Part shown: piece by piece, positions 1 to 64,000 of the stretch | Layout of the letters: every line of letters begins with the position of its first letter | How positions within the stretch are numbered: the first letter of the stretch is position 1 | Assembly: GCF_030408355.1 (NCBI RefSeq) | Contig: NZ_CP046606.1 | Coordinates: forward strand, 2,170,001-2,234,000 | Direction of reading: 5' to 3' | Length of the DNA: 64,000 nucleotides | DNA from: Corynebacterium afermentans subsp. afermentans | GTDB taxonomy: Bacteria; Actinomycetota; Actinomycetes; Mycobacteriales; Mycobacteriaceae | Translations under genes and position numbers: made by a program | Notes under the pieces: generated by a model | Databases searched by the model: none | Told to the model about the DNA's origin: nothing | What the model saw: only the letters and a program-made list of their open reading frames with translations

Positions 1-937
1 CTGACGTGGCCACGCCTACCGGTAAGTCTCCCGGCACAACGGTGCGCACCGCGAGGTCCGCACCGGCGACGATCAGCGCGCCAGCAATCATGGCGGTGCC
101 AAGTGGGGGCGTGGGGGCATTTGCTAATCGACGGCCCACGTGCGGCGCCACAAACGCCACAAAAGCAATCGGACCTGAAGCCGCCACCGCCGTCGATGTC
201 AACGCCACGGCAAGCACCATGAGCACAAGCTGGGTGCGGCGCGGATCGACGCCCAGCCCCGCAGCCGTGTCGTCCCCGAGAGAGAGGGCTTCGAGCTGGA
301 ATGACGCCCAGCGCAGCAGCGGCACAACCAGCGCAAGCGCCACCAACACAGCGGCGGCGTCACCCCAACCCGAGGATCCGACAGAGCCGGTCACCCACGC
401 CTGGGCTTTGCCCACATCGCGGTAGTCGGCACGGACGAGGAGGAAGGAGTTGTACGCCACCGCCAGGGCGTTGAGGATGATGCCGGCGAAGATGAGCTGA
501 AACGATCCCAGGCCGTCGGCGCGGCTGAGCCACCAGATCGCCCCGGAGACCGCTATCCCGCCGACAAACGCGCTCAGCGGCACCTCGAGCGCGCTGAGCA
601 GCACCCCGGTACCGCCACCCGCGAGCAGCGCTGTAAGTGCGAACGCCGACGCACCTGAAACAACGCCCAAGATGTCTGGACTGGCCAGCGGGTTACGAGT
701 GATCGTCTGAAAGATCGCACCCGCGAATCCGAGCGCGGCCCCCACCGCCACCGCCGTGGCAACACGCGGCAGGCGCCATTCAACGACCACGGTGCGGGCC
801 ATGCCGGTGGACTGTCCGGTCAGGGCGGCGAGGACGTCGCGAAGCCCAAGCCCGAATTCACCCACCATGATGCCTCCGAGCGCGACGGCGAGCCCACACG
901 CAGCGAGCACGACATTAACTGCGAACATGCGGGTCAC
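1..937 (-). CDS. FecCD-family siderophore ABC transporter permease (3' end outside window)
   Basis: Membrane permease subunit of an iron-siderophore importer, truncated by the left window edge. The minus strand is open from position 937 to 1 (about 312 residues) with a run of hydrophobic segments and the FecCD signature GPIAFVAFVAPHVGRRL near the end of the visible part. The likely start is the GTG at 937-935, which overlaps the TGA of the upstream permease (GTGA), typical of translational coupling; an ATG at 928 is the alternative. It is third in a minus-strand operon after the siderophore-interacting protein and the other permease. The ATPase and binding protein presumably lie beyond the edge. 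The family is clear; the siderophore is unknown. Confidence 0.88.
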   Translation of the reverse strand, partial: MTRMFAVNVVLAACGLAVALGGIMVGEFGLGLRDVLAALTGQSTGMARTVVVEWRLPRVATAVAVGAALGFAGAIFQTITRNPLASPDILGVVSGASAFALTALLAGGGTGVLLSALEVPLSAFVGGIAVSGAIWWLSRADGLGSFQLIFAGIILNALAVAYNSFLLVRADYRDVGKAQAWVTGSVGSSGWGDAAAVLVALALVVPLLRWASFQLEALSLGDDTAAGLGVDPRRTQLVLMVLAVALTSTAVAASGPIAFVAFVAPHVGRRLANAPTPPLGTAMIAGALIVAGADLAVRTVVPGDLPVGVATS

Positions 938-1953
938 AGCTTCGCCCCCTTCCGCAGCAGGTACAGGGCGAACGGGGCGCCGACGAATGCGAGGGTGATG
1001 CCAACTTGCAGCTCACCGGGGCGGGCGATGACTCGGCCGGCGACATCCGCGAGGAGCAGCAGCGTCGCACCGGCAAGCGCGGAGCATGGCAGCACCAGCC
1101 GGTAATCCGGCCCGGTCAGGGAGCGGACGATATGCGGCACGACCAAGCCGACAAACCCGATCGGGCCCGCCCCCGCCACAGCTGCACCAGCAAGCAGGGC
1201 GACCAGCAGGATTCCCACCGCGCGTGCAGCCGCGACGTTGACGCCGAGGGAGTGCGCGACGTCATCGCCCAGGTTCACCATGTTCACCCGGTTCGCCGTA
1301 GCGAACGCAGCCACCAGGCCGACCAGTATGACCGGGGCGACGGCGGCGACGATGTGCATGTCCCGGCCCGCGACGGAGCCCGCCGTCCAAAACCGCATGT
1401 CATTGAGGCTTTGCGTGCTGGTGAGCACGATGCCGCTGGTCAGCGCGGAAGACACCGCCCCGAGCGCGGACCCGCCGAGTACAACCGTGATCGGGGTGGA
1501 TCCGCGGCTTCGCGCGCTCAGTGCGAAGACGAGCACTACCGCCATTGTCGCGCCGAGGAAACCGACCCCCACCGCGACCAGCACGGGCAGCGAGCCGAAC
1601 ACGGCGGTTGCTGCAGCCACCGCAAGCGCCGCCCCCGGGGCGATGCCCAGCAGGTTTGTGTCAGCCAGCGGGTTGCGCGTGTGCCCCTGGAGCAGAGCTC
1701 CCGCTGTGCCTAGCGCCGAGCCGGCGAGCAGGCCGAGCAGCGTGCGTGGAACCCGCAGTTGGGCAACCACTTGCGCTTCCTCGCTGACCTGCCCAGATTC
1801 GGTGTGGAACGCGAGGGCAAGCCCGTCACGCACAGCGCTGACGCTTTCTGTCACGCCCATCTGCCGCGCGCCGACGGCGAGCGAGAGCAACACCGCGGCG
1901 ACAGCCGAAATCCCGAGCGCAATGGCGAATCCCGCGCGTCTAGTCGCACTCAT
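934..1953 (-). CDS. FecCD-family siderophore ABC transporter permease
   Basis: Permease subunit of an iron-siderophore ABC importer in the cytoplasmic membrane, expected to pair with the next permease as a heterodimer. The 339-residue protein has about nine to ten hydrophobic helices, the FecCD-type segment GHTRNPLADTNLLGIAPGA near residues 90-110, and GPIGFVGLVVPHIVRSL near residue 265, the loop that contacts the ATPase. Length is normal for the family. It lies 6 bp after the siderophore-interacting protein gene and overlaps the next permease by 4 bp, so the three genes read as one operon. Regulation is probably through the DtxR box upstream of the first gene. Confidence 0.9.
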   Translation of the reverse strand: MSATRRAGFAIALGISAVAAVLLSLAVGARQMGVTESVSAVRDGLALAFHTESGQVSEEAQVVAQLRVPRTLLGLLAGSALGTAGALLQGHTRNPLADTNLLGIAPGAALAVAAATAVFGSLPVLVAVGVGFLGATMAVVLVFALSARSRGSTPITVVLGGSALGAVSSALTSGIVLTSTQSLNDMRFWTAGSVAGRDMHIVAAVAPVILVGLVAAFATANRVNMVNLGDDVAHSLGVNVAAARAVGILLVALLAGAAVAGAGPIGFVGLVVPHIVRSLTGPDYRLVLPCSALAGATLLLLADVAGRVIARPGELQVGITLAFVGAPFALYLLRKGAKL

Positions 1954-1959
1954 GGTCTG

Positions 1960-2862
1960 TCACCGCCAATACCCCATGAACGAGATGTGCTCGCGCGGCA
2001 ACCCCGCCTCTTTAACCAATAGGCGGCGCATCGCTTTCACCGAAGTGTTCTTGCCGGCGATCCAGTAGTAGGTGTGTCCGGACGCGCCCGCCCCACTGTT
2101 GATGGGTTCCCCGCTTCCCGAATACGTCGGGGTTTCCCAGACATTGTCTCGCTGGAGGCCACCGTCGTTATCGGGCTCATCGGTGGTGGGAGCTGCTGGG
2201 CCCCGCAGCGGCTCAATGTCCTGTTTAAGCTGCGCGTAGAGCTTGTCCCCATGCCCGACTTCGGGCTCGGTGCGGAAGTGCCAACGGACATCAACGTGGG
2301 CAGGCGCATCGATTTGAAGGCTGTTGCCCGCCGGCACCTCAATGTCAGCGGAACCGGCGAGGTCTTCGGGCCAGTCCTCCAGCACTCGGGAAATCGCCGG
2401 AAGAGCAGTTTCATCGCCGTACAGTCGAGCTGCCGCGGCAGCGCCGGGAGCGAATTCGATACCGACGCCAGACGCGTCATCGCGGGTCGGCCCGATGATC
2501 CACAGCGCCTGCCCGGGCAGCGCGCTTTCTGCCCACGCGGAGGCTGGCCCAGCGTTGTGGCCGTGCAGCACGAAATCCACATCGAGTTCGTCCGGGTCAC
2601 CGTCGTTGCGCCGGAGGGCGCGAATGGAGTAGGTGCGGAGATGCCCGCGCGTGTGTTCCGGCATGGCGCGCCAGAGGTCCCACCACCCCTCGGCCGGCAA
2701 ATCAACAAGCCCTGCCGCCGACGGGATGATGAGCTTGATCCGCAGATCCATGATGGGCACAGCGGGACCCATTGCGTCGACACCGGTGAACGTCACACGT
2801 TGAAAATTCGGTGCGATGCGCTCGCTGCGAACGACTGTTGCAAGGAAGGGCCGGAAACTCAC
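1960..2862 (-). CDS. Siderophore-interacting FAD-binding protein (ViuB/SIP family)
   Basis: Cytoplasmic flavin reductase-like protein that releases iron from imported ferric siderophores using NAD(P)H. The 300-residue protein has the FAD-binding barrel with RTYSIR at about residues 76-81 and the following VLHGHNAGPASAWA stretch, then a C-terminal SIP domain ending with the family-typical YYWIAGKNTSVKAMRR segment and the tail HISFMGYWR. It is first in a minus-strand operon with two FecCD permeases (6-bp gap to the next gene). A DtxR-like box lies 13-31 bp upstream of the ATG, over a TATATA-type -10, which fits iron repression. Confidence 0.9.
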   Translation of the reverse strand: MSFRPFLATVVRSERIAPNFQRVTFTGVDAMGPAVPIMDLRIKLIIPSAAGLVDLPAEGWWDLWRAMPEHTRGHLRTYSIRALRRNDGDPDELDVDFVLHGHNAGPASAWAESALPGQALWIIGPTRDDASGVGIEFAPGAAAAARLYGDETALPAISRVLEDWPEDLAGSADIEVPAGNSLQIDAPAHVDVRWHFRTEPEVGHGDKLYAQLKQDIEPLRGPAAPTTDEPDNDGGLQRDNVWETPTYSGSGEPINSGAGASGHTYYWIAGKNTSVKAMRRLLVKEAGLPREHISFMGYWR

Positions 2863-2874
2863 CGCACGGACTAT

Positions 2875-2893
2875 ATAGGATTGCCTAACTTAA
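2875..2893 (-). promoter_or_regulatory. DtxR-type iron box upstream of the siderophore operon
   Basis: Read on the minus strand the 19-mer is TTAAGTTAGGCAATCCTAT, matching the classic DtxR/IdeR palindrome TTAGGTTAGGCTAACCTAA at 15 of 19 positions. It overlaps a minus-strand TATATAG -10-like element a few bases closer to the SIP start at 2862. Placement over the promoter and the iron-uptake genes behind it make repression by iron-loaded DtxR very likely. Confidence 0.8.
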
Positions 2894-3074
2894 CAAAAGT
2901 GGGGGGCTTGCCGATTAGCAAAGGCGCTAATTGCTGGCCAAGGTAAACGCCGGTAAGCGAAAAACCGCACCCTTGTACTTCATCATGACATCAAACCGAG
3001 TGTCCGGGTGACACCATTGGGGAACAAAATTTGGCGGATCCCTTCGCCATAAACCACCGCCACTGACCTGCCCA

Positions 3075-3143
3075 TTTTGCATTTCGAAACGGTTTCACTT
3101 GGCGTTTTGAAAGCGATCCGCTTGGCATTTTGAAAACGGGGCG
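3075..3143. repeat. Three diverged 23-bp tandem repeats
   Basis: Three units of exactly 23 bp begin at 3075, 3098 and 3121. Units 2 and 3 share CTTGGC(G/A)TTTTGAAA and unit 1 has the related TTTTGCATTTCGAAA. The block lies 31 bp past the stop of the CPA1 antiporter gene. It has no T tract and no stem that would make it a clear terminator. It may be an operator array or a decayed minisatellite. Confidence 0.6.
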
Positions 3144-3173
3144 GGCCGGGGGCTCGTCGATAGGCAAAGCCCC

Positions 3174-4763
3174 TTACTTCGGCTCCCACAAGCTGCTCGG
3201 CCCAGTAAGAGCCTTGCGGTCGCGCGCGAGAATGAGGCGGTCCAGGTCGGCGAGCACCGCGTCGACATCGGACGGGTTGTAGCGGCGCTCGCGCCGAGCG
3301 CGCTGCAGCTCGCGGCTAGCGGCGCGAAGTGCGACCTCCTGCATCTGCATCGCCCCAGCATGGGCGCGCTTGAAGGCTTCCTTGCGCTCCTCGGACCCTT
3401 CCGGATCCTGCAAACGCTTCTCCGCAAACGAATTCAGCCACTCCTGCACCATCGCGTAGGCCTCGGGCTGGTACTCCTCGCCGTGCTCACGCACCGCCCT
3501 GCGCGCCGCATCGTAGGCGCGCTGGTTCAGCTCCTCGAGCGCCTGATCGGCGCCGGGTCCGTTTTGCAGATCAAGCTTATCGACGAGCCACGGCAGCAAC
3601 AGCCCCGGCACCACCATCGTGCAGGTGAGCACGGTCAACGCGATGACTGAGAGTTCGTGGTGGTAGCTCGTCGCCGATGCCGGGATTGCCAGCACGAGCG
3701 CTAGCGTGACCAGCCCGCGCATGCCCGCCCACGCCATGAGCAGAACCTCCTGCAAACGCAGCGGGGAGACGTTCGTTCGGTGCTTTTTCTCGTTGAGCTT
3801 GTACAGCACCCACATCCACACGAAGCGCACCGCAAACGCGACGACGGACAGGACAACGCCCACCTGCACCGCCTGCCAGATGTGCGTGCCGGCAGTGTCG
3901 ATAGCGTCGCGCACGCTCATGCCGATCAGGCCGAACGCCACGCCGGTAAACAGCAGCTCCACGGTTTCCCAGAAGGAGTGGCCGGTCAGCCGGTCCTCGG
4001 CGGTCATGGTGGAGCGCGAGGACATCTCCACCGCGGCGATAACAAGCGCGATGACGCCAGAAGCGTGGATGGCCTCGCAGCCTGCGTAGATGGCGAATGG
4101 GAGCACCCAGGTAAACGCGGTGCGGATCACGGAATCGGGCACGGAGTTGGCGAAGATAGCCGCCAGCCTGCCCACGACCAGGCCGATCAACACCGCGGCG
4201 ACGGCGGCGTAGAGGAACTGCAAGAAACCCTTACCGAAGTCAACCTCGCCGTGCGCGACTGCGGCCGCCATGGCGACGTTGAAGGTCACGATGGAGGCGG
4301 CGTCGTTGAACAGCCCCTCAGTCTGCAGCGTGCCGGTGATGCGCTTCGGGATGCCGGCCGGGCCCGCCACCGCGTCCACCGCCACCGGGTCCGGCGGGGC
4401 AATCGCGGCGGCGAGCACCATCGCGGTGGCCAAGCTGAGCCCCGGAAGCATCCACATCGCCGTGGCGGTCAGCGCGGCGATGGTGAGGAACACCAGGATG
4501 ATCGACATGGTCAGCACCACGTTGAGCTGCGAGCCGATTTGCCCCCAGCTCGTGCGCCGGGCCAGCGACCACAGCAGCGGCGGCAGGAAGATCGGCAAGA
4601 TCAAGTGCGGATCGATGGACACCGTATCGATGCCGGGGATGAAGATCACCGGCGCGACCACCACGGTCAGAAGCGCCGGCCACGGCAGGCCGGTGCGCTC
4701 ACCTACCGCGGCGACGAGGACGGTGGCCAGCAGCAGGCCGATTAGTGCTATGAAAGTTCCCAC
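3174..4763 (-). CDS. Na+/H+ antiporter, CPA1 family
   Basis: Membrane cation/proton exchanger for sodium tolerance and pH homeostasis. The 529-residue protein has about twelve hydrophobic segments in the first 400 residues, the CPA1 signature APPDPVA at about 122-128, and EGLFNDAASIV at 149-159, where the ion-binding Asp/Asn pair is expected. The last ~130 residues are charged and cytoplasmic, including the long helix-like segment ELNQRAYDAARRAVREHGEE. The GTG at 4763 is the start that gives the full first helix. It is monocistronic on the minus strand. A DtxR-like box lies 112-130 bp upstream, unusual for this family. Confidence 0.88.
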   Translation of the reverse strand: MGTFIALIGLLLATVLVAAVGERTGLPWPALLTVVVAPVIFIPGIDTVSIDPHLILPIFLPPLLWSLARRTSWGQIGSQLNVVLTMSIILVFLTIAALTATAMWMLPGLSLATAMVLAAAIAPPDPVAVDAVAGPAGIPKRITGTLQTEGLFNDAASIVTFNVAMAAAVAHGEVDFGKGFLQFLYAAVAAVLIGLVVGRLAAIFANSVPDSVIRTAFTWVLPFAIYAGCEAIHASGVIALVIAAVEMSSRSTMTAEDRLTGHSFWETVELLFTGVAFGLIGMSVRDAIDTAGTHIWQAVQVGVVLSVVAFAVRFVWMWVLYKLNEKKHRTNVSPLRLQEVLLMAWAGMRGLVTLALVLAIPASATSYHHELSVIALTVLTCTMVVPGLLLPWLVDKLDLQNGPGADQALEELNQRAYDAARRAVREHGEEYQPEAYAMVQEWLNSFAEKRLQDPEGSEERKEAFKRAHAGAMQMQEVALRAASRELQRARRERRYNPSDVDAVLADLDRLILARDRKALTGPSSLWEPK

Positions 4764-4874
4764 GGTGGGTCAGTGTACGGGGCACCGCGGGCGGCAGCAG
4801 GTGTCGCCGAAGCTGATCCTCCATCTCAACGTTCGTCGACTCGGTCCCGCGCACTCTCTACCTCCGCAAACCAT

Positions 4875-4893
4875 ATAGGCTTGCCTAACCTAA
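4875..4893 (-). promoter_or_regulatory. Second DtxR-type box, upstream of the antiporter
   Basis: On the minus strand the 19-mer is TTAGGTTAGGCAAGCCTAT, matching the DtxR/IdeR consensus at 16 of 19 positions, and is followed by a TATATG -10-like element in the same arrangement as the box at 2875-2893. The nearest downstream minus-strand gene is the CPA1 antiporter. On the plus strand the box precedes only a decayed ORF, so it may instead be an orphan of a lost iron-regulated gene. Confidence 0.65.
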
Positions 4894-4932
4894 GAGAAGC
4901 ACTGAGGTGCGTAATCCCCGGCGCCCGTATAG

Positions 4933-5046
4933 CTGGCCAAACGGCTAGTCGCCTTTAAAACAGGTGTCGGCACGGGCATCATCAACCACTCCGACATCAA
5001 CCGGTACCTCGTTTCGACCTTCGTCGCCCCGGCCCTGAGCGCCTAA
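4933..5046 (+). pseudogene. Tail of a decayed coding sequence, family not recognised
   Basis: After a TAG at 4930-4932 the plus strand is open for 37 codons and stops at TAA 5044-5046. The peptide contains GVGTGIINHSDINRYLV and ends with STFVAPALSA, which looks like coding sequence, but there is no start codon with a ribosome binding site. Its end lies 14 bp before the left 92-bp repeat of the AlbA_2 cassette, as if a neighbouring gene was truncated. I do not recognise the family. Confidence 0.35.
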
Positions 5047-5060
5047 CCAACCCTTTTCGG

Positions 5061-5152
5061 AGTTGTTTGAAACAACTCCAAAACAACTCGCCGTAAAACT
5101 GACCAGAAATCAACCCATCTGAGCAGGTCAGGATAGTTGTTTGGAGTTGTTT
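5061..5152. repeat. Left copy of 92-bp direct repeat flanking the AlbA_2 gene
   Basis: Aligns without gaps to 6892-6983 with 76 of 92 positions identical. It begins with the palindrome AGTTGTTTGAAACAACT (5061-5077), has another AAACAAC at 5081-5087, and ends with two direct GTTGTTT copies (5136-5142 and 5146-5152). The last two bases fall inside the TAA stop codon (5151-5153, minus strand) of the AlbA_2 gene, so the repeat abuts the coding sequence exactly. Confidence 0.85.
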
Positions 5153-6863
5153 AGAGGGAAACCCACCGAACACTCGGACCTCGAGTCGGGCTACCGTCGG
5201 CAATCTTCGCTTTACCCAAATCTCGAAGGTGGCGAAGGATTCGGCTCACTGATTCACGCTCTACGCCGAGTTCATTCGCAACCTCACGAGCGTTCAGGGA
5301 CTTCCCCTCGCGCAACTGAGCAATGATCCAGTCCTCGGTAGTCACGGATGCAATCGCAGTAGATTCGTTCCCCTCAAAGGCCGTCCGAGCTCGAGCGGAC
5401 AGTATCCACTCAGGAGCATCCCGCAAAGGTTCTAGGAAGCCCTGACTTGCGTACCACCCCAAGGTTTCTTGGGCCTGCGCTTCCGGGACTTGCATGAGTC
5501 GAGCTGCCGTGGCCGTCATCAAAATCTGGTTGTTCGCTAGATGACGCGCAACCAAAAGCCCATCCACACTCTTGAAGATCGCTTCACCAAACTCAGTACG
5601 CAACAGGTACAGCGTCTTAATAAACGCCGAATCGACATTTCCGGCGGGCAACGTGACCTCAACAAACGGCCCATCGGCATTCAGACTGGGGGCTTGCCTA
5701 CCACTAGCAAGCATGGAGACCCACATGCGATCGAAGCCTCGCGAAGATTCTTCAGCAAGTCCTAACTGTCGCAGTGCACCCATCAGAATCGGGTTGCGCG
5801 GAATCGATTGGGTGGTCAGAATCCGCTCCTCGGGCACGCCTACGGGGAGGCCACCAGGAGACCATACGGTCAGACTGGTCGGAGACTGATCAACGACGAT
5901 TGCAGTGGTCGCTCCCCAGTCGCGGTGCGCGAATGCGTTAGAAACAATTTCATCTACAGCAGCCGCAGGAAACGCCGGAATGGGAAACTCTTGCCCGTTC
6001 GGGAGCTGCACTCGCGCAATCTCCTGCGACGTGTGAGCCTTAATCAACGCACGTAGCTGTTCTGACGCAGTAATCAACGGTGCGGAGATCTCGGTTACTT
6101 TCGGATCGCCACTGGGCACGTCGCGAAGCAAATGTCTCACGACCGTCCGGTTGTGCAGTGGCTGCATGAAGAGAATTTCTGCCGCAAATGTCAGCGCGCC
6201 ATCGGCCGTAAGCAATCCCAACTCACTGCAGAGTTGATGACTCGTCTGGGGTACAGGCGAGTCATCACCCAAGGCATGCTTCCGGTTGGCAAGGAGTGCT
6301 TTAGCCTGCTCGATTGCCTTAGGGTCGAGATCTTCAGGGCTTCGTCGAGACACAGTAGCGCTCAGGTCAGGGTTCGAACGGGACAGGTGAATACTGCGAC
6401 GCTCATCCTCCCCCAAAGGAACACAGTTTTTCCCGACGCGTTTACTGGCCTGGCCTTTGGATCGCTGATACAACGCCATCCCCCGCGGGATGCGCAACGC
6501 AATCAAACGCTTGCCACAGCGCTCGATTTCAGAAGCTTCGACCTGAATATGAGGCTGCGTCTTGCTGTAAATCTTTTCCACCAACCAATCGCATGAGCGA
6601 TCAGTACCCGTGAACGCAGCAGGGCCTGCCTTCTTGTCATTGACGCCAAGGACAATGTAGGCGACTCCGCCGTCGGCGTTGGAGAAACAAATGACTTCGT
6701 CGATGAGAAACTCCACAAGACCCGCATCGGGGTTCTTGTTCATCGGGTGGACGGCGGGATCCTCCTTGAAATCCAGTACCTGGGATTCCCAGATATCAGC
6801 GCTATCTCCGGCCTCAATTGCCGACAGTGCTTCCTCCACACCCTCAAAACCCGAATCGAGCAT
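5151..6863 (-). CDS. AlbA_2 (Schlafen-type) / HATPase / winged-helix protein
   Basis: A 570-residue cytoplasmic protein of the COG2865 type. Residues ~22-165 form an AlbA_2 domain (FKEDP near 32, FSNADGGVAYIVLGV at 60-74). Residues ~295-400 resemble a GHKL ATPase, with the N-box-like EIVSNAFAHRD at 305-315 and SPGGLP at 335-340. The last ~60 residues form a winged helix with LNAREVANELGVERESVSR. The family is often called a transcriptional regulator, and some members sit in defence loci; the true role is unknown. It is monocistronic. Its promoter carries the palindrome AGTTGTTTGAAACAACT 29 bp upstream of the ATG, a plausible autoregulatory operator, and 92-bp direct repeats lie on both sides. 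Confidence 0.75.
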   Translation of the reverse strand: MLDSGFEGVEEALSAIEAGDSADIWESQVLDFKEDPAVHPMNKNPDAGLVEFLIDEVICFSNADGGVAYIVLGVNDKKAGPAAFTGTDRSCDWLVEKIYSKTQPHIQVEASEIERCGKRLIALRIPRGMALYQRSKGQASKRVGKNCVPLGEDERRSIHLSRSNPDLSATVSRRSPEDLDPKAIEQAKALLANRKHALGDDSPVPQTSHQLCSELGLLTADGALTFAAEILFMQPLHNRTVVRHLLRDVPSGDPKVTEISAPLITASEQLRALIKAHTSQEIARVQLPNGQEFPIPAFPAAAVDEIVSNAFAHRDWGATTAIVVDQSPTSLTVWSPGGLPVGVPEERILTTQSIPRNPILMGALRQLGLAEESSRGFDRMWVSMLASGRQAPSLNADGPFVEVTLPAGNVDSAFIKTLYLLRTEFGEAIFKSVDGLLVARHLANNQILMTATAARLMQVPEAQAQETLGWYASQGFLEPLRDAPEWILSARARTAFEGNESTAIASVTTEDWIIAQLREGKSLNAREVANELGVERESVSRILRHLRDLGKAKIADGSPTRGPSVRWVSL

Positions 6864-6891
6864 GGGTTCAGAATAACAAAAGTTGTTTCAA

Positions 6892-6983
6892 AGTTGTTTG
6901 AAACAACTCCGAAACAACTTACCGCAAAAATCGCCCAAAATCAGTCCATCGACGCAGGTCAGAATAGTTGCTTGGAGTTGTTT
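6892..6983. repeat. Right copy of 92-bp direct repeat / operator array upstream of the AlbA_2 gene
   Basis: Same orientation as 5061-5152, 83% identical, no gaps. Half-sites seen are GTTGTTT at 6893-6899 and 6977-6983, AAACAAC at 6901-6907 and 6912-6918, and GTTGCTT at 6967-6973. Further copies lie just outside (GTTGTTT at 6882-6888, GTTGTCT at 6987-6993). The 17-bp palindrome centred on 6900 lies between the ATG at 6863 and the upstream DNA, where an autorepressor would bind. Confidence 0.85.
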
Positions 6984-7100
6984 CGAGTTGTCTATAACTC
7001 GACCGGAGCTACCATTCTCGTTATAATCCGTTCATCAGCTGGCTAGGAGGCGTGGTTATTTTCCACAACCTGGTCGGCGTTTTAATTGGTCGGCCGGGCA

Positions 7101-7126
7101 GCGGTGCCGGGCGACCCCGGCACCGC
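7101..7126 (-). terminator. Hairpin after the glutaredoxin-like gene
   Basis: GCGGTGCCGGG and CCCGGCACCGC form a perfect 11-bp stem with a 4-nt loop, 14 bp past the stop at 7140. There is no strong T run on the minus strand, so it may be a weak intrinsic terminator or an RNA-stabilising hairpin. Confidence 0.55.
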
Positions 7127-7139
7127 GTCGCCGTGGCCG

Positions 7140-7391
7140 CTACACCGCGTCGAAGAACTCCACCGTGGTGCCGTCGAGCACCTTCGAGGGCACGCCGATC
7201 TTGCCGGCGTCCCGAGCGGCGGCGTAACCGGACAGCCGGTCACGGTAGTGCAGGAAACGCTTCAGACCGCCGAGCTCGGTGACGTCGACAAGCTCCGCGT
7301 CGCCGAAGCTGTTCGGGCTGTCGTTGTACTCGGCGATGACGCCCGTGCAGTCCGGACAGTCGGGGTGAACGAAAATCTCTTGAATTGCCAT
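7140..7391 (-). CDS. Small glutaredoxin-like thiol protein
   Basis: An 83-residue protein with a redox CPDC motif at residues 12-15 inside IFVHPDCPDC. The rest is consistent with a short thioredoxin fold: DVTELGGLKRFLHYRDR in the middle and IGVPSKVLDG, with a cis-Pro-like IGVP, near residues 64-73. Such proteins reduce disulfides or serve as thiol carriers in the cytoplasm. It lies 8 bp downstream of glf on the same strand and is probably co-transcribed with it. The substrate cannot be inferred. Confidence 0.65.
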   Translation of the reverse strand: MAIQEIFVHPDCPDCTGVIAEYNDSPNSFGDAELVDVTELGGLKRFLHYRDRLSGYAAARDAGKIGVPSKVLDGTTVEFFDAV

Positions 7392-7399
7392 GCCGCCCC

Positions 7400-8680
<1,281 letters not shown>

Positions 8681-8749
8681 CTACACTTCGTTTCTGTCAC
8701 ATTTGCCACTGCTTTCGCAGTGAACCCCAAGAACCCCAGGAGTATTACT

Positions 8750-10708
8750 GTGCAGCAACGTCGCAGCATTCAGGGCGGCGCGGCCCGACCCGCCCGGGCC
8801 GCGATCATGCCCGTGATCGTGTCCGTCCTCCTCGTCACAGCACTCGTTGCCGCCAACGCATTCAGCGGCAACCGCATCCTGCAGGTGCAGTCCCTCGGCG
8901 CAGGCGCCCCGGAGGTCTACACCAGCACCTCATCGTTCGCGGCCGGCGACAACATCACCGTCGACGACGCCGCCATCCGCACCCAGGGTGGCGAAGAAGA
9001 TCACGTGCGCCGCGTGGTCAAGGAATTCTCCAACGACCGCGAGTTCTCCATCGTGGGCCTGACCTGGACCGGCGAACGCGACGTCGCCGCGTACGTACGC
9101 TCCCAGAAGGCCGACGGCACCTGGTCCGAGTGGTTCGAGATGGACCCGGCAGACCCGCAGGCGGGCTCCGACAAGTTCGGCACCGAGCCGATCTACGTCG
9201 GCCGCACTAAGCGCATCCAGGTCTCCACCGGCAACGTGGACCTGCTTGAAGGCGGCCGCGCCGTCTCCGACGCCCCCACCACCGCCAACGACATCGAAGC
9301 CGTGTTCCTGGACGGCGGCACCGGCACCGTGCAAGGCGGCATCCAACCGGTTGCCGATTCCTACACCCGCGGCATGCCCGAGGTAGTCACCCGCGCGCAG
9401 TGGGGCGCCGGCCGCAGCAGCACCCCGTACTACTCCGAGCCCACCACCGCCGCCACCGTGCACCACACGGCCGGTTCCAACAACTACTCCGAGGCCGAGG
9501 CACCGGGCATCGTGCGCGGCATCTGGAACTACCACACCAACAACCTGGGCTGGGGAGACATCGGCTACCACGCGCTCGTCGATAAGTACGGCAACATCTA
9601 CGAAGGCCGCGCCGGCGGCATGGACCGCGGCCCGCAGGGCGCCCACGTCGGCTCCTTCAACCAGAACACCTGGGGCGTGTCCATGCTGGGCGACTACCAG
9701 TCCGCCGAACCCACCTCGGCCGCCCTTCGCGCCATGGGCGAGATCATCGGCTGGAAGGCCGCCGTCGCGGGCTTCGACCCCACCGGCTCCAGCTACCACG
9801 TCGCCGAGGGCAACTTCCGCGGCTCCAAGTACGCAGCCGGCCAGGGCGCAATGTTCAGCAACATCAACGCCCACCGCGACTTCCACTACAACACCTGCCC
9901 GGGCGATAACCTGTACTCCAAGCTGCCCGTGGTCCGCGCAACTGCGGCCACGAAGTACCGCTCCTTGGGCGGAAGCCGCTCCGGCCTCGGCTCCATCCTG
10001 GACCGCTTGAGCGGCAACGACAAAACGTCCACCACGGCGACCACGACTGCGACCGCGACCACGACCGCGATGGATGCTGCCCCGGCAGATCCGAACTTCC
10101 GCGCCACCGGAACCGCGCCGACGCCAACGCCGACGCGCCAGGGCAGCCCGAGCAACGGCACCCCCGACGGCAACCTGGCCGCGCTGTCCTCCGGCGACCC
10201 GAACGCCATCGCCACCGTGGCCGGCACCGCCATCGGCCTGGTGCTGCTGTTCCTGGCGGCCCAGGACAAGCTACCCACCGTCTCCACCGCCGGCGACACC
10301 CAGGTCTTCGAGGGCCTGACGCTGGCACAAGCAGCCGGTTTAGCCAAGCAGATCAGCCCGGCCGTCGCGCCTACCCTCAACGCCTTCGGCTCCAGCGACG
10401 CCGCCCAGGTCTGGACCGCACTCGAGCCCACCTTGGGCAAGCTCGTCGCCGGCGTCGGCGGCCCCACCGGCCCGGCCGTGGCGCTGTACTCCAACGGCAT
10501 CGGCGCCCGCAACAACGAAGGCGAAATCATCGCCCTGGTAGGCAAGATCGCCGAGGCCTGGCTGCAGCAGGGCCTCGACGCAGGCCCGCTGGGCATGCCG
10601 GTAACGCAGCAGTTCAACCCCACCGCCGACACCGTCCGCGTGGACTTCGAAGGCGGCTTCATCACCTACAACCCGTCCGCCAACACGGTGGACATCAACA
10701 CCAACTAG
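8750..10708 (+). CDS. Secreted PGRP-type N-acetylmuramoyl-L-alanine amidase with LGFP-like C-terminus
   Basis: Exported peptidoglycan amidase of about 652 residues. The GTG at 8750 is chosen because AGGAG sits 7 bp upstream and a transmembrane/signal segment (residues ~20-38) follows; the frame is open far upstream but that part is antisense to glf. The PGRP/amidase_2 domain has HHTAG near residue 238, GWGDIGYHALVD, YEGRAGG, and AHRDF near 375 followed by TCPGD, consistent with the Zn ligands. A Thr/Ala/Pro-rich linker (residues ~425-470) precedes a C-terminal region with LGFP-like GPLGMPVTQQF. The neighbour glf makes galactan precursor, so a role in wall remodelling fits. Confidence 0.88.
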   Translation: MQQRRSIQGGAARPARAAIMPVIVSVLLVTALVAANAFSGNRILQVQSLGAGAPEVYTSTSSFAAGDNITVDDAAIRTQGGEEDHVRRVVKEFSNDREFSIVGLTWTGERDVAAYVRSQKADGTWSEWFEMDPADPQAGSDKFGTEPIYVGRTKRIQVSTGNVDLLEGGRAVSDAPTTANDIEAVFLDGGTGTVQGGIQPVADSYTRGMPEVVTRAQWGAGRSSTPYYSEPTTAATVHHTAGSNNYSEAEAPGIVRGIWNYHTNNLGWGDIGYHALVDKYGNIYEGRAGGMDRGPQGAHVGSFNQNTWGVSMLGDYQSAEPTSAALRAMGEIIGWKAAVAGFDPTGSSYHVAEGNFRGSKYAAGQGAMFSNINAHRDFHYNTCPGDNLYSKLPVVRATAATKYRSLGGSRSGLGSILDRLSGNDKTSTTATTTATATTTAMDAAPADPNFRATGTAPTPTPTRQGSPSNGTPDGNLAALSSGDPNAIATVAGTAIGLVLLFLAAQDKLPTVSTAGDTQVFEGLTLAQAAGLAKQISPAVAPTLNAFGSSDAAQVWTALEPTLGKLVAGVGGPTGPAVALYSNGIGARNNEGEIIALVGKIAEAWLQQGLDAGPLGMPVTQQFNPTADTVRVDFEGGFITYNPSANTVDINTN

Positions 10709-10730
10709 GCCCTCGCAAGCTCGGGCCTAG
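10705..10730. terminator. Bidirectional hairpin between amidase and glpK
   Basis: CTAGGCCC and GGGCCTAG form an 8-bp stem around a 10-nt loop. It overlaps the amidase stop codon and lies just before the convergent glpK stop, so it can serve both genes. T tracts are weak. Confidence 0.5.
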
Positions 10731-10733
10731 CGG

Positions 10734-12194
10734 TTATGCCAAATTGAGGCAGCGCGACACCGCGTCCTCCCAGGCGGCGACAAGCCGGTCCCTTTCGGGG
10801 CCGGCCATTTCGTTTTCCCAGGTAGTTGAGGGGCCGAGCGTCAGCGGTTCGTCGATAAGCGAAATGCCCATGCCCGCCGCCGACGCCGCGCCCATCACCG
10901 TGGTCTCCGTGTTCGCGGGGCGCTCCACTGTCAGGCCCAGGATGTCGGCCTGCATCTGCATGAGCAGGTCGTTCGTGGTCATCCCGCCGTCGACCTTCAG
11001 CGCCTTCGGCTCCCCGCCCATCGCACACACCACCTCGCGCGCCTGCAAACAGGTCGCCTCGAGCGCCGCCCGGGCGATATGCCGCCTATCGACGAACCGG
11101 GTCAACCCCACGATCACCCCACGCGCATCGGGGCGCCACCTCGGCGCAAACAGGCCCGAAAACGCCGGCACGATCACCACTCCCCCACTGTCCTCGACCT
11201 GGCTGGCCAACGTCTCGGACTCCGCAGCGGTGGCGAGGATGCCCAGCTGGTCGCGCAGCCACTGAATCAGCGAACCGCCCACCGCCACCGAGCCTTCCTG
11301 CGCATACACCGGCGGCTGGCCCTGGATCTGGTACGCCACGGTGGTGAGCAGCCCGCGGTCGCTGAACCTCGGCGTTCCACCCGTGTTGAGCAGCATAAAC
11401 AGGCCCGTGCCGTAGGTCATCTTCGCGTCGTTTTCGCGAATCCCGCCCTGACCGAACAGCGCGGCCTGCTGGTCGCCCAACACGCCAGTGATGGGCACGC
11501 CCGCCAGCGGGCCGCGGGGGCGGATCTTGCCGAAATTGCCCACCGACGGGCGGATCTCGGGGAGGATTTGCGGCGGGATGCGGAGCTCGTCGCAAAGCTG
11601 CATGTCCCACTGGAGCGTCTCCAAATCCATGAGCAGGGTGCGCGACGCGTTAGTCACATCCGTCAGGTGCAGCGCGCGATCCAGGTCCTTCGCGCCGCCG
11701 GTGAGGTTCCAGATCAGCCAAGTGTCGATCGTCCCCGCGAGCAGCTCGCCCTTTTCCGCGCGCTCGCGGGCGCCGGGCACGTTATCCAGGATCCACGCCC
11801 ACTTCGGCGCCGCCGGGTACGAGTTGTGCAACAGCCCCGTCTTACGCAGGAACTTCTCGGCGTCGCCGTCGTGGTTCGTGCGTGTGTCCTGCCACACGAT
11901 GGCGTTATAAATCGGCTTGCCGGTCTCCTTTTCCCAGATCACGGCCGTTTCGCGCTGGTTGGTCAAGCCGAGCGCGTCGATGTCCTGCTCGCTGATGTCC
12001 TCGTCCGCGAGCGCCTCGCTCAACGCCCGGCGCGTGTTGCGCCAGATCTCCATCGGGTCGTGCTCCACCCAGCCTTTTTGCGGCATGTGCTGGGCGTGCT
12101 CGAACTGCGACTGGGCGACGACCTTGCCGTCGGTGCCTGTGATGCACACGCGTGTCGACGTTGTGCCCTGGTCAATCGCCGCAATCAAAGCCAT
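10734..12194 (-). CDS. glpK: Glycerol kinase
   Basis: Cytoplasmic FGGY kinase phosphorylating glycerol to sn-glycerol 3-phosphate. The 486-residue protein begins with the phosphate-binding DQGTTSTR at about 8-15 and carries [18 protein letters not shown], and the FGGY signature region around [15 protein letters not shown], with [14 protein letters not shown] near residue 397. It is a little shorter than many homologues (about 500) but no motif is missing. It is monocistronic, convergent with the amidase gene. Functionally it links to the ugp/glpQ glycerol-phosphate genes at 56-63 kb. Confidence 0.96.
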
Positions 12195-12598
12195 GCGCGT
12201 GATTCTACGGGCGGGGGCGGGGGTGTCTATCCGGTGGCCGGGAGCTTGCGGGGTCGTGGACAGGGCCGAGGGTGCAGATCTGCTAGTTGTCGCTGATCTG
12301 CTAGTTGCCCCCGCATCAGCCTGGCCCCGAACTAGCAGATCATGCTCTTACCGACAACGGCATTCAATACCACCTGGGCAAACACAAACTTGGACAGTTG
12401 ATCTGCTAGTTGCGTCTCCCGGCCAACTAGCAGATCAGCGCAACTCGCAGATTCACATCACCACCAGCGGGGACCCCCACACAGACATGTCCAGAAAGTC
12501 ACCAGACTCCGTGTCCAAAAAGTGTGTAGACACCACTGCCCACTGAAATCGACAAGATCCACCTTCACCCGCCCGACCACGAAAGGCATAGTGGGCGC
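12195..12598. other. Intergenic region upstream of glpK with a palindromic repeat cluster
   Basis: No coding sequence is supported in these 404 bases. About 160 bp are occupied by the five-copy GATCTGCTAGTTG cluster. The rest would hold the promoters of glpK (minus) and of the DUF559-like gene (plus), but no confident -35/-10 pair could be chosen. Confidence 0.55.
12277..12436. repeat. Five copies of 13-mer GATCTGCTAGTTG in both orientations
   Basis: Forward copies lie at 12277-12289, 12295-12307 and 12400-12412. Reverse copies are at 12330-12341 (12 of 13 bases) and 12424-12436. The last forward/reverse pair makes a perfect hairpin with an 11-nt loop and at least 13 paired bases, and the second and third copies make another. 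The cluster lies between divergent glpK and the DUF559-like gene and has no unique spacers of constant length. Confidence 0.8.
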
Positions 12599-13480
12599 AT
12601 GGGGGATCTACAGCAGAAACGAGACGCAGAAATCCAGCTGATCAAGGACATCGCTTCGCGGTGCAAGACAGCAGTTATCACGGGCCCGGCCGCTGCACGG
12701 TGGCTTGACCTTTCCACAAAGACTTGGGTAACAAAGGTGGATCTCGCCTTGCCCGGCAACTCACGGACCTGGGGTGACAAGGATCCGCGCAAGGTGTATC
12801 ACGGCGGCCTCCTCCGCGCGGCCGAGTTCGTGGAGCACAACGGCATCCGCACCGCGACAGCGATACGAGCCATGTTTGACTCGTTCCGCTACTACGGCCC
12901 GATCGAGGCGCTGGTGCAGATCGAGTCCGCGCGCTTCAAGCATGAGCACCTCACCACGGACTACTTGCTGGAAAAGACCGAAACGCTCACCCGCGCCCGC
13001 GGCATCAGGGCGTTCCGTGAACTGATCTGCTACTCCGCCGACACGTCCGCGAGCGCGTTGGAGACAATCGTGCGCTATGCGATTTTGCGCGCGATCGCGC
13101 AGGGCCGCCTCACGGGGGCGGAGACCATCGAGTTCCAGGTGGGGTTCCGCATCACTGAGGCAGATGGGTGGCCCACCGTCGCCTGGGCGGACGTGCTCAT
13201 CAACGGGTTTATCGTGCTCGAGGCGGACGGGCTGGAGAAGAACAGCGGGGTGTTCGGGGATGCAGCAGAAGCTTTACGACGGGAACGCCACCGCGAAACC
13301 CAACTCCAGAATCAAGGCGCCGTGGTGCGCAGGGTCGGGTGGGACGGGGCGGGCACCGGGGAGTTCATCGCGCAGATCCAGAACGCCATTGACCAGCGCC
13401 CGGGGGTGCACCAGCTGGCGAACCGGCTGGACACTCCCTACCGGGTCTGGCTGGCCGAGCTAGCAAAAAAGGCGAGCTAG
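12599..13480 (+). CDS. DUF559-like protein, possible nuclease fold
   Basis: A 293-residue cytoplasmic protein. The C-terminal third carries GFIVLEADGLEKNSG followed by EALRRERHRETQLQNQGAV and VRRVGW, the arrangement of DUF559/Vsr-like PD-(D/E)XK proteins (acidic residue in a strand, then an R-x-R-D/H-x3 helix). The N-terminal region resembles the AbiEi-like/winged-helix part found in many actinobacterial DUF559 proteins. Start ATG 12599 follows AAAGGCATAGTG; the ribosome binding site is weak. It stands alone between a repeat cluster and a convergent HAD gene. Function is unknown; DNA cleavage or a stand-alone antitoxin-like role are possibilities. Confidence 0.6.
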   Translation: MGDLQQKRDAEIQLIKDIASRCKTAVITGPAAARWLDLSTKTWVTKVDLALPGNSRTWGDKDPRKVYHGGLLRAAEFVEHNGIRTATAIRAMFDSFRYYGPIEALVQIESARFKHEHLTTDYLLEKTETLTRARGIRAFRELICYSADTSASALETIVRYAILRAIAQGRLTGAETIEFQVGFRITEADGWPTVAWADVLINGFIVLEADGLEKNSGVFGDAAEALRRERHRETQLQNQGAVVRRVGWDGAGTGEFIAQIQNAIDQRPGVHQLANRLDTPYRVWLAELAKKAS

Positions 13481-14301
13481 AACCAGCGCTCGAGCACTTG
13501 CGCGACGCCGTATTCGTCGTTGGTGGCGGTGACGTGGTCGGCGGCGTCGTGAAGCATGGGCGCGGCGTTGGCCATGGCCACCCCGCGGCCGGCCCAGCGC
13601 AGAAGCTCGAGGTCGTTGGGCATGTCGCCGAATGCGATCGCGTCGGCGGCGGTGACGCCGTAGCGCTCAGCCAGGTAGCGCGCGCCGGCGGCCTTGTCCA
13701 CGCCGGGGCAGGACACTTCGATCAGGCCCTCGTCCATGGAGTAGGTCACGTGAGCGAGCTCCGGGTCCACCTCGGGGGCGATGAGCTCGAACATCTGCGC
13801 CGAGGTCATGGATGAGCAACGCACCAGCAGTTTCGCGGCGGGTTGGCTGATCAACGTTTGGGTGTCAGTGACGCCGAATTGGCTGTCCCAGGCGTCCCGG
13901 TTGTACTCGGGGGTGATGATGAAGCACTCTTCTTCCGGGTCGAGCGCGGACGAGCCGACGCGTTCTACGCCGTAACCGTGCGGCACACCGGCGAGGACAC
14001 GCTCCGCTACCTCGACGACCTCGGCCATCGCGGCCGGTGTGAGTTCGTAGGCGTGCAGCACCCGGTCCGAAGCGGGGTCGTAGACCACGGCGCCGTTGGC
14101 GCACACGCACACCGGCGCGATCGGCAGCTGCTCCAGCACGGGAATGAGCCAGCGGTGCGGACGGCCCGTAGCCAGTCCGAAGTGCGCGCCGGATTCGACG
14201 GCGCGCACGATCACTGTGCGCAACCGGTCGGTGACTCGTCCGGCGGAGGTGATGAAGGTGCCGTCGATGTCGGAGATGATCAGGCGCGGGGCGGCGTTCA
14301 T
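13477..14301 (-). CDS. Cof-type HAD-superfamily phosphatase
   Basis: Cytoplasmic HAD hydrolase of 274 residues, a probable sugar-phosphate or nucleotide phosphatase. Motif I is ISDIDGTFI near residues 8-16, motif II lies in FGLATGRPH, a Cof-type C2 cap follows, and the C-terminal motif ITAADAIAFGDMPNDLELL carries the GDxxND acid pair. The ATG at 14301 is chosen over an upstream extension because AGGAAG precedes it and motif I then sits at the normal position. It lies 4 bp downstream of the acyltransferase gene, in an apparent operon with it and serS. Confidence 0.9.
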   Translation of the reverse strand: MNAAPRLIISDIDGTFITSAGRVTDRLRTVIVRAVESGAHFGLATGRPHRWLIPVLEQLPIAPVCVCANGAVVYDPASDRVLHAYELTPAAMAEVVEVAERVLAGVPHGYGVERVGSSALDPEEECFIITPEYNRDAWDSQFGVTDTQTLISQPAAKLLVRCSSMTSAQMFELIAPEVDPELAHVTYSMDEGLIEVSCPGVDKAAGARYLAERYGVTAADAIAFGDMPNDLELLRWAGRGVAMANAAPMLHDAADHVTATNDEYGVAQVLERWF

Positions 14302-14305
14302 GTTG

Positions 14306-15136
14306 TCACTTCCTGCGCTGCTTCTTCGCTTCGCGCTCAGCGCGTTCCTTCGCGTAGAGCCCCTCAGCCTCCTCCAGCGTGGGCGCGGTGCCGCCGAGCG
14401 CCACCGGCATCCATGCCTCGCCCGCGCCGTCGGTGTAGAGGGTGGCGTATTCGGACCGTGAGGCGTCAAGTAGGGACTGCATCTGGCGCTTCAGCTCGGC
14501 GGTGTCCGCCTCGGCGTCGCCGGTGAGGGCGACGGGCTCGCCGTAGCGCACGATGACTGGCACGTCGCGGAAGTGTTTGGGCAGGTCCTTGGTCCAAATG
14601 CGCTGCGAGCCCCAGATCGCACAAGGCACGAGCGGCACCCCAGCCTGGTGGGCGATGCGCGCGGCGCCAGTTTTGAAGTTGGCCAGCTCAAACGACCGCG
14701 AGATGGTGGCCTCGGGGAAGATGCCAACGAGGTTGCCCTCGCGCAGCATCTGCACCGCCGACGCGATGGAGGCGCCGCCGCGAGCCCGGTCCACCGGCAC
14801 ATGCTTCATCAGCTTGAGCAGCCAGCCCAACACGGGCACGTCGAAGACGGACTTTTTGGCCATGAACCGCACGAGCCGCTCGCCGTGCAGGTAGGGCCCG
14901 GTGCCCATCAGGATAAAGTCGGCGTAACCGGTGTGGTTACCAGCGAGTAACGCGCCGCTTTCCGCCGGGATGTTTTCGGCGCCGATGACCGTGACCTCGA
15001 TGTTTGCCGCGCGCATGAGGCGGCGCGCGAAGCCGACGAGGCCCTGGTAAAACCTCTCTGCTGCTTCGTTGCGGTTAGCGACGACGCCTTCGTAGAGTCG
15101 CGGGACCGTGAAACCGCGGTATCGGCGCGTATCCAT
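14306..15136 (-). CDS. PlsC-family 1-acyl-glycerol-3-phosphate acyltransferase
   Basis: Membrane-associated acyltransferase in phospholipid or lipomannan synthesis, about 276 residues. The catalytic HX4D motif is seen as NHTGYADF near residues 67-74, and the glycerophosphate-binding motif as FPEATIS near 144, where many family members have FPEGTRS. The C-terminus is strongly basic. ATG 15136-15134 overlaps the serS stop by one base (TAATG), indicating translational coupling. The exact acceptor lipid cannot be read from the sequence. Confidence 0.88.
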   Translation of the reverse strand: MDTRRYRGFTVPRLYEGVVANRNEAAERFYQGLVGFARRLMRAANIEVTVIGAENIPAESGALLAGNHTGYADFILMGTGPYLHGERLVRFMAKKSVFDVPVLGWLLKLMKHVPVDRARGGASIASAVQMLREGNLVGIFPEATISRSFELANFKTGAARIAHQAGVPLVPCAIWGSQRIWTKDLPKHFRDVPVIVRYGEPVALTGDAEADTAELKRQMQSLLDASRSEYATLYTDGAGEAWMPVALGGTAPTLEEAEGLYAKERAEREAKKQRRK

Positions 15137-16389
15137 TAGGGCGTGAGCACTTCCTTGCCCAGCCACGGACGCAGCGCCTCGGGAACACGCACGGAACCGT
15201 CCGCCTGCTGGTTGTTCTCCAGGATGGCTACCAGCCAGCGGGTGGTAGCCAGGGTGCCGTTGAGGGTGGCGGCGGTCTGGGTCTTGCCGTCCGCGTCGCG
15301 GTAGCGGGTGTGCAGGCGGCGCGCCTGGAAGGTGGTGCAGTTGGAGGTGGAGGTTAGCTCGCGGTACGTGCCTTGCGACGGCACCCACGCCTCCGTGTCG
15401 AACTTGCGGGCGGCGGATGAGCCGAGGTCGCCGGCCGCGACGTCGATGATGCGGTAGGGCACCTCCACGGCGGCGAGCATGTCGCGCTCTAGGCCGAGCA
15501 GCTTCTGGTGTATTTCCTCAGCGTCTTCTGGCTTGCAGTAGGCGAACATTTCCAGTTTGTCGAACTGGTGGACGCGCAGGATGCCCTTGGTGTCCTTGCC
15601 GTAGGAGCCGGCCTCGCGGCGGAAGCAGGAGGACCAACCGGCGTAGAGCAGCGGGCCGTCCGACAGGTCGATGATCTCGTCCTGGTGCAGACCGGCCAAG
15701 GCCACCTCGGAGGTGCCCACCAGGTACATGTCGTCGCGCTCGAGGTAGTAGATCTCCTCGTCGTGCGCGTCCAAAAAACCGGTGCCCTGCATGACGTCCG
15801 GGCGTACCAGCACCGGCGGAACCATGAGCGTGAACCCGGCCTCGCGCGCCTTCTGTGCGGCGAGCATGAGCATGCCCAGCTGCAGCCAGGCGCCGTCGCC
15901 CGCTAGGTAATAGAAGCGCGCGCCGCCGACCTTGGTGCCGCGCTTCATGTCGATGATGCCGAGCGGTTCCGCCAGGTCCAGGTGGTCTTTGACCTCGAAG
16001 TCGAATTCGGGTACCTCGCCGACGTGCTCGAGGACGACGAAGTCCTCCTCGCCGCCGGCCGGGGCGCCCTCGATGATGTTGGCGATAGAGTATTGCAGCT
16101 TCTCCAGCTTCTCCTGCGCCTCAGCCTTCGCCGCCTGGGCCTCCTTCACGCGGGCCTTGAGCTCGTTGGAGCCCTCCAGCAGCGCCGGGCGGTCTTCCGG
16201 GGCGGCCTGACCGATCTTCTTGCCAAACGCCTTCTGCTCGGAGCGCAGCTCGTCCGCCTTCTGGATGGCGGCGCGGCGGGCTTCGTCGGCGGCCAGCAAC
16301 TCGTCCACAAGCGAAGGGTCTTCGCCGCGGGCTCGCTGGGACTCGCGGACGGCCTCGGGGTTTTCGCGCACACGCTTCAGATCAATCAC
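15136..16389 (-). CDS. serS: Seryl-tRNA synthetase
   Basis: Class II aminoacyl-tRNA synthetase charging tRNA-Ser and tRNA-Sec. At 417 residues it has normal length. The N-terminal ~100 residues form the coiled-coil tRNA-binding arm ([20 protein letters not shown]). Motif 2 is in [19 protein letters not shown] followed by [11 protein letters not shown], and motif 3 is in the C-terminal [19 protein letters not shown]. It starts at ATG 16389 and is first in a serS-plsC-HAD operon. Confidence 0.97.
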
Positions 16390-16469
16390 GCTTGTTCACC
16401 TTACATTGTCTGCCGACGCAGCAACGGCACAACAGCGTCCGGTCATAACCAGTGGGCTATGGTGGGCGT

Positions 16470-17198
16470 ATGACCCTCCCGATCGCAGACGGCCCTGTGC
16501 CCAAGCACGAGCAGCTCCGCTCGCTTCTGGAGTCCCGCATTGCCGCGGAGTTCTCCCCCGGCGACCCGCTTCCGGGTGAGCGCGCGCTGGAGGATGAGTA
16601 CGGCGTCTCCCGCATCACGGTACGCCGCGCGATCGGGGATTTGGTGGCGGCGGGCCGGCTGCGCCGTGTGCGCGGCAAGGGCACGTTCGTCGCCCCGGCG
16701 CCGTTGGTGTCGCGTCTGCACCTGGCTAGTTTCTCGGATGAGATGCGGGCGCAGCGCGTGGAGGCGTCGTCACGCATCTTGTTGTGCGAGCGCACCGCCC
16801 CGCCGGAGGAGGTCGCGTAGTTTTTCGGCACCGCCGCCACCGACACGCACATCCGTTTGCGCAGGCTGAGGCTTGGCGACGGCGAACCGTACGCCGTCGA
16901 CGACGCCTGGTACAACGCCACGCTCGTGCCGGACCTGTTGGAAAACGACGTCTACCACTCCGTGTACACCCTGCTGGAAAAGCACTACGGCCTCGGGGTC
17001 ACGGAGGCGGAGCAGACCGTCACCGCGGTCACCGCCGGGCCGGACAACGCCCCGCTGCTAGACGTTGAGCCGGACGCAGCCCTGCTGCACATCGTGCGTT
17101 ATGCCCGGTCAGGGGCGCACAACGTGGAGTTTTGCTCCTCGGTGTACCGAACGGACCGCTACCGGCTGACTACTCGAGTAGCGAGAGAAGTGGAATAA
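16470..17198 (+). pseudogene. GntR/HutC-family regulator interrupted by an in-frame amber codon
   Basis: The reading frame of a ~242-residue GntR regulator is continuous in one frame from ATG 16470 to 17198 except for a single TAG at 16818-16820. The first part has the winged helix (PGDPLPGERALEDEYGVSR, then ITVRRAIGDLVAAGRLRRV) and the second part the UTRA effector domain (DDAWYNATLVPDLL, VEFCSSVYRTDRYRL). The stop falls after APPEEVA, at the start of the UTRA domain, so the N-terminal half could still bind DNA. The start is probably leaderless: a TATGGT -10-like element lies at 16459-16464. It may be a recent nonsense mutation or a sequencing error. Confidence 0.8.
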
Positions 17199-17207
17199 TG
17201 GGCCGCC

Positions 17208-18239
17208 ATGGCTTCGAAACAGAGCGCGCTGCGTTCCTTCATCATCGCCGCACTGGCGGGCGCCGTCGGCGCGGGCACGTACACGCTCGCCGCCGACACT
17301 TCGGAGACTGAGCCCGGCGCGCAGGCATCCTCGACCAGCGCCAGTTCCACCGTCTCGCCCGATCAGGCCACCACGTTCACAACCGCCGACGCGGGGGCCT
17401 GCCTGACCTGGCAGGTGGCAGAAGACGGCACGATCACCGGCTTCGAGCAGGCGGACTGCGAGGGCGAGCACCGCTTCGAGGTATCCCTGCGGCAGAATCT
17501 GGCCACCTACCCCACCTCCGAGTTCGGTCCGGAGGCGCCGATGCCGAACCCGACGCGCCAGGCCCAGCTGCGCGAGGAGCTGTGCGGCGCCGGCACGTTC
17601 CGGTACTTAGGCGGCAAGTACGACCCGAACGGCCGCTACTCCATCGCCCCGATCCTGCCGCCGGCGGACGCGTGGGCCCGCGGGGACCGCACGATGCTGT
17701 GCGGGCTGCAGGAGACCAACCGCGCCGGCGAACCAATCCTCACCTCGGGCCGCGTGGCGGAACAAGACCAGGCCCGCGTGTTCGAGGCGGGCCAGTGCGT
17801 GGCCATCGACGCATCCAACACGCTCACCGCGGTAAAGTGCGCAGACCCGCACCAGCTGGAGATCACCAGCCAGGTCTCGCTGGAGCAGGTTTTCCCGGAT
17901 CACACCCCGGCCGTTGAGGAGCAGGACAAGCACCTCCAGGACGTGTGCACCCAGGCCGCGCAAGACTACATGGGCAGCGAGGAAAACCTCTACCAGATCG
18001 CGCTGCGCCCATTCTGGACCACGCAGACCCCCGCCGCCTGGGAGGGCGGCTCCCGCAGCGTGAATTGCGCGTTAATGTTCTCGCGCCCGGAGGGAGGTTT
18101 TGCCAACCTCACCGGGTCCGCAACGCAGGGCCGTGAGCATCTGCTTATCGACGACGCTCCGCCCCCCGAGCGCCCCCAGCGCCGCCCCTTGCGGGAACAG
18201 CAGGCTCCGGCCGCCCCGGCACAGGCTCCGGTGCAGTAG
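17208..18239 (+). CDS. Membrane-anchored septum-formation-type protein
   Basis: A 343-residue protein with an N-terminal membrane anchor (residues ~9-29) and an extracytoplasmic part. Two similar segments each have a paired-Cys pattern: ADAGACLTWQV...QADCEGEHRFEV, and FEAGQCVAIDA...VKCADPHQLEITS. They match the Septum_form (PF13845-like) duplication common in actinobacteria. The C-terminal ~35 residues are Pro/Ala/Arg-rich and disordered. It is followed after 3 bp by a zincin gene, so the pair is probably one transcript. A role at the septum is suggested only by the family name. Confidence 0.75.
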   Translation: MASKQSALRSFIIAALAGAVGAGTYTLAADTSETEPGAQASSTSASSTVSPDQATTFTTADAGACLTWQVAEDGTITGFEQADCEGEHRFEVSLRQNLATYPTSEFGPEAPMPNPTRQAQLREELCGAGTFRYLGGKYDPNGRYSIAPILPPADAWARGDRTMLCGLQETNRAGEPILTSGRVAEQDQARVFEAGQCVAIDASNTLTAVKCADPHQLEITSQVSLEQVFPDHTPAVEEQDKHLQDVCTQAAQDYMGSEENLYQIALRPFWTTQTPAAWEGGSRSVNCALMFSRPEGGFANLTGSATQGREHLLIDDAPPPERPQRRPLREQQAPAAPAQAPVQ

Positions 18240-18242
18240 CCC

Positions 18243-18590
18243 ATGCACCCGGTCAGCGACGAGGCGTTCGAGGAGATGATCAACGACGCGTTGGACACCA
18301 TCCCGAACAACTTCGCCCAGTACATGACAAACATGGTGATCCTGGCGCGGGACTACAACCCGGACGACCCGACCTTGCTGGGCCTGTTCGAGGGGGTGCC
18401 ACTCACGGAGCAGCACTCGAACCACTCCGGGTTCTTGCCGGACGCGGTGTTCGTGTACAAAAACGCCCTCGAGGCGATCTGCTCCGATGAGGAGCAGCTG
18501 CGCCACGAGGTGAAGGTGACCGTGCTGCACGAGGTGGGCCACTACTTCGGGCTGGAGGAAAACGAGCTCCACGCCCTCGGCTGGGGCTAG
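18243..18590 (+). CDS. Zincin-like metallopeptidase family protein
   Basis: A 115-residue protein of the PF06262 type. HEVGH at residues 96-100 gives the zinc-binding HExxH with FGLEENEL behind it supplying the third ligand region. It is nearly all domain with no signal peptide, so it is cytoplasmic. It starts 3 bp after the septum-formation-type gene and is likely translated with it. Substrates of the family are not established. Confidence 0.85.
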   Translation: MHPVSDEAFEEMINDALDTIPNNFAQYMTNMVILARDYNPDDPTLLGLFEGVPLTEQHSNHSGFLPDAVFVYKNALEAICSDEEQLRHEVKVTVLHEVGHYFGLEENELHALGWG

Positions 18591-18605
18591 AACCCGCTCA
18601 CCGGA

Positions 18606-19433
18606 CTAGCGCCCCGTGCGCGCCCAGGTGCCAAGCTGCCGCATCGCGGTGGTGTGCGAGGCGCCAGCCTCCAGCGCGGCCGCCACCGCCGCGTCATTTG
18701 CGTGGCCTGCGAGGTCCACGAAGAAGTCGTAGGTGTTGGGCTCCTCGCGCGTGGGCCGCGACTCGATGCGCGTCATGTCCACCCCGCGCGCGGCGAACTC
18801 CTGCAGCACGCGCACCAGGGCGCCGGGTTCGTTCTTCGTGCGGAAGACAATCGCGGTGCGGTCGTTGCCGGTGGGTTCCGGCAGGGCAGGTTGCTTTGCG
18901 ACGAGCACGAACCTCGTCCGCGCCGTCTCCGCGTCAGCGACACCCCGGGCGTGGATTTCCAGCCCGTGCAGCGCCGCCGCCCGCCCCGGGGCGACGGCCA
19001 CGTCGGCCGCGCCGTCGGCGACCATCTTCGCCGCGGCAGCGTTGGACGGTGCAGGGATGAACTCCGCGCGTGGCGCGTGTGTTGCCACCCAGCGCTTGAC
19101 CTGTTGGTGGGCGACGGGGTGGGTGGCGAGCCGGAGGGCGCTATCAAGTGCTTGGCCCTGCCTGGTCATGACGGCGAACGCGATGGCGAGCTCGGTCTCT
19201 CCCACGATGCGCGCGCTCGGGGTTGCGGCGAGCGCATCCATGGTGGTGGTCACCGCGCCGTCGATGGAGTTCTCAATCGCGCACACAGCGTACTCTGCCT
19301 CGCCCGCGTCCAGGGCGGCAAGAGCCGCGGCCGGCGAATCAACAGGCAGGTACTGCGCGCCCTCGATGCCGAAGCGCAGCGCTGCTTCTTCTGTGAAAGT
19401 GCCGGCAGGGCCCAGGTAGGCGACGCGGGTCAT
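18606..19433 (-). CDS. pheA: Prephenate dehydratase
   Basis: Converts prephenate to phenylpyruvate in phenylalanine synthesis. The protein of 275 residues begins RVAYLGPAGTFTEEAALRF, the canonical N-terminus. It has ENSIDGAV near residue 60, the catalytic TRF triad in ARTRFVLV, and a C-terminal ACT domain with ESRPTREEPNTYDFFVDL for phenylalanine feedback. ATG 19433 is preferred over 19460 because GGTGAGAG precedes it and the GPAGT motif is then at the usual place. It is monocistronic on the minus strand, convergent with the zincin gene. Confidence 0.95.
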   Translation of the reverse strand: MTRVAYLGPAGTFTEEAALRFGIEGAQYLPVDSPAAALAALDAGEAEYAVCAIENSIDGAVTTTMDALAATPSARIVGETELAIAFAVMTRQGQALDSALRLATHPVAHQQVKRWVATHAPRAEFIPAPSNAAAAKMVADGAADVAVAPGRAAALHGLEIHARGVADAETARTRFVLVAKQPALPEPTGNDRTAIVFRTKNEPGALVRVLQEFAARGVDMTRIESRPTREEPNTYDFFVDLAGHANDAAVAAALEAGASHTTAMRQLGTWARTGR

Positions 19434-19475
19434 TGGACTCTCACCGGATCGCATAGCCACGTTTGTACACGAATG

Positions 19476-20390
19476 TCAGCTGGCAGGTATGTTTGCCGCC
19501 GCGTCCTCCGCGAGGACCGCGTAAGTGATCAACCAGTGCGTTGCCATGAAGTTGTCGCCGGTCAGGTGGGGCGCAGCTGCGTCGATAAGCACCTGTGTTC
19601 CTTCCGGCTTACCAATTTCGCGCAGCAACCAGGCGCGGGTGAGCATGAGCCCGATGAGATGGGCCTGCTGGCCGTCCTGCGGGTCCGCGACCTGGATCGG
19701 CGCGGTGTAGAACTCAAACGCCGCGGGTGTGAGGAAGCCGCCCAGCCAAGTGGAGAACTCTTCGGCTGGTAGCACCCGGCGCATTAGCGCGGACTCGGCC
19801 AGGCCGTTGGAAACGAAATCGTGGCCCGAAACCTCCCACGCGTGCGGGTAGGCGCGGTCGTCGCCGAACCAGGCTTCGGCGGTGCGCTCCACCAGCTCGT
19901 GCAGCGCAGGTGCAGCATCGTGGATGAGCAGCAGCGCCAGCGCCGAGTTCGAGTGCACCCCGTGGCGCACCGGCCACTGCTGCGTGCCCAGCCACACGGC
20001 GATGTTGCGCTCCAGCTGGGCCTCAAGCGGCGCGAGCGAGCCCTCCCACCGGGTACCGCGGCACACTTTGACCAGCTGCATCGCCCACGCCCAGCCGTAC
20101 GGGCGCTCATAGACGGGATGTGTCCGCAGGTACTCGGCCTCAGCGGCGACGTTGTCTTTGGTCAGGCGCTCATCGAGAAGGTCGGCGAGCCTGTGGTCAT
20201 CGACACGCAAATGCATCTTCACCGCGGTGCAGAGCATATGCACGCACGAGTGCCAGTCGTAGGAGCCCCAAAACGCCGGGTGCAGGGTCCGCGGGTCGGG
20301 GTGGCCGGAGCCTGCCTGCTCATGGTGCATGGCGGCGGGGTATTCCTGGCCGACAACCTGCTCGATAGTGCGCGCCCACGAATCCTGCAT
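19476..20390 (-). CDS. DUF2891 family protein
   Basis: A 304-residue cytoplasmic protein. The signature of the family is visible as RTLHPAFWGSYDWHSCVHM near residues 34-52, and the body is helix-rich with several Trp/His positions (PYGWAWAMQL, GVHSNSALALLL), suggesting an alpha/alpha toroid. No catalytic function is established. Its ATG at 20390 is only 17 bp from the divergent CPBP start at 20408, so one or both transcripts must be leaderless or the promoters overlap the coding regions. No operon partner is seen. Confidence 0.85.
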   Translation of the reverse strand: MQDSWARTIEQVVGQEYPAAMHHEQAGSGHPDPRTLHPAFWGSYDWHSCVHMLCTAVKMHLRVDDHRLADLLDERLTKDNVAAEAEYLRTHPVYERPYGWAWAMQLVKVCRGTRWEGSLAPLEAQLERNIAVWLGTQQWPVRHGVHSNSALALLLIHDAAPALHELVERTAEAWFGDDRAYPHAWEVSGHDFVSNGLAESALMRRVLPAEEFSTWLGGFLTPAAFEFYTAPIQVADPQDGQQAHLIGLMLTRAWLLREIGKPEGTQVLIDAAAPHLTGDNFMATHWLITYAVLAEDAAANIPAS

Positions 20391-20407
20391 GGCGTTAAAG
20401 TTAGCGC

Positions 20408-21106
20408 ATGACTCGGCGCCTGAAGCTCGAAATCATGCTCGTCCTCGCGGTCACCTTCGGCACCGCGGGGCTGCGTGCGGCGCTTCGGCTTGTGGACTCG
20501 CTGCTGAAAGCCCCGCTGAACCAACAGAGCACCACCATCCACGACGCAGCCTCGTCGATTCCCTGGCTCGACCTGGCGCTGCAGGCGACTTCCGCACTGA
20601 CGCTTCTCGCGTGGGGCGGGCTGGCATGGTTCCTTTTGGAAGAGCGCTGGCGCTGGCCTCGGTGGTCCGACGCCGCTTGCGGGGCCGGGTTCGCAGCGCT
20701 GATCGGGCTGCCCGGCCTGACGTTCTACGTCGCCGCGGTGCACCTCGGCCTGTCCAAGGTGGTGGTGCCGACCACCGCCGCGGTGCAGATCCCCACTTCA
20801 CTGTTGTGGTCGTTCGCCAATGGATTCGGCGAGGAGATCGTGGTGGTGATGTACCTGGTCACACGCCTGAAGCAGCTGGGGTGGAAACCGGGGCAGTTCA
20901 TCGCGGCCTCGGCGGTGCTGCGCGGCTCCTACCACCTGTACCAGGGGGTCTCGGCGGGTGTCGGCAACATTGTCATGGGCGTAATCTTTGCCTGGTACTT
21001 CCACAAAACTGGCCGGGTGTGGCCGCTGATCCTGGCGCACTTTTTCATCGATGCCGTGGCGTTTATCGCCTACCCGCTGCTGGACCTGTCGTGGCTCGGA
21101 ATCTAA
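20408..21106 (+). CDS. CPBP-family intramembrane protease (CAAX-like)
   Basis: A 232-residue integral membrane protein with about six hydrophobic segments. The ABI/CPBP motifs are present: the EE pair in GFGEEIVVVMYL at about 142-143, RGSYHLYQG at 172-180, and HFFID at 211-215. Members process CAAX-like proteins, bacteriocin precursors or sigma-related factors; nothing here identifies the substrate. It diverges from the DUF2891 gene and precedes the LCP gene by 31 bp on the same strand, so read-through is possible. Confidence 0.85.
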   Translation: MTRRLKLEIMLVLAVTFGTAGLRAALRLVDSLLKAPLNQQSTTIHDAASSIPWLDLALQATSALTLLAWGGLAWFLLEERWRWPRWSDAACGAGFAALIGLPGLTFYVAAVHLGLSKVVVPTTAAVQIPTSLLWSFANGFGEEIVVVMYLVTRLKQLGWKPGQFIAASAVLRGSYHLYQGVSAGVGNIVMGVIFAWYFHKTGRVWPLILAHFFIDAVAFIAYPLLDLSWLGI

Positions 21107-21137
21107 ACACTTCCGTCACACTGGTTACACTTAGCGC

Positions 21138-22427
21138 ATGTCTACTACGCCCCATTCCAACGACCCCCGCGATAAGGCGGGCGAGTTCGTGCTGGGCAAA
21201 GACGGCAAGCCCCTCGTGGACCGCTTCGGCCGCCCCATTCGCCGTCGCACAACTGCTTCTCGACGCGATCCCGCCGCCCGCCACCCCGACGAATTCACGC
21301 GCGTAGAACCCCGCGCGCGCAGAGTTCCGCCGCCGGTTTCTGCGCGGGTTGAGCCGGGCCACACCGTCTACGAACCCCCCGCCGCCTACGAGCCGCGCCG
21401 CGCGCCGGAGCATCCGCGCAGCCGGCCCGCGCAGCAGCGGCCGGCGCCGCGTAAGGCGCAGCAGCGGCCCGCCCTGGAGGAAGTCCCGCTGCAGGTGTCG
21501 AAGCGGAGGCGGAGGGGGCCGAAGGAACGTCGCAAAGTAAAGCTCCCCGGCTGCGGCGCAGTACTTGCCCTGGTCATCGCCTTGCTTATCGGCTCGGTGC
21601 TGATCGCGGACGCGCGCCTCAACCGCACCGCCGCCATGCCTGACCAGCAAATCTCCGGCACCTCCGGGACGAACTGGCTGCTCGTGGGCTCCGACTCACG
21701 AACGGGCCTGAGCGAAAAGGACGTCGAACGCCTCGGCACCGGCGGCGACCTGGGCACCGTGCGCACCGACACGATCATGCTCATGCACCTACCACTGCGC
21801 GGAAAGCCGACGCTGGTGTCCATCCCGCGCGACTCGTATGTGCCCGTGCCCGGGTACGGCTACGACAAGATCAACGCCGCGTTCTCCATCGGCGGGCCGC
21901 AGCTGCTGGTGGAAACCGTGGAGCAGAACACCGGGCTGCACGTGGACCGCTACGCGGAGATCGGCATGGGCGGCCTCGCCGGCGTGGTCGACGCGGCGGG
22001 CGGCGTGGAGATTTGCGTCGCCGAGCCCATCGACGACCCGTTGGCCAACATCAACCTCCAACCCGGTTGCCAGCAAATGGACGGCCCCACCGCGCTGGGC
22101 TACGTGCGCACCCGCGCCACCGCCCAGGGCGACCTGGACCGCGTGGCACGCCAGCGCGAGTTCATGACCACGCTGGTCACGCGCCTGCTGTCCCCGTCCG
22201 TGTACCTGAACCCGTTCCGGATGGCGCGGCTGTTGTGGGTCACCCCCAGCCTGCTGACGGTCAACTCCGACGACCACGCCTGGAACCTCGCCCGCATCGT
22301 CATCGCGCTGCGCGGCGGCCTAAAGACGGAGACCGTGCCCATCGGCGGCTTCACCGACACCGAGGTGGGCAACGTGGTGCTCTGGGACGACGCGGAGGCC
22401 GAAGCGCTGTTCGAGTCCCTGTGGTAG
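21138..22427 (+). CDS. LytR-CpsA-Psr family cell-wall ligase
   Basis: A 429-residue LCP protein attaching glycopolymers, in corynebacteria arabinogalactan, to peptidoglycan. A long Arg/Pro-rich cytoplasmic N-terminus (~1-130) is followed by one transmembrane helix (~135-157). The LCP core has VGSDSRTGL, RTDTIMLMHLP, VSIPRDSYVPVPGYG and GYVRTRAT with the conserved Arg and Asp residues. Start ATG 21138. It is the last core gene before the copper island. The genes glf and the PGRP amidase act on the same envelope polymer. Confidence 0.92.
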   Translation: MSTTPHSNDPRDKAGEFVLGKDGKPLVDRFGRPIRRRTTASRRDPAARHPDEFTRVEPRARRVPPPVSARVEPGHTVYEPPAAYEPRRAPEHPRSRPAQQRPAPRKAQQRPALEEVPLQVSKRRRRGPKERRKVKLPGCGAVLALVIALLIGSVLIADARLNRTAAMPDQQISGTSGTNWLLVGSDSRTGLSEKDVERLGTGGDLGTVRTDTIMLMHLPLRGKPTLVSIPRDSYVPVPGYGYDKINAAFSIGGPQLLVETVEQNTGLHVDRYAEIGMGGLAGVVDAAGGVEICVAEPIDDPLANINLQPGCQQMDGPTALGYVRTRATAQGDLDRVARQREFMTTLVTRLLSPSVYLNPFRMARLLWVTPSLLTVNSDDHAWNLARIVIALRGGLKTETVPIGGFTDTEVGNVVLWDDAEAEALFESLW

Positions 22428-22584
22428 GGCGCCGAGCGGGGCGGTTGGCGCAACAAGCGGCCACAGGCGGGAAACGGTGTTCTGGTTGTCCCGGAAGACC
22501 ACAACACCGAGGAAGGTCATCGTGCTGCCCGGTGGGTGGTCTGCAGCGACCCAGCTCACCCCAGCGACCGACCATGCTGCGGGG

Positions 22585-24057
22585 TTAGGCGTACCGCAGG
22601 GAACTCATCATCCCGGTTTCCATGTGATAGGCGTTATGGCAGTGAAATGCCCACTCACCGGGGTTGTCAGCGATCAGGTCGGCGATCATGGTTTCACCGT
22701 GGCGGAGAAGGACGGTGTCCTTGCGTAGCCCGCCGCTGCCGGGCAGCGCCCACGTGTGTCCGTGGATGTGCATGGGATGGGGCATCATGGTCCTGTTGCG
22801 CATGACCATCCGCAGGCGCTGGCCCTCCTCCACGGTCGCGGAGGAGGATTGGCCGTCGGTGAGAATGCTCCATTCATACGGCATCATCTGCCCGCCCAGG
22901 TCGATGCTGACTTCTCGGTCTGGTGTGCCCTCGGGCAGGAGTGCACGGTCTGCTGGCTTCAGGGAGGACAGAAGCAGTCCGGTGGACGACAACTCGGGGA
23001 AGTCGACATCGGGGCGGGGGGCCTGGCCGCCGGCGGTGCGGATGACGGCGAAGGCGCGGTCGTCCTTACCCACCGCCAAAGCCGTGAGCGGGAAGATGCC
23101 GTCGCCGAGGATGACCTCGACGTCGACACGCTCGCCCATCGACAGGTAGATCGATTCGGTCTCCCTGGGCTGGACAGGGAAGCCGTCGGTGTGGGTGACG
23201 GTCATGCGGTGACCACCGAGGGCCACCTTGAAGATGGTGTCACCGCCCGCGTTGATAAACCGCAGGCGGGCCTTGTCGCCCGGGCGAGCCTCGAAGGTCC
23301 GGTGAGCACGGGGGATACGTCCGTTGATGAGGTAGTGCGGATACATCACATCACCGGCATCCCCGCCCAGTACCCGGTCCGGGGTGCCGTGCATCATCTG
23401 GCCGTGACCTCCCATTCCGTTATGGTCGCCCGAACCCATTCCGGTGAGCTTGTCGAGCTCATCGTCGGGAGTGCCCTGAATGCCATCGACCCAGTCGTCG
23501 AGCACGATGGTCCACTCGACGTCCTGGTCCTCAGCGTCTTGCGGGTCACGGATGATCAGTGGGGCGTGCAGACCCCGGTCGAGTTGCAGGCCGGTGTGGG
23601 AATGGTAGAAGTAGGTGCCACCGTGGGGGACTTCAAAAACATAGGAGAAAGACTCGCCAGGTTCAATGGGATCCTGGGTCATGCCGGGCACACCGTCGGC
23701 TGCGTTGTGGAGTGCGATGCCATGCCAGTGGATGGAGGTGCTCTCAGGCAGTTCATTGGTGATATCGACCTGGAGGACGTCGCCGGCGGTGGCCTCAATG
23801 GCCGCATCCCCGGTGTCAGAGACGTATCCCCACGTCTTGGCTTCGATGCCGCCGATATCCAGGGAGAGGGGCCGCGCGGTCAGCGTCCGGCGCACCGTCG
23901 GCTCACCGAGCGCAGTGGGGGTGGGAGTGGGGCGAAGGGAGGGACCTGGTGCCGGGGCAGCGGGTCCAGGGTCGCTGGTGCAGGCGGCCACGGCCCCGGT
24001 GCCGGCGAGGACGAGCCCGCCGAGCAGAAACTGTCGTCGGGAAAACGCGTTCGTCAT
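22585..24057 (-). CDS. mco: Multicopper oxidase, Tat-exported lipoprotein
   Basis: Exported cuprous oxidase-type enzyme of 490 residues. The N-terminus has a twin-arginine motif (SRRQFLLGG) and a lipobox ending at Cys26 (AVAAC). Four copper-binding clusters are in order: HWHG at 110-113, YHSH at 151-154, HPMHIHGH near 435, and HCHNAYHMETGMM near 472, the last containing the T1 Cys, His and Met. A Met/Gly/His-rich insert (GMGSGDHNGMGGHGQMMHG) resembles the Met-rich regions of CueO. It follows cueP by 71 bp on the same strand. It probably oxidises Cu(I) outside the membrane; CopRS control is inferred. Confidence 0.93.
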   Translation of the reverse strand: MTNAFSRRQFLLGGLVLAGTGAVAACTSDPGPAAPAPGPSLRPTPTPTALGEPTVRRTLTARPLSLDIGGIEAKTWGYVSDTGDAAIEATAGDVLQVDITNELPESTSIHWHGIALHNAADGVPGMTQDPIEPGESFSYVFEVPHGGTYFYHSHTGLQLDRGLHAPLIIRDPQDAEDQDVEWTIVLDDWVDGIQGTPDDELDKLTGMGSGDHNGMGGHGQMMHGTPDRVLGGDAGDVMYPHYLINGRIPRAHRTFEARPGDKARLRFINAGGDTIFKVALGGHRMTVTHTDGFPVQPRETESIYLSMGERVDVEVILGDGIFPLTALAVGKDDRAFAVIRTAGGQAPRPDVDFPELSSTGLLLSSLKPADRALLPEGTPDREVSIDLGGQMMPYEWSILTDGQSSSATVEEGQRLRMVMRNRTMMPHPMHIHGHTWALPGSGGLRKDTVLLRHGETMIADLIADNPGEWAFHCHNAYHMETGMMSSLRYA

Positions 24058-24128
24058 GATTTAACCTTCCTTGGTGCAAGATTTCAGTGGCACGGGAGAC
24101 AGTCGCAGGTGAGGATCCTGCTGAGCCA

Positions 24129-24704
24129 TCACGTCAGGCGCAGGTCTGTGACACAGGTGGCACCGTCGTCGGTGGTGGAAAACTCCGTGGTGCCGGTACG
24201 CCCCTGGTAGCTGACCTCAATCAGGCCGGTGACATCATCGGGAAGCCAGAAGCCAATAAACCCGTTGTCGAAGGTTGTTGTCGCCTCGTCCACCAGCACC
24301 TCACCGGTCGCCTCATCGGTGATCGTGACCTGGATATCCTCATTGTCGAGTTCCCCCTGGCAGGTCGTGAGGCTGTGGTAGAAGCAGTCGTGGGTGGAGG
24401 TGAGATAGGGTGCGATCGAGACATACGTCTGATTGTCGGGAAGATCGAGCGCGACTTCCTGGTCATCGCTCGAGAGCAGCAGTTCATCGTTACGCACTGA
24501 GGCGATCAGATCCGTGGGACGCTCAGTGACCTTCTGCCGGTCGAGGTGATCAATGATCTCCACCGCGTCCATGTCGGCCAGGCCATGGCTAGTCAGGAAT
24601 GCATCCTGGGACACCGTCCCATCGGCGGTGGGTTCCGGGTCGGCGGCCGAACACCCCGTGAGGGCGAGGGCAAGGGCGGCGGCTGCGATCGCTGCTCGTT
24701 TCAC
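24129..24704 (-). CDS. cueP: CueP-family copper-binding lipoprotein
   Basis: Extracytoplasmic copper-binding protein of 191 residues. GTG 24704 is chosen because AAGGAG lies at the right distance and a lipoprotein signal peptide (ALALALTGC) follows at once. CueP hallmarks are DCFYHSLTTCQGEL, with two of the three metal-binding cysteines, the later GFWLPDD, and a Cys near the C-terminus (GATCVTDLRL). It is upstream of the multicopper oxidase in an apparent two-gene operon, and divergent from copRS. In Salmonella CueP stores periplasmic copper and supplies superoxide dismutase; here it presumably buffers copper at the outer membrane face. Confidence 0.88.
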   Translation of the reverse strand: MKRAAIAAAALALALTGCSAADPEPTADGTVSQDAFLTSHGLADMDAVEIIDHLDRQKVTERPTDLIASVRNDELLLSSDDQEVALDLPDNQTYVSIAPYLTSTHDCFYHSLTTCQGELDNEDIQVTITDEATGEVLVDEATTTFDNGFIGFWLPDDVTGLIEVSYQGRTGTTEFSTTDDGATCVTDLRLT

Positions 24705-25106
24705 GTCAATCTCCTTGGATCGTGGTAGGGCCATGAGAAGACACCGCCTCAAGGTCGATGCCATACCTTTATCTAGCACGGGTGCCTAACGGACTAGAAT
24801 TCAAAAACCCTGCTCAAAGCCTTATAACAGGGCGAAAAGGGGGTGAATTCGGTGGGCTGGGTCACCACCGGAACACCACCCCACAGCCGTGGGCGATGTC
24901 CTTCCACCCACCCCGGGTATGCGGTGCAGGCAGTGAAATCCCTGGTGGCGCCTGCTGAACCGACCAGGGGAGGCGATGCCGCCGGCCCGGGGTGGGGCAC
25001 AGGGGTGACGACGGTCGAAGGGTGATGTTTGAAGATTTGATGAAGATTTCCCGCCGGGCACTGAGCGAAGGTGGTATTCCCCCTGCCCGGAGCGATACTG
25101 GGGTCT
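24705..25106. other. Divergent control region of cueP-mco and copRS
   Basis: About 400 bases without a supported gene between divergent copper operons. The CopR box (25030-25049) lies near the copR side. The cueP-side promoter is not obvious. An interrupted dyad with GAATTC at both ends (24796-24850, containing CCCTG/CAGGG) is the only other structure noticed. Confidence 0.55.
25030..25049 (+). promoter_or_regulatory. CopR-binding box
   Basis: Two perfect direct copies of TGAAGATTT (25030-25038 and 25041-25049) separated by GA. This is identical to the tandem motif I recall as the CopR binding site of C. glutamicum (TGAAGATTT, two bases, TGAAGATTT). It lies 58 bp before the copR ATG in the region shared with the divergent cueP-mco operon, so it could control both. 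Confidence 0.85.
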
Positions 25107-25829
25107 ATGGCTGACCACACACCGACCACCGCCACGCCCCCGGGGCGGGTGCTGGTCGTCGATGATGAACAACCCCTGGCTCAGATGGTGGCCTCCTACC
25201 TCATCCGGGCCGGCTTCGATACCCGCCAGGCACACACCGGCACCCAGGCCGTGGACGAGACCCGTCACTTTTCCCCCGATGTTGTGGTACTGGATCTGGG
25301 GCTGCCCGAACTCGACGGCCTGGAGGTATGCCGACGGATCCGCACCTTCTCGGACTGCTACATCCTCATGCTCACCGCGCGTGGCAGCGAGGACGACAAG
25401 ATCAGCGGTTTGACCCTGGGGGCGGATGACTACATCACCAAACCTTTTAGCATCCGGGAACTGGTGACCCGGGTGCATGCGGTGCTGCGCCGCCCGCGCA
25501 CCAGCACCACCCCACCGCAGGTGACCACCCCCTTGATCGTTGGTGACCTCATCCTTGACCCCGTCGCCCATCAGGTGCGGGTGGGGGAGACGACCGTCGA
25601 GCTCACCCGCACGGAGTTCGAGCTGCTGGTTGCCCTGGCCCTGCGCCCCGGCCAGGTGCTGACCCGCCACGACCTGGTCACCGAGGTCTGGGACACCACC
25701 TGGGTCGGTGATGAACGCATCGTCGATGTCCACATCGGCAACTTGCGTCGCAAGCTCGGCACCGACACCCGGGGCCGGGGGTTTATCGACACCGTGCGTG
25801 GCGTGGGCTACCGGGTGGGGCAGCCATGA
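25107..25829 (+). CDS. copR: Copper-responsive OmpR-type response regulator
   Basis: Cytoplasmic DNA-binding response regulator of about 240 residues (ATG 25107; an upstream ATG at 25071 would add 12 residues). The receiver domain has VLVVDDEQPLAQ, the phospho-acceptor Asp in VVVLDLGLPELDG, and the switch Lys in DDYITKPFS. The C-terminal winged helix contains VELTRTEFELLVALAL and DVHIGNLRRKLG. Its stop overlaps the start of the kinase gene (ATGA). The copper genes around it and the exact CopR box upstream identify it as CopR with good confidence. Confidence 0.9.
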   Translation: MADHTPTTATPPGRVLVVDDEQPLAQMVASYLIRAGFDTRQAHTGTQAVDETRHFSPDVVVLDLGLPELDGLEVCRRIRTFSDCYILMLTARGSEDDKISGLTLGADDYITKPFSIRELVTRVHAVLRRPRTSTTPPQVTTPLIVGDLILDPVAHQVRVGETTVELTRTEFELLVALALRPGQVLTRHDLVTEVWDTTWVGDERIVDVHIGNLRRKLGTDTRGRGFIDTVRGVGYRVGQP

Positions 25830-26953
25830 ATCACGAACCCGGCCTGACCTTCCGCTTCCTGGCCGCCCAGGTGTTGGTCGTGGTGATTAGCCTGCTGGTG
25901 GCCGCGGCCGCGGCCACGATGGTGGGCCCGACCCTGTTCCAGGATCATATGTTGATGACCGGCCGGGAGTACCCCTCGCTGGAGCTGTTCCATGCCGAGC
26001 AGGCCTACCGGGACGCCAACCTGATCACCCTGGCCGTCGCCCTGCCCACCGCCTTGATCAGCGCCCTACTGGCCAGCCTGTGGTTATCGCGTCGCCTGCG
26101 CACCCCCCTGCAGGATCTCACCCGCGCCGCTACCAGCCTGACGGCCGGCAACTCCCATATCCGCGTGCCCGCCGGAGAAGCAGGCCCCGAGGTCACCACC
26201 CTGGCGCATGCTTTCAACACCATGGCCGACCGGCTGGAACACACCGAACAGGTCCGCCGCCAGATGCTCTCTGATCTGGCCCACGAAATGGGCACCCCCT
26301 TATCGGTGCTCACGGTCTACCTCGATGGTCTCCAGGACGGGGTCGTGGACTGGGATAATGCCACCCACGCGATCATGGCTGACCAACTCACCCGCCTGAC
26401 CCGGTTGATGGAAGACATTGACGATGTCTCCCGGGCCCAGGAACACCGGATCGATTTGGACCTGGCGGAGGAAGGGCTCGGGGATCTGCTCCATACCGCC
26501 GCTGCTGCCGCGGGGGAAGCTTATGCTGACAAAGGCGTCGATTTACAGGTCGAGACCATTACGGACGCCGCCCGGGTGCTCGTGGACCGGCAACGCTTCG
26601 GCCAGGTGATGAGCAATCTCCTGTCGAACGCGCTACGGCACACCCCGGCCGGCGGGCAGGTTCGGATCAGCGTCTACCGACAGGGGGCGTCCACCGCGCT
26701 CATCCACGTCGCCGATGACGGCGAGGGCATCCCACCTGGCCAGCTCGGACACATCTTCGAACGCTTCTACCGGGGGGATGCCGCCCGCAGCCGGGATAAC
26801 GGCGGGGCCGGTATCGGTCTGACCATCTCCAAGGCATTGATCGAGGCCCACGGCGGCACTCTCACCGCCACCTCCCCCGGACCCGGTCGCGGAGCGGTGT
26901 TTGCCCTCCGCCTCCCGCTGTCCCCTCCCGACAGTGAGGAGGCTGCTCGGTGA
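25826..26953 (+). CDS. copS: Copper-sensing histidine kinase
   Basis: Membrane sensor kinase of 375 residues, partner of CopR. Two hydrophobic segments (~10-33 and ~65-85) flank an unusually short extracytoplasmic loop of ~30 residues (LFQDHMLMTGREYPSLELFH), rich in Met and His as expected for a Cu(I) site. A HAMP-like segment is followed by the HisKA box with His153 in SDLAHEMGTPLSV, then the ATPase motifs NLLSNALRH, DDGEGIP and GGAGIGLTI. Start overlaps copR by 4 bp. The last ~75 bp of the gene recur at 41708 as part of the long direct repeat. Confidence 0.92.
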   Translation: MNHEPGLTFRFLAAQVLVVVISLLVAAAAATMVGPTLFQDHMLMTGREYPSLELFHAEQAYRDANLITLAVALPTALISALLASLWLSRRLRTPLQDLTRAATSLTAGNSHIRVPAGEAGPEVTTLAHAFNTMADRLEHTEQVRRQMLSDLAHEMGTPLSVLTVYLDGLQDGVVDWDNATHAIMADQLTRLTRLMEDIDDVSRAQEHRIDLDLAEEGLGDLLHTAAAAAGEAYADKGVDLQVETITDAARVLVDRQRFGQVMSNLLSNALRHTPAGGQVRISVYRQGASTALIHVADDGEGIPPGQLGHIFERFYRGDAARSRDNGGAGIGLTISKALIEAHGGTLTATSPGPGRGAVFALRLPLSPPDSEEAAR

Positions 26954-27000
26954 CCACACCCTGCCCCGCGTGAGGGCCGTGCCCTCCACCCCTTGAAAAT

Positions 27001-27018
27001 GTACCCCCGGGGGGTATA
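27001..27018. promoter_or_regulatory. CsoR-type operator upstream of the HMA-copB operon
   Basis: GTACCCCCGGGGGGTATA is a GC-centred palindrome of the TACCC..GGGTA class bound by CsoR/RcnR-family repressors. It lies 46 bp before the HMA chaperone ATG. The window encodes a CsoR with the full Cu(I) ligand set (35512-35793). Assignment is by motif type, not by a known site in this species. Confidence 0.65.
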
Positions 27019-27063
27019 TGCTAACGAGCGTTACCGCACCCAACGACCCATAGGAGCTTTCCC

Positions 27064-27390
27064 ATGACCACCTCCCCGCCCCACCTCTTGCCGATGGCCT
27101 CCCACGGCTGCAGCTGTTGCGGACCCGCCTCACATGCCGACACCGCCTCCACCCCTGCCGCCAGCGACTCGTCAGCAGGAGGATCCTCCCCTAGCTACCA
27201 GGTCACCGGCCTGACCTGCGGGCACTGCGTGAAAAGCGTGACCCAGGCCCTTCAGGCCCTCCCCCAGGTCGACGACGTCCAGATTGATCTCGCCGCTGGT
27301 GGTGTTTCCACCGTCACGGTCACCGGTGCCGTACCTCCGGAGATGGTTCGCCGGGCCATCGAAGAGGCCGGCTACACCGTCTTATCCTGA
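27064..27390 (+). CDS. HMA-domain copper chaperone with Cys-rich leader (copy 1)
   Basis: A 108-residue protein with a C-terminal heavy-metal-associated domain: GLTCGHC with Cys52 and Cys55, then KSVTQALQALPQV and the terminal AIEEAGYTV. Before it is a ~40-residue Ser/Ala linker and a second possible metal site HGCSCCG at residues 14-20. It is an intracellular Cu(I) carrier or a stand-alone N-terminal domain for the CopB-type ATPase encoded 53 bp downstream, which has no HMA domain of its own. An identical protein is encoded at 41898-42224. Confidence 0.9.
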   Translation: MTTSPPHLLPMASHGCSCCGPASHADTASTPAASDSSAGGSSPSYQVTGLTCGHCVKSVTQALQALPQVDDVQIDLAAGGVSTVTVTGAVPPEMVRRAIEEAGYTVLS

Positions 27391-27442
27391 TCAGTTTTAC
27401 CCATCATCTCGACCCCGACCGGGTTGATGCGGAAGGAACCTC

Positions 27443-29674
27443 ATGAGCACTCCCCACCATTCCGGAGATCACCATGGTGATCACCCCGCTCCGGAAACAG
27501 ACCACACCCACCACCCGGATCATGCCAGCCACGAACACCACGCAGATGCCGACACCCACGGCCAGGCGATGCCCCACGATCACCCGCACTCCGCCATGGA
27601 CGAAGACCACCACGTTCATGGTCACGGCGAACACGCCGGACACAGCACCGCAATGTTTCGGGACCGCTTCTGGTGGTCGCTGATTCTGTCCATTCCCGTC
27701 GTTATTTTCAGCCCCATGGTCGCCCAGCTGCTCGGCTACCACCTCCCGGCATTCCCCGGATCCACCTGGATCCCCCCGGTGCTGGGCACGATCATCTTCG
27801 TCTACGGCGGAACGCCTTTCCTCAAGGGCGGATGGAACGAACTGAAATCCCGCCAACCCGGGATGATGCTCCTGATCGCCATGGCCATCACCGTGGCGTT
27901 TGTCGCCTCCTGGGTCACCACTCTGGGGCTGGGCGGTTTTGACCTGGACTTCTGGTGGGAGCTGGCCCTGCTGGTGACCATCATGCTGCTGGGCCACTGG
28001 CTGGAGATGCGTGCTCTCGGGGCCGCGTCCTCCGCGCTTGACGCGCTGGCTGCCCTGCTGCCGGATGAGGCCGAGAAGGTCATCGACGGGACCACCCGCA
28101 CCGTGGCCATCTCCGAGCTGGTCGTCGACGACGTCGTGCTGGTGAGGGCCGGTGCCCGGGTGCCGGCCGACGGAACCATCCTCGACGGAGCCGCCGAATT
28201 CGATGAGGCGATGATCACCGGCGAATCCCGTCCCGTCTTCCGCGACACCGGTGACAAGGTGGTCGCCGGTACTGTGGCCACCGACAACACCGTCCGCATC
28301 CGGGTGGAGGCTACCGGCGGGGACACCGCCCTGGCCGGGATCCAACGCTTGGTTGCCGACGCCCAGGAGTCCTCCTCCCGGGCCCAGGCCCTGGCGGATC
28401 GGGCGGCGGCGTTGTTGTTCTGGTTCGCGCTGATCTCCGCTCTGATCACCGCGGTGGTGTGGACCATCCTCGGCAGCCCGGACGATGCCGTGGCGCGCAC
28501 GGTCACGGTACTGGTCATCGCCTGCCCGCACGCCCTGGGCCTGGCGATTCCGCTGGTCATTGCGATCTCCACCGAGCGGGCCGCGAAATCCGGGGTGCTC
28601 ATCAAGGACCGGATGGCGCTCGAACGGATGCGCACCATCGACGTGATGCTCTTCGACAAAACCGGCACCCTGACCGAGGGGGCGCACGCGGTCACCGGTG
28701 TCGCGGCAGCTGTCGGCGTCACCGAGGGCGAGCTGCTGGCCCTGGCCGCCGCCGCGGAGGCCGACAGCGAGCACCCCGTGGCCCGCGCCATCGTGGCGGC
28801 CGCGGCCGCCCATCCCGAGGCCTCCCGTCGGCAAATCCGTGCAACTGGTTTCAGCGCCGCCTCCGGCCGGGGGGTCCGGGCCACTGTCGATGGCGCTGAG
28901 ATCCTCGTGGGCGGGCCGAACATGCTGCGCGAGCTCAACCTCACCGCCCCGGCCGAGCTCACCGACACCACCAGCGCCTGGACCGGGCGTGGGGCCGGTG
29001 TGCTCCATATTGTCCGCGACGGTCAGATCATCGGTGCGGTGGCCGTCGAGGACAAGATTCGCCCCGAATCCCACGCCGCCGTGAAAGCCCTGCAAGACCG
29101 CGGGGTGAAGGTCGCGATGATCACCGGTGACGCGCAGCAGGTGGCCCAGGCGGTTGGCAAGGACCTGGGGATCGATGAGGTCTTCGCCGAGGTCCTGCCC
29201 CAAGACAAGGACACCAAGGTCACCCAGTTACAGGAGCGTGGCCTGAGCGTGGCCATGGTCGGCGACGGTGTCAACGACGCCCCCGCTCTGACCCGCGCGG
29301 AGGTCGGTATCGCCATCGGGGCCGGCACGGATGTGGCCATGGAATCCGCCGGAGTGGTCCTGGCCAGTGATGACCCGCGGGCAGTGCTGTCGATGATTGA
29401 GCTCTCGCAGGCCAGCTACCGCAAGATGATCCAGAACCTCATCTGGGCCTCTGGCTACAACATCCTCGCCGTGCCGCTGGCCGCCGGCGTGCTCGCCCCG
29501 ATCGGGTTCGTGCTGTCCCCGGCCATGGGCGCGATCTTGATGTCTGCCTCGACCATCGTGGTGGCCCTGAACGCCCAGCTGCTACGCCGCATTGATTTGG
29601 ATCCGGCCCACCTGGCTCCGACCGACGGGAAGGAGGAGAAGGCTGCTATGAGCTCTGCAGCCCCCGTCCGCTGA
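27443..29674 (+). CDS. copB: CopB-type heavy-metal P-type ATPase
   Basis: P1B copper-export ATPase of 743 residues. The first ~75 residues are strongly His-rich (clusters such as DHTHHPDHASHEHH) in place of HMA domains. Core motifs: TGES near 259, the membrane metal-binding CPHALGLAIP near residue 360, phosphorylation motif DKTGTLTEG near 404, HP locus SEHPVARAI, and GDGVNDAPAL near 610. The CPH triad rather than CPC marks the CopB/P1B-3 class. ATG 27443 follows GGAAGGAAC. Its first 23 codons are duplicated at the right island boundary. It follows the HMA gene in a CsoR-box operon. Confidence 0.94.
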   Translation: MSTPHHSGDHHGDHPAPETDHTHHPDHASHEHHADADTHGQAMPHDHPHSAMDEDHHVHGHGEHAGHSTAMFRDRFWWSLILSIPVVIFSPMVAQLLGYHLPAFPGSTWIPPVLGTIIFVYGGTPFLKGGWNELKSRQPGMMLLIAMAITVAFVASWVTTLGLGGFDLDFWWELALLVTIMLLGHWLEMRALGAASSALDALAALLPDEAEKVIDGTTRTVAISELVVDDVVLVRAGARVPADGTILDGAAEFDEAMITGESRPVFRDTGDKVVAGTVATDNTVRIRVEATGGDTALAGIQRLVADAQESSSRAQALADRAAALLFWFALISALITAVVWTILGSPDDAVARTVTVLVIACPHALGLAIPLVIAISTERAAKSGVLIKDRMALERMRTIDVMLFDKTGTLTEGAHAVTGVAAAVGVTEGELLALAAAAEADSEHPVARAIVAAAAAHPEASRRQIRATGFSAASGRGVRATVDGAEILVGGPNMLRELNLTAPAELTDTTSAWTGRGAGVLHIVRDGQIIGAVAVEDKIRPESHAAVKALQDRGVKVAMITGDAQQVAQAVGKDLGIDEVFAEVLPQDKDTKVTQLQERGLSVAMVGDGVNDAPALTRAEVGIAIGAGTDVAMESAGVVLASDDPRAVLSMIELSQASYRKMIQNLIWASGYNILAVPLAAGVLAPIGFVLSPAMGAILMSASTIVVALNAQLLRRIDLDPAHLAPTDGKEEKAAMSSAAPVR

Positions 29675-29726
29675 CTTTCAATCCTTCATCGACTCCCCCA
29701 TACACAACCTCCGAAAGGGAACCCCC

Positions 29727-30389
29727 ATGAAGCGCACCATCACCATCGCCGCTCTCGCCTTGACCTCCACCCTGGTTTTGTCCGCCTGCGCAGATAACAC
29801 TGAGGGAGAAAACACCGACACCACGACCATCGCCACTACGTCCGCCCCCGACACCACCGAAACGACCGGGGCCACCACGGATCCTGAGACAGAGACGGGG
29901 GCGGCCGGAGAGGTCTCCGCCGAGCACAATGACGCGGACATCATGTTCTCGCAGATGATGATCCCGCATCACCAACAGGCCGTGGAGATGAGTGAAATCC
30001 TCCTGGCCAAGGACGATATCCCGGCCGAGGTCATCGAGTTCGCCCAGGGTGTTATCGATGCCCAGGGGCCGGAGATCGACCGGATGAATACCATGCTCGA
30101 GACCTGGGAAGAAGATCCGGTCACCGGTGATATGGGTGAGATGGACCATGGCGGGATGAGTGGAATGATGAGCGAGGAGGACATGACAGCCCTCGAGGAC
30201 GCCAAGGGCACCGAGGCTGCCCGGCTCTACCTTGAGCAGATGACCGCCCACCATGAGGGCGCGGTCGATATGGCCCGCGAAGAGGTCACTGATGGCCAGA
30301 ACCCGCAGGCCATCGCTCTGGCTGAGCAGGTCATTGAAGATCAGGAGGCCGAGATCGCCGAGATGGAGCAGATGCTCAACGAGCTCTGA
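29727..30389 (+). CDS. DUF305 lipoprotein, probable extracytoplasmic copper binder
   Basis: A 220-residue exported lipoprotein with signal TLVLSAC (lipobox), a Thr/Glu-rich linker, and a DUF305 four-helix domain. HNDADIMFSQMMIPHHQQA and TAHHEGAVDMAREE are the two conserved His/Met-rich helices, with many extra Met residues (GEMDHGGMSGMMSEEDM). DUF305 proteins such as CopM bind copper outside the cytoplasm. It follows copB by 52 bp with GAAAGGGA before ATG 29727, and is most likely part of the same transcript. Confidence 0.88.
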   Translation: MKRTITIAALALTSTLVLSACADNTEGENTDTTTIATTSAPDTTETTGATTDPETETGAAGEVSAEHNDADIMFSQMMIPHHQQAVEMSEILLAKDDIPAEVIEFAQGVIDAQGPEIDRMNTMLETWEEDPVTGDMGEMDHGGMSGMMSEEDMTALEDAKGTEAARLYLEQMTAHHEGAVDMAREEVTDGQNPQAIALAEQVIEDQEAEIAEMEQMLNEL

Positions 30390-30476
30390 ATAAGGACATT
30401 CCCCGACCACCCCAGATGAGAAACACGACCATACGGCCATCGGGCCAAACGAGGATTTCCGGGAAGGACAATCAGC

Positions 30477-31529
30477 ATGCCGAATAAAATCAAGGTTGCA
30501 GTAAACGGGTACGGTGTCATCGGTAAACGTGTAGCCGACGCGGTGAGAGCCCAGGAAGACATGGAACTCCTCGGGGTCAGCGACGTCACCACCGATTACC
30601 GGGTCGCCACCGCCATCACGCAGGGCATCCCGGTCTATGCCTCCACCGAAGAAGCCCACCAAGAGATGAGCGCTGCCGGATATCCCATCGCCGGGAAACT
30701 ACCGGACCTGCTCGACAACGCGGATGTCGTGGTGGACTGCACCCCGTCCACCATCGGGGCCGGCAACCTCGACCTCTATCGCACCCATGGAGTCAAGTCC
30801 GTGTTCCAGGGCGGGGAGAAGCACAGTCTCACCGGCCACTCCTTCGTTGCCCACGCCAACTACAGTTCCACGCTTGGACGCGACACCACCCGCGTGGTTT
30901 CCTGCAACACCACCGGCACTGTCCGCACCCTTATCGCACTCCAGGACGCTGGATTGCTGTCCAAAGCGCGGGGAGTGCTTGTCCGCCGGGCCACCGATCC
31001 GTGGGAATCCGACCACTCGGGGATCATGAACACCATAGTTCCCGAAGGTCGTATTCCCAGCCATCAAGGCCCAGACGCCCAGTCGGTGGTCCCCGACCTG
31101 GATGTGGTGACCATGGCGGCCAAGGGAGCGCACACCCACAACCACCTGCATTTCTGGACCATCGAGCTAACCCGCCCGGCAGACACAGAAGAGGTTCTCG
31201 AAGCGTTGAAGGCGATGCCGCGGATCGCTTTCGTGCGGCGCTCCGATGGAATCGTGGCGGTCAACAGCACCGTCGAATTGATGCGAGATCTAGGCCGGCC
31301 ACGGGGCGATATGTATGAGGTCGCCATCTGGGAAGATATCCTGACCGTGCAGGGCAATGAGTTGTTCTGGACGTACACGGTCGACAACCAGGCCATCGTC
31401 ATCCCCGAGAACATCGACGCAATCCGTGCCCTGGCTGGCACCGTGGAAGACGGTGATGAGTCCATCCAGCGCACCGACCGTGCCCTGGGGGTGCGCGCGG
31501 ACTTTTTCTCACCTCTGTCCAACGGCTGA
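30477..31529 (+). CDS. gap: Type II (archaeal-type) glyceraldehyde-3-phosphate dehydrogenase
   Basis: A 350-residue NAD(P)-dependent GAPDH of the archaeal class, distinct from the usual bacterial GapA. It begins KIKVAVNGYGVIGKRVADAV (Rossmann loop), carries VVDCTPSTIGAGN, and has the catalytic Cys in VVSCNTTGTVRTL; HTHNHLHFW and RRSDGIVAVNSTVELMRDLG are also typical. Such genes are rare in actinobacteria and this one sits 87 bp after the DUF305 gene inside a copper island. A role as spare GAPDH when copper poisons the thiol of the housekeeping enzyme is inference. A 14-bp-stem terminator follows. Confidence 0.9.
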   Translation: MPNKIKVAVNGYGVIGKRVADAVRAQEDMELLGVSDVTTDYRVATAITQGIPVYASTEEAHQEMSAAGYPIAGKLPDLLDNADVVVDCTPSTIGAGNLDLYRTHGVKSVFQGGEKHSLTGHSFVAHANYSSTLGRDTTRVVSCNTTGTVRTLIALQDAGLLSKARGVLVRRATDPWESDHSGIMNTIVPEGRIPSHQGPDAQSVVPDLDVVTMAAKGAHTHNHLHFWTIELTRPADTEEVLEALKAMPRIAFVRRSDGIVAVNSTVELMRDLGRPRGDMYEVAIWEDILTVQGNELFWTYTVDNQAIVIPENIDAIRALAGTVEDGDESIQRTDRALGVRADFFSPLSNG

Positions 31530-31550
31530 TTCCAGCAGGAGACACCCACG

Positions 31551-31593
31551 GCGGTGCCCGACCCAGATCGCTCATGTCCGGGTCGGGCACCGC
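31551..31593 (+). terminator. Strong hairpin after the type II GAPDH gene
   Basis: GCGGTGCCCGACCC and GGGTCGGGCACCGC form a perfect 14-bp stem around a 15-nt loop, 21 bp after the stop codon. It ends the HMA-copB-DUF305-gap transcript and lies between it and the convergent aldolase pseudogene. No clear T tract follows. Confidence 0.7.
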
Positions 31594-31640
31594 TGTATAA
31601 GCAGTTGATCAGGCGCACCGCGCCTTTTCGGAAGGCGTAG

Positions 31641-32515
31641 TCAGGTGCGTGAGGCTTCCGCGATAGTGCCGATTGTTTCATCCAGGACAGCGTCGAATTC
31701 GCGGTCGTCCTGGGTGACGGTGAGCCCTTCGGTCAGGGCGCGGGAGAAACTGGCGACTATTCCGGGGTTGCGTGCCAGGCGAGCGTTAGCTTCCGCGCGA
31801 GTAGCCGCCTGATAGTGCCAGCACCCGCGGATGTTCCACGAGCTCGCGGTAGAAGTCATCAGTTTCGGGAAGCGTCAGTTTGAGGATGACCGCCTGGTCC
31901 TCCTTCAGCTGGTCGAGCTCTTTGCGCAGGGTCACCCGGAGCTGGTCTTCTACCTCGATCTTCCGGGGGCTGTGGATGTCGACCTCAGGCTCGACAATGG
32001 GTACCAGCCCGAACCGGAGGATCTGCTGAGCGATCGCGAACTGCTGCGCAACGACAGCGTCCACCCCCCTCCCCGGGAAGCCTGATGAACGAGCGCATTT
32101 TGGTGCCGAACATGTGCTTGCTTACCGCACGCTCGAGCAGGTTGTCCAGATCAGGGAGGGGCTTCATGACCTGAGCCCCGTGGGTTTCTTCCGCCAGGCC
32201 CTTGTCAATCTTGAGGAACGGCACAATGTCTTTGACTTTCCACAGATAATCCCCTGTAGGCATTCCCCCGATGTCGCGGTCCATTGTGTCCTCGAACAAA
32301 ATCGCCCCGAGGATCCGGTCACCGTCGAAACTGGGGCTGGTAATGATGCGCGTGCGCATCTTATGCACCAGACCAAACATCTCCTCCCCACTGGAGTAGG
32401 CGTCCTCGTTGATCCCATAAAGTTTCAGCGCTTTCGGGGTACTGCCCCCGCTTTGATCCAACGCCGCGATGAAGCCGGTACCGGCCCTGACCTTGTCGTA
32501 TTTTCCTACGTCCAT
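31641..32515 (-). pseudogene. Class I fructose-bisphosphate aldolase with two frameshifts
   Basis: Three overlapping frames together encode a metal-independent class I aldolase of about 290 residues. The first part (from ATG 32515) has [19 protein letters not shown] and [10 protein letters not shown], then frame is lost in a C6 homopolymer at 32064-32069. The second frame runs [35 protein letters not shown] and ALSGGYSR, then is lost near 31790-31800. The third gives EANARLARNPGIVASFSRA to the stop at 31641. Removing one base at the homopolymer restores the first junction. Either decay or sequencing error is possible. It is convergent with the type II GAPDH gene. Confidence 0.85.
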
Positions 32516-32766
32516 GAAACGTCCTTCCGCCTAGCGAGTTGTGACCATGTCGTGGAGCCCACTGTGCCCCGGTCCCAGGCAACTGTGCTCGTTGTCGTAT
32601 CCCGGTACGGTTCCAGTCCAGTTAGGTAAATACCGAGGATCTGCGTCATGACGGTTCTTCCCCGGTGGTGCCCGGCCAGCGTGGGTCTTCGGCAGCTGTG
32701 CTCTCCGCCGAAGGGAACCGGTCATGCTCCTGGCTTCGGCCTGCTTGGCAGACATCATGGGTTTTC

Positions 32767-33492
32767 TCACCTGGTTAGGTCCGGGGTAGGTTTGTTCTGC
32801 AGGCCGCGTCGTGCCTCGAATAGGTCCGTTGACTCCCCACCGGCGAGTTCCACATACGCTCCCGCGCTCCCCACGTAGATGGGTGGCGCAGTACTGGGGT
32901 GTAGTCGGATCAGGAGACTATCGATGCTCAGGGCAACATCGATCAGGTGCCCGCGGTACTGGATCTGGAATTCCACTTTTTCCAGGTGGGTACGCAGTCG
33001 GGGATCGAAGGTAAGGGCGTTGGCTTCGGTCTGAAGACCGGCAAAAGAGCGGGTTAGGATATCCACCGTGCCCGCCATCGCACCCAGATGAATTCCTGCG
33101 CGGGTGGTTCCCTCCTGGGTGTCATCCAGGTCCGCGACCACGGCTTCGCGGAAAAGGGCCCAGGCCCGGTCCTCGTTGAAGCGGGAGAGCACCGAGGAAT
33201 GGACCACCCGGCTGAGTGTGGATCCTTCTGAGCTGCGGGACACGTAGTACTCTACGGTGCGTTTCAGGTCAGTTTCGGAGAAGGAATAACCGAGCCTGCC
33301 GAGTTGGTTGATGACACCGGTTGGTCCCAACAGATAGATGAGCATCAGTACGTCGGCCTGTTTGGCCAGTTTATACCGATTGGTGGTGTCGTTTTCGGCT
33401 TCCAGGATCAGGTCGAGCCGACCGATATTGCCGTACGATGTCAGTAACCGAAACCAAGCGCTGACCGCTATCCTGCGCATCGGCCCGCCCAC
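32767..33492 (-). pseudogene. C-terminal fragment of a GH65 disaccharide phosphorylase/hydrolase
   Basis: A 241-codon ORF matching only the C-terminal third of GH65 enzymes (trehalose, maltose or kojibiose phosphorylases, normally ~750-800 residues). It contains KLAKQADVLMLIYLLG, TVEYYVSRSSEGSTLSRVVHS and TRAGIHLGAMAGTVDIL. The catalytic glutamate region lies upstream in the family and is absent. No start with a ribosome binding site is evident at 33492, and the sequence upstream does not continue the fold, so it is most likely a truncated remnant. Confidence 0.8.
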
Positions 33493-33635
33493 GGAGGATC
33501 CCTACCACTGACACGTCAGAGTCCACTTTTTACGTACTGCGTTAACTTCTTGGGCCATCAGAGAAAGCGCATGAACAAAAACATGGTCTCCTCACCATTC
33601 GATGCTTCCCAGACCGGCTCCGAAAGGTTGTTTAT

Positions 33636-33971
33636 ATGCACAAAATATCGATCGAGGCCCTCGCCCGCAAGCAACTTAAAGAGGCCGTCATCGCCCCTAG
33701 TGCTCGTGCCGCCGATACCGTCTTCGGCGGACACGAAAAAGTTCTGCGGCAGACCGTCGTCGGGATACGTCAGGGTGCCGAGCTCGGAGAGCGCGACAAT
33801 CACGATGAATCCACGATTTATGTCCTACAAGGGCGTGTCCAACTCAGGACGGGCGATGAGACCTGGATAGGTCGCAGCGGTGATCTGTTGATCGTGCCGC
33901 GATCTCGGCACAGCCTCGAGGCAATCGAGGACTCCGCTGTTTTGATCACCATTGCCAAACTGAAGCAATAA
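33636..33971 (+). CDS. Cupin-domain protein
   Basis: A 111-residue single-domain cupin. Motif 1 is RQTVVGIRQGAELGERDNHDESTIYVLQGRV in shortened form (HD..E), and motif 2 is in GDLLIVPRSRHSLEA. Metal-binding His/Glu positions are partly conserved. Members act as small metal-dependent enzymes or stress proteins. It stands alone between the GH65 fragment and the ferredoxin gene in the copper island; no specific function is assigned. ATG 33636 follows CCGAAAGG. Confidence 0.8.
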   Translation: MHKISIEALARKQLKEAVIAPSARAADTVFGGHEKVLRQTVVGIRQGAELGERDNHDESTIYVLQGRVQLRTGDETWIGRSGDLLIVPRSRHSLEAIEDSAVLITIAKLKQ

Positions 33972-34242
33972 GAAAGATAGGGACTTCCCCTGGGGTGTTT
34001 GAGCCCGCCGAGGGTCCGTTTTTCGCGGCGAGACCATGGACCGGCACCGTTCGATCACCGGCCTCCTGTCGCTGATGTTTGTACCAGCATGCGACGGTGA
34101 CCAGCTGACCGGTTCCACTATCCTTACCGCTACTGGCGGCGGGGGTAATCGAAGATATGTGCCCATTGGTGAAGGATCGGGGAGCTAGTAGGATGACAGT
34201 GAACCTATTTTCCACGTCTTTATCCGTAGTATCGGAGATCCG

Positions 34243-34566
34243 ATGACCTACACAATCGCCCAGCCCTGCGTTGATGTCCTGGATCGAGCCTGCGTCGAAG
34301 AATGTCCCGTGGACTGCATTTACGAGGGCAAACGGATGCTCTACATCCACCCCGACGAGTGCGTCGACTGCGGTGCCTGCGAGCCCGTTTGCCCGGTTGA
34401 GGCCATCTTCTACGAAGACGATGTCCCAGACAAGTGGGTGGACTACATCGACGCTAACGCCGGCTTTTTCGACGACCTCGGTTCGCCAGGCGGTGCCGCC
34501 AGCCTGGGTCCGCAGGACTTCGACGTCCAGCTCGTCGCGGCGCTGCCGCCACAGAACCAGAACTAG
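34243..34566 (+). CDS. fdxA: 7Fe-8S ferredoxin
   Basis: A 107-residue actinobacterial-type seven-iron ferredoxin, a small cytoplasmic electron carrier. Cysteines are at about 9, 17, 21 and 25 ([19 protein letters not shown]) and at 40, 43, 46 and 50 ([14 protein letters not shown]), giving one [3Fe-4S] and one [4Fe-4S] cluster; the acidic C-terminal part is normal. ATG 34243 has GGAG at 34231-34234. Iron-sulfur clusters are prime copper targets, so a spare ferredoxin in a copper island is suggestive but unproven. Confidence 0.94.
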
Positions 34567-35511
<945 letters not shown>

Positions 35512-35793
35512 TCACCGGGCGAAACGGGCGATAGCGTCGGTGACTTCCTGGAACTTGGCGTCGGCCTCCTCTCCTCCTAACTTGGCGGCGTCACGGACGC
35601 AGTGTTTCATGTGGTCATCGAGTAGTCCCAGGGCAACGCTGCGTAGGGCAGCATTGACCGCGGAGATCTGGGTAAGGATGTCGATGCAGTACTGTTCCTC
35701 GTCGACCATGCTGCGCAGGCCCCGGGCCTGTCCCTCGATGCGCTTGAGGCGGGCGAGATAGCGATCCTTGTCGTTGATGTAGCCATGGGTCAA
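35512..35793 (-). CDS. csoR: CsoR-family copper-sensing repressor
   Basis: A 93-residue all-helical Cu(I)-responsive repressor. The Cu(I) ligands are in place: Cys36 in EQYCIDIL, then His61 and Cys65 in DDHMKHC, the same spacing as M. tuberculosis CsoR. It should repress operators of the TACCC..GGGTA type seen at 27001, 41676 and 41833. The only in-frame start is a TTG at 35793, which lies a few bases from the end of an IS256-family element. The native promoter is therefore missing, and expression may now depend on the insertion sequence. Downstream is a VKOR remnant. Confidence 0.9.
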   Translation of the reverse strand: MTHGYINDKDRYLARLKRIEGQARGLRSMVDEEQYCIDILTQISAVNAALRSVALGLLDDHMKHCVRDAAKLGGEEADAKFQEVTDAIARFAR

Positions 35794-35949
35794 GTCCCGT
35801 GTAGTGGTGTAGCCGTTTGTGCTTTCGGCTCGGTATGAAGTTGGGGGGTTGTTAGGCGGTTAGCTGGTGGTGGTCACCATGATCATCTCCTGTGTGGGGG
35901 TGAAGCGTCCTGGGTTTAGTTCCTACCTCAGCTAAGGAAGGATTGAACT

Positions 35950-36270
35950 ATGCCTAGAAAGTATTCCGTCGAGTTCAAGGAGAAGGCGGTCCATCAGATC
36001 ATCGAAATGGTCCGCTTGGAGTCCTGCTCATTGCAGCGTGCCTACGAACAGGTCGGAGAGCTCCTCGGCGTATCACGCCACACATTGCGGGCGTGGTACC
36101 GCGACAGCGCCTCCACACGAGATGGCCGCACAACGCCGGATAGCGAAACAATGGAAGAAGAACTCAAGCGTTTGCGCCGAGAGAACCGTGAACTGAAGCG
36201 AGCAAACGGGATTCTTAAGACAGCTTCGGCTTTTTTCGCAGCGGAACTCGACCGACCCACGACCAAATGA
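35950..36270 (+). CDS. IS3-family transposase OrfA
   Basis: The 106-residue N-terminal transposase protein. It has a helix-turn-helix (KYSVEFKEKAVHQII, then LLGVSRHTLRAWYRD) and a leucine-zipper-like C-terminus (MEEELKRLRRENRELKRANG) used for multimerisation and for joining to OrfB. It overlaps OrfB by 4 bp; family members make the OrfAB transposase by -1 frameshifting in this overlap region. Confidence 0.95.
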   Translation: MPRKYSVEFKEKAVHQIIEMVRLESCSLQRAYEQVGELLGVSRHTLRAWYRDSASTRDGRTTPDSETMEEELKRLRRENRELKRANGILKTASAFFAAELDRPTTK

Positions 36271-37175
36271 TCTCTTACATCGACACGTATAAAGATCAGT
36301 TTGGGGTCGAGGCCATCTGCCGAGTCCTGAAACAAGCAGATCGTGGATTCATTACTTCACGCGGCTACCGCAAAGCCACCACACGCGTTCCCAGTGCAAG
36401 GGCCTTAAGCGATAGCCTTCTCATCCCAGAAATACAGCGTGTGCATGCGGAGAACTTCTCGGTCTACGGTATCCGCAAAATGTGGCACGCGATGAACCGT
36501 GAAGGTTTTCATATCGGTCGTGACAAGGCTGCACGACTGATGAAGCTAGCAGGTGTTTCTGGCCGCAGACGTGGACGAACCCCTGTGACAACGATTAGCC
36601 CGAAGGCACCGGATCATCGCCCAGACCTAGTACAGCGAAACTTTCGTGCACAAGCACCAGGCAGGTTGTGGGTTGCCGACATTACCTATGTTCGCACTTC
36701 GTCGGGATTCGCCTACACCGCATTTGTAGTTGATGTCTTCAGTCGGAAAATTGTTGGTGTTGCTACACGCTCGACGATGCGTACCGATGCGCTGCCGATG
36801 GAGGCTTTGGAGCATGCGTTAACGACTGCAGGGCGAATTCATGGAAACCAGTTAATTCACCATAGTGATCGGGGCAGCCAGTACGTGTCACTGAAGTATT
36901 CCACTGCGCTAGCGGAATCCGGAATCCGTCCGAGTGTGGGAACAGTCGGCGATTCTTATGACAATGCTCTAGCCGAAACAGTCAATGGTCTCTACAAGGC
37001 GGAACTGATTCATGCCCAAGGTCCGTGGACGTCGGTCGGAGAAGTCGAACTGGCCACCTTGCGGTGGGTGCATTGGTGGAACACCAAGCGGCTTCATGAA
37101 GCTTTGGACTACGCCACCCCACAGGAAGTAGAAACCGAGTACTATCTCACCCAGCCCATCAACACAGGGCCGTAA
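36267..37175 (+). CDS. IS3-family transposase OrfB (DDE integrase core)
   Basis: The 302-residue catalytic protein. DDE residues are visible in LWVADITYVRT (first Asp), HHSDRGSQY (second Asp) and YDNALAETVNG (Glu), with the HTH_21 region YGIRKMWHAMNREG before them. The gene is intact and the element has perfect ends, so it may still be active. It is probably expressed as an OrfAB fusion by frameshifting. Confidence 0.95.
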   Translation: MISYIDTYKDQFGVEAICRVLKQADRGFITSRGYRKATTRVPSARALSDSLLIPEIQRVHAENFSVYGIRKMWHAMNREGFHIGRDKAARLMKLAGVSGRRRGRTPVTTISPKAPDHRPDLVQRNFRAQAPGRLWVADITYVRTSSGFAYTAFVVDVFSRKIVGVATRSTMRTDALPMEALEHALTTAGRIHGNQLIHHSDRGSQYVSLKYSTALAESGIRPSVGTVGDSYDNALAETVNGLYKAELIHAQGPWTSVGEVELATLRWVHWWNTKRLHEALDYATPQEVETEYYLTQPINTGP

Positions 37176-37186
37176 AAGAAGCGGAA

Positions 37187-38416
37187 CTAAACCCAGGACG
37201 CTTCAGGGTTGGGTTGGTGCATGAGGTGTTTGGTGTGCTCGAGTGCAGATAGTGACATGTAGCGTTTTTGTTGGATCCAATCGTCGTGTTGCTCGGCAAG
37301 GACGGCGCCGACAAGCCGGATGATCGATTCGCGGTTCGGGAAGATACCCACGACGTCGGTGCGCCGGCGGATCTCCCGGTTTAACCGCTCGGTGGGGTTG
37401 TTTGACCACACCTTCGTCCAGACCGGTTTCGGCGCTGCGGTAAACGCCAGCACCTCATCGAGTGATTCCTCCAGATACGCCGCAACCTGGGGGAACTTCG
37501 GCTCCAACAGGTCAACGACTTCGCGGGCTTGTCCCCAGGTGGATTGGGCGTCGGGTTGCTGGAAGATCGTCTGGAACATCGCCGAGACCATCGGCCACTG
37601 GGTTTTCGGCACCTTTTCGTAAAGGTTTTTCGCGAAATGGGTGCGACACCGCTGCCAGGACGCGTCAGGCAGCACTTCAGATATCGCGTGCTGGATGCCC
37701 TCATGAGCATCACTGGTGATAAGGAAGACACCGCGAAGCCCGCGGGCTTTTAAGTCTTGGAAGAAGCCTTTCCACGACGCGTTGGATTCCGCAGTGGCAA
37801 CGTGCATGCCGAGCATTTCGCGGTACCCGTCGGCGTTGACACCGGTGGCAAGCAGCACGGAGCATTTGACCACCCGGCCGCCTTCGCGCACTTTGATCGT
37901 CAACGCGTCGCACGACAGGTAGGAGTACCCGCCGGGATCCAGTGGGCGGTTTCTGAAGTCTGCGACCATCTCGTCGAGTTCTTCCGACATGCGCGAGACT
38001 TGCGATTTCGACAGGTGAGAAATCCCAAGGGTTGCCACCAGATCGTTCATTCGGCGGGTGGAGACCCCTTTGAGGTAGCAGGTGGCAATCACAGTCGATA
38101 GTGCCCGTTCGGCTCGTGAGCGGCGCTCTAGCAGCCAGTCCGGGAAGAACGCGCCGTGGCGCAGCTTCGGCACCGCGACATCGATGGTGCCGACTCGGGT
38201 GTCGAGGTCGCGGTGGCGGTACCCGTTGCGGTGGTTGACCCGCTCGGTGGAAGCAACGCCGTATTCGGCGCCGCAGACGGTGTCGGCCTGGGCGGAGAGG
38301 ATCTGGTTGATAAACCCTTGCAGCATCTGGCGCATCAGATCCGGGGAGGCTTGAGCGAGCAGATCATCCAGATAGGTTGTCGGGTCGATAGAATGCGGTG
38401 CAGCGGTCATCGTCAT
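37187..38416 (-). CDS. IS256-family (mutator) transposase, 3' end replaced by IS3 sequence
   Basis: A 409-residue DDE transposase of the mutator type, with SCDALTIKV (first Asp), LITSDAHEGI (second Asp) and the C-terminal W-N-N-P-T-E-R-L-N-R-E-I-R-R-R-T-D region. The last codons (EASWV and stop) come from the inverted repeat of the inserted IS3. If the IS3 and one GGG are removed, the frame continues from 35897 down to a TAA at 35852 with the tail PHTGDDHGDHHQLTA. Activity of the altered protein is uncertain. The start ATG is at 38416. Confidence 0.92.
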   Translation of the reverse strand: MTMTAAPHSIDPTTYLDDLLAQASPDLMRQMLQGFINQILSAQADTVCGAEYGVASTERVNHRNGYRHRDLDTRVGTIDVAVPKLRHGAFFPDWLLERRSRAERALSTVIATCYLKGVSTRRMNDLVATLGISHLSKSQVSRMSEELDEMVADFRNRPLDPGGYSYLSCDALTIKVREGGRVVKCSVLLATGVNADGYREMLGMHVATAESNASWKGFFQDLKARGLRGVFLITSDAHEGIQHAISEVLPDASWQRCRTHFAKNLYEKVPKTQWPMVSAMFQTIFQQPDAQSTWGQAREVVDLLEPKFPQVAAYLEESLDEVLAFTAAPKPVWTKVWSNNPTERLNREIRRRTDVVGIFPNRESIIRLVGAVLAEQHDDWIQQKRYMSLSALEHTKHLMHQPNPEASWV

Positions 38417-38529
38417 GTGCCTTTCGGTGAGATGTGGTAGTTGAGTCGAAAGGTTACTGACGATGGCCGCCCCTGTATTTCCCAGGGCCCACCATCAGCA
38501 AGCGTTACACCACACTAAGGGACGCAACC

Positions 38530-38895
38530 GTAGCCATGGGTGGTGTGACAGGTGTCGGCCCCACCCGAAGAGGAAACGGTCTAATCAGGGGTGCGAGTAT
38601 CCACAATGGTCTCCTTGCTGAAAAAAGGGGGCAGGTATGTCCTGAGTCAGTTGCGGGTCGATCAGGATGGAAAGCCCGAGGGTATGGAATGAGGCGTGAG
38701 AACCTCATGGTTCCCACGCCCTGTGGCGTTATTCGGATAAGTAGTCGGCAAATTGTCAGCCCGGAGGGGCCTGCCGGGTGGGGCCGGGGGAGAGGTCAGG
38801 AGCAGGTACTTGGGGACGGAGGTTTGAGTGTTATTGGAGGGACTCAGCCGCAGGAGGAGGACACGGGGTTCCTTACCGCTAGCAAAGGATGCGGA
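38530..38895. other. Region beyond the copA stop without a gene
   Basis: No coding sequence is supported in these 366 bases. GCGTGAGAACC and GGTTCCCACGC (38694-38719) form a hairpin with one mismatch that could terminate the copZ-copA transcript about 180 bp after its stop. The left edge is the 12-mer shared with the csoR start. Confidence 0.55.
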
Positions 38896-41232
38896 TTAGG
38901 CGGTGACCGGCTGCCGCACGGAGGGGCGAGCGGGCTGCGGTGAGGAACTTGTGTTGTCGTGGGAGGACTTGAATCTACGCAGCGTGAGGGAGTTGGAGAC
39001 CACGAACACCGAGGAGAAGCCCATCGCAATGCCCGCCAACCCCGGGTTGAGGAAACCGATCGCGGCGACCGGGATCAGCACGACGTTGTAGGCGAACGCC
39101 CAGAACAGGTTGCCCTTGATGGTGCCCAGCGTGCGACGTGACAGACGGATGGCATCGCCCGCGGAGCGCAGGTCGTTGTTCATTAAAGTGATATCGGAGG
39201 CCTCGATGGCGACATCCGTGCCCGCCCCCATGGCCAGACCCAGATCGGCCTGGGCCAGGGCGGCCGCGTCATTGACGCCGTCGCCGACCATGGCGACCTT
39301 CTTGCCCTCATGTTGTAGCTTCTCGATGACCGCGACCTTGTCCTGCGGCATGACCTCGGCACTCACGTTGGCCGCATCGATGCCCACCTCTTGGGCGACG
39401 GCGGCCGCGGCCTTCGCGTTATCGCCGGTGAGCAGGTACGGCCTCAACCCCAGCCTGCGGAACTGGGCGACCGCTTCCGCTGAGGAGTCTTTGATGACAT
39501 CGCGCACCACGACCACACCGGCGGGCTGGTCATCGACGTAGACAGCCACCGGGGTCGCGCCCTGCGACTGTGCGTGGTCGAAGGCGGTGGTGAGGTCACG
39601 GGGCAGCTGGCCGGCGGGGCGGCCGACGGTGACGACGTGACCCTTGACGGTGGCCGTGACGCCCCGGCCGGCGGTGCTGTCGAAGTCGGTGGCCTCCTGG
39701 ATGTTCCCGGAGCGCTCGGCCTCGGTGACAATCGCCTTGGCGATGGGGTGCTCGGAGCCTGCTTCGACGGCCGCCGACAAGGCGAGGACCTCGTTGTTGG
39801 TGTAGCCGTCGGCGGCGTGGACGCCGGTGACCGACATGACCCCGGAGGTGACGGTGCCGGTCTTGTCCATGACGATGGTGTCGACCTGACGGGTGGATTC
39901 GAGGACCTCCGGGCCCTTGATCAACAAGCCCAGCTGCGCGCCCCGGGAGGTGCCCACCAGCAGGGCGGTCGGGGTGGCCAGTCCCAGGGCGCATGGGCAA
40001 GCGATGATCAGCACCGCGACTGCGGCGGAAAAGGCCCAGTTCGCCCCGCTGCCGAGGGCGAGGTGGACGATCAGGGTGATGATGGAGACGACAATGACCG
40101 TCGGGACGAAGACCGAGGAAATCTTATCCACCAGGCGCTGAACCGGGGCTTTTTTCGCCTGGGCGTCAGTGACCAGCTTGGCCATCTGGGACAGCGTGGT
40201 CTCCGAACCTGTGCGGGTGACTTCGACCAGCAGTCGACCGGAGGTGTTGATCGTCGCGCCCGTGACCGGGGTGCCGGGGGCGGCCTCGACGGGAACGGAC
40301 TCGCCGGTCAGCATCGACTCGTCGATGGCCGAGGTGCCCTCGATGACACGACCGTCGGTGGCGATCTTCTCACCCGGGCGGACGACGAAGACGTCACCGA
40401 CTGTCAGCTGGGAGACCGGGACGCGGACTTCCTCACCGTCGCGGATCACCGCGGCGTCTTTCGCACCCATGTCCAGCAGGGACTTCAGCGCCGCGGAGGA
40501 CTGGCCCTTGGCGCGGACCTCAAACCACCGGCCGAGCAACAGGAAGGTGATGACTACGGCGATGGTCTCGAGGTAGATGTGGTCCATGCCGTCATCGCGG
40601 GGCAGCAGGCTCATCTCCATGACCATGCCGGGGTGCCCGGCGTTGCCGAAAAACAAGGCCCACAGCGACCACAGATACGCAGCAGTAGTGCCCAGAGACA
40701 CGAGTGTGTCCATCGTGGTCGAGCCGTGACGCAGGTTGGTTAAGGTCGCCCGGTGGAACGGGGCGCCACCGTAGAAGTAGATCAGGGTGGACATGACGAG
40801 TAGGGCCCACTGCCAATTCATGAACTGCAGGGACGGGATCATCGAGATCGCGACCACCGGAACGGAGAGGATCGTCGACCCGATCAGACGCGACTTCAGG
40901 TCTGTGGCCTCGGCCTCGCGGGCCTGTTCGTGGCGGTCACCGACCACCTCGGTGTCCTCCTCCGGGCCGCTGTCCACGGCGGAGGCGTGTTGATCCCCCA
41001 TGGTGAACGCGTCGTATCCGGCACCCCGCACGGTTTCGATCAGCCGATCGGCGTCGACTTTGGTGGGGTCGTAACTGACGGAGGCGGATTCGGTGGCGAA
41101 GTTGACGGTGGCCTCCACGCCATCGAGCTTGTTGAGCTTGCGCTCCACCCGCCCTGAGCACGACGTACAGGTCATGCCGGTGACGCCCAGATCGACCTGG
41201 AATAGGTCAACCGACGGTTGAGTTTGAATCAT
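38896..41232 (-). CDS. copA: CopA-type Cu(I)-exporting P-type ATPase
   Basis: P1B-1 copper exporter of 778 residues in the cytoplasmic membrane. One N-terminal HMA domain has GMTCTSC (Cys22, Cys25). Core motifs follow: TGESVPVE, the membrane CPC in [31 protein letters not shown] and [16 protein letters not shown]. The CPC motif marks Cu(I)/Ag(I) specificity, complementing the CPH-type ATPase in the same island. It is preceded on the minus strand by copZ with a CsoR-type operator, which should control both. Confidence 0.96.
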
Positions 41233-41402
41233 CAGTGATCAGTCCTTCAGCAAACAGTGGTGAGGTGCATCTCCGAGGTCCCAAAAGGCCCGCCCACAGA
41301 TGCACCGTCGGGGATATCGAACCGGCATGGCTGGGCCTGATGGGCATATCCAGCAGGGTTGGCCCGGCCGTGTCTACGTGAGGCGGGGACCGGGCCCAGG
41401 GA

Positions 41403-41612
41403 TTAGGGCTTGACGGTGTAGCCGGCTGTCGTGACAGCGGCGACAACATCGTCGTCGGTGAAGTTTTCACCCGTGACGGTCACCTGCCCGGTATCCACGG
41501 TGGCCTCCACCATGGTCACACCGGCGACCTCGCCGATCTCCTCCTCCACGGAGGACTTGCAGTGTCCACAGGTCATGCCTTCGATGATGTACTTCTTTGT
41601 TACGGCGCTCAT
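41403..41612 (-). CDS. copZ: CopZ-like copper chaperone
   Basis: A 69-residue HMA protein delivering Cu(I) to CopA. EGMTCGHCKSSVEEEI has the two Cys ligands near residues 13 and 16, and it ends with VVAAVTTAGYTVKP. ATG 41612 is chosen over an upstream start because AAGGAAAGGA precedes it and the protein then has the standard length. It is upstream of copA on the same strand (170-bp gap) behind a CsoR-type operator. Confidence 0.93.
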   Translation of the reverse strand: MSAVTKKYIIEGMTCGHCKSSVEEEIGEVAGVTMVEATVDTGQVTVTGENFTDDDVVAAVTTAGYTVKP

Positions 41613-41675
41613 CAGATGATCCTTTCCTTGATGTCCTGAGGGGCAGAAGTGGAGATGCCCCAACAACCTTCAACC

Positions 41676-41694
41676 TATACCCATGGGGGGTATC
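41676..41694 (-). promoter_or_regulatory. CsoR-type operator upstream of copZ-copA
   Basis: TATACCCATGGGGGGTATC is a near-palindrome of the TACCC..GGGTA class, 64 bp before the copZ ATG on the minus strand. It has the same layout as the operator before the HMA-copB operon. The CsoR encoded at 35512-35793 is the obvious candidate regulator. Confidence 0.65.
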
Positions 41695-41832
41695 AGTCAA
41701 GGAGGTGCCCGGACCCGGTCGCGGAGCGGTGTTTGCCCTCCGCCTCCCGCTGCCCCCTCCCGACAGTGAGGAGGCTGCTCGGTGACCACACCCTGCCCCG
41801 CGTGAGGGCCGTGCCCTCCACCCCTTGAAAAT

Positions 41833-41851
41833 GTACCCCCGGGGGGGTATA
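41833..41851. promoter_or_regulatory. CsoR-type operator, right-repeat copy
   Basis: GTACCCCCGGGGGGGTATA is the duplicate of the operator at 27001-27018 with one extra G, which shifts the symmetry of the dyad by a base. It precedes the second HMA gene by 46 bp. Whether CsoR still binds is uncertain. Confidence 0.55.
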
Positions 41852-41897
41852 TGCTAACGAGCGTTACCGCATCCCAACGACCCATAGGAGCTTTCCC

Positions 41898-42224
41898 ATG
41901 ACCACCTCCCCGCCCCACCTCTTGCCGATGGCCTCCCACGGCTGCAGCTGTTGCGGACCCGCCTCACATGCCGACACCGCCTCCACCCCTGCCGCCAGCG
42001 ACTCGTCAGCAGGAGGATCCTCCCCTAGCTACCAGGTCACCGGCCTGACCTGCGGGCACTGCGTGAAAAGCGTGACCCAGGCCCTTCAGGCCCTCCCCCA
42101 GGTCGACGACGTCCAGATTGATCTCGCCGCTGGTGGTGTTTCCACCGTCACGGTCACCGGTGCCGTACCTCCGGAGATGGTTCGCCGGGCCATCGAAGAA
42201 GCCGGCTACACCGTCTTATCCTGA
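41898..42224 (+). CDS. HMA-domain copper chaperone (copy 2)
   Basis: Encodes a 108-residue protein identical to the product of 27064-27390: Cys-rich HGCSCCG leader, Ser/Ala linker, and an HMA domain with GLTCGHC. It lies in the right copy of the long repeat and retains its upstream operator, so it could be expressed. Its former partner copB is only a fragment here. Confidence 0.9.
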   Translation: MTTSPPHLLPMASHGCSCCGPASHADTASTPAASDSSAGGSSPSYQVTGLTCGHCVKSVTQALQALPQVDDVQIDLAAGGVSTVTVTGAVPPEMVRRAIEEAGYTVLS

Positions 42225-42276
42225 TCAGTTTTACCCATCATCTCGACCCCGACCGGGTTGATGCGGAAGGAACCTC

Positions 42277-42354
42277 ATGAGCACTCCCCACCATTCCGGA
42301 GATCACCATAGTGATCACCCCGCCCCGGAAAACAGACCACACCCGCCTAGGTAG
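42277..42354 (+). pseudogene. Truncated start of a copB-type ATPase gene
   Basis: A 25-codon fragment beginning STPHHSGDHH, identical in its first part to the CopB ATPase at 27443. An extra A in the run GGAAAAC shifts the frame and a TAG at 42352-42354 ends it as the repeat gives way to core DNA. It encodes no functional protein and marks the right end of the island. Confidence 0.9.
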
Positions 42355-42369
42355 CCGGTTTGATTACGG

Positions 42370-43923
42370 CTAGATGTTGCGGGCCGTGGTGACGACCTTG
42401 CCCTCGACGCCCGGCCAGGTGCCGGCCTTGATCATGCGGTTCTTGCGCTCCACCCAGAAGTCGGCGTTGCGGATACCCAGCGCCTCGGGGTCGAAGTGCG
42501 GGTCGATGCCAGCCTTTTTCTGGCGACGGTAGTCCCACAGGCACTTCAGCGCCGGGATCTGCAGGAAGATGATCGCCACGATGTTGAGCCATGCGGTCGC
42601 GCCGACGCCGATGTCGCCGAGCGCCCAGGCGGTGCCCGGGGTGGTGGTTGCGCCGATGAAGACGGCCACGAGGATCAGGGCGCGCAGCACCCAAATAATG
42701 GCCTTACGTGCGCTTTCGTTTTTCACCCAGCGGTTCAGGTAGGTGAAGTTGGTCTCTGCCATGTAGTAGTACGCCAGCACGGTGGTGAAGGCGAAGAACA
42801 TGATCGCCAGGGCGATAAACGACGGGCCGAGGCCGGCGGAGAAGGAGTTCAGGGCTTCTTGGACGAAGCCGGGGCCGACAGGAATGCCGTCGGCAAGCGA
42901 GCCCTCGTAGATCAACGCACCGTCTTCGGACTGGCCCTCGAAGACCTTGTACATGTCGGTGGAGATGATGATGAAGGCGGTGGCGGAGCAGACGAACAGG
43001 GTGTCAATGTAGACGGCGAACGCCTGGACGAAGCCCTGCTTGGCCGGGTGGGAGACCTCGGCTGCTGCTGCAGACTGCGGGCCGGTGCCCTGGCCGGCCT
43101 CGTTGGAGTAAATGCCGCGCTTGACGCCCCACATGATGGCGGCGCCGAGCATGCCGGAGAACGCGGCTTCCTTGTCAAAGGCGGCGCGGACGATGGTGCC
43201 GAAGACCTCGGGAATCTGGGAAGCGTTGGCGAACAGCACCACGATGGCAATGATGATGTAGATGCCGGCCATGAACGGCACAACCATGGAGGCGAAGTTC
43301 GCAATGCGCTTGACACCGCCGATGATGATGAACGCGAGCAGCACGGTCATGATGGTGGCGGAGACCCAGATGTTGATGCCCCATGCATTATCGACGGCCG
43401 CAGCCACGCCGTTGGCCTGAATCCCCGGCAGGAAGTAGGACGTTGCCAGCAGCATGCACACCGCGAAGATAATGGCGTAGACCAGCATGAACGGGGCGGC
43501 CTTGGTGTGCTTGTAGGTCTTTTCGATGTAGTAGGCGGGGCCGCCGCGGTACTCGCCGGTGTCGCGGTCCGTCTCTTTGTAAATCTGGGCGAGGCAGCAC
43601 TCGATGAACGAGGTGGCGGAGCCGAGCAGGGCCACCAGCCACATCCAGAACACCGCGCCCGGGCCGCCGAACGCGATGGCGGTGGCCACGCCGGCGATGT
43701 TGCCCACGCCGACGCGGCCGGCGAGCGAGATCATCAGGGATTGGAACGAGGAAATACCCTGCTCAGAGCTTTCTCCGGACTTGAGCTGGCGGATCATGTC
43801 CGGCAGGCAGCGGATCTGCAGGAACAGGGTTGCGAGCGTGAAGTACGCGCCTGCGCCGAGGCACAGATAGACGAGAGCGTTGGACCAAATCACGCCGTTG
43901 AGGGTGTCGATAAAACCTTCCAC
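42370..43923 (-). CDS. Alanine/glycine:cation symporter (AGCS family)
   Basis: A 517-residue membrane transporter with about 10-11 hydrophobic helices, importing small amino acids with Na+ or H+. Family segments include GRVGVGNIAGVATAIAFGGP near 70-90, a strongly conserved AGCS loop, GGPAYYIEK, and GIYSNEAGQGTGPQSAAAAE. Length is slightly above average. It is the first core gene to the right of the copper island and is divergent from the YjiH permease gene of the hut region, though a functional link to histidine use is not demonstrated. Confidence 0.92.
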   Translation of the reverse strand: MEGFIDTLNGVIWSNALVYLCLGAGAYFTLATLFLQIRCLPDMIRQLKSGESSEQGISSFQSLMISLAGRVGVGNIAGVATAIAFGGPGAVFWMWLVALLGSATSFIECCLAQIYKETDRDTGEYRGGPAYYIEKTYKHTKAAPFMLVYAIIFAVCMLLATSYFLPGIQANGVAAAVDNAWGINIWVSATIMTVLLAFIIIGGVKRIANFASMVVPFMAGIYIIIAIVVLFANASQIPEVFGTIVRAAFDKEAAFSGMLGAAIMWGVKRGIYSNEAGQGTGPQSAAAAEVSHPAKQGFVQAFAVYIDTLFVCSATAFIIISTDMYKVFEGQSEDGALIYEGSLADGIPVGPGFVQEALNSFSAGLGPSFIALAIMFFAFTTVLAYYYMAETNFTYLNRWVKNESARKAIIWVLRALILVAVFIGATTTPGTAWALGDIGVGATAWLNIVAIIFLQIPALKCLWDYRRQKKAGIDPHFDPEALGIRNADFWVERKNRMIKAGTWPGVEGKVVTTARNI

Positions 43924-44114
43924 GGGACCCTCCTAAAGGGGTATGTGCTGAGAATTATTCGGGAAACCTTGCAGGTATCTAGAGAACATAGGCCATCTGG
44001 TTGTGCTTTGGGTCACTTTTGGTGTAAAAATTATGCGCCGACACCGAAAACATTCCGTTCTGCGCGATATCCGCAGGGTTTTGCGGTGCTGAACGCCACA
44101 GATGGAAGGACACA

Positions 44115-45602
44115 ATGAACGAGACTGCGAAGCCGGTGCACTCCCGGCGCAGGTTTTCCCCCGCATGGCCGGTGAAGAACTTGCCTGCGGGTGCGGAGGC
44201 GCTCATCCCGGAGCTGGACAACCCCAGCTTTGAAGGCATCGAGGACCCCACGGACAACACTGAAAGCTTCACGCGCACGGAGCAGCCCGGTCAGCGAAGC
44301 ACCGCACCTGAGGCGGACCCGAAGCCGAAGGCGGTGTGGCGCTTCTTCCTCTACAGCGCCATCGGCATCTTCGCGTTTTTCGTGCCGTTTACCATCGGCG
44401 ATTCCAAATCCACGATCCTGCTGGACCACATTGTCAGCTGGATCACCACCACGCTCGGCGAGAACACCCGCTACCTGGCGTTGTTCGCCATCATCGCGGG
44501 CACGGTCTACCAGTTCGTCTCCGGGCGCTGGAAAGAGGATTACCCGCGCATGGCGTTCGCCGCGCTGTCGGTGCTGGCGATCGTGTTGTGCGCGATGCTC
44601 ACCTTCGGCTTCGGCCCGGCGTGGCTGTTCAACCCGGATATCGGCCCGTTCATCTTGGACAAGCTGGTCATCTCGGTTGGCCTGCTCATCCCGGTCGGCG
44701 CGATCTTCCTCGGTCTGCTGGTCGGCTTCGGCCTGATGGAGTTCATCGGCGTGATGGTGCAGCCGATCATGCGGCCGGTGTTCCGTACCCCGGGCAAGTC
44801 CGCGGTGGATGCGGTGGCGTCGTTTTTGGGCTCCTACTCGCTGGGCCTGCTGATTACGGACCGCATGTACAAAAACGGCAGCTACAACGGCCGCGAGGCG
44901 TCGATTGTGGCGTCGGGATTTTCCACCGTGTCCGCGACGTTCATGGTCATCGTGGCCAAGACGCTGGACATGATGGAGCACTGGACGGCGTACTTCTTCA
45001 TCACGTTCATCATCACCTTCATCGTCACCGCGATCGTGGTGCGCATCCCTCCCATCACCCGGATTCCAGAGGACTACTACCCGGGCGCCACCCCGCACCC
45101 GGAGAAAGAGATCGAGGGCAACCGTTTTAAGGCGGCGTGGCGCGAGGCGAAGATAGAGCTCAACCGCGCCGAGTCTTTGGGCAAGGTGCTGTGGGCGAAC
45201 TTCCGCGACGGGTTGATCATGGCCGTGCAGGTCACCCCGGGCATCATGGCCGTGGGCACAATCGGCCTGGTGCTGGCCACCTACACGCCAGTGTTCAAGA
45301 TTCTCGGCGTGGCGTTCTTCCCGGTGGTGTGGCTGCTGCGCCTGCCGGACCCGTGGGCGACCTCGGGCGCGCTGGCGTCGGGCCTGGCGGAGATGTTCCT
45401 GCCGGCCACACTGTCCGCAGGTTCGGACGACATGGTGCTGAAGTTCACCATGGCTGTGGTGTGCGTGAGCCAGATCTTCTTCTTCTCGGCGATGGTGCCG
45501 GCGGTGCTGGCCACCGACATCCCGCTGAGCATCTGGAAGATGGTGCAGATCTGGTTCATCCGCGTGGTGCTCACCGTGCTGATCACTGTGCCGGTGGCGC
45601 AC
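44115..45602 (+). CDS. YjiH-family permease 1
   Basis: A 499-residue integral membrane protein of the YjiH/nucleoside-recognition (Gate) type. After an ~75-residue hydrophilic N-terminus come about ten hydrophobic segments, with [20 protein letters not shown] and REASIVASGFSTVSATFMV, both conserved in the paralogue at 51552. Members are often linked to hut genes and are thought to carry histidine, urocanate or related compounds. It is convergent with hutG, 8 bp apart. The substrate is inferred from context only. Confidence 0.82.
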
Positions 45603-45610
45603 CTGATCTT

Positions 45611-46576
45611 CTAAAAAGCAGCTGCTTGTCCGCGCAGCTTCGCCCCGACAACCGCATCGTCAATCAGCCGCGCGGCAGCCTTGGCGGTGCGGTTGTCCAC
45701 GTCGAAGTCGGGGTTAAGCTCGACGACGTCGAGAAGCGCAACGCGCCCGGTGGACGCCACGGCCTCGACCATCGCGCGCAGCGTCGCGTACTCCACGCCG
45801 AAGCCGGCCGGGGCGGAAACGCCCGGCGCGACCGCCGCCGGCAGCACATCTAGGTCGATGGACAGGTGGATGGGCCGGTCGCCTTCCACCGCCGCGAGGG
45901 CACGCTCGGCGGCCTCACGCACGGTCATTGCCGCAAGCTCGGTGTCTAGGACGGTGGTCACGCCGAGTTCGTCGGCGGTGTCGAAGAGCACCTTGGTGTT
46001 GTTGGGCTTGGAGATACCGAAGACGCTGTAGTCGAAGTCCTCGCCCACCAGGCCGGCGATCTGCTTGAACGGGGTGCCGGAGGTGGGGCGGGTTTCGGTA
46101 CGCAGGTCGAAGTGAGCGTCGAAGTTGATCACCTGCATCGGCCCGATCGCCTCGTAGGCGCCGCGGTGGGTGGCAAACGAGGTTTCGTGCCCGCCGCCGA
46201 GCACGACCGTCATCCCGTCTGCGCCCTGCGCCGCCACGAGGTCGCGCACCCGGTCGGACAGCTCGCGCTGGGAGCCTTCGAGGTCGGTGTTTTGGGTGGT
46301 CACGGTGCCGGCGTCGAGAAGCGATGTGCTCTCGTGGACCGCGAGTGAGCCGAGCGCGGCGCGAAACGCCTCCGGGCCCTTCGCCGCGCCCTGGCGGCCG
46401 CCGTTGCGCTCGACGCCTTCGTCGGAGGCGTAGCCGATCAGGTGCGTCGCACCCTCAGTGGGCTGGGCGGTCGTGTCGATGACACTGTGCCAGCGGGCGT
46501 GCTCGGGGCCGGGGCCGTCGTTGCGGCCGGACCAGTTGGAAGCGGGGGTGAAAAGCGGTGCAGTTACGGTGTTCAT
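45611..46576 (-). CDS. hutG: Formimidoylglutamase (arginase/ureohydrolase family)
   Basis: Hydrolyses N-formimidoyl-glutamate to glutamate and formamide, the last hut step. The 321-residue enzyme has the binuclear Mn motifs: GGGHETSFATHRG, NFDAHFDLRTE, and SIDLDVLPAAVAPGVSAP. ATG 46576 is chosen because the N-terminus then matches the family and avoids an extension overlapping the divergent regulator. It is divergent from the IclR regulator (38 bp between starts) and convergent with the first YjiH gene. Confidence 0.93.
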   Translation of the reverse strand: MNTVTAPLFTPASNWSGRNDGPGPEHARWHSVIDTTAQPTEGATHLIGYASDEGVERNGGRQGAAKGPEAFRAALGSLAVHESTSLLDAGTVTTQNTDLEGSQRELSDRVRDLVAAQGADGMTVVLGGGHETSFATHRGAYEAIGPMQVINFDAHFDLRTETRPTSGTPFKQIAGLVGEDFDYSVFGISKPNNTKVLFDTADELGVTTVLDTELAAMTVREAAERALAAVEGDRPIHLSIDLDVLPAAVAPGVSAPAGFGVEYATLRAMVEAVASTGRVALLDVVELNPDFDVDNRTAKAAARLIDDAVVGAKLRGQAAAF

Positions 46577-46613
46577 GCCCTCCGAGGGTAGCGCCGCGGG
46601 CATACTAAGTGCG

Positions 46614-47348
46614 ATGACTAAGCCGCAGGTTCCCGCCGCGCACAATGTGTTGCGCATCCTGGCGCTGTTGTCCACCACGGACGCGCCGATTTCCGCCACC
46701 CGCATCCAGCGCGAGCTGGACCTGCCGCGTTCCACCACCTATCACCTGCTGCGGGAGCTGGAGGATTCCGGGTTTGTGGTGCACCTGCGCAAGCCCGGCA
46801 CGTACGGGCTGGGGCTGGCGTCGTACCGCATGGCGCAGGCGTACACCACGCAGCAGCCGCTGGTGCGGCTGGCCACGAAGCCGCTGGCGCGGATCGCCGA
46901 GCTCGCGGGCGGTTCGGCGCACTTGACGCGCCTCGCTGGTCCGGAGATTGTGTACTTGCACGAGGTGCGCGCCCCCGGTGCGGTGTCGCTGGTCACGGAG
47001 GTGGGCGTGCGTTTGCCGTCGTTGAAGACCGCCTCGGGGCGCATCATGCTTGCGCAGCTGCCGGAGGCGGAGCTGCGCGCCGCGTACAACTCCTCGGGCG
47101 AGCGCCGCCGCTACAGCGAGGTCAAAGAGGAGCTTTCTGCTTATCGACGCCAAGGGTTCGCCACCGAGCACGAAGCCATCTCGCGCGGCCAGGAGTCCGT
47201 GGCGGTGGCGGTGCTGGACCACCTTTCGCGCCCAGCGGCGGCGCTCGCGGTGACCTTCGCCGTGGGCAGCGCGGACACGCAACAGCTGGTCAGCGCGCTG
47301 CACACCGCCGCCGAGGGGCTGCGGGCACAGTTCTTCGGAAACGTGTGA
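46614..47348 (+). CDS. hutR: IclR-family regulator of histidine utilisation
   Basis: A 244-residue IclR-type regulator. The winged helix is at ~10-70 (VLRILALLSTTDAPISATRI and LPRSTTYHLLRELEDSGFV), followed by the effector domain with HEVRAPGAVSLVTEVG and KTASGRIMLAQL. ATG 46614 follows a TACTAA -10-like element at once, so the transcript may be leaderless. Position between hutG and hutH matches HutR of other corynebacteria, where it activates hut genes; the effector is probably urocanate or histidine. Confidence 0.9.
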   Translation: MTKPQVPAAHNVLRILALLSTTDAPISATRIQRELDLPRSTTYHLLRELEDSGFVVHLRKPGTYGLGLASYRMAQAYTTQQPLVRLATKPLARIAELAGGSAHLTRLAGPEIVYLHEVRAPGAVSLVTEVGVRLPSLKTASGRIMLAQLPEAELRAAYNSSGERRRYSEVKEELSAYRRQGFATEHEAISRGQESVAVAVLDHLSRPAAALAVTFAVGSADTQQLVSALHTAAEGLRAQFFGNV

Positions 47349-47381
47349 TCGGACACACTTTTTTAGGCTACTATCACGTCC

Positions 47382-48923
47382 ATGACGCACACAGTTTCAG
47401 TTGGAATTGGGGCCCTGTCCATCGAGGACGTTGTGGCCGTCGCCCGCCACGGAGCCGAGGTCGCCATCGACCCGACGGCCCTTGATGAGATCGCCGCGAC
47501 CCGCAAGCGCGTCGAAGAGCTCGCCGCGGATCCCACCCCGGTCTACGGCGTCTCCACCGGTTTCGGCGCACTGGCTACCAAACACATCCCGGAGGACATG
47601 CGCGCCCAGCTGCAAGTCTCCTTGGTCCGCTCCCACGCTGCGGGTACCGGTCCTGAGGTGGAAGAAGAGGTCATCCGCGCGCTGATGCTGCTGCGCCTGT
47701 CCACGCTGTGCACCGGCCGCACCGGCGTGCGCCCCGTGGTCGCAGAAACCTACGCCGCCGCGCTCAACGCCGGCATCACCCCGGTGGTGCGCGAGTACGG
47801 CTCACTCGGCTGCTCCGGCGACCTGGCGCCGTTGGCGCACTGCGCGCTGGCGCTGCTCGGCGAGGGCGAAGTCCGCGTGCGCGGCGGCAAGATCGTCCCG
47901 GCGGCTGAGGCGCTTTCGGCTGCCGGCATCGAGCCGCTGGTGCTGCGTGAAAAGGAGGGCCTGGCGCTGATCAACGGCACCGACGGCATGCTCGGCATGC
48001 TGTGCCTGGCCATCGCGGATCTGCGCGAGGCCGCCAAGGTCTCCGACATCGCCACCGCCATGAGCGTCGAGGGCCTGACAGGCACCCTGTCCGTCTTCGA
48101 CGAGGACTTGCAGGAGCTGCGCCCCCACCCTGGCCAGGCGGATTCCGCCTACAACATCCGCACCGTCGCCGCCGGCTCGCCGATCCTCGACGCAGCCCTG
48201 GACGGCTTCAAGACCAACGAGGTCCAAGACGCCTACTCCATCCGCTGCACCCCACAGGTCGCCGGCGGTTTCCGCGACACGCTGGCCCACGTCACCACCG
48301 TTGCGAACCGCGAGCTCGCCGCCGCCAACGACAACCCCGTGGTGGCCAAGGACGGCCGCGTGGCCTCCAACGGCAACTTCCACGGCGCGCCTGTGGCTTA
48401 CGTGTTGGACTTTTTGGCGATTGTGGTGGCGGACTTGGCGTCGATTAGCGAACGGCGCACCGACCGCTTCCTCGACCCCGCCCGCAACCGCGGCCTCAAC
48501 GCCTTCCTCGCCGGCGACCCGGGTGTGGACTCCGGCCACATGATCGCGCAGTACGCGCAAGCCGGCATCGTCGGCGAGCTCAAGCGCAACGCCGTGCCCG
48601 CCTCCGCCGACTCGATCCCGTCCTCGGCGATGCAAGAAGACCACGTCTCTTTGGGCTGGTCCGCCGGGCGCAAGCTGCGCCGCAGCATCGACGGCCTGCA
48701 GCGCGTGCTCGCCGTGGAGATCCTCACCGCCGCCCGCGCGCTGGACATGCGCGACGGCGAGTCCTCCGCCGGCACTGGCGCGGCAGTGTCCGTGCTGCGC
48801 AAGCGTGTCGACGGCCCCGGCACCGACCGTTACCTCTCCCCCGAAATCGAGCACTCCGTGCAGCTAGTCAAGGGCGGCGACTACGTCGAGGCCGTCGAAG
48901 CCGCGGTGGGCCAGCTGCGGTAG
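47382..48923 (+). CDS. hutH: Histidine ammonia-lyase
   Basis: Deaminates histidine to urocanate. The 513-residue protein has normal length. The MIO cofactor triad is Cys-Ser-Gly in GSLGCSGDLAPLAHCALALL near residue 145, where most bacteria have Ala-Ser-Gly; actinobacterial enzymes often show Cys. Other landmarks are YGVSTGFGALA near 47-58, GTDGMLGML and SIRCTPQVAGGFRDTL. It lies 33 bp after hutR. The operator-like element found before hutU is not visible upstream of hutH. Confidence 0.97.
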   Translation: MTHTVSVGIGALSIEDVVAVARHGAEVAIDPTALDEIAATRKRVEELAADPTPVYGVSTGFGALATKHIPEDMRAQLQVSLVRSHAAGTGPEVEEEVIRALMLLRLSTLCTGRTGVRPVVAETYAAALNAGITPVVREYGSLGCSGDLAPLAHCALALLGEGEVRVRGGKIVPAAEALSAAGIEPLVLREKEGLALINGTDGMLGMLCLAIADLREAAKVSDIATAMSVEGLTGTLSVFDEDLQELRPHPGQADSAYNIRTVAAGSPILDAALDGFKTNEVQDAYSIRCTPQVAGGFRDTLAHVTTVANRELAAANDNPVVAKDGRVASNGNFHGAPVAYVLDFLAIVVADLASISERRTDRFLDPARNRGLNAFLAGDPGVDSGHMIAQYAQAGIVGELKRNAVPASADSIPSSAMQEDHVSLGWSAGRKLRRSIDGLQRVLAVEILTAARALDMRDGESSAGTGAAVSVLRKRVDGPGTDRYLSPEIEHSVQLVKGGDYVEAVEAAVGQLR

Positions 48924-48970
48924 GAGGTTTTGGTCCCGGCTTTCAGCCCTGCCCCCCCCCCTTTTCCCAC

Positions 48971-49039
48971 AAACCCTGGGATCAAAAGCCTGGCAACGTG
49001 CCGATTTTTGCCGTTCCCTGGGTGTGGCTCCCAGGGTTT
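48971..49039. repeat. Interrupted inverted repeat downstream of hutH
   Basis: AAACCCTGGGA (48971-48981) and its exact complement TCCCAGGGTTT (49029-49039) are 47 bp apart in the 288-bp gap between hutH and the acyl-CoA dehydrogenase gene. The inner sequence has further partial CTGG and TTGCC repeats. It may end the hutH transcript as a long-range hairpin. A C9 homopolymer lies just before it (48952-48961 region). Confidence 0.5.
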
Positions 49040-49102
49040 GCTGCTTTGCCCAGAGGAGCAAAAGGTGCCGTGCAACTTTGGCTGCCTCCACCCTGTGCGC
49101 GA

Positions 49103-49118
49103 GTCTTGTATCCAAGAC
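49103..49118. promoter_or_regulatory. Operator-like 16-mer upstream of the acyl-CoA dehydrogenase operon
   Basis: GTCTTGTATCCAAGAC is a dyad (7-bp arms with an imperfect centre) 94 bp before the acyl-CoA dehydrogenase ATG. The related GTCTCGCATACGAGAC stands before hutU. Together they define GTCTyGyATmCrAGAC. The inner 14-mer has the same TCT..AT..AGA architecture as the HutR motif I recall from C. resistens (TCTGwwATwCCAGA) with different flanking bases. Confidence 0.6.
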
Positions 49119-49211
49119 AACTCCCGCCGGAAGCCAGATGTGACCTCCAAAAACCTCCATACACTGTCGCGCACACCATAGTTTCGCGTCGATTGTGATT
49201 GGAGTCTCATC

Positions 49212-50378
49212 ATGGCTGGACGGTACCCGAACGGCGATTTCTACGATTTTGAGTCCGAGCTGCCCGCGGAGGAAAAGGAGATCCTCCACAACGTCCGCGA
49301 GTGGGCGACGGAGAAAGTGTTGCCCATCGCCGTGGACTACTGGAACCGATCGGAGTTCCCGCACGAGCTGCTGCCGTCGATAGGCGAGCTGAACATCATC
49401 AGTCTCGTGCGCGGCCAGGGCCGCTCCCGTCTGCTAGCCGGCCTGGTTGCGGCGGAGATCCACCGCGCGGACGGCTCCGTGGGCACGTTCTTCTCCGGCC
49501 AGGACGGCCTGTTCACCGGCAGCATCGAGCTGCTTGGCTCCGAGGAGCAGAAGGAGCGCTGGCTGCCGGACCTGTACGCGGTGCGCAAAACCGGCGTGCT
49601 GGCAATCACCGAGCCGGAGGCCGGTTCCGACGTCGCACAGGGCATGCGCACCACCGCCACCAAGGTCGACGGCGGCTGGATCCTCAACGGCGCAAAGCGC
49701 TGGATCGGCAACGCCACCTTCTCCGACTACGTCGCCGTCTACGCCCGCGACCCGGAGGACGATCAGGTCAAGGGCTTCATCGTGGACACTTCCGCGGAGG
49801 GCTACACCGCCACGCTGATGGAAAACCGCATCGCCATCCGCGCGGTGCAAAACGCCGACATCACCCTGGACAACGTCTTCGTCCCAGACAGCGACAAGCT
49901 CGAGGGCGCGAACTCGTTCAAAGACATCAACAAGGTGTTCAAGAGCGCACGATCCACGGTGGGCTGGCAGGCCGTCGGCACGCAGATGGGCGCCCTTGAC
50001 GTCGCGCTCGGCTACGCGGACGAGCGCATCCAGTTTGGCAAGAAGATCTCCTCATTCCAGCTCAACCAGAACAAGCTGGCCACGATGCAGGGCAACCTGG
50101 TCGCCTCCGAATCCATGATGGCGCAGCTCGCCCGCATGGAGGACCGCGGCTCCGCCAACAACGAGCAGTCCGCGCTGGCCAAGGGGTTCACCTCGAAACT
50201 CATGCGTGAAACGGTCGCGCTCGGCCGCGAGATCCTGGGCGGCAACGGTCTGATCTCGGACTACCGCATGGCCAAGATCTTCAACGACGCGGAGGCGATC
50301 TACTCCTACGAGGGCACCTACGACATCAACCAGCTCATCGTCGGCCGCTCCATCACGGGCGAGTCGGCGTTCGTGTAG
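49212..50378 (+). CDS. Acyl-CoA dehydrogenase (glutaryl-CoA dehydrogenase-like)
   Basis: FAD-dependent acyl-CoA dehydrogenase of 388 residues. FAD and substrate motifs are VLAITEPEAGSDVAQGMRTT near 132-151 and WIGNATFSDYVAVYA. The catalytic Glu is in the C-terminal AIYSYEGTYDINQLIVGR near residue 362, the position used by glutaryl- and short-chain acyl-CoA dehydrogenases. It is first in a three-gene operon with a type III CoA-transferase (21-bp gap) and a YjiH permease, placed inside the hut cluster. Substrate is unknown; imidazolepropionyl-CoA and glutaryl-CoA are the candidates discussed in the findings. Confidence 0.9.
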   Translation: MAGRYPNGDFYDFESELPAEEKEILHNVREWATEKVLPIAVDYWNRSEFPHELLPSIGELNIISLVRGQGRSRLLAGLVAAEIHRADGSVGTFFSGQDGLFTGSIELLGSEEQKERWLPDLYAVRKTGVLAITEPEAGSDVAQGMRTTATKVDGGWILNGAKRWIGNATFSDYVAVYARDPEDDQVKGFIVDTSAEGYTATLMENRIAIRAVQNADITLDNVFVPDSDKLEGANSFKDINKVFKSARSTVGWQAVGTQMGALDVALGYADERIQFGKKISSFQLNQNKLATMQGNLVASESMMAQLARMEDRGSANNEQSALAKGFTSKLMRETVALGREILGGNGLISDYRMAKIFNDAEAIYSYEGTYDINQLIVGRSITGESAFV

Positions 50379-50399
50379 TTCGGGTTAGGAGGAAACACC

Positions 50400-51530
50400 A
50401 TGAATGCACCACTTTCCGGCATCCGCGTCCTCGATCTATCCCGAGTGCTCGCGGGCCCGTTCTGCTCCATGATCCTGGCGGATCTCGGCGCCGAGGTGAT
50501 CAAGGTGGAATCGCCCTGGGGCGATGATTCGCGCCAGTTCGGCCCGTTCGTGGACGGCACGTCCGCCTACTACCGCCTGTTCAACCGCTCGAAGATGGGC
50601 ATCACGCTGGACTTCAAAAACGACGACGACAAGGAGGTGCTGCGTGACCTGGTCCGCCGCGCCGACGTGGTCGTGGAGAATTTCCGCCCGGGCGTGTTGG
50701 AGAAGCTCGGTTTGGGCCCGGAGGGACTGTTGGAGGTCAACCCTCGGCTCGTCGTCACGAGCATCTCCGGCTTCGGTCAGACCGGATCTTTGTCCAAGGA
50801 ACCGGCGTACGACCTGGTCGCCCAGGCGATGAGCGGCCTCATGTCCATCACCGGCTGGCCCAACGGCAAGCCGACGCGCGTCGGCATCTCCCTGGGCGAC
50901 CTGATCCCAGGCCTCTACGCCGCCATCGGCACCGTCTCCGCGCTCTACCACCGCGAATCCACCGGCCGCGGCCAGCATCTGGATCTGGCTATGTACGACT
51001 CGCTTATCTCCGTCATGGAGTCCGTGGGCATGCGCGCGCTTTACGACGACGTCCCGCCCACCCGCATCGGCAACGACCACGGCCTCTCCGCGCCGTTTTC
51101 CACGTATGCGACCAAGGACGGCGACGTGGTCATCGCGATCACCACGAACCGGCTGTTCGAGCGCCTGGCAAACGCGCTGGACATCCCGGAGATGGCCACC
51201 GACCACCGCTTTGCCGAACCGGTGGCCCGCTCCGAGAACCGCGTCGCGCTGCGCGAACTCATCGAAGAAGCGCTGAGCACCAAAACCCGCGCCGAGACGA
51301 TCGCGCTGTTTGAAGAGCACGGCGTGCCCACCGCCCGCGTCTACCACCTGGACGAGACGCTGCGCAGCCCGTTCGCGGAAGAACGCGGCGTGGTGGTGGA
51401 AGAAACGGATGGGTTCCGCACCCTCGCGTCCCCGCTCAAGCTGGCCGGCATGGAAGGGCCAAAGCCGGCGCCGGAGCTGGGGCAACACAACGACCGCATC
51501 GAGTCTTGGCTGAGCGAAGACCCGCGCTAA
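50400..51530 (+). CDS. Type III CoA-transferase (CaiB/BaiF family)
   Basis: A 376-residue CoA-transferase moving CoA between carboxylic acids. It begins PLSGIRVLDLSRVLAGPFCS with LADLGAEVIKVE and the conserved RSKMGITLDFKNDDDKEVL, VENFRPGVLEKLGLG and SGFGQTGSL. The catalytic Asp is in GQHLDLAMYDSLISVM. A strong GGAGGA precedes the ATG. It lies between an acyl-CoA dehydrogenase and a YjiH permease, so it probably activates the imported acid for the dehydrogenase. Confidence 0.92.
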   Translation: MNAPLSGIRVLDLSRVLAGPFCSMILADLGAEVIKVESPWGDDSRQFGPFVDGTSAYYRLFNRSKMGITLDFKNDDDKEVLRDLVRRADVVVENFRPGVLEKLGLGPEGLLEVNPRLVVTSISGFGQTGSLSKEPAYDLVAQAMSGLMSITGWPNGKPTRVGISLGDLIPGLYAAIGTVSALYHRESTGRGQHLDLAMYDSLISVMESVGMRALYDDVPPTRIGNDHGLSAPFSTYATKDGDVVIAITTNRLFERLANALDIPEMATDHRFAEPVARSENRVALRELIEEALSTKTRAETIALFEEHGVPTARVYHLDETLRSPFAEERGVVVEETDGFRTLASPLKLAGMEGPKPAPELGQHNDRIESWLSEDPR

Positions 51531-51551
51531 GTTCCGCGAAGGAGCAGCACC

Positions 51552-52949
51552 ATGGAGGACCCCCTCAACACCCGCCGCGGCGGAAGCACCCGTTGGATCA
51601 AAGGCGAAAGCATCGCCCCTGTGCCCTCAATGCCCGAGCCGCACGAGGCAGACCGCACCGACCCGAAGCAGAAGTGGCGCTTCTTCGTCTACAGCGCCAT
51701 CGGCTCGTTCGCATTCTTCGTGCCTTTCACAGTGGGCGAGAAGAACACGATTTTGCTGGACCACATCGTGGGCTGGCTGCAAGAAGGGCTCAGCGCCGCG
51801 CTGCCGTACATCACACTGGTGATGATCACCGCCGGCGCCGTCTACCAGTTTGCCACCGGCAAGTGGCGCGAGGATCGGGCGCGCGCGGTGTTCGCCTTCC
51901 TCTCCGCGTTGGCCGTGCTGCTGTGCGCGATGCTGGTGTTCGGCTTCGGTCCGGCATTTCTTTTCGACGAACGCCTCGGCCCCTTCATCCTGAACAAGCT
52001 GGTCATCCCCGTCGGCCTGCTTATCCCGGTGGGCGCGATCTTCCTCGGCCTACTGGTCGGCTTCGGCCTGATGGAGTTCATCGGCGTGCTGGTGCAGCGC
52101 TTCATGCGGCCCGTCTACCACACGCCGGGCAAATCCGCGGTGGACGCAGTGGCGTCGTTTCTGGGCTCGTACTCGCTGGGCCTTTTGATTACTAACCGCG
52201 TCTACCGCACCGGCGGCTACACCGCCCGCGAAGCGTCCATCATCGCGGCCGGGTTCTCCACCGCCTCGGCAACGTTCATGGTTGTTGTCGCCCGCACCCT
52301 GGACCTAATGCACATCTGGGGCGTGTACTTCGCCGTGACGTTGATCGTCTGCTTCCTGGTCACCATCGTCGTGGTGCGCATCCCACCGCTTTCCACCATC
52401 CCGGACGACTACTACCCCGGCGTCACCCCGCAACCCGAGGAGCAGGTGGAAGGCAACGTGTTCGCCGCCGCGTGGAAGGAAGCGATGGCGTTTCTCGCGC
52501 AGGCCGACTCGCTGCCGAAAACGCTGTGGCGCAACTTCAAAGATGGCGTGATCATGACCATCCAGGTCATCCCCGGCATCATGGCCGTGGGCATCATCGG
52601 CCTGGCGCTGGCGTTCTACACCCCGGCCTTCAAGATCCTCGGCGCGGTGTTCTACCCGCTCGCCCTACTGTTCCAGCTGCCCGACCCGTGGCTGGCCTCT
52701 GAGGCATTCGCCATCGGCCTGTCCGAGCTGTTCCTGCCGGCAACACTGGTATCCGGCAACGAGTCGGAAGTGCTGCGCTTCACCGTCGGAGTGGTCTCCA
52801 TCAGCCAGGTGTTCTTCTTCTCCTCGATGATCCCGGCGGTGCTCGCCACGGACATCCCGCTGAAGATCAACCACATGGTGATCATCTGGTTCCAGCGCGT
52901 AGTGCTGTCGATCATCCTGACGGTGCCGATCGCGTACCTGATCTTCTAG
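51552..52949 (+). CDS. YjiH-family permease 2
   Basis: A 465-residue membrane protein, clearly paralogous to the product of 44115-45602: [20 protein letters not shown] is identical, and [20 protein letters not shown] and the C-terminal segment are close. The hydrophilic N-terminus is shorter (~40 residues). It is the third gene of the acyl-CoA dehydrogenase/CoA-transferase operon, 21 bp after the transferase, so it is probably the importer of that pathway's substrate. A hairpin with 28-bp perfect arms follows. Confidence 0.82.
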
Positions 52950-52965
52950 CGCCTGGTGCTTCAGA

Positions 52966-53028
52966 CCCTGAGCAAGCGATCCAGAGCATGCCCCAATTCC
53001 GGGCATGCTCTGGATCGCTTGCTCAGGG
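52966..53028 (+). terminator. Hairpin with perfect 28-bp arms after YjiH permease 2
   Basis: Arms 52966-52993 and 53001-53028 are exact complements over 28 bp with a 7-nt loop (CAATTCC). The left arm starts CCCTGAGCAAGCG. One more A-T pair is possible outside. It sits 17 bp after the stop and ahead of hutU, so termination of the upstream operon is likely; arms this long are unusual for a plain intrinsic terminator and only a short TTT follows. Confidence 0.75.
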
Positions 53029-53061
53029 TTTGTGCGCGAGCACGGGCCCCTCCCTCAAAAA

Positions 53062-53077
53062 GTCTCGCATACGAGAC
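53062..53077. promoter_or_regulatory. Operator-like 16-mer upstream of hutU
   Basis: GTCTCGCATACGAGAC is a dyad 91 bp before the hutU ATG. It shares 12 of 16 positions with the element at 49103-49118, and both lie ~91-94 bp from the start codon of the gene they precede. A common regulator of the two operons is likely. Confidence 0.6.
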
Positions 53078-53167
53078 AAATGGCCCTACGCCACCCTCCG
53101 CGCATCCTGTGACGAGCGTTACTGTTTATCCGATACCTCGATTGGGCAACAACAGAAAGGAATTCCC

Positions 53168-54859
<1,692 letters not shown>

Positions 54860-54871
54860 CCCCTTACTCAT

Positions 54872-54909
54872 GCGCTGACGTTTCCCCTCGTGGGCGCGTC
54901 AGCGCTTTT
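54872..54909 (+). terminator. Hairpin with T tail between hutU and hutI
   Basis: GCGCTGACG and CGTCAGCGC form a 9-bp stem around a 16-nt loop followed by TTTT. It is a partial or attenuating intrinsic terminator inside the hutU-hutI unit; hutI starts 43 bp further on with its own AGAAAGG site. Confidence 0.65.
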
Positions 54910-54951
54910 CATTACCCTGGGCCCTGCAAACCCTCGAAGAAAGGCACACTC

Positions 54952-56145
54952 ATGAGCACCTTCATCACCGGTATTTCCGAGCTGCGCACCGTCTCAGAGC
55001 TCGGCACCATCAAAGACGCCGCAATGCTTATCGACGACGGCGTGGTCACCTGGGTCGGCCCCGCCAACGAGGCGCCAGCTGAGGCGGCGAAGGCGGCGGA
55101 AACTGTAGACGTCGAGAAGCGAGCTGTGCTCCCTGGCTGGGTGGATTCCCACACGCACATGGTCTTCGACGGCAACCGCGCCGAGGAGTTCGAGGCGCGC
55201 ATGGCCGGCGAAGGCTACGCCGCCGGCGGCATCGCCGTGACCATGGAAGCCACCCGCTCCGCGGGCGAGGAGCGCCTGGACAAACTGGTGGCGGAGCGCA
55301 TCGCCGCGGCGCAGGCGCTGGGCACCACCACCTTTGAAACCAAGACCGGCTACGGCCTCAACGTCGAATCCGAGGCCGAGGCCGCGCGCGTGGCAGCCCG
55401 CCACGTCGACGAAGTCACCTTCCTCGGCGCCCACCTCGTGCCGCCGGGGGCGGACGCCGACGAGTACCTCGACGAGGTCGTCGGCCCGATGCTCGACGCG
55501 GTAAAGGACCACGTGCAGTGGATCGACGTGTTCTGCGAGCGCGGCGCGTTCAACGAGGAGCAGTCCCGCCGCGTCCTCGAGGCCGGCAAGGCCGCTGGCC
55601 TGGGCGTTCGCGTGCACGGCAACCAGCTCGGCGAAGGCCCCGGCGTGAAGCTCGCCGTGGAGACGGGTGCCGCCAGCGTCGACCACGTGAACTACCTGTC
55701 CGACGAAGACATCAAGCTGCTGGCCGAGTCGGAGACCGTCGCGACGCTGCTGCCCGCCTGCGACCTGTCCACCCGCGAGGAGCTCGCCCCGGGCCGCAAG
55801 CTCATCGACGCCGGCGCAACCGTCGCCATCGCCTCCAACCTGAACCCGGGCACCTCGTACACCTCCTCGATGAACTTCTGCGTCACCACCGCGGTGCTGC
55901 AGCAGCGCCTCACCCTCGACGAGGCCATCGAGGCTGCCACCACCGGCGGCGCGAAGGCATTGCGACGCCACAACGTCGGCGACGGCAAGGACCCCCAAGG
56001 CCGACCGGCGAAGGGCACCCTCGTGCCCGGCGCGGCCGCCGACCTGCACATCCTCGACGCCGAGAACGCCATCAACCTGGCGTACCGCCCGGGCATGCCG
56101 ATCACCTGGCAGACCTGGGTCGCAGGCCAAAAGGTCTACGGCTAG
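54952..56145 (+). CDS. hutI: Imidazolonepropionase
   Basis: Zn/Fe-dependent amidohydrolase opening imidazolonepropionate to N-formimidoyl-glutamate. At 397 residues it has normal length. Metal ligands are in DSHTHMVFDGNRAEEFEARM near 64-83; TFETKTGYGLNVESE follows, then VHGNQLGEGPGVKLAVETGA, SVDHVNYL and ASNLNPGTSYTSSM. AGAAAGG precedes ATG 54952. Its product is the substrate of HutG encoded at 45611-46576. Confidence 0.96.
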   Translation: MSTFITGISELRTVSELGTIKDAAMLIDDGVVTWVGPANEAPAEAAKAAETVDVEKRAVLPGWVDSHTHMVFDGNRAEEFEARMAGEGYAAGGIAVTMEATRSAGEERLDKLVAERIAAAQALGTTTFETKTGYGLNVESEAEAARVAARHVDEVTFLGAHLVPPGADADEYLDEVVGPMLDAVKDHVQWIDVFCERGAFNEEQSRRVLEAGKAAGLGVRVHGNQLGEGPGVKLAVETGAASVDHVNYLSDEDIKLLAESETVATLLPACDLSTREELAPGRKLIDAGATVAIASNLNPGTSYTSSMNFCVTTAVLQQRLTLDEAIEAATTGGAKALRRHNVGDGKDPQGRPAKGTLVPGAAADLHILDAENAINLAYRPGMPITWQTWVAGQKVYG

Positions 56146-56197
56146 GCGCCCGGCCCCCGCGTCCCAGCGCCCGCGTCCCAGCGCCCCAAATTCGCGG

Positions 56198-56262
56198 ATC
56201 CAGCTAGTAAGACCCAGCTATTCGCCGAAAATCAGCGAATAGCTGGGTCTTACTAGCTGGAT
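56198..56262. terminator. Hairpin with perfect 28-bp arms between hutI and ugpC
   Basis: Arms 56198-56225 and 56235-56262 are exact complements over 28 bp with a 9-nt loop (CGAAAATCA). The left arm starts ATCCAGCTAGTAAG. It lies between convergent hutI and ugpC and could terminate both. Its size and perfection match the hairpin at 52966-53028, though the sequence differs. Just before it, CGCGTCCCAGCGCCC is directly repeated. Confidence 0.7.
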
Positions 56263-56297
56263 TTGGCCGTTAGCCCGCGCCCGAAACCGGCCGAGCG

Positions 56298-57428
56298 TTA
56301 AAGGTAGTCGTAGTTGATCTCGGTCTCCGGGTCGAAGAACACCACGCCACCTTCCATTGGGCGCAGGTAGATGGTGTCGCCGTGGTTGACTTCGATGCCG
56401 CGTGGAACCTTGACCGTGATGCGGTCGCCACGCACCGCGATGACGTTGTCGGCCGTTTCCCGGCGGTGCCCGTAGACGTAAAGATCGGAGCCGAGGTGCT
56501 CCACAATGTCGACCTCAACCGGCAACCCGTAATGCTCACCCGGCTGATTCACGCCGACGATCTCCCAGTTCTCCGGGCGCACACCGACGATCACGCGATC
56601 GGACTCCACTTTGGCGGCAAGCTCACGCGTAATGAAATAGTCCAGCGCGTGGCCCTTGCCGCCGACGACGTGACCGTCGATGAACGGCACGTTGTCAATC
56701 AACGTCATCGCCGGCGAACCGATAAACGATGCGACGAACGTGTTGCCCGGGTTGTTGTACAGGTTCGCCGGGGTATCAACCTGCTGAATGATGCCTTTCT
56801 TCAGCACGCAAACCCGATCACCCATGGTCATTGCCTCGGTCTGATCGTGAGTGACGTAGACCGTGGTGGTGCGCAACTTGCGTTGCAGCTGCAGAATCTG
56901 CGCGCGGGTGGACACACGCAGCTTGGCGTCCAGGTTGGACAGCGGTTCGTCCATGAGGAACACCTTCGGCTCACGCACGATTGCCCGCCCCATGGCCACG
57001 CGCTGCCGCTGACCACCGGACATCGCCGCAGGCTTTTTGTCCAGGAGATCCTCGAGCTCCAGCATCTTCGCCGCGAAGTCCACCCGTTCCTTGATGGTCG
57101 CTTTATCCGCCTTGGCGTTTTCCAACGCGAACGCCATATTCTGGCGCGCCGTCATATTTGGATAGAGAGCGTAAGACTGGAACACCATGGCGACGTCGCG
57201 GTCACGCGGACGCGTTTCCGTCACGTCCTCGCCGTCGATGAAGATCTGCCCTTCATCTACCGGCTCCAACCCTGCGAGCATACGCAGCGTCGTCGACTTG
57301 CCGCAGCCGGACGGACCGACCAGAACGAGGAACTCACCGTCGGCGATGTCCAGACTGATGCGGCTGACCGCAGGCGGGCGCGACGGATCGTAGATACGGG
57401 ACGCTTGGCTGAACTCAACGGTTGCCAT
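56298..57428 (-). CDS. ugpC: Glycerol-phosphate ABC transporter ATPase
   Basis: ATP-binding subunit of 376 residues. Walker A is GPSGCGKST near 37-45, Q-loop region QSYALYPNMTARQNMAF, signature MSGGQRQRVAMGRAIV near 134-149 and Walker B VFLMDEPLSNLD, then the switch His in YVTHDQTEAMTMGD. A C-terminal TOBE/regulatory domain follows. It is the last gene of a minus-strand ugpA-E-B-C operon, 33 bp after ugpB. Assignment to glycerol-phosphate rather than another sugar rests on gene order and the nearby glpQ genes. Confidence 0.88.
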   Translation of the reverse strand: MATVEFSQASRIYDPSRPPAVSRISLDIADGEFLVLVGPSGCGKSTTLRMLAGLEPVDEGQIFIDGEDVTETRPRDRDVAMVFQSYALYPNMTARQNMAFALENAKADKATIKERVDFAAKMLELEDLLDKKPAAMSGGQRQRVAMGRAIVREPKVFLMDEPLSNLDAKLRVSTRAQILQLQRKLRTTTVYVTHDQTEAMTMGDRVCVLKKGIIQQVDTPANLYNNPGNTFVASFIGSPAMTLIDNVPFIDGHVVGGKGHALDYFITRELAAKVESDRVIVGVRPENWEIVGVNQPGEHYGLPVEVDIVEHLGSDLYVYGHRRETADNVIAVRGDRITVKVPRGIEVNHGDTIYLRPMEGGVVFFDPETEINYDYL

Positions 57429-57461
57429 GGGCGGCTCCTTCTTTCGCTCGAGCCTGGAAGG

Positions 57462-58784
57462 CTACTTGTCCAGCTTCGGGGTGATGTCGCGGTCGATAAC
57501 CTGCTGGGTTTCCTTGTCCAGGTCCGCGAAGACCTTCTCCACGTCCTGGCCGCCAACGGTGATTTTGTCCAGTGCACCACCAATGCGCTTGCCGCCGCCC
57601 GGCACAAACACGCGCGCGAAGTCCTGCGGCTTGGTGTTTTCGTTGAGCTGCTTAATGGCAGTCTCCGCGTTCGGGTTCTCATCCAGGAACTTGCGCTCCT
57701 CCGGGTTGTCCAGTGCGTCCTTACGCACCGGCATGTAGCCGGTCTTCTGAGAGAACATGATGGTGTTCTCGGTGTTGGTGATGAAGTCGATGAACTTCAC
57801 GGCGTTCTTCTTGCGCGCGTCCGAGATGCCGTTCGGAACAGCCAGGCCAGCACCGCCCGTAGCCGCGGACGGGCCGGGCCCCGGCAGGTAGGTGGTGATA
57901 AACGGCACCGTTGCGGACTCCTTCAGACCACCCAGCGAGCCGGTGGATTCAAGCAGTCCAGAGACGTTGCCGTTGCCGAATGCCACGGTCGGGTCGGTAC
58001 CGATCTCGATGTGGCCCTTGTTCACCTGATCCTGCAGAAACTTCGCAGCCTCGATGGTCTTTGGATCCGAGAACTTCGGCTCCCACTCGTTGGAGTAGCC
58101 GCCACCGAAGGCCCAGACCATGCCCTGGAAGTACCAGTCCAGGTAGCTGGAACCGTCCGGGATGGTCAGCGCCGGCTTACCCGTCTTCTCTGTGAGCTTG
58201 GCTGCCCACGCGTCGAACTCCTGCCAGGTCTCAGGACCGCGGTCCGTGGGCAGACCAGCGGCAGCCAGGTCGTCGGTGTTCCAGTACATCAGGTTGGTCG
58301 AGCGGGAGTACGGGACACCGTAGTGCTTGCCCTCATAGAGGTAATCGTCGCGCAGGGTGTCCACGTAGGACTCGTAATTGATGTCCTCGGACTCCCACAG
58401 ATCGTTCAGCGGGGTGGTGGCATCGTTCAGGGCGAAGTTGAACCAGGTCACGTCGGAGGCGACAATGACGTCCGGCAGGTCCGAGCCAGCAAGCGCAGCG
58501 TTGAACTTTTGCGCCAGCTCTTCGTAGCTCGCGCCGCCGTCGACAAGCTCGACGCTCAGATCCGGGTTTTCCTTCTCAAACGCCTCGATGAGTTCCAGCT
58601 CGAGGTCGCGGGAGTTACCCGGGTGGTTAGACCAGAAGACGATCTTGTTCTCGTCGCCGCCGTTACCGCCGCCGGTGTTACCGCCGTCGCTGGTGGAGCC
58701 ACCTGCGCAAGCAGTCAGGGAAACAGCGGTGAGGGCAGCCAGGGCAGCAGCACCGAGACGTTTGGTCAGTGAGTTGTTAGACAT
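57462..58784 (-). CDS. ugpB: Glycerol-phosphate ABC transporter substrate-binding lipoprotein
   Basis: Extracytoplasmic binding protein of 440 residues. ATG 58784 is chosen because GGAGAT precedes it and the signal peptide (lipobox LTAC near residue 28) follows. The linker GGSTSDGGNTGGGNGG leads into a type 1 solute-binding fold with ENKIVFWSNHPGNSRDLELE at its start, typical of UgpB. The surrounding ugpA, ugpE and ugpC genes and two glpQ genes support sn-glycerol 3-phosphate or glycerophosphodiesters as substrate. Confidence 0.88.
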   Translation of the reverse strand: MSNNSLTKRLGAAALAALTAVSLTACAGGSTSDGGNTGGGNGGDENKIVFWSNHPGNSRDLELELIEAFEKENPDLSVELVDGGASYEELAQKFNAALAGSDLPDVIVASDVTWFNFALNDATTPLNDLWESEDINYESYVDTLRDDYLYEGKHYGVPYSRSTNLMYWNTDDLAAAGLPTDRGPETWQEFDAWAAKLTEKTGKPALTIPDGSSYLDWYFQGMVWAFGGGYSNEWEPKFSDPKTIEAAKFLQDQVNKGHIEIGTDPTVAFGNGNVSGLLESTGSLGGLKESATVPFITTYLPGPGPSAATGGAGLAVPNGISDARKKNAVKFIDFITNTENTIMFSQKTGYMPVRKDALDNPEERKFLDENPNAETAIKQLNENTKPQDFARVFVPGGGKRIGGALDKITVGGQDVEKVFADLDKETQQVIDRDITPKLDK

Positions 58785-58823
58785 GGGAATCTCCATTCTT
58801 GGATTGGTATAGGGAGTTTGTAG

Positions 58824-59819
58824 TTAGCCCTTGACGGCACCCGCAGTCAGGCCCTTGATCATCTGTTTTTGCAAAAAGAGGAACACGATAATCATGGGCA
58901 AAGTGGTCAACACGGTGCCGGCCATGACGGGCGCCCAGTTGGTCAGACCCTCTGCATCCTGCAGTCGGGTCAGGCCCACTGGCAGTGTCGCCGCAGCCGG
59001 GGTGTCCGTGATGAGGAACGGCCAGAGGTACTGGTTCCATTCGTTAACCACAGTTATCAGCAGGAACGCCGACAAGGTCGGCCAGGACATGGGCAAGACA
59101 ACCTTGAACAGCTTCGCGAAAAAGCCGGCGCCGTCCATCTCCGCTGCTTCCAAGATTTCGACCGGAAGCGATTGGAAGTGGTTGCGCATGAGGAAGCAGC
59201 CGAAAGCCACACCTGCCAGAGGCACGATCACACCGGTCCAGGTATCGCGCCACCCCAGGGATGCGGCGAGCGAGTAGTTGGAAATGATGGTGATCTGGTT
59301 GGGCACCATCAATGCCGCGATTACCAGAAGAAAAAGCAAGTTCCTCCCCGGGAAGCGAAGGAACGCGAAGGCGTACGCAGACAACACACCGAGCACCACC
59401 TCGATCACGGTGAGGATGAGCGTGATGCCGATGGAGTTACGCAGGTACTGCGGGAAACCGGACGTTTCCCACACACGCGCGTAGTTCTCCGGGACAATCG
59501 GTTCCGGCCAGAACGAAATCGGATCCGAGTACACGTCCTGATAGGTCTTGAACGAAGTGATCACGATGAAGTACAGCGGAACCAGAATCATCAGCACCGT
59601 GAGCACGAGCGCGATGTAGCCGAGGACTTTCATGCCCTTCGAGCTGGTCTCCGCAGGTGCTTCTTTACGATTGCGCTGAGCATCGGTGATCACCGGCTCG
59701 CCCGACGCTTGGCTTCCCGGCACAGGCGGCAGCGAATCCTCGTCCCGCACGACCGCTGCCGGGATCTGTGACACCGGTTTTGTGGCCTTGCCTGAATCAG
59801 CTGAGAATTTTGTCGACAT
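58824..59819 (-). CDS. ugpE: Glycerol-phosphate ABC transporter permease
   Basis: Membrane permease of 331 residues with an unusually long hydrophilic N-terminus (~65 residues) followed by six hydrophobic helices. The cytoplasmic EAA loop is EILEAAEMDGAGFFAKLFKV, with VVLPMSWPTLSAF after it, as in MalG/UgpE proteins. It starts directly after the ugpA stop and precedes ugpB by 39 bp in the ugpAEBC operon. Confidence 0.9.
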   Translation of the reverse strand: MSTKFSADSGKATKPVSQIPAAVVRDEDSLPPVPGSQASGEPVITDAQRNRKEAPAETSSKGMKVLGYIALVLTVLMILVPLYFIVITSFKTYQDVYSDPISFWPEPIVPENYARVWETSGFPQYLRNSIGITLILTVIEVVLGVLSAYAFAFLRFPGRNLLFLLVIAALMVPNQITIISNYSLAASLGWRDTWTGVIVPLAGVAFGCFLMRNHFQSLPVEILEAAEMDGAGFFAKLFKVVLPMSWPTLSAFLLITVVNEWNQYLWPFLITDTPAAATLPVGLTRLQDAEGLTNWAPVMAGTVLTTLPMIIVFLFLQKQMIKGLTAGAVKG

Positions 59820-60773
59820 TTACTTGTCCAACCTTTCCTGCAGCTTGATCTGGAGCACAGTGATAACCAGGACAATCAGGAACATGATCGTGGCCACGGC
59901 AGCGCCGTAGCCCGCGCGTCCGTTGACGAAGGTCTCGGTATACACCTGGAAAACCATCGTCGTGGTGCCGTAAGTGAACGGGCCGCCCCTGGTCATCGCA
60001 TTGATGATGTCGAAGACCTGGAAGGAGCTGAGCAGCACGGTGATCAGGAGAAAGAACGTGGTGCCGCGCAGCTGCGGCAGCACGACGCGGAAGAAGTGGC
60101 GGGACGATGACGTGCCGTCGATCTCGGCTGCCTCGTCCAGGTCGCGGCGACGCCCCTGCAGGGCGGCAAGGTAGATGACGAAGACGTAACCGACGTTTTT
60201 CCAGATGTAAGTCACCGTGATCATGAACAAGGCCCAGCCGGAGTTTTGGTAGAAATTCGGCACCGGGATGTTCATCAGGTTGAGGAAGTACTGGATGAGC
60301 CCGTACCGCGGGTCGAATACAAACTGGAACGCCACACCGATCGCAGCGCCTGCGATGACGTACGGGGCAAAGACCATCGATCGTACTGCAGCGCGGCCGA
60401 AAAGTTTCTGGTCCAACAGGACTGCAAGCACAAGTCCGATCACCATCGACCCAGCGACAGCGAAGAGAGTGAAGATGAGGGTGTTCCAAACGATGGTCTT
60501 GGTTTCCGGGGCTTGGAACCAATCGATGTAGTTCTGTAGCCCTACCCACGTCATCGTTGGCGAGGAAATGTTCCAGTTGTAGAACGAAATTCGAATGTTA
60601 TCTACCAACGGACGGTAGGTGAACAGGATGAGCAGCAGCAGGTTCGGGCCAATCAGCAAAGTGGCCAGCCCTACCTGGCGCCAGTCAACTTTCCGTCGTC
60701 CCCTCCCGCGGGATGCCGCGTACTCTTCGGAGACTTCAGGCTCCACGGAGACAGCCGGAATCGTCGCATTCAT
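59820..60773 (-). CDS. ugpA: Glycerol-phosphate ABC transporter permease
   Basis: Membrane permease of about 317 residues (ATG 60773 preferred over 60782), with six hydrophobic helices. The EAA loop is seen as RDLDEAAEIDGTSSSRHFFR and VVLPQLRGTTFFLL, as in MalF/UgpA proteins. It is first in the ugpAEBC operon, so promoter elements are expected just upstream, where a CTTAAAG direct repeat with 11-bp period is found. The ribosome binding site is weak. Confidence 0.9.
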   Translation of the reverse strand: MNATIPAVSVEPEVSEEYAASRGRGRRKVDWRQVGLATLLIGPNLLLLILFTYRPLVDNIRISFYNWNISSPTMTWVGLQNYIDWFQAPETKTIVWNTLIFTLFAVAGSMVIGLVLAVLLDQKLFGRAAVRSMVFAPYVIAGAAIGVAFQFVFDPRYGLIQYFLNLMNIPVPNFYQNSGWALFMITVTYIWKNVGYVFVIYLAALQGRRRDLDEAAEIDGTSSSRHFFRVVLPQLRGTTFFLLITVLLSSFQVFDIINAMTRGGPFTYGTTTMVFQVYTETFVNGRAGYGAAVATIMFLIVLVITVLQIKLQERLDK

Positions 60774-60812
60774 GCAGAGCACCGTAAGCTCTGCTGATGA
60801 ACGAACAGTAAA

Positions 60813-60830
60813 CTTAAAGTAGTCTTAAAG
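60813..60830. promoter_or_regulatory. Direct repeat with pho-box-like spacing upstream of ugpA
   Basis: CTTAAAG occurs at 60813-60819 and 60824-60830, two 7-bp units separated by 4 bp (11-bp period), 40-57 bp before the ugpA ATG. This is the architecture of binding sites for OmpR/PhoB-type regulators. The bases do not match the E. coli pho box, and I cannot confirm the corynebacterial PhoR consensus, so it is only a candidate phosphate-starvation site. Confidence 0.4.
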
Positions 60831-60942
60831 AAAACGTTGATCGAACGGATCGTGCTCGTAAAAAATTCTATGTCGCGGGGCAACGTCATATGTTCGCACC
60901 ATTTTCATGCCAGCATTTCTGAGTGGCGTGTGAAAACGACGG

Positions 60943-60974
60943 AACCGGCCACCCCGCGTTCAGGGTGACCGGTT
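60943..60974 (-). terminator. Hairpin after the DUF5926 gene
   Basis: AACCGGCCACCC and GGGTGACCGGTT pair at 11 of 12 positions around an 8-nt loop, just past the stop of the minus-strand DUF5926 gene at 60986. A CGTTTTC stretch follows on the minus strand. It also separates that gene from the ugp promoter region. Confidence 0.6.
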
Positions 60975-60985
60975 GGATCTCCTCG

Positions 60986-61909
60986 CTAGATGGTCACCTG
61001 GCGGGACTTGATGTTGTCCAACTGCTTGCGCTCGTCGGCAGACAGTGCGGCGTCGTTGGCGTACTCCGCCTCGATCTTCGTGTTCAGCGCGGTCAGCGCC
61101 TCCTCATATGAGCCTGCCTCCACGGACGGGTCGAGGTCGAACACCGGCACGACCAGGCCGTGGGTGCGGAAGGCGCCGGCGAACTTGGTGCCTTCGCCCA
61201 GGTTCAGCTCGCCGCGTGCGGCGATGCGGGCCAGAGCGGAGAGCATCTGCGCCTCGTTGTCCTCGGTGCGTACCCAGCGGATGTGGGCCTTGCCGCCGCC
61301 GGGGTTGACCCACCAGATCGCGCCCGGCAGGTCCGCGCCGACCTTCTCGGACGGCAGGACGGCGTCGTTGGCCTGCTGCAGCGCCTGCTGGATCTGCGGC
61401 GGCACTGCGGCACCTTCAGGGAACCACCAGGAGAAGTCCTGGTAGGTGGTGATCTCGGGCGTCGCGTCTGCGTCGATAAGCGAAGTGAGCTCCGGCTGCG
61501 AACCATCGGCGACGGTGGACTGCAGCGTCTCGCCCGGCTTCGCGTCGACGACCCAGTTCAGGGCGTACGCGAGGTCGCGGCCCGGGTTCTGGGAGTGGGA
61601 GGTGACCTGCAGGGCCACGAAACGCTCGCCTCCCTGCGACTCCTCGCGCACCAGCGCGGCGCCGGCGCCCGGCAGCACGCTGGCGATGTTCACCGGGGTG
61701 CCCTTGATGTCATAGGTGGTCACAGCGGACGGCACGAACTCCTGCAGGGCGACCAGGTCGGCCTCTGCGGCTAGGCCGCCGAACGGGCGGGGGTCCTTCT
61801 GCAGCTTCTCGCGCTCGGCAGCGCGGGCGGCCAGCTTGGCCTCGCGACGGGTCATGCCCTCGGGCAGGTCCTCGCGGTTCTTCTTCTTTTTCGGCTTGCG
61901 TTGCACCAT
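60986..61909 (-). CDS. DUF5926 family protein
   Basis: A 307-residue cytoplasmic protein found widely in actinobacteria. The N-terminus is very basic (VQRKPKKKKNREDLPEGMTR), and the rest is a mixed alpha/beta domain with DIKGTPVNIASVLPGAGAAL, NWVVDAKPGETLQ, YQDFSWWFPEGA and AIWWVNPGGGKAHIRWVR. ATG 61909 is chosen so that the KKKK motif opens the protein as in homologues. No enzymatic function is known. It is on the minus strand between two glpQ genes and the ugp operon. Confidence 0.75.
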   Translation of the reverse strand: MVQRKPKKKKNREDLPEGMTRREAKLAARAAEREKLQKDPRPFGGLAAEADLVALQEFVPSAVTTYDIKGTPVNIASVLPGAGAALVREESQGGERFVALQVTSHSQNPGRDLAYALNWVVDAKPGETLQSTVADGSQPELTSLIDADATPEITTYQDFSWWFPEGAAVPPQIQQALQQANDAVLPSEKVGADLPGAIWWVNPGGGKAHIRWVRTEDNEAQMLSALARIAARGELNLGEGTKFAGAFRTHGLVVPVFDLDPSVEAGSYEEALTALNTKIEAEYANDAALSADERKQLDNIKSRQVTI

Positions 61910-61946
61910 GGGCGCAAATCTACAGCACACCCATGTCCGCCAAGGC

Positions 61947-62636
61947 TTAAGACAGTGTCTCCAGCGCGATGTGCGGCAGGTCGGTGCCGATTAATGACGC
62001 ACCGTTTTCTTTCAGCCACACCATGTCCCTAGGCAGGTTCACGGTCCACACGTAGGTACGGAACCGTCCGTCGAGAAGCTCAGGCTGCGCTTTGGCTTGC
62101 CGCACACTCGGTCCTGCATCGCAGTCCCCCACAGGCGAAAACGTCCCATTCACCAGCAGAAACGTGTCGATATCTGGGAGCAATCGCTGGGACCGCTCAA
62201 TCGCGCCAGGATCGAAAGAAATAAGGTGGACCCGCTCGTCCACGTCCATTCCGCGTGAGCGCAGCACCTCGGCGACTGCCTCCTCGAGCGCCGCGCCGAA
62301 CGGCGATGGGTGCTTCGTCTCAATCAGAATGTGTTTGCCGGGATATCGGTCGAGCAGATCCAGCAGCTCGTCCAGCAGCATGATCTGCTGCGGATCATCG
62401 TTGGTGCCGACGTTGAGTTTGCGGAGCTCGTCGATAGTCATCTGCGCAACTTCGCCGGCGCCATCCGAAGTGCGGTCCACGGTGAGGTCGTGAATAACCA
62501 CCACCTGGCCGTCCTTGGAAAGGTTTACGTCGCACTCGATACCTACGATGTCCAGCTTGAGCGCTTCTTCGAACGCACGGCGCGTGTTCTCTGGGTAAAG
62601 CCCGTTGAAGCCACGGTGGGCGATAATGCCGGCCAT
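61947..62636 (-). CDS. glpQ: Glycerophosphodiester phosphodiesterase
   Basis: GDPD-family enzyme of 229 residues releasing glycerol 3-phosphate from glycerophosphodiesters. IIAHRGFNGLYPENTRRAF at the N-terminus carries the catalytic His and Arg, GIECDVNLSKDGQVVVIHD the Glu/Asp metal ligands and second His, and ETKHPSPFG the last Glu. There is no signal peptide, so it is cytoplasmic. ATG 62636 is chosen as the start of the domain. It follows a second GDPD gene by 8 bp and complements ugp uptake. Confidence 0.92.
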   Translation of the reverse strand: MAGIIAHRGFNGLYPENTRRAFEEALKLDIVGIECDVNLSKDGQVVVIHDLTVDRTSDGAGEVAQMTIDELRKLNVGTNDDPQQIMLLDELLDLLDRYPGKHILIETKHPSPFGAALEEAVAEVLRSRGMDVDERVHLISFDPGAIERSQRLLPDIDTFLLVNGTFSPVGDCDAGPSVRQAKAQPELLDGRFRTYVWTVNLPRDMVWLKENGASLIGTDLPHIALETLS

Positions 62637-62644
62637 CGTCGCCC

Positions 62645-63403
62645 CTACCCCGCCACCGCCGCGGCCGGCACCTGCTCGAACGCAGCGAGTGCGACGTCCG
62701 GGAGGTCGGTGGCGATGACATCGACGCCGTTGTCGGCGCACCAACGCATCTGGCGTGGGGTGTTCACGGTCCAGGTGTAGGTGCGCAACCCCCGGTAGCC
62801 CAGCAACTCGCGGCGTATTTGCAGGTGCTGTAGCGCAGGCCCGACGCCATAGGGGCGGGAGAACATGTGGTTCTTCTTGTTCCACCGCATCTCTTTAAGG
62901 CGGAACAGGTAGAAGGTCTCCAGCTCGGGCGCCATGTGGGTGAAGTAGCGCACGGCGCGGTGGGAAAACGAGATCACGTGCACGTTCTCGGATTCGTGTA
63001 GCCCGGCGTAACGCAGGGTGCGGAGTGTCTGCTCGTCCACTTCGGGCCCGTAGATGGTGGGGTGTTTGGTTTCGATGTAGATGTGCTTGTCGGGGTAGTC
63101 CTGCATCAGTTCAAGCAGTTCTTCCAGGCACATGATTTGCTGCGGCTCGTCGGCGGTTCCGCAGTTGAGCCGGCGCAAATCAGCGAAGTCCATGCAGTCC
63201 ACGCGACCGCGGCCGTCGGTGGTGCGGTTGACCGAAGCGTCGTGGAAGACCACCACGCGCCCGTCGCGGCTCAAGCGCACGTCGCATTCGATGCCGTGGA
63301 TGGGCAGTTTCAACGCTTCTTCGAACGCCCGGCGCGTCAGCTCCGGGTGGTGGCCGGAGAATCCGCGGTGCGCAACAATCTTGGGAACCCTCAGTTCGCT
63401 CAC
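62645..63403 (-). CDS. Glycerophosphodiester phosphodiesterase (second copy)
   Basis: A 252-residue GDPD-family enzyme related to its downstream neighbour. Catalytic motifs are KIVAHRGFSGHHPELTRRAF, GIECDVRLSRDGRVVVFHD and ETKHPTIYG; the second motif region has HHPELT where the neighbour has YPENT, so the Asn of the usual ENT is replaced by Leu. The likely start is GTG 63403 and there is no clear signal peptide. The pair probably arose by tandem duplication. Activity of this copy is less certain because of the changed motif. Confidence 0.88.
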   Translation of the reverse strand: MSELRVPKIVAHRGFSGHHPELTRRAFEEALKLPIHGIECDVRLSRDGRVVVFHDASVNRTTDGRGRVDCMDFADLRRLNCGTADEPQQIMCLEELLELMQDYPDKHIYIETKHPTIYGPEVDEQTLRTLRYAGLHESENVHVISFSHRAVRYFTHMAPELETFYLFRLKEMRWNKKNHMFSRPYGVGPALQHLQIRRELLGYRGLRTYTWTVNTPRQMRWCADNGVDVIATDLPDVALAAFEQVPAAAVAG

Positions 63404-63468
63404 GGCCCCTGAGGCTACCCGCGCGCAGCGGGCCCCGCGACCGGAATATTTTTGGAACAATCGCTTCC

Positions 63469-64000
63469 GTGCCTTCCAACTTCCTCGACCACGCCCGCAA
63501 GGCTTTGCATCAGCTGCCGGATGCGCTGCAACGCGCGCGTTCGCGCTATTCCGTCAGGCGCGACGGTGTGCTGGCGTTGCCGATGGGCGTGTTGGAGGTG
63601 TTGGCCGACATTTCCCCGGGCGTGCGCATGGGCGGTCTGCGCCGTTTGCCGCCGAGTTTCCGCGCGGGGCTTGCGGGGGCTGAGGTGGCGACGTGGGGTG
63701 CGGTGTCGCCGTCGCTGCTGCCGCACAGTTGGTGGGCGACAGCGGCGAACGTGGGTGTGTTGCAGGGCATGGGCCATGGCTTTGCGACGGTAGCTTCGCA
63801 AGCCCTCCGCCCCGTCCGCTCCGACGAACCGCAGAGTTTGCTTCCGGCCCCGGTGCGCCTGGCCATGACCGGGGTGACCGCCGGCGTGTTTGCCACGTCG
63901 TTGCGCAGACGCGCGCACCAGGAACAGCTGTTGGAAAGCGACGAGAAGTTCAAGGTCAGCCCGCAGATCCTTGGCATCACGCTGGGCACGCTGGGCTACG
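63469..64000 (+). CDS. Alpha/beta-hydrolase-family membrane protein (3' end outside window)
   Basis: About 177 codons are visible from GTG 63469 before the right edge cuts the gene. The product starts PSNFLDHARKALHQLPDALQ and contains a Ser/Arg-rich stretch, then alternating hydrophobic segments (LLPHSWWATAANVGVLQGM, PVRLAMTGVTAGVFATSL, ILGITLGTLGY). This resembles the N-terminal membrane region of the actinobacterial alpha/beta-hydrolase family 9 type; the hydrolase domain would lie beyond the window. The start codon and the family call are tentative. Confidence 0.5.
   Translation, partial: MPSNFLDHARKALHQLPDALQRARSRYSVRRDGVLALPMGVLEVLADISPGVRMGGLRRLPPSFRAGLAGAEVATWGAVSPSLLPHSWWATAANVGVLQGMGHGFATVASQALRPVRSDEPQSLLPAPVRLAMTGVTAGVFATSLRRRAHQEQLLESDEKFKVSPQILGITLGTLGY

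What the first reader, a model, noticed from the sequence alone, without database searches (positions are those of the whole stretch)
49103..56145. Possible imidazolepropionate-to-urocanate side route built into the hut cluster
Between hutH and hutU lie an acyl-CoA dehydrogenase, a CaiB/BaiF CoA-transferase and a second YjiH permease in one operon. None is needed for histidine breakdown. Together they could import imidazolepropionate (dihydrourocanate), load CoA onto it, dehydrogenate it to urocanyl-CoA, and let the transferase pass CoA to the next acid, releasing urocanate for HutU, HutI and HutG. The shared operator-like element precedes exactly this operon and hutUI, not hutH, as expected for a urocanate-level module. 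The alternative is glutarate use (glutarate CoA-transferase plus glutaryl-CoA dehydrogenase), since the dehydrogenase looks glutaryl-CoA-like. Enzyme families are seen in the sequence; the pathway is inference.
Basis: partly seen in the sequence, partly recalled or inferred. Interest (0 to 1): 0.85.

Follow-up and report, generated by a model that had tools for sequence, protein, structure and literature searches.

The report
Imidazolepropionate-to-urocanate module in Corynebacterium hut cluster
Some corynebacteria carry three extra genes, apparently controlled together with part of their histidine-breakdown genes, that probably import imidazole propionate (a diabetes-linked gut metabolite) and turn it into urocanate for use as food; no bench test has been done yet.

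Summary
Between hutH and hutU lie an acyl-CoA dehydrogenase, a CaiB-type CoA-transferase and a second YjiH-type permease in one operon, with a HutR-type operator before it and before hutU, not before hutH. The transferase occurs in 21 of 242 Corynebacterium genomes, always just downstream of the dehydrogenase; all 21 have hutU. The trio lies near hut genes in 18 of 21, in six layouts; in the other three it still carries the operator. The dehydrogenase has Gly where glutaryl-CoA dehydrogenase has its carboxylate-binding arginine (21 of 21). In one genome an NCS1-family permease takes the YjiH place. This speaks against glutarate and for an acid entering at urocanate; imidazolepropionate is the best candidate: CoA transfer, dehydrogenation to urocanyl-CoA, CoA handed on, urocanate to HutU. 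Link to the urocanate pathway: about 0.95. Exact substrate and oxidative direction: about 0.6, no biochemistry. Rivals: the reverse reaction, another arylpropionate or cis-urocanate, a general short-acid module, glutarate.

The parts
49103..49118 (.). HutR-type operator, 109 bp (start to start) before acd
   Evidence: GTCTTGTATCCAAGAC; frame found upstream of acd in 19 of 21 trio genomes; consensus from passage in PMC8222616
49212..50378 (+). acd: acyl-CoA dehydrogenase, 388 aa; Gly91 at the place of glutaryl-CoA dehydrogenase Arg94; Glu367 catalytic base by alignment
50400..51530 (+). caiB: type III (CaiB/BaiF) CoA-transferase, 376 aa, Asp167 conserved
   Evidence: PF02515
51552..52949 (+). 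yjiH2: YjiH-type permease with Gate domain (PF07670), 465 aa
53062..53077 (.). HutR-type operator before hutU
   Evidence: GTCTCGCATACGAGAC; frame upstream of hutU in 12 of 13
53168..54859 (+). hutU: urocanate hydratase (start inferred at 53168)
   Evidence: TIGR01228, 885 bits, cut-off 375
54952..56145 (+). hutI: imidazolonepropionase
   Evidence: TIGR01224, 328 bits, cut-off 298
47382..48923 (+). hutH: histidine ammonia-lyase (context)
   Evidence: TIGR01225, 607 bits, cut-off 539
46614..47348 (+). hutR: IclR-type regulator (context; start inferred)
   Evidence: IclR-family hits below equivalog cut-offs; position and family match corynebacterial HutR (PMC3350403)
45611..46738 (-). hutG: formimidoylglutamase (context; start uncertain, ORF overlaps hutR start)
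   Evidence: TIGR01227, 257 bits, cut-off 229
44115..45614 (+). yjiH1: first YjiH-type permease (context), 67% identical to yjiH2
   Evidence: PF07670

Best explanation
The three genes are a urocanate-level entry module of the hut pathway, built like the carnitine cai module (transporter + acyl-CoA dehydrogenase + type III CoA-transferase). YjiH2 imports imidazolepropionate (dihydrourocanate). The CaiB-type transferase loads CoA onto it, at first from a cell CoA donor and then from the product. The dehydrogenase makes urocanyl-CoA and passes electrons to ETF. The transferase moves CoA from urocanyl-CoA to the next imidazolepropionate and releases urocanate for HutU, HutI and HutG, giving glutamate and formamide. 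HutR controls the operon together with hutUI. Shown here: gene families, operon, HutR-type operator, co-occurrence, conserved non-glutaryl residues, one genome without hutH, an ETF gene in the genome. Inferred: substrate, direction, CoA donor, HutR binding in these species, transporter specificity.
For: hutU in 21 of 21 trio genomes (11, 10); in the 151-genome sample 61 have hutU and the 11 dehydrogenase-ortholog genomes are all among them (hypergeometric P 2.6e-5, not corrected for kinship). Trio in one 20-kb stretch with hut genes in 18 of 21, six layouts. HutR-type element before acd in 19 of 21, including the three unlinked trios (G031, G592, G053), and before hutH in 0 of 15. G048 (99% complete, one contig): hutG<>hutR-hutU-acd-caiB-yjiH2-hutI, no hutH match, no aromatic-lyase match, one YjiH, the trio's. 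Gly at the Arg94 position, 21 of 21 (role of Arg94 from passages of PMC3169403). In G576 an NCS1-family permease (PF02133) stands in the place of yjiH2; that NCS1 proteins carry N-heterocycles is recalled. YjiH genes lie close to hutU in G061 and G129, which have no hutH match and no trio. ETF alpha in 40 of 40 genomes tested. The two Leucobacter genomes with the same enzyme pair keep it with 2-hydroxyacid-oxidase families, a HisC-like aminotransferase and a HAL-like lyase, a set that fits aryl or imidazole C3 acids.
Against: No biochemistry. In 3 of 21 genomes the trio is not near hut genes. 20 of 21 keep an ammonia-lyase gene, so one genome alone shows independence from it, and imported urocanate would suffice to explain HutU there. 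Of the three sampled genomes with hutU over its cut-off and no hutH match (G048, G061, G129), two lack the trio. The HutR-type elements mostly differ from the published strict consensus (median 4 mismatches, reached by 5% of shuffles). ETF is in every genome tested and does not discriminate. The Leucobacter pair is not beside hutUI and may act on phenyl or indole acids. The dehydrogenase's best solved relative is a short-chain acyl-CoA oxidase (ACX4). What YjiH proteins carry is unknown.
Confidence: 0.6

Rival explanations
1. Reverse direction: the same enzymes reduce urocanate to imidazolepropionate as an electron sink, through CoA esters (as CaiA/CaiB and FldA/AcdA systems do, recalled), with YjiH2 as exchanger.
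For: Acyl-CoA dehydrogenase plus type III CoA-transferase plus transporter is also the outfit of reductive systems (recalled); NCBIfam lists acryloyl-CoA reductase as second hit, 199 bits against a cut-off of 640; gene content does not fix direction.
Against: Shared control and, in G048 and G627, shared operon with hutUI, which consume urocanate; corynebacteria respire with ETF and oxygen (recalled; only ETF alpha was tested).
Confidence: 0.15
2. Another acid at the urocanate level: a methylated or other arylpropionate, or cis-urocanate turned to trans by reduction and re-oxidation as CoA ester.
For: The Leucobacter relatives sit with families that fit several aryl C3 acids; cis-urocanate is common on sunlit skin (recalled).
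Against: HutU would have to accept the product; HutU here is over the standard hutU cut-off and below those of thiourocanate and S-methyl-thiourocanate hydratases; no isomerase of this kind is known to me.
Confidence: 0.12
3. A general short-chain acid module (for example butyrate-like) that happens to be under HutR control.
For: Nearest solved structure is short-chain acyl-CoA oxidase ACX4 and best NCBIfam hit is staphylococcal FadE, 398 bits against a cut-off of 600; lone relatives in Micrococcaceae sit near rpsB/tsf-like genes (named by eye).
Against: Acyl-segment residues differ from the lone enzymes; hut linkage in 18 of 21 and the HutR-type element in the rest.
Confidence: 0.08
4. Glutarate use: glutarate CoA-transferase plus glutaryl-CoA dehydrogenase.
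For: Both families are distant relatives of SUGCT and glutaryl-CoA dehydrogenase.
Against: Arg94 replaced by Gly in 21 of 21; 150 bits against a cut-off of 470 for glutaryl-CoA dehydrogenase Acd and 313 against 750 for succinate--glutarate CoA-transferase; co-control and linkage with hutU.
Confidence: 0.04

Closest known systems
Carnitine cai module of E. coli (CaiT, CaiA, CaiB; recalled)
   Same: Transporter, acyl-CoA dehydrogenase family enzyme and type III CoA-transferase in one operon; CoA passed from product to substrate
   Different: Weak sequence match (crotonobetainyl-CoA dehydrogenase model 136 bits of 540, carnitine CoA-transferase 128 of 413); other transporter family; tied to hut genes; proposed to run oxidatively
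Corynebacterial hut cluster (hutR, hutG, hutH, hutU, hutI; PMC3350403, section 8 read)
   Same: Same four enzymes and IclR-type HutR
   Different: Carries three more genes between hutH and hutU; the paper's text mentions unnamed additional genes in some clusters but not what they are
UrdA urocanate reductase (imidazolepropionate formation; PMC13320830, passages)
   Same: Same pair of metabolites
   Different: No CoA esters, opposite direction, unrelated enzyme (last point recalled)
Imidazolylpropionate breakdown by Pseudomonas testosteroni (Coote and Hassall 1973; recalled, not read)
   Same: Imidazolepropionate to urocanate to hut pathway
   Different: Activity only, genes unknown to me; other phylum
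Glutaryl-CoA dehydrogenase / glutarate CoA-transferase pair
   Same: Same two superfamilies
   Different: Lacks the carboxylate-binding arginine; far below model cut-offs

Membership tests
Histidine utilization (hut) pathway / HutR regulon | hutH, hutU, hutI, hutG present in the cluster | tested here: met
   All four over their NCBIfam cut-offs
Histidine utilization (hut) pathway / HutR regulon | HutR-type operator before the trio operon | tested here: met
   Frame <=1 mismatch before acd in 19 of 21; other two lie behind hutU. Strict published consensus mostly not matched
Histidine utilization (hut) pathway / HutR regulon | HutR binds the site | not testable with these tools
   Needs gel shift or reporter
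Acyl-CoA dehydrogenase family | N-terminal, middle and C-terminal domains over Pfam cut-offs | tested here: met
   PF02771, PF02770, PF00441
Glutaryl-CoA dehydrogenase | Arginine binding the far carboxylate (human Arg94) | tested here: not met
   Gly91 in 21 of 21
Glutaryl-CoA dehydrogenase | NCBIfam GlutCoADH_Des over cut-off | tested here: not met
   150 of 470 bits
Type III CoA-transferase family | PF02515 over cut-off and conserved catalytic Asp | tested here: met
   412 bits of 23.3; Asp167 21 of 21 (its catalytic role is recalled)
Succinate--glutarate CoA-transferase | NCBIfam SucGlutTfsCaiB over cut-off | tested here: not met
   313 of 750 bits
Carnitine cai module | CaiA and CaiB models over cut-off | tested here: not met
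   136 of 540 and 128 of 413 bits; claim is only that it works like one
Imidazolepropionate-to-urocanate pathway | Enzyme activity on imidazolepropionate / its CoA ester | not testable with these tools
   No assay available

The most novel reading that the evidence does not exclude
The trio is a dedicated CoA-dependent imidazolepropionate catabolic module, the first gene set for removing a diabetes-associated metabolite that a 2025 review calls non-metabolizable (PMC11872695, passage seen); it is carried by several Corynebacterium species and, in G048, is an entry to the hut pathway in a genome without histidine ammonia-lyase.
Probability: 0.55. Interest if true: 0.85.

Novelty: new variant of a known kind. 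Interest (0 to 1): 0.72.

Why it matters
Imidazole propionate is made from histidine by gut bacteria and associated with cardiometabolic disease (abstract start of PMC13320830, passages; PMC11872695 title and passages). UrdA, the enzyme that makes it, is known. In five searches of the held library I saw no paper that names genes for its breakdown (listings only, and one search showed 30 of 64 papers). If right, this gives a gene set, a candidate regulator (HutR) and candidate organisms for consuming it, all directly testable with a handful of enzyme assays and deletions.

Tried and rejected
Glutarate use: rejected as main reading (Gly at the Arg94 position in 21 of 21; 150 of 470 and 313 of 750 bits). 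Published HutR consensus as a plain search pattern: nothing above chance in the window (8 sites, 6.8 expected), and the strict 16-base form gives a median of 4 mismatches before acd, reached by 5% of shuffles; 8 of 21 have 3 or fewer, reached by 0.5%. The looser frame used was written after seeing the window's sites and the published consensus, so only the other 20 genomes test it, and many of these are close kin. ETF as a marker: in 40 of 40 genomes, no use. Class-wide search for the transferase: 1 of 394, the window's own genome. Of the 80 loci, 6 are Corynebacterium and 1 Leucobacter; the other 73 are dehydrogenases with no caiB or hut match in the stretch held (some stretches are cut by contig ends). 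The G576 NCS1 permease: found in none of the other 39 genomes searched, and no solved relative at E 0.001. Hairpin between yjiH2 and hutU: its arm occurs by exact match only in three loci of the window's own genome out of 205 loci, so not a conserved part. Promoter scan: no sigma-70-like site in 46500-56400. Literature: five searches on imidazolepropionate breakdown and one on urocanate transporters gave no gene-level report; Coote and Hassall 1973 is recalled, not found. Papers seen: passages of PMC2830990, PMC3350403 (plus its section 8), PMC13320830, PMC8222616, PMC3169403, PMC8871633, PMC12188710, PMC11872695; none read whole.
Full report
What is there. The window lies in a genome of 2.375 Mb. 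It is a Corynebacterium: loci of named Corynebacterium records match genomes of its own genus (for example the C. glaucum contig of 2,518,659 bases equals G566). On the + strand hutR-hutH is followed by an acyl-CoA dehydrogenase (acd), a type III CoA-transferase (caiB), a YjiH-type permease with Gate domain (yjiH2), then hutU and hutI; hutG, a first yjiH and an AGCS-type carrier lie upstream. yjiH1 and yjiH2 are 67% identical in protein and 70-83% alike in DNA over the longest blocks.

Distribution. The transferase ortholog (61% identity or more, E <= 1e-100) is in 21 of the 242 genus genomes searched, and in all 21 the dehydrogenase lies directly upstream, 16-151 bp away. In a 151-genome sample the dehydrogenase ortholog (68% or more) is in 11 genomes, and a paralog of 41-47% identity in others. 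In the class 1 of 394 genomes has the transferase at E <= 1e-115, the window's own. In the genus of Leucobacter sp. 7(1) it is in 2 of 54.

Link to the hut pathway. All 21 trio genomes have hutU (11, 10), against 61 of 151 in the sample; P 2.6e-5 for the 11, not corrected for shared descent. In 18 of 21 the trio lies in the same stretch of up to 20 kb as hut genes, in six layouts: hutH-trio-hutUI (9 genomes, two of them cut by contig ends and one, G576, with another permease), trio then agcS-hutG-hutR-hutH (2), divergent from hutR (3), hutU-trio-hutI (2), hutG<>trio-hutR (1), and a looser one in G037 (1). Keeping the link through such rearrangement points to shared function. In 3 of 21 (G031, whose contig equals one of C. 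propinquum, its near twin G592, and G053) the trio lies apart.

Regulation. The published HutR consensus of C. resistens, GTCTGWWATWCCAGAC, was seen in a passage of PMC8222616; the primary paper was not read. The window's two elements share its palindromic frame, not its letters. With the frame GTCTNNNATNCNAGAC and at most one mismatch in the 250 bp upstream, acd scores in 19 of 21 (16 of them without mismatch; 14 of the 19 start 106-109 bp before the gene), hutU in 12 of 13, hutH in 0 of 15, hutI in 0 of 13, caiB in 0 of 21, hutR in 4 of 17, hutG in 2 of 17, yjiH1 in 2 of 11, agcS in 1 of 10; shuffled acd upstream regions score in 0.3% (genes outside the stretch, under 45% identity or with under 120 bp upstream were dropped). 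All three unlinked trios have the element. The two acd without it, in G627 and G048, lie behind hutU, whose upstream region carries it (G048 without mismatch, G627 with two, so G627 is the one hutU miss). Against this: with the strict consensus the acd elements have 0 to 7 mismatches, median 4, and 4 is reached by 5% of shuffles; and the frame was chosen after seeing the window.

The genome without histidine ammonia-lyase. G048 (99% complete, one contig) reads hutG<>hutR-hutU-acd-caiB-yjiH2-hutI. It has no hutH match and no aromatic-lyase match. G627 has the same order with hutH between hutR and hutU. G048's only YjiH at E <= 1e-40 is the trio's. So in G048 something other than its own histidine deamination feeds HutU, and the trio sits in that operon. 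Imported urocanate could be that something, as it may be in G061 and G129, which have hutU, hutI and a YjiH close by, no hutH match and no trio. The other trio genomes, 20 of 21, keep an ammonia-lyase gene.

The enzymes. The dehydrogenase keeps the catalytic Glu (E367, 21 of 21). Its best solved relative is Arabidopsis ACX4 (349 bits), ahead of glutaryl-CoA dehydrogenases (219 bits and less). The arginine that binds glutarate's far carboxylate (human Arg94; passages of PMC3169403) aligns with Gly91 in 21 of 21. On the same segment His84, Val90, Gly91, Ser95 and Gly96 are shared with the one transferase-linked Leucobacter enzyme compared and differ from seven lone relatives. In the tree of 55 sequences the trio enzymes form one clade (100/100), the two Leucobacter enzymes are its sister (100/95), then 17 lone enzymes, 16 from Micrococcaceae and one from a record labelled Acidobacteria. 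The transferase's best solved relatives are YfdE and other CoA-transferases; no NCBIfam model reaches its cut-off; Asp167 is invariant.

Transporter swap. In G576 no yjiH2 was found; its place holds a permease of PF02133 (NCS1 type) beside an ISL3-family transposase. None of the other 39 genomes searched has that permease at E <= 1e-50. NCS1 proteins are recalled to carry nucleobases, hydantoins and allantoin, so the swap hints at an N-heterocyclic substrate.

Leucobacter. Both genomes carry a GlcD-like oxidase, acd, caiB, an IclR, an FMN-dependent dehydrogenase and a HisC-like aminotransferase in a row, with an amino-acid ABC binding protein, a P450 and a HAL-like lyase nearby. The lyase scores 529 bits on one HAL model (cut-off 524) and 502 on another (cut-off 539) and has an ASG triad. 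This fits salvage of aryl- or imidazole-lactates and -propionates; it does not say which ring, and the pair is not beside hutUI.

How it most likely works. Imidazolepropionate is imported, loaded with CoA by the transferase, dehydrogenated to urocanyl-CoA with ETF as acceptor, and released as urocanate while CoA passes to the next molecule; HutU, HutI and HutG then give glutamate and formamide. It works like the carnitine module (CaiT, CaiA, CaiB) and the FldA/AcdA pair of Clostridium sporogenes (both recalled), but is not a member: CaiA and CaiB models are far below cut-off. Shown: genes, operon, operator, co-occurrence, residues. Inferred: substrate, direction, CoA donor, transport, HutR binding.

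Rivals. The same enzymes run backwards, making imidazolepropionate from urocanate: not excluded by gene content; co-control and co-operon with hutUI favour use. Another arylpropionate, or cis-urocanate turned to trans through the reduced CoA ester. A general short-acid module. Glutarate, contradicted above.

Known or new. UrdA makes imidazolepropionate (PMC13320830, passages). A 2025 review calls it non-metabolizable (PMC11872695, passage). Growth of Pseudomonas testosteroni on imidazolylpropionate through urocanate is recalled from 1973 literature. Five searches of the held library showed no report of genes for its breakdown (listings only). The parts are known families in a known kind of arrangement, so I file it as a new variant of a known kind.

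Noticed in passing
window 52963-53032: A long, nearly perfect hairpin (31 pairs, -71.6 kcal/mol, z -13.5) between yjiH2 and hutU. Its arm occurs by exact match only in loci of the window's own genome (3 of 205 loci).
   Followed up: partly
L069 305-15861; L201 6465-18842 with L204 2484-4292: Two Leucobacter genomes share an island of HAL-like lyase, ABC binding protein, P450, GlcD-like oxidase, acyl-CoA dehydrogenase, CaiB-type transferase, IclR, FMN-dependent dehydrogenase and HisC-like aminotransferase; possibly salvage of aryl or imidazole C3 acids.
   Followed up: partly
L164 10668-13679: In G576 an NCS1-type permease next to an ISL3-family transposase stands in the place of the trio's YjiH permease.
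   Followed up: yes
L044 and L045: G061 and G129 have hutU and hutI with a YjiH gene close by but no hutH match, which suggests that YjiH proteins carry urocanate.
   Followed up: partly
L047 7872-9399: In G144 hutH is in two pieces; not examined further.
   Followed up: no
window 56298-63460: Minus-strand ORFs downstream of hutI look like an ABC uptake system (ATPase, binding protein, two permeases) and two glycerophosphodiesterase-like proteins; named by eye, no family search.
   Followed up: no
L159 11962-13653: In G578 a transposase-like ORF (named by eye) lies between yjiH2 and hutU.
   Followed up: no
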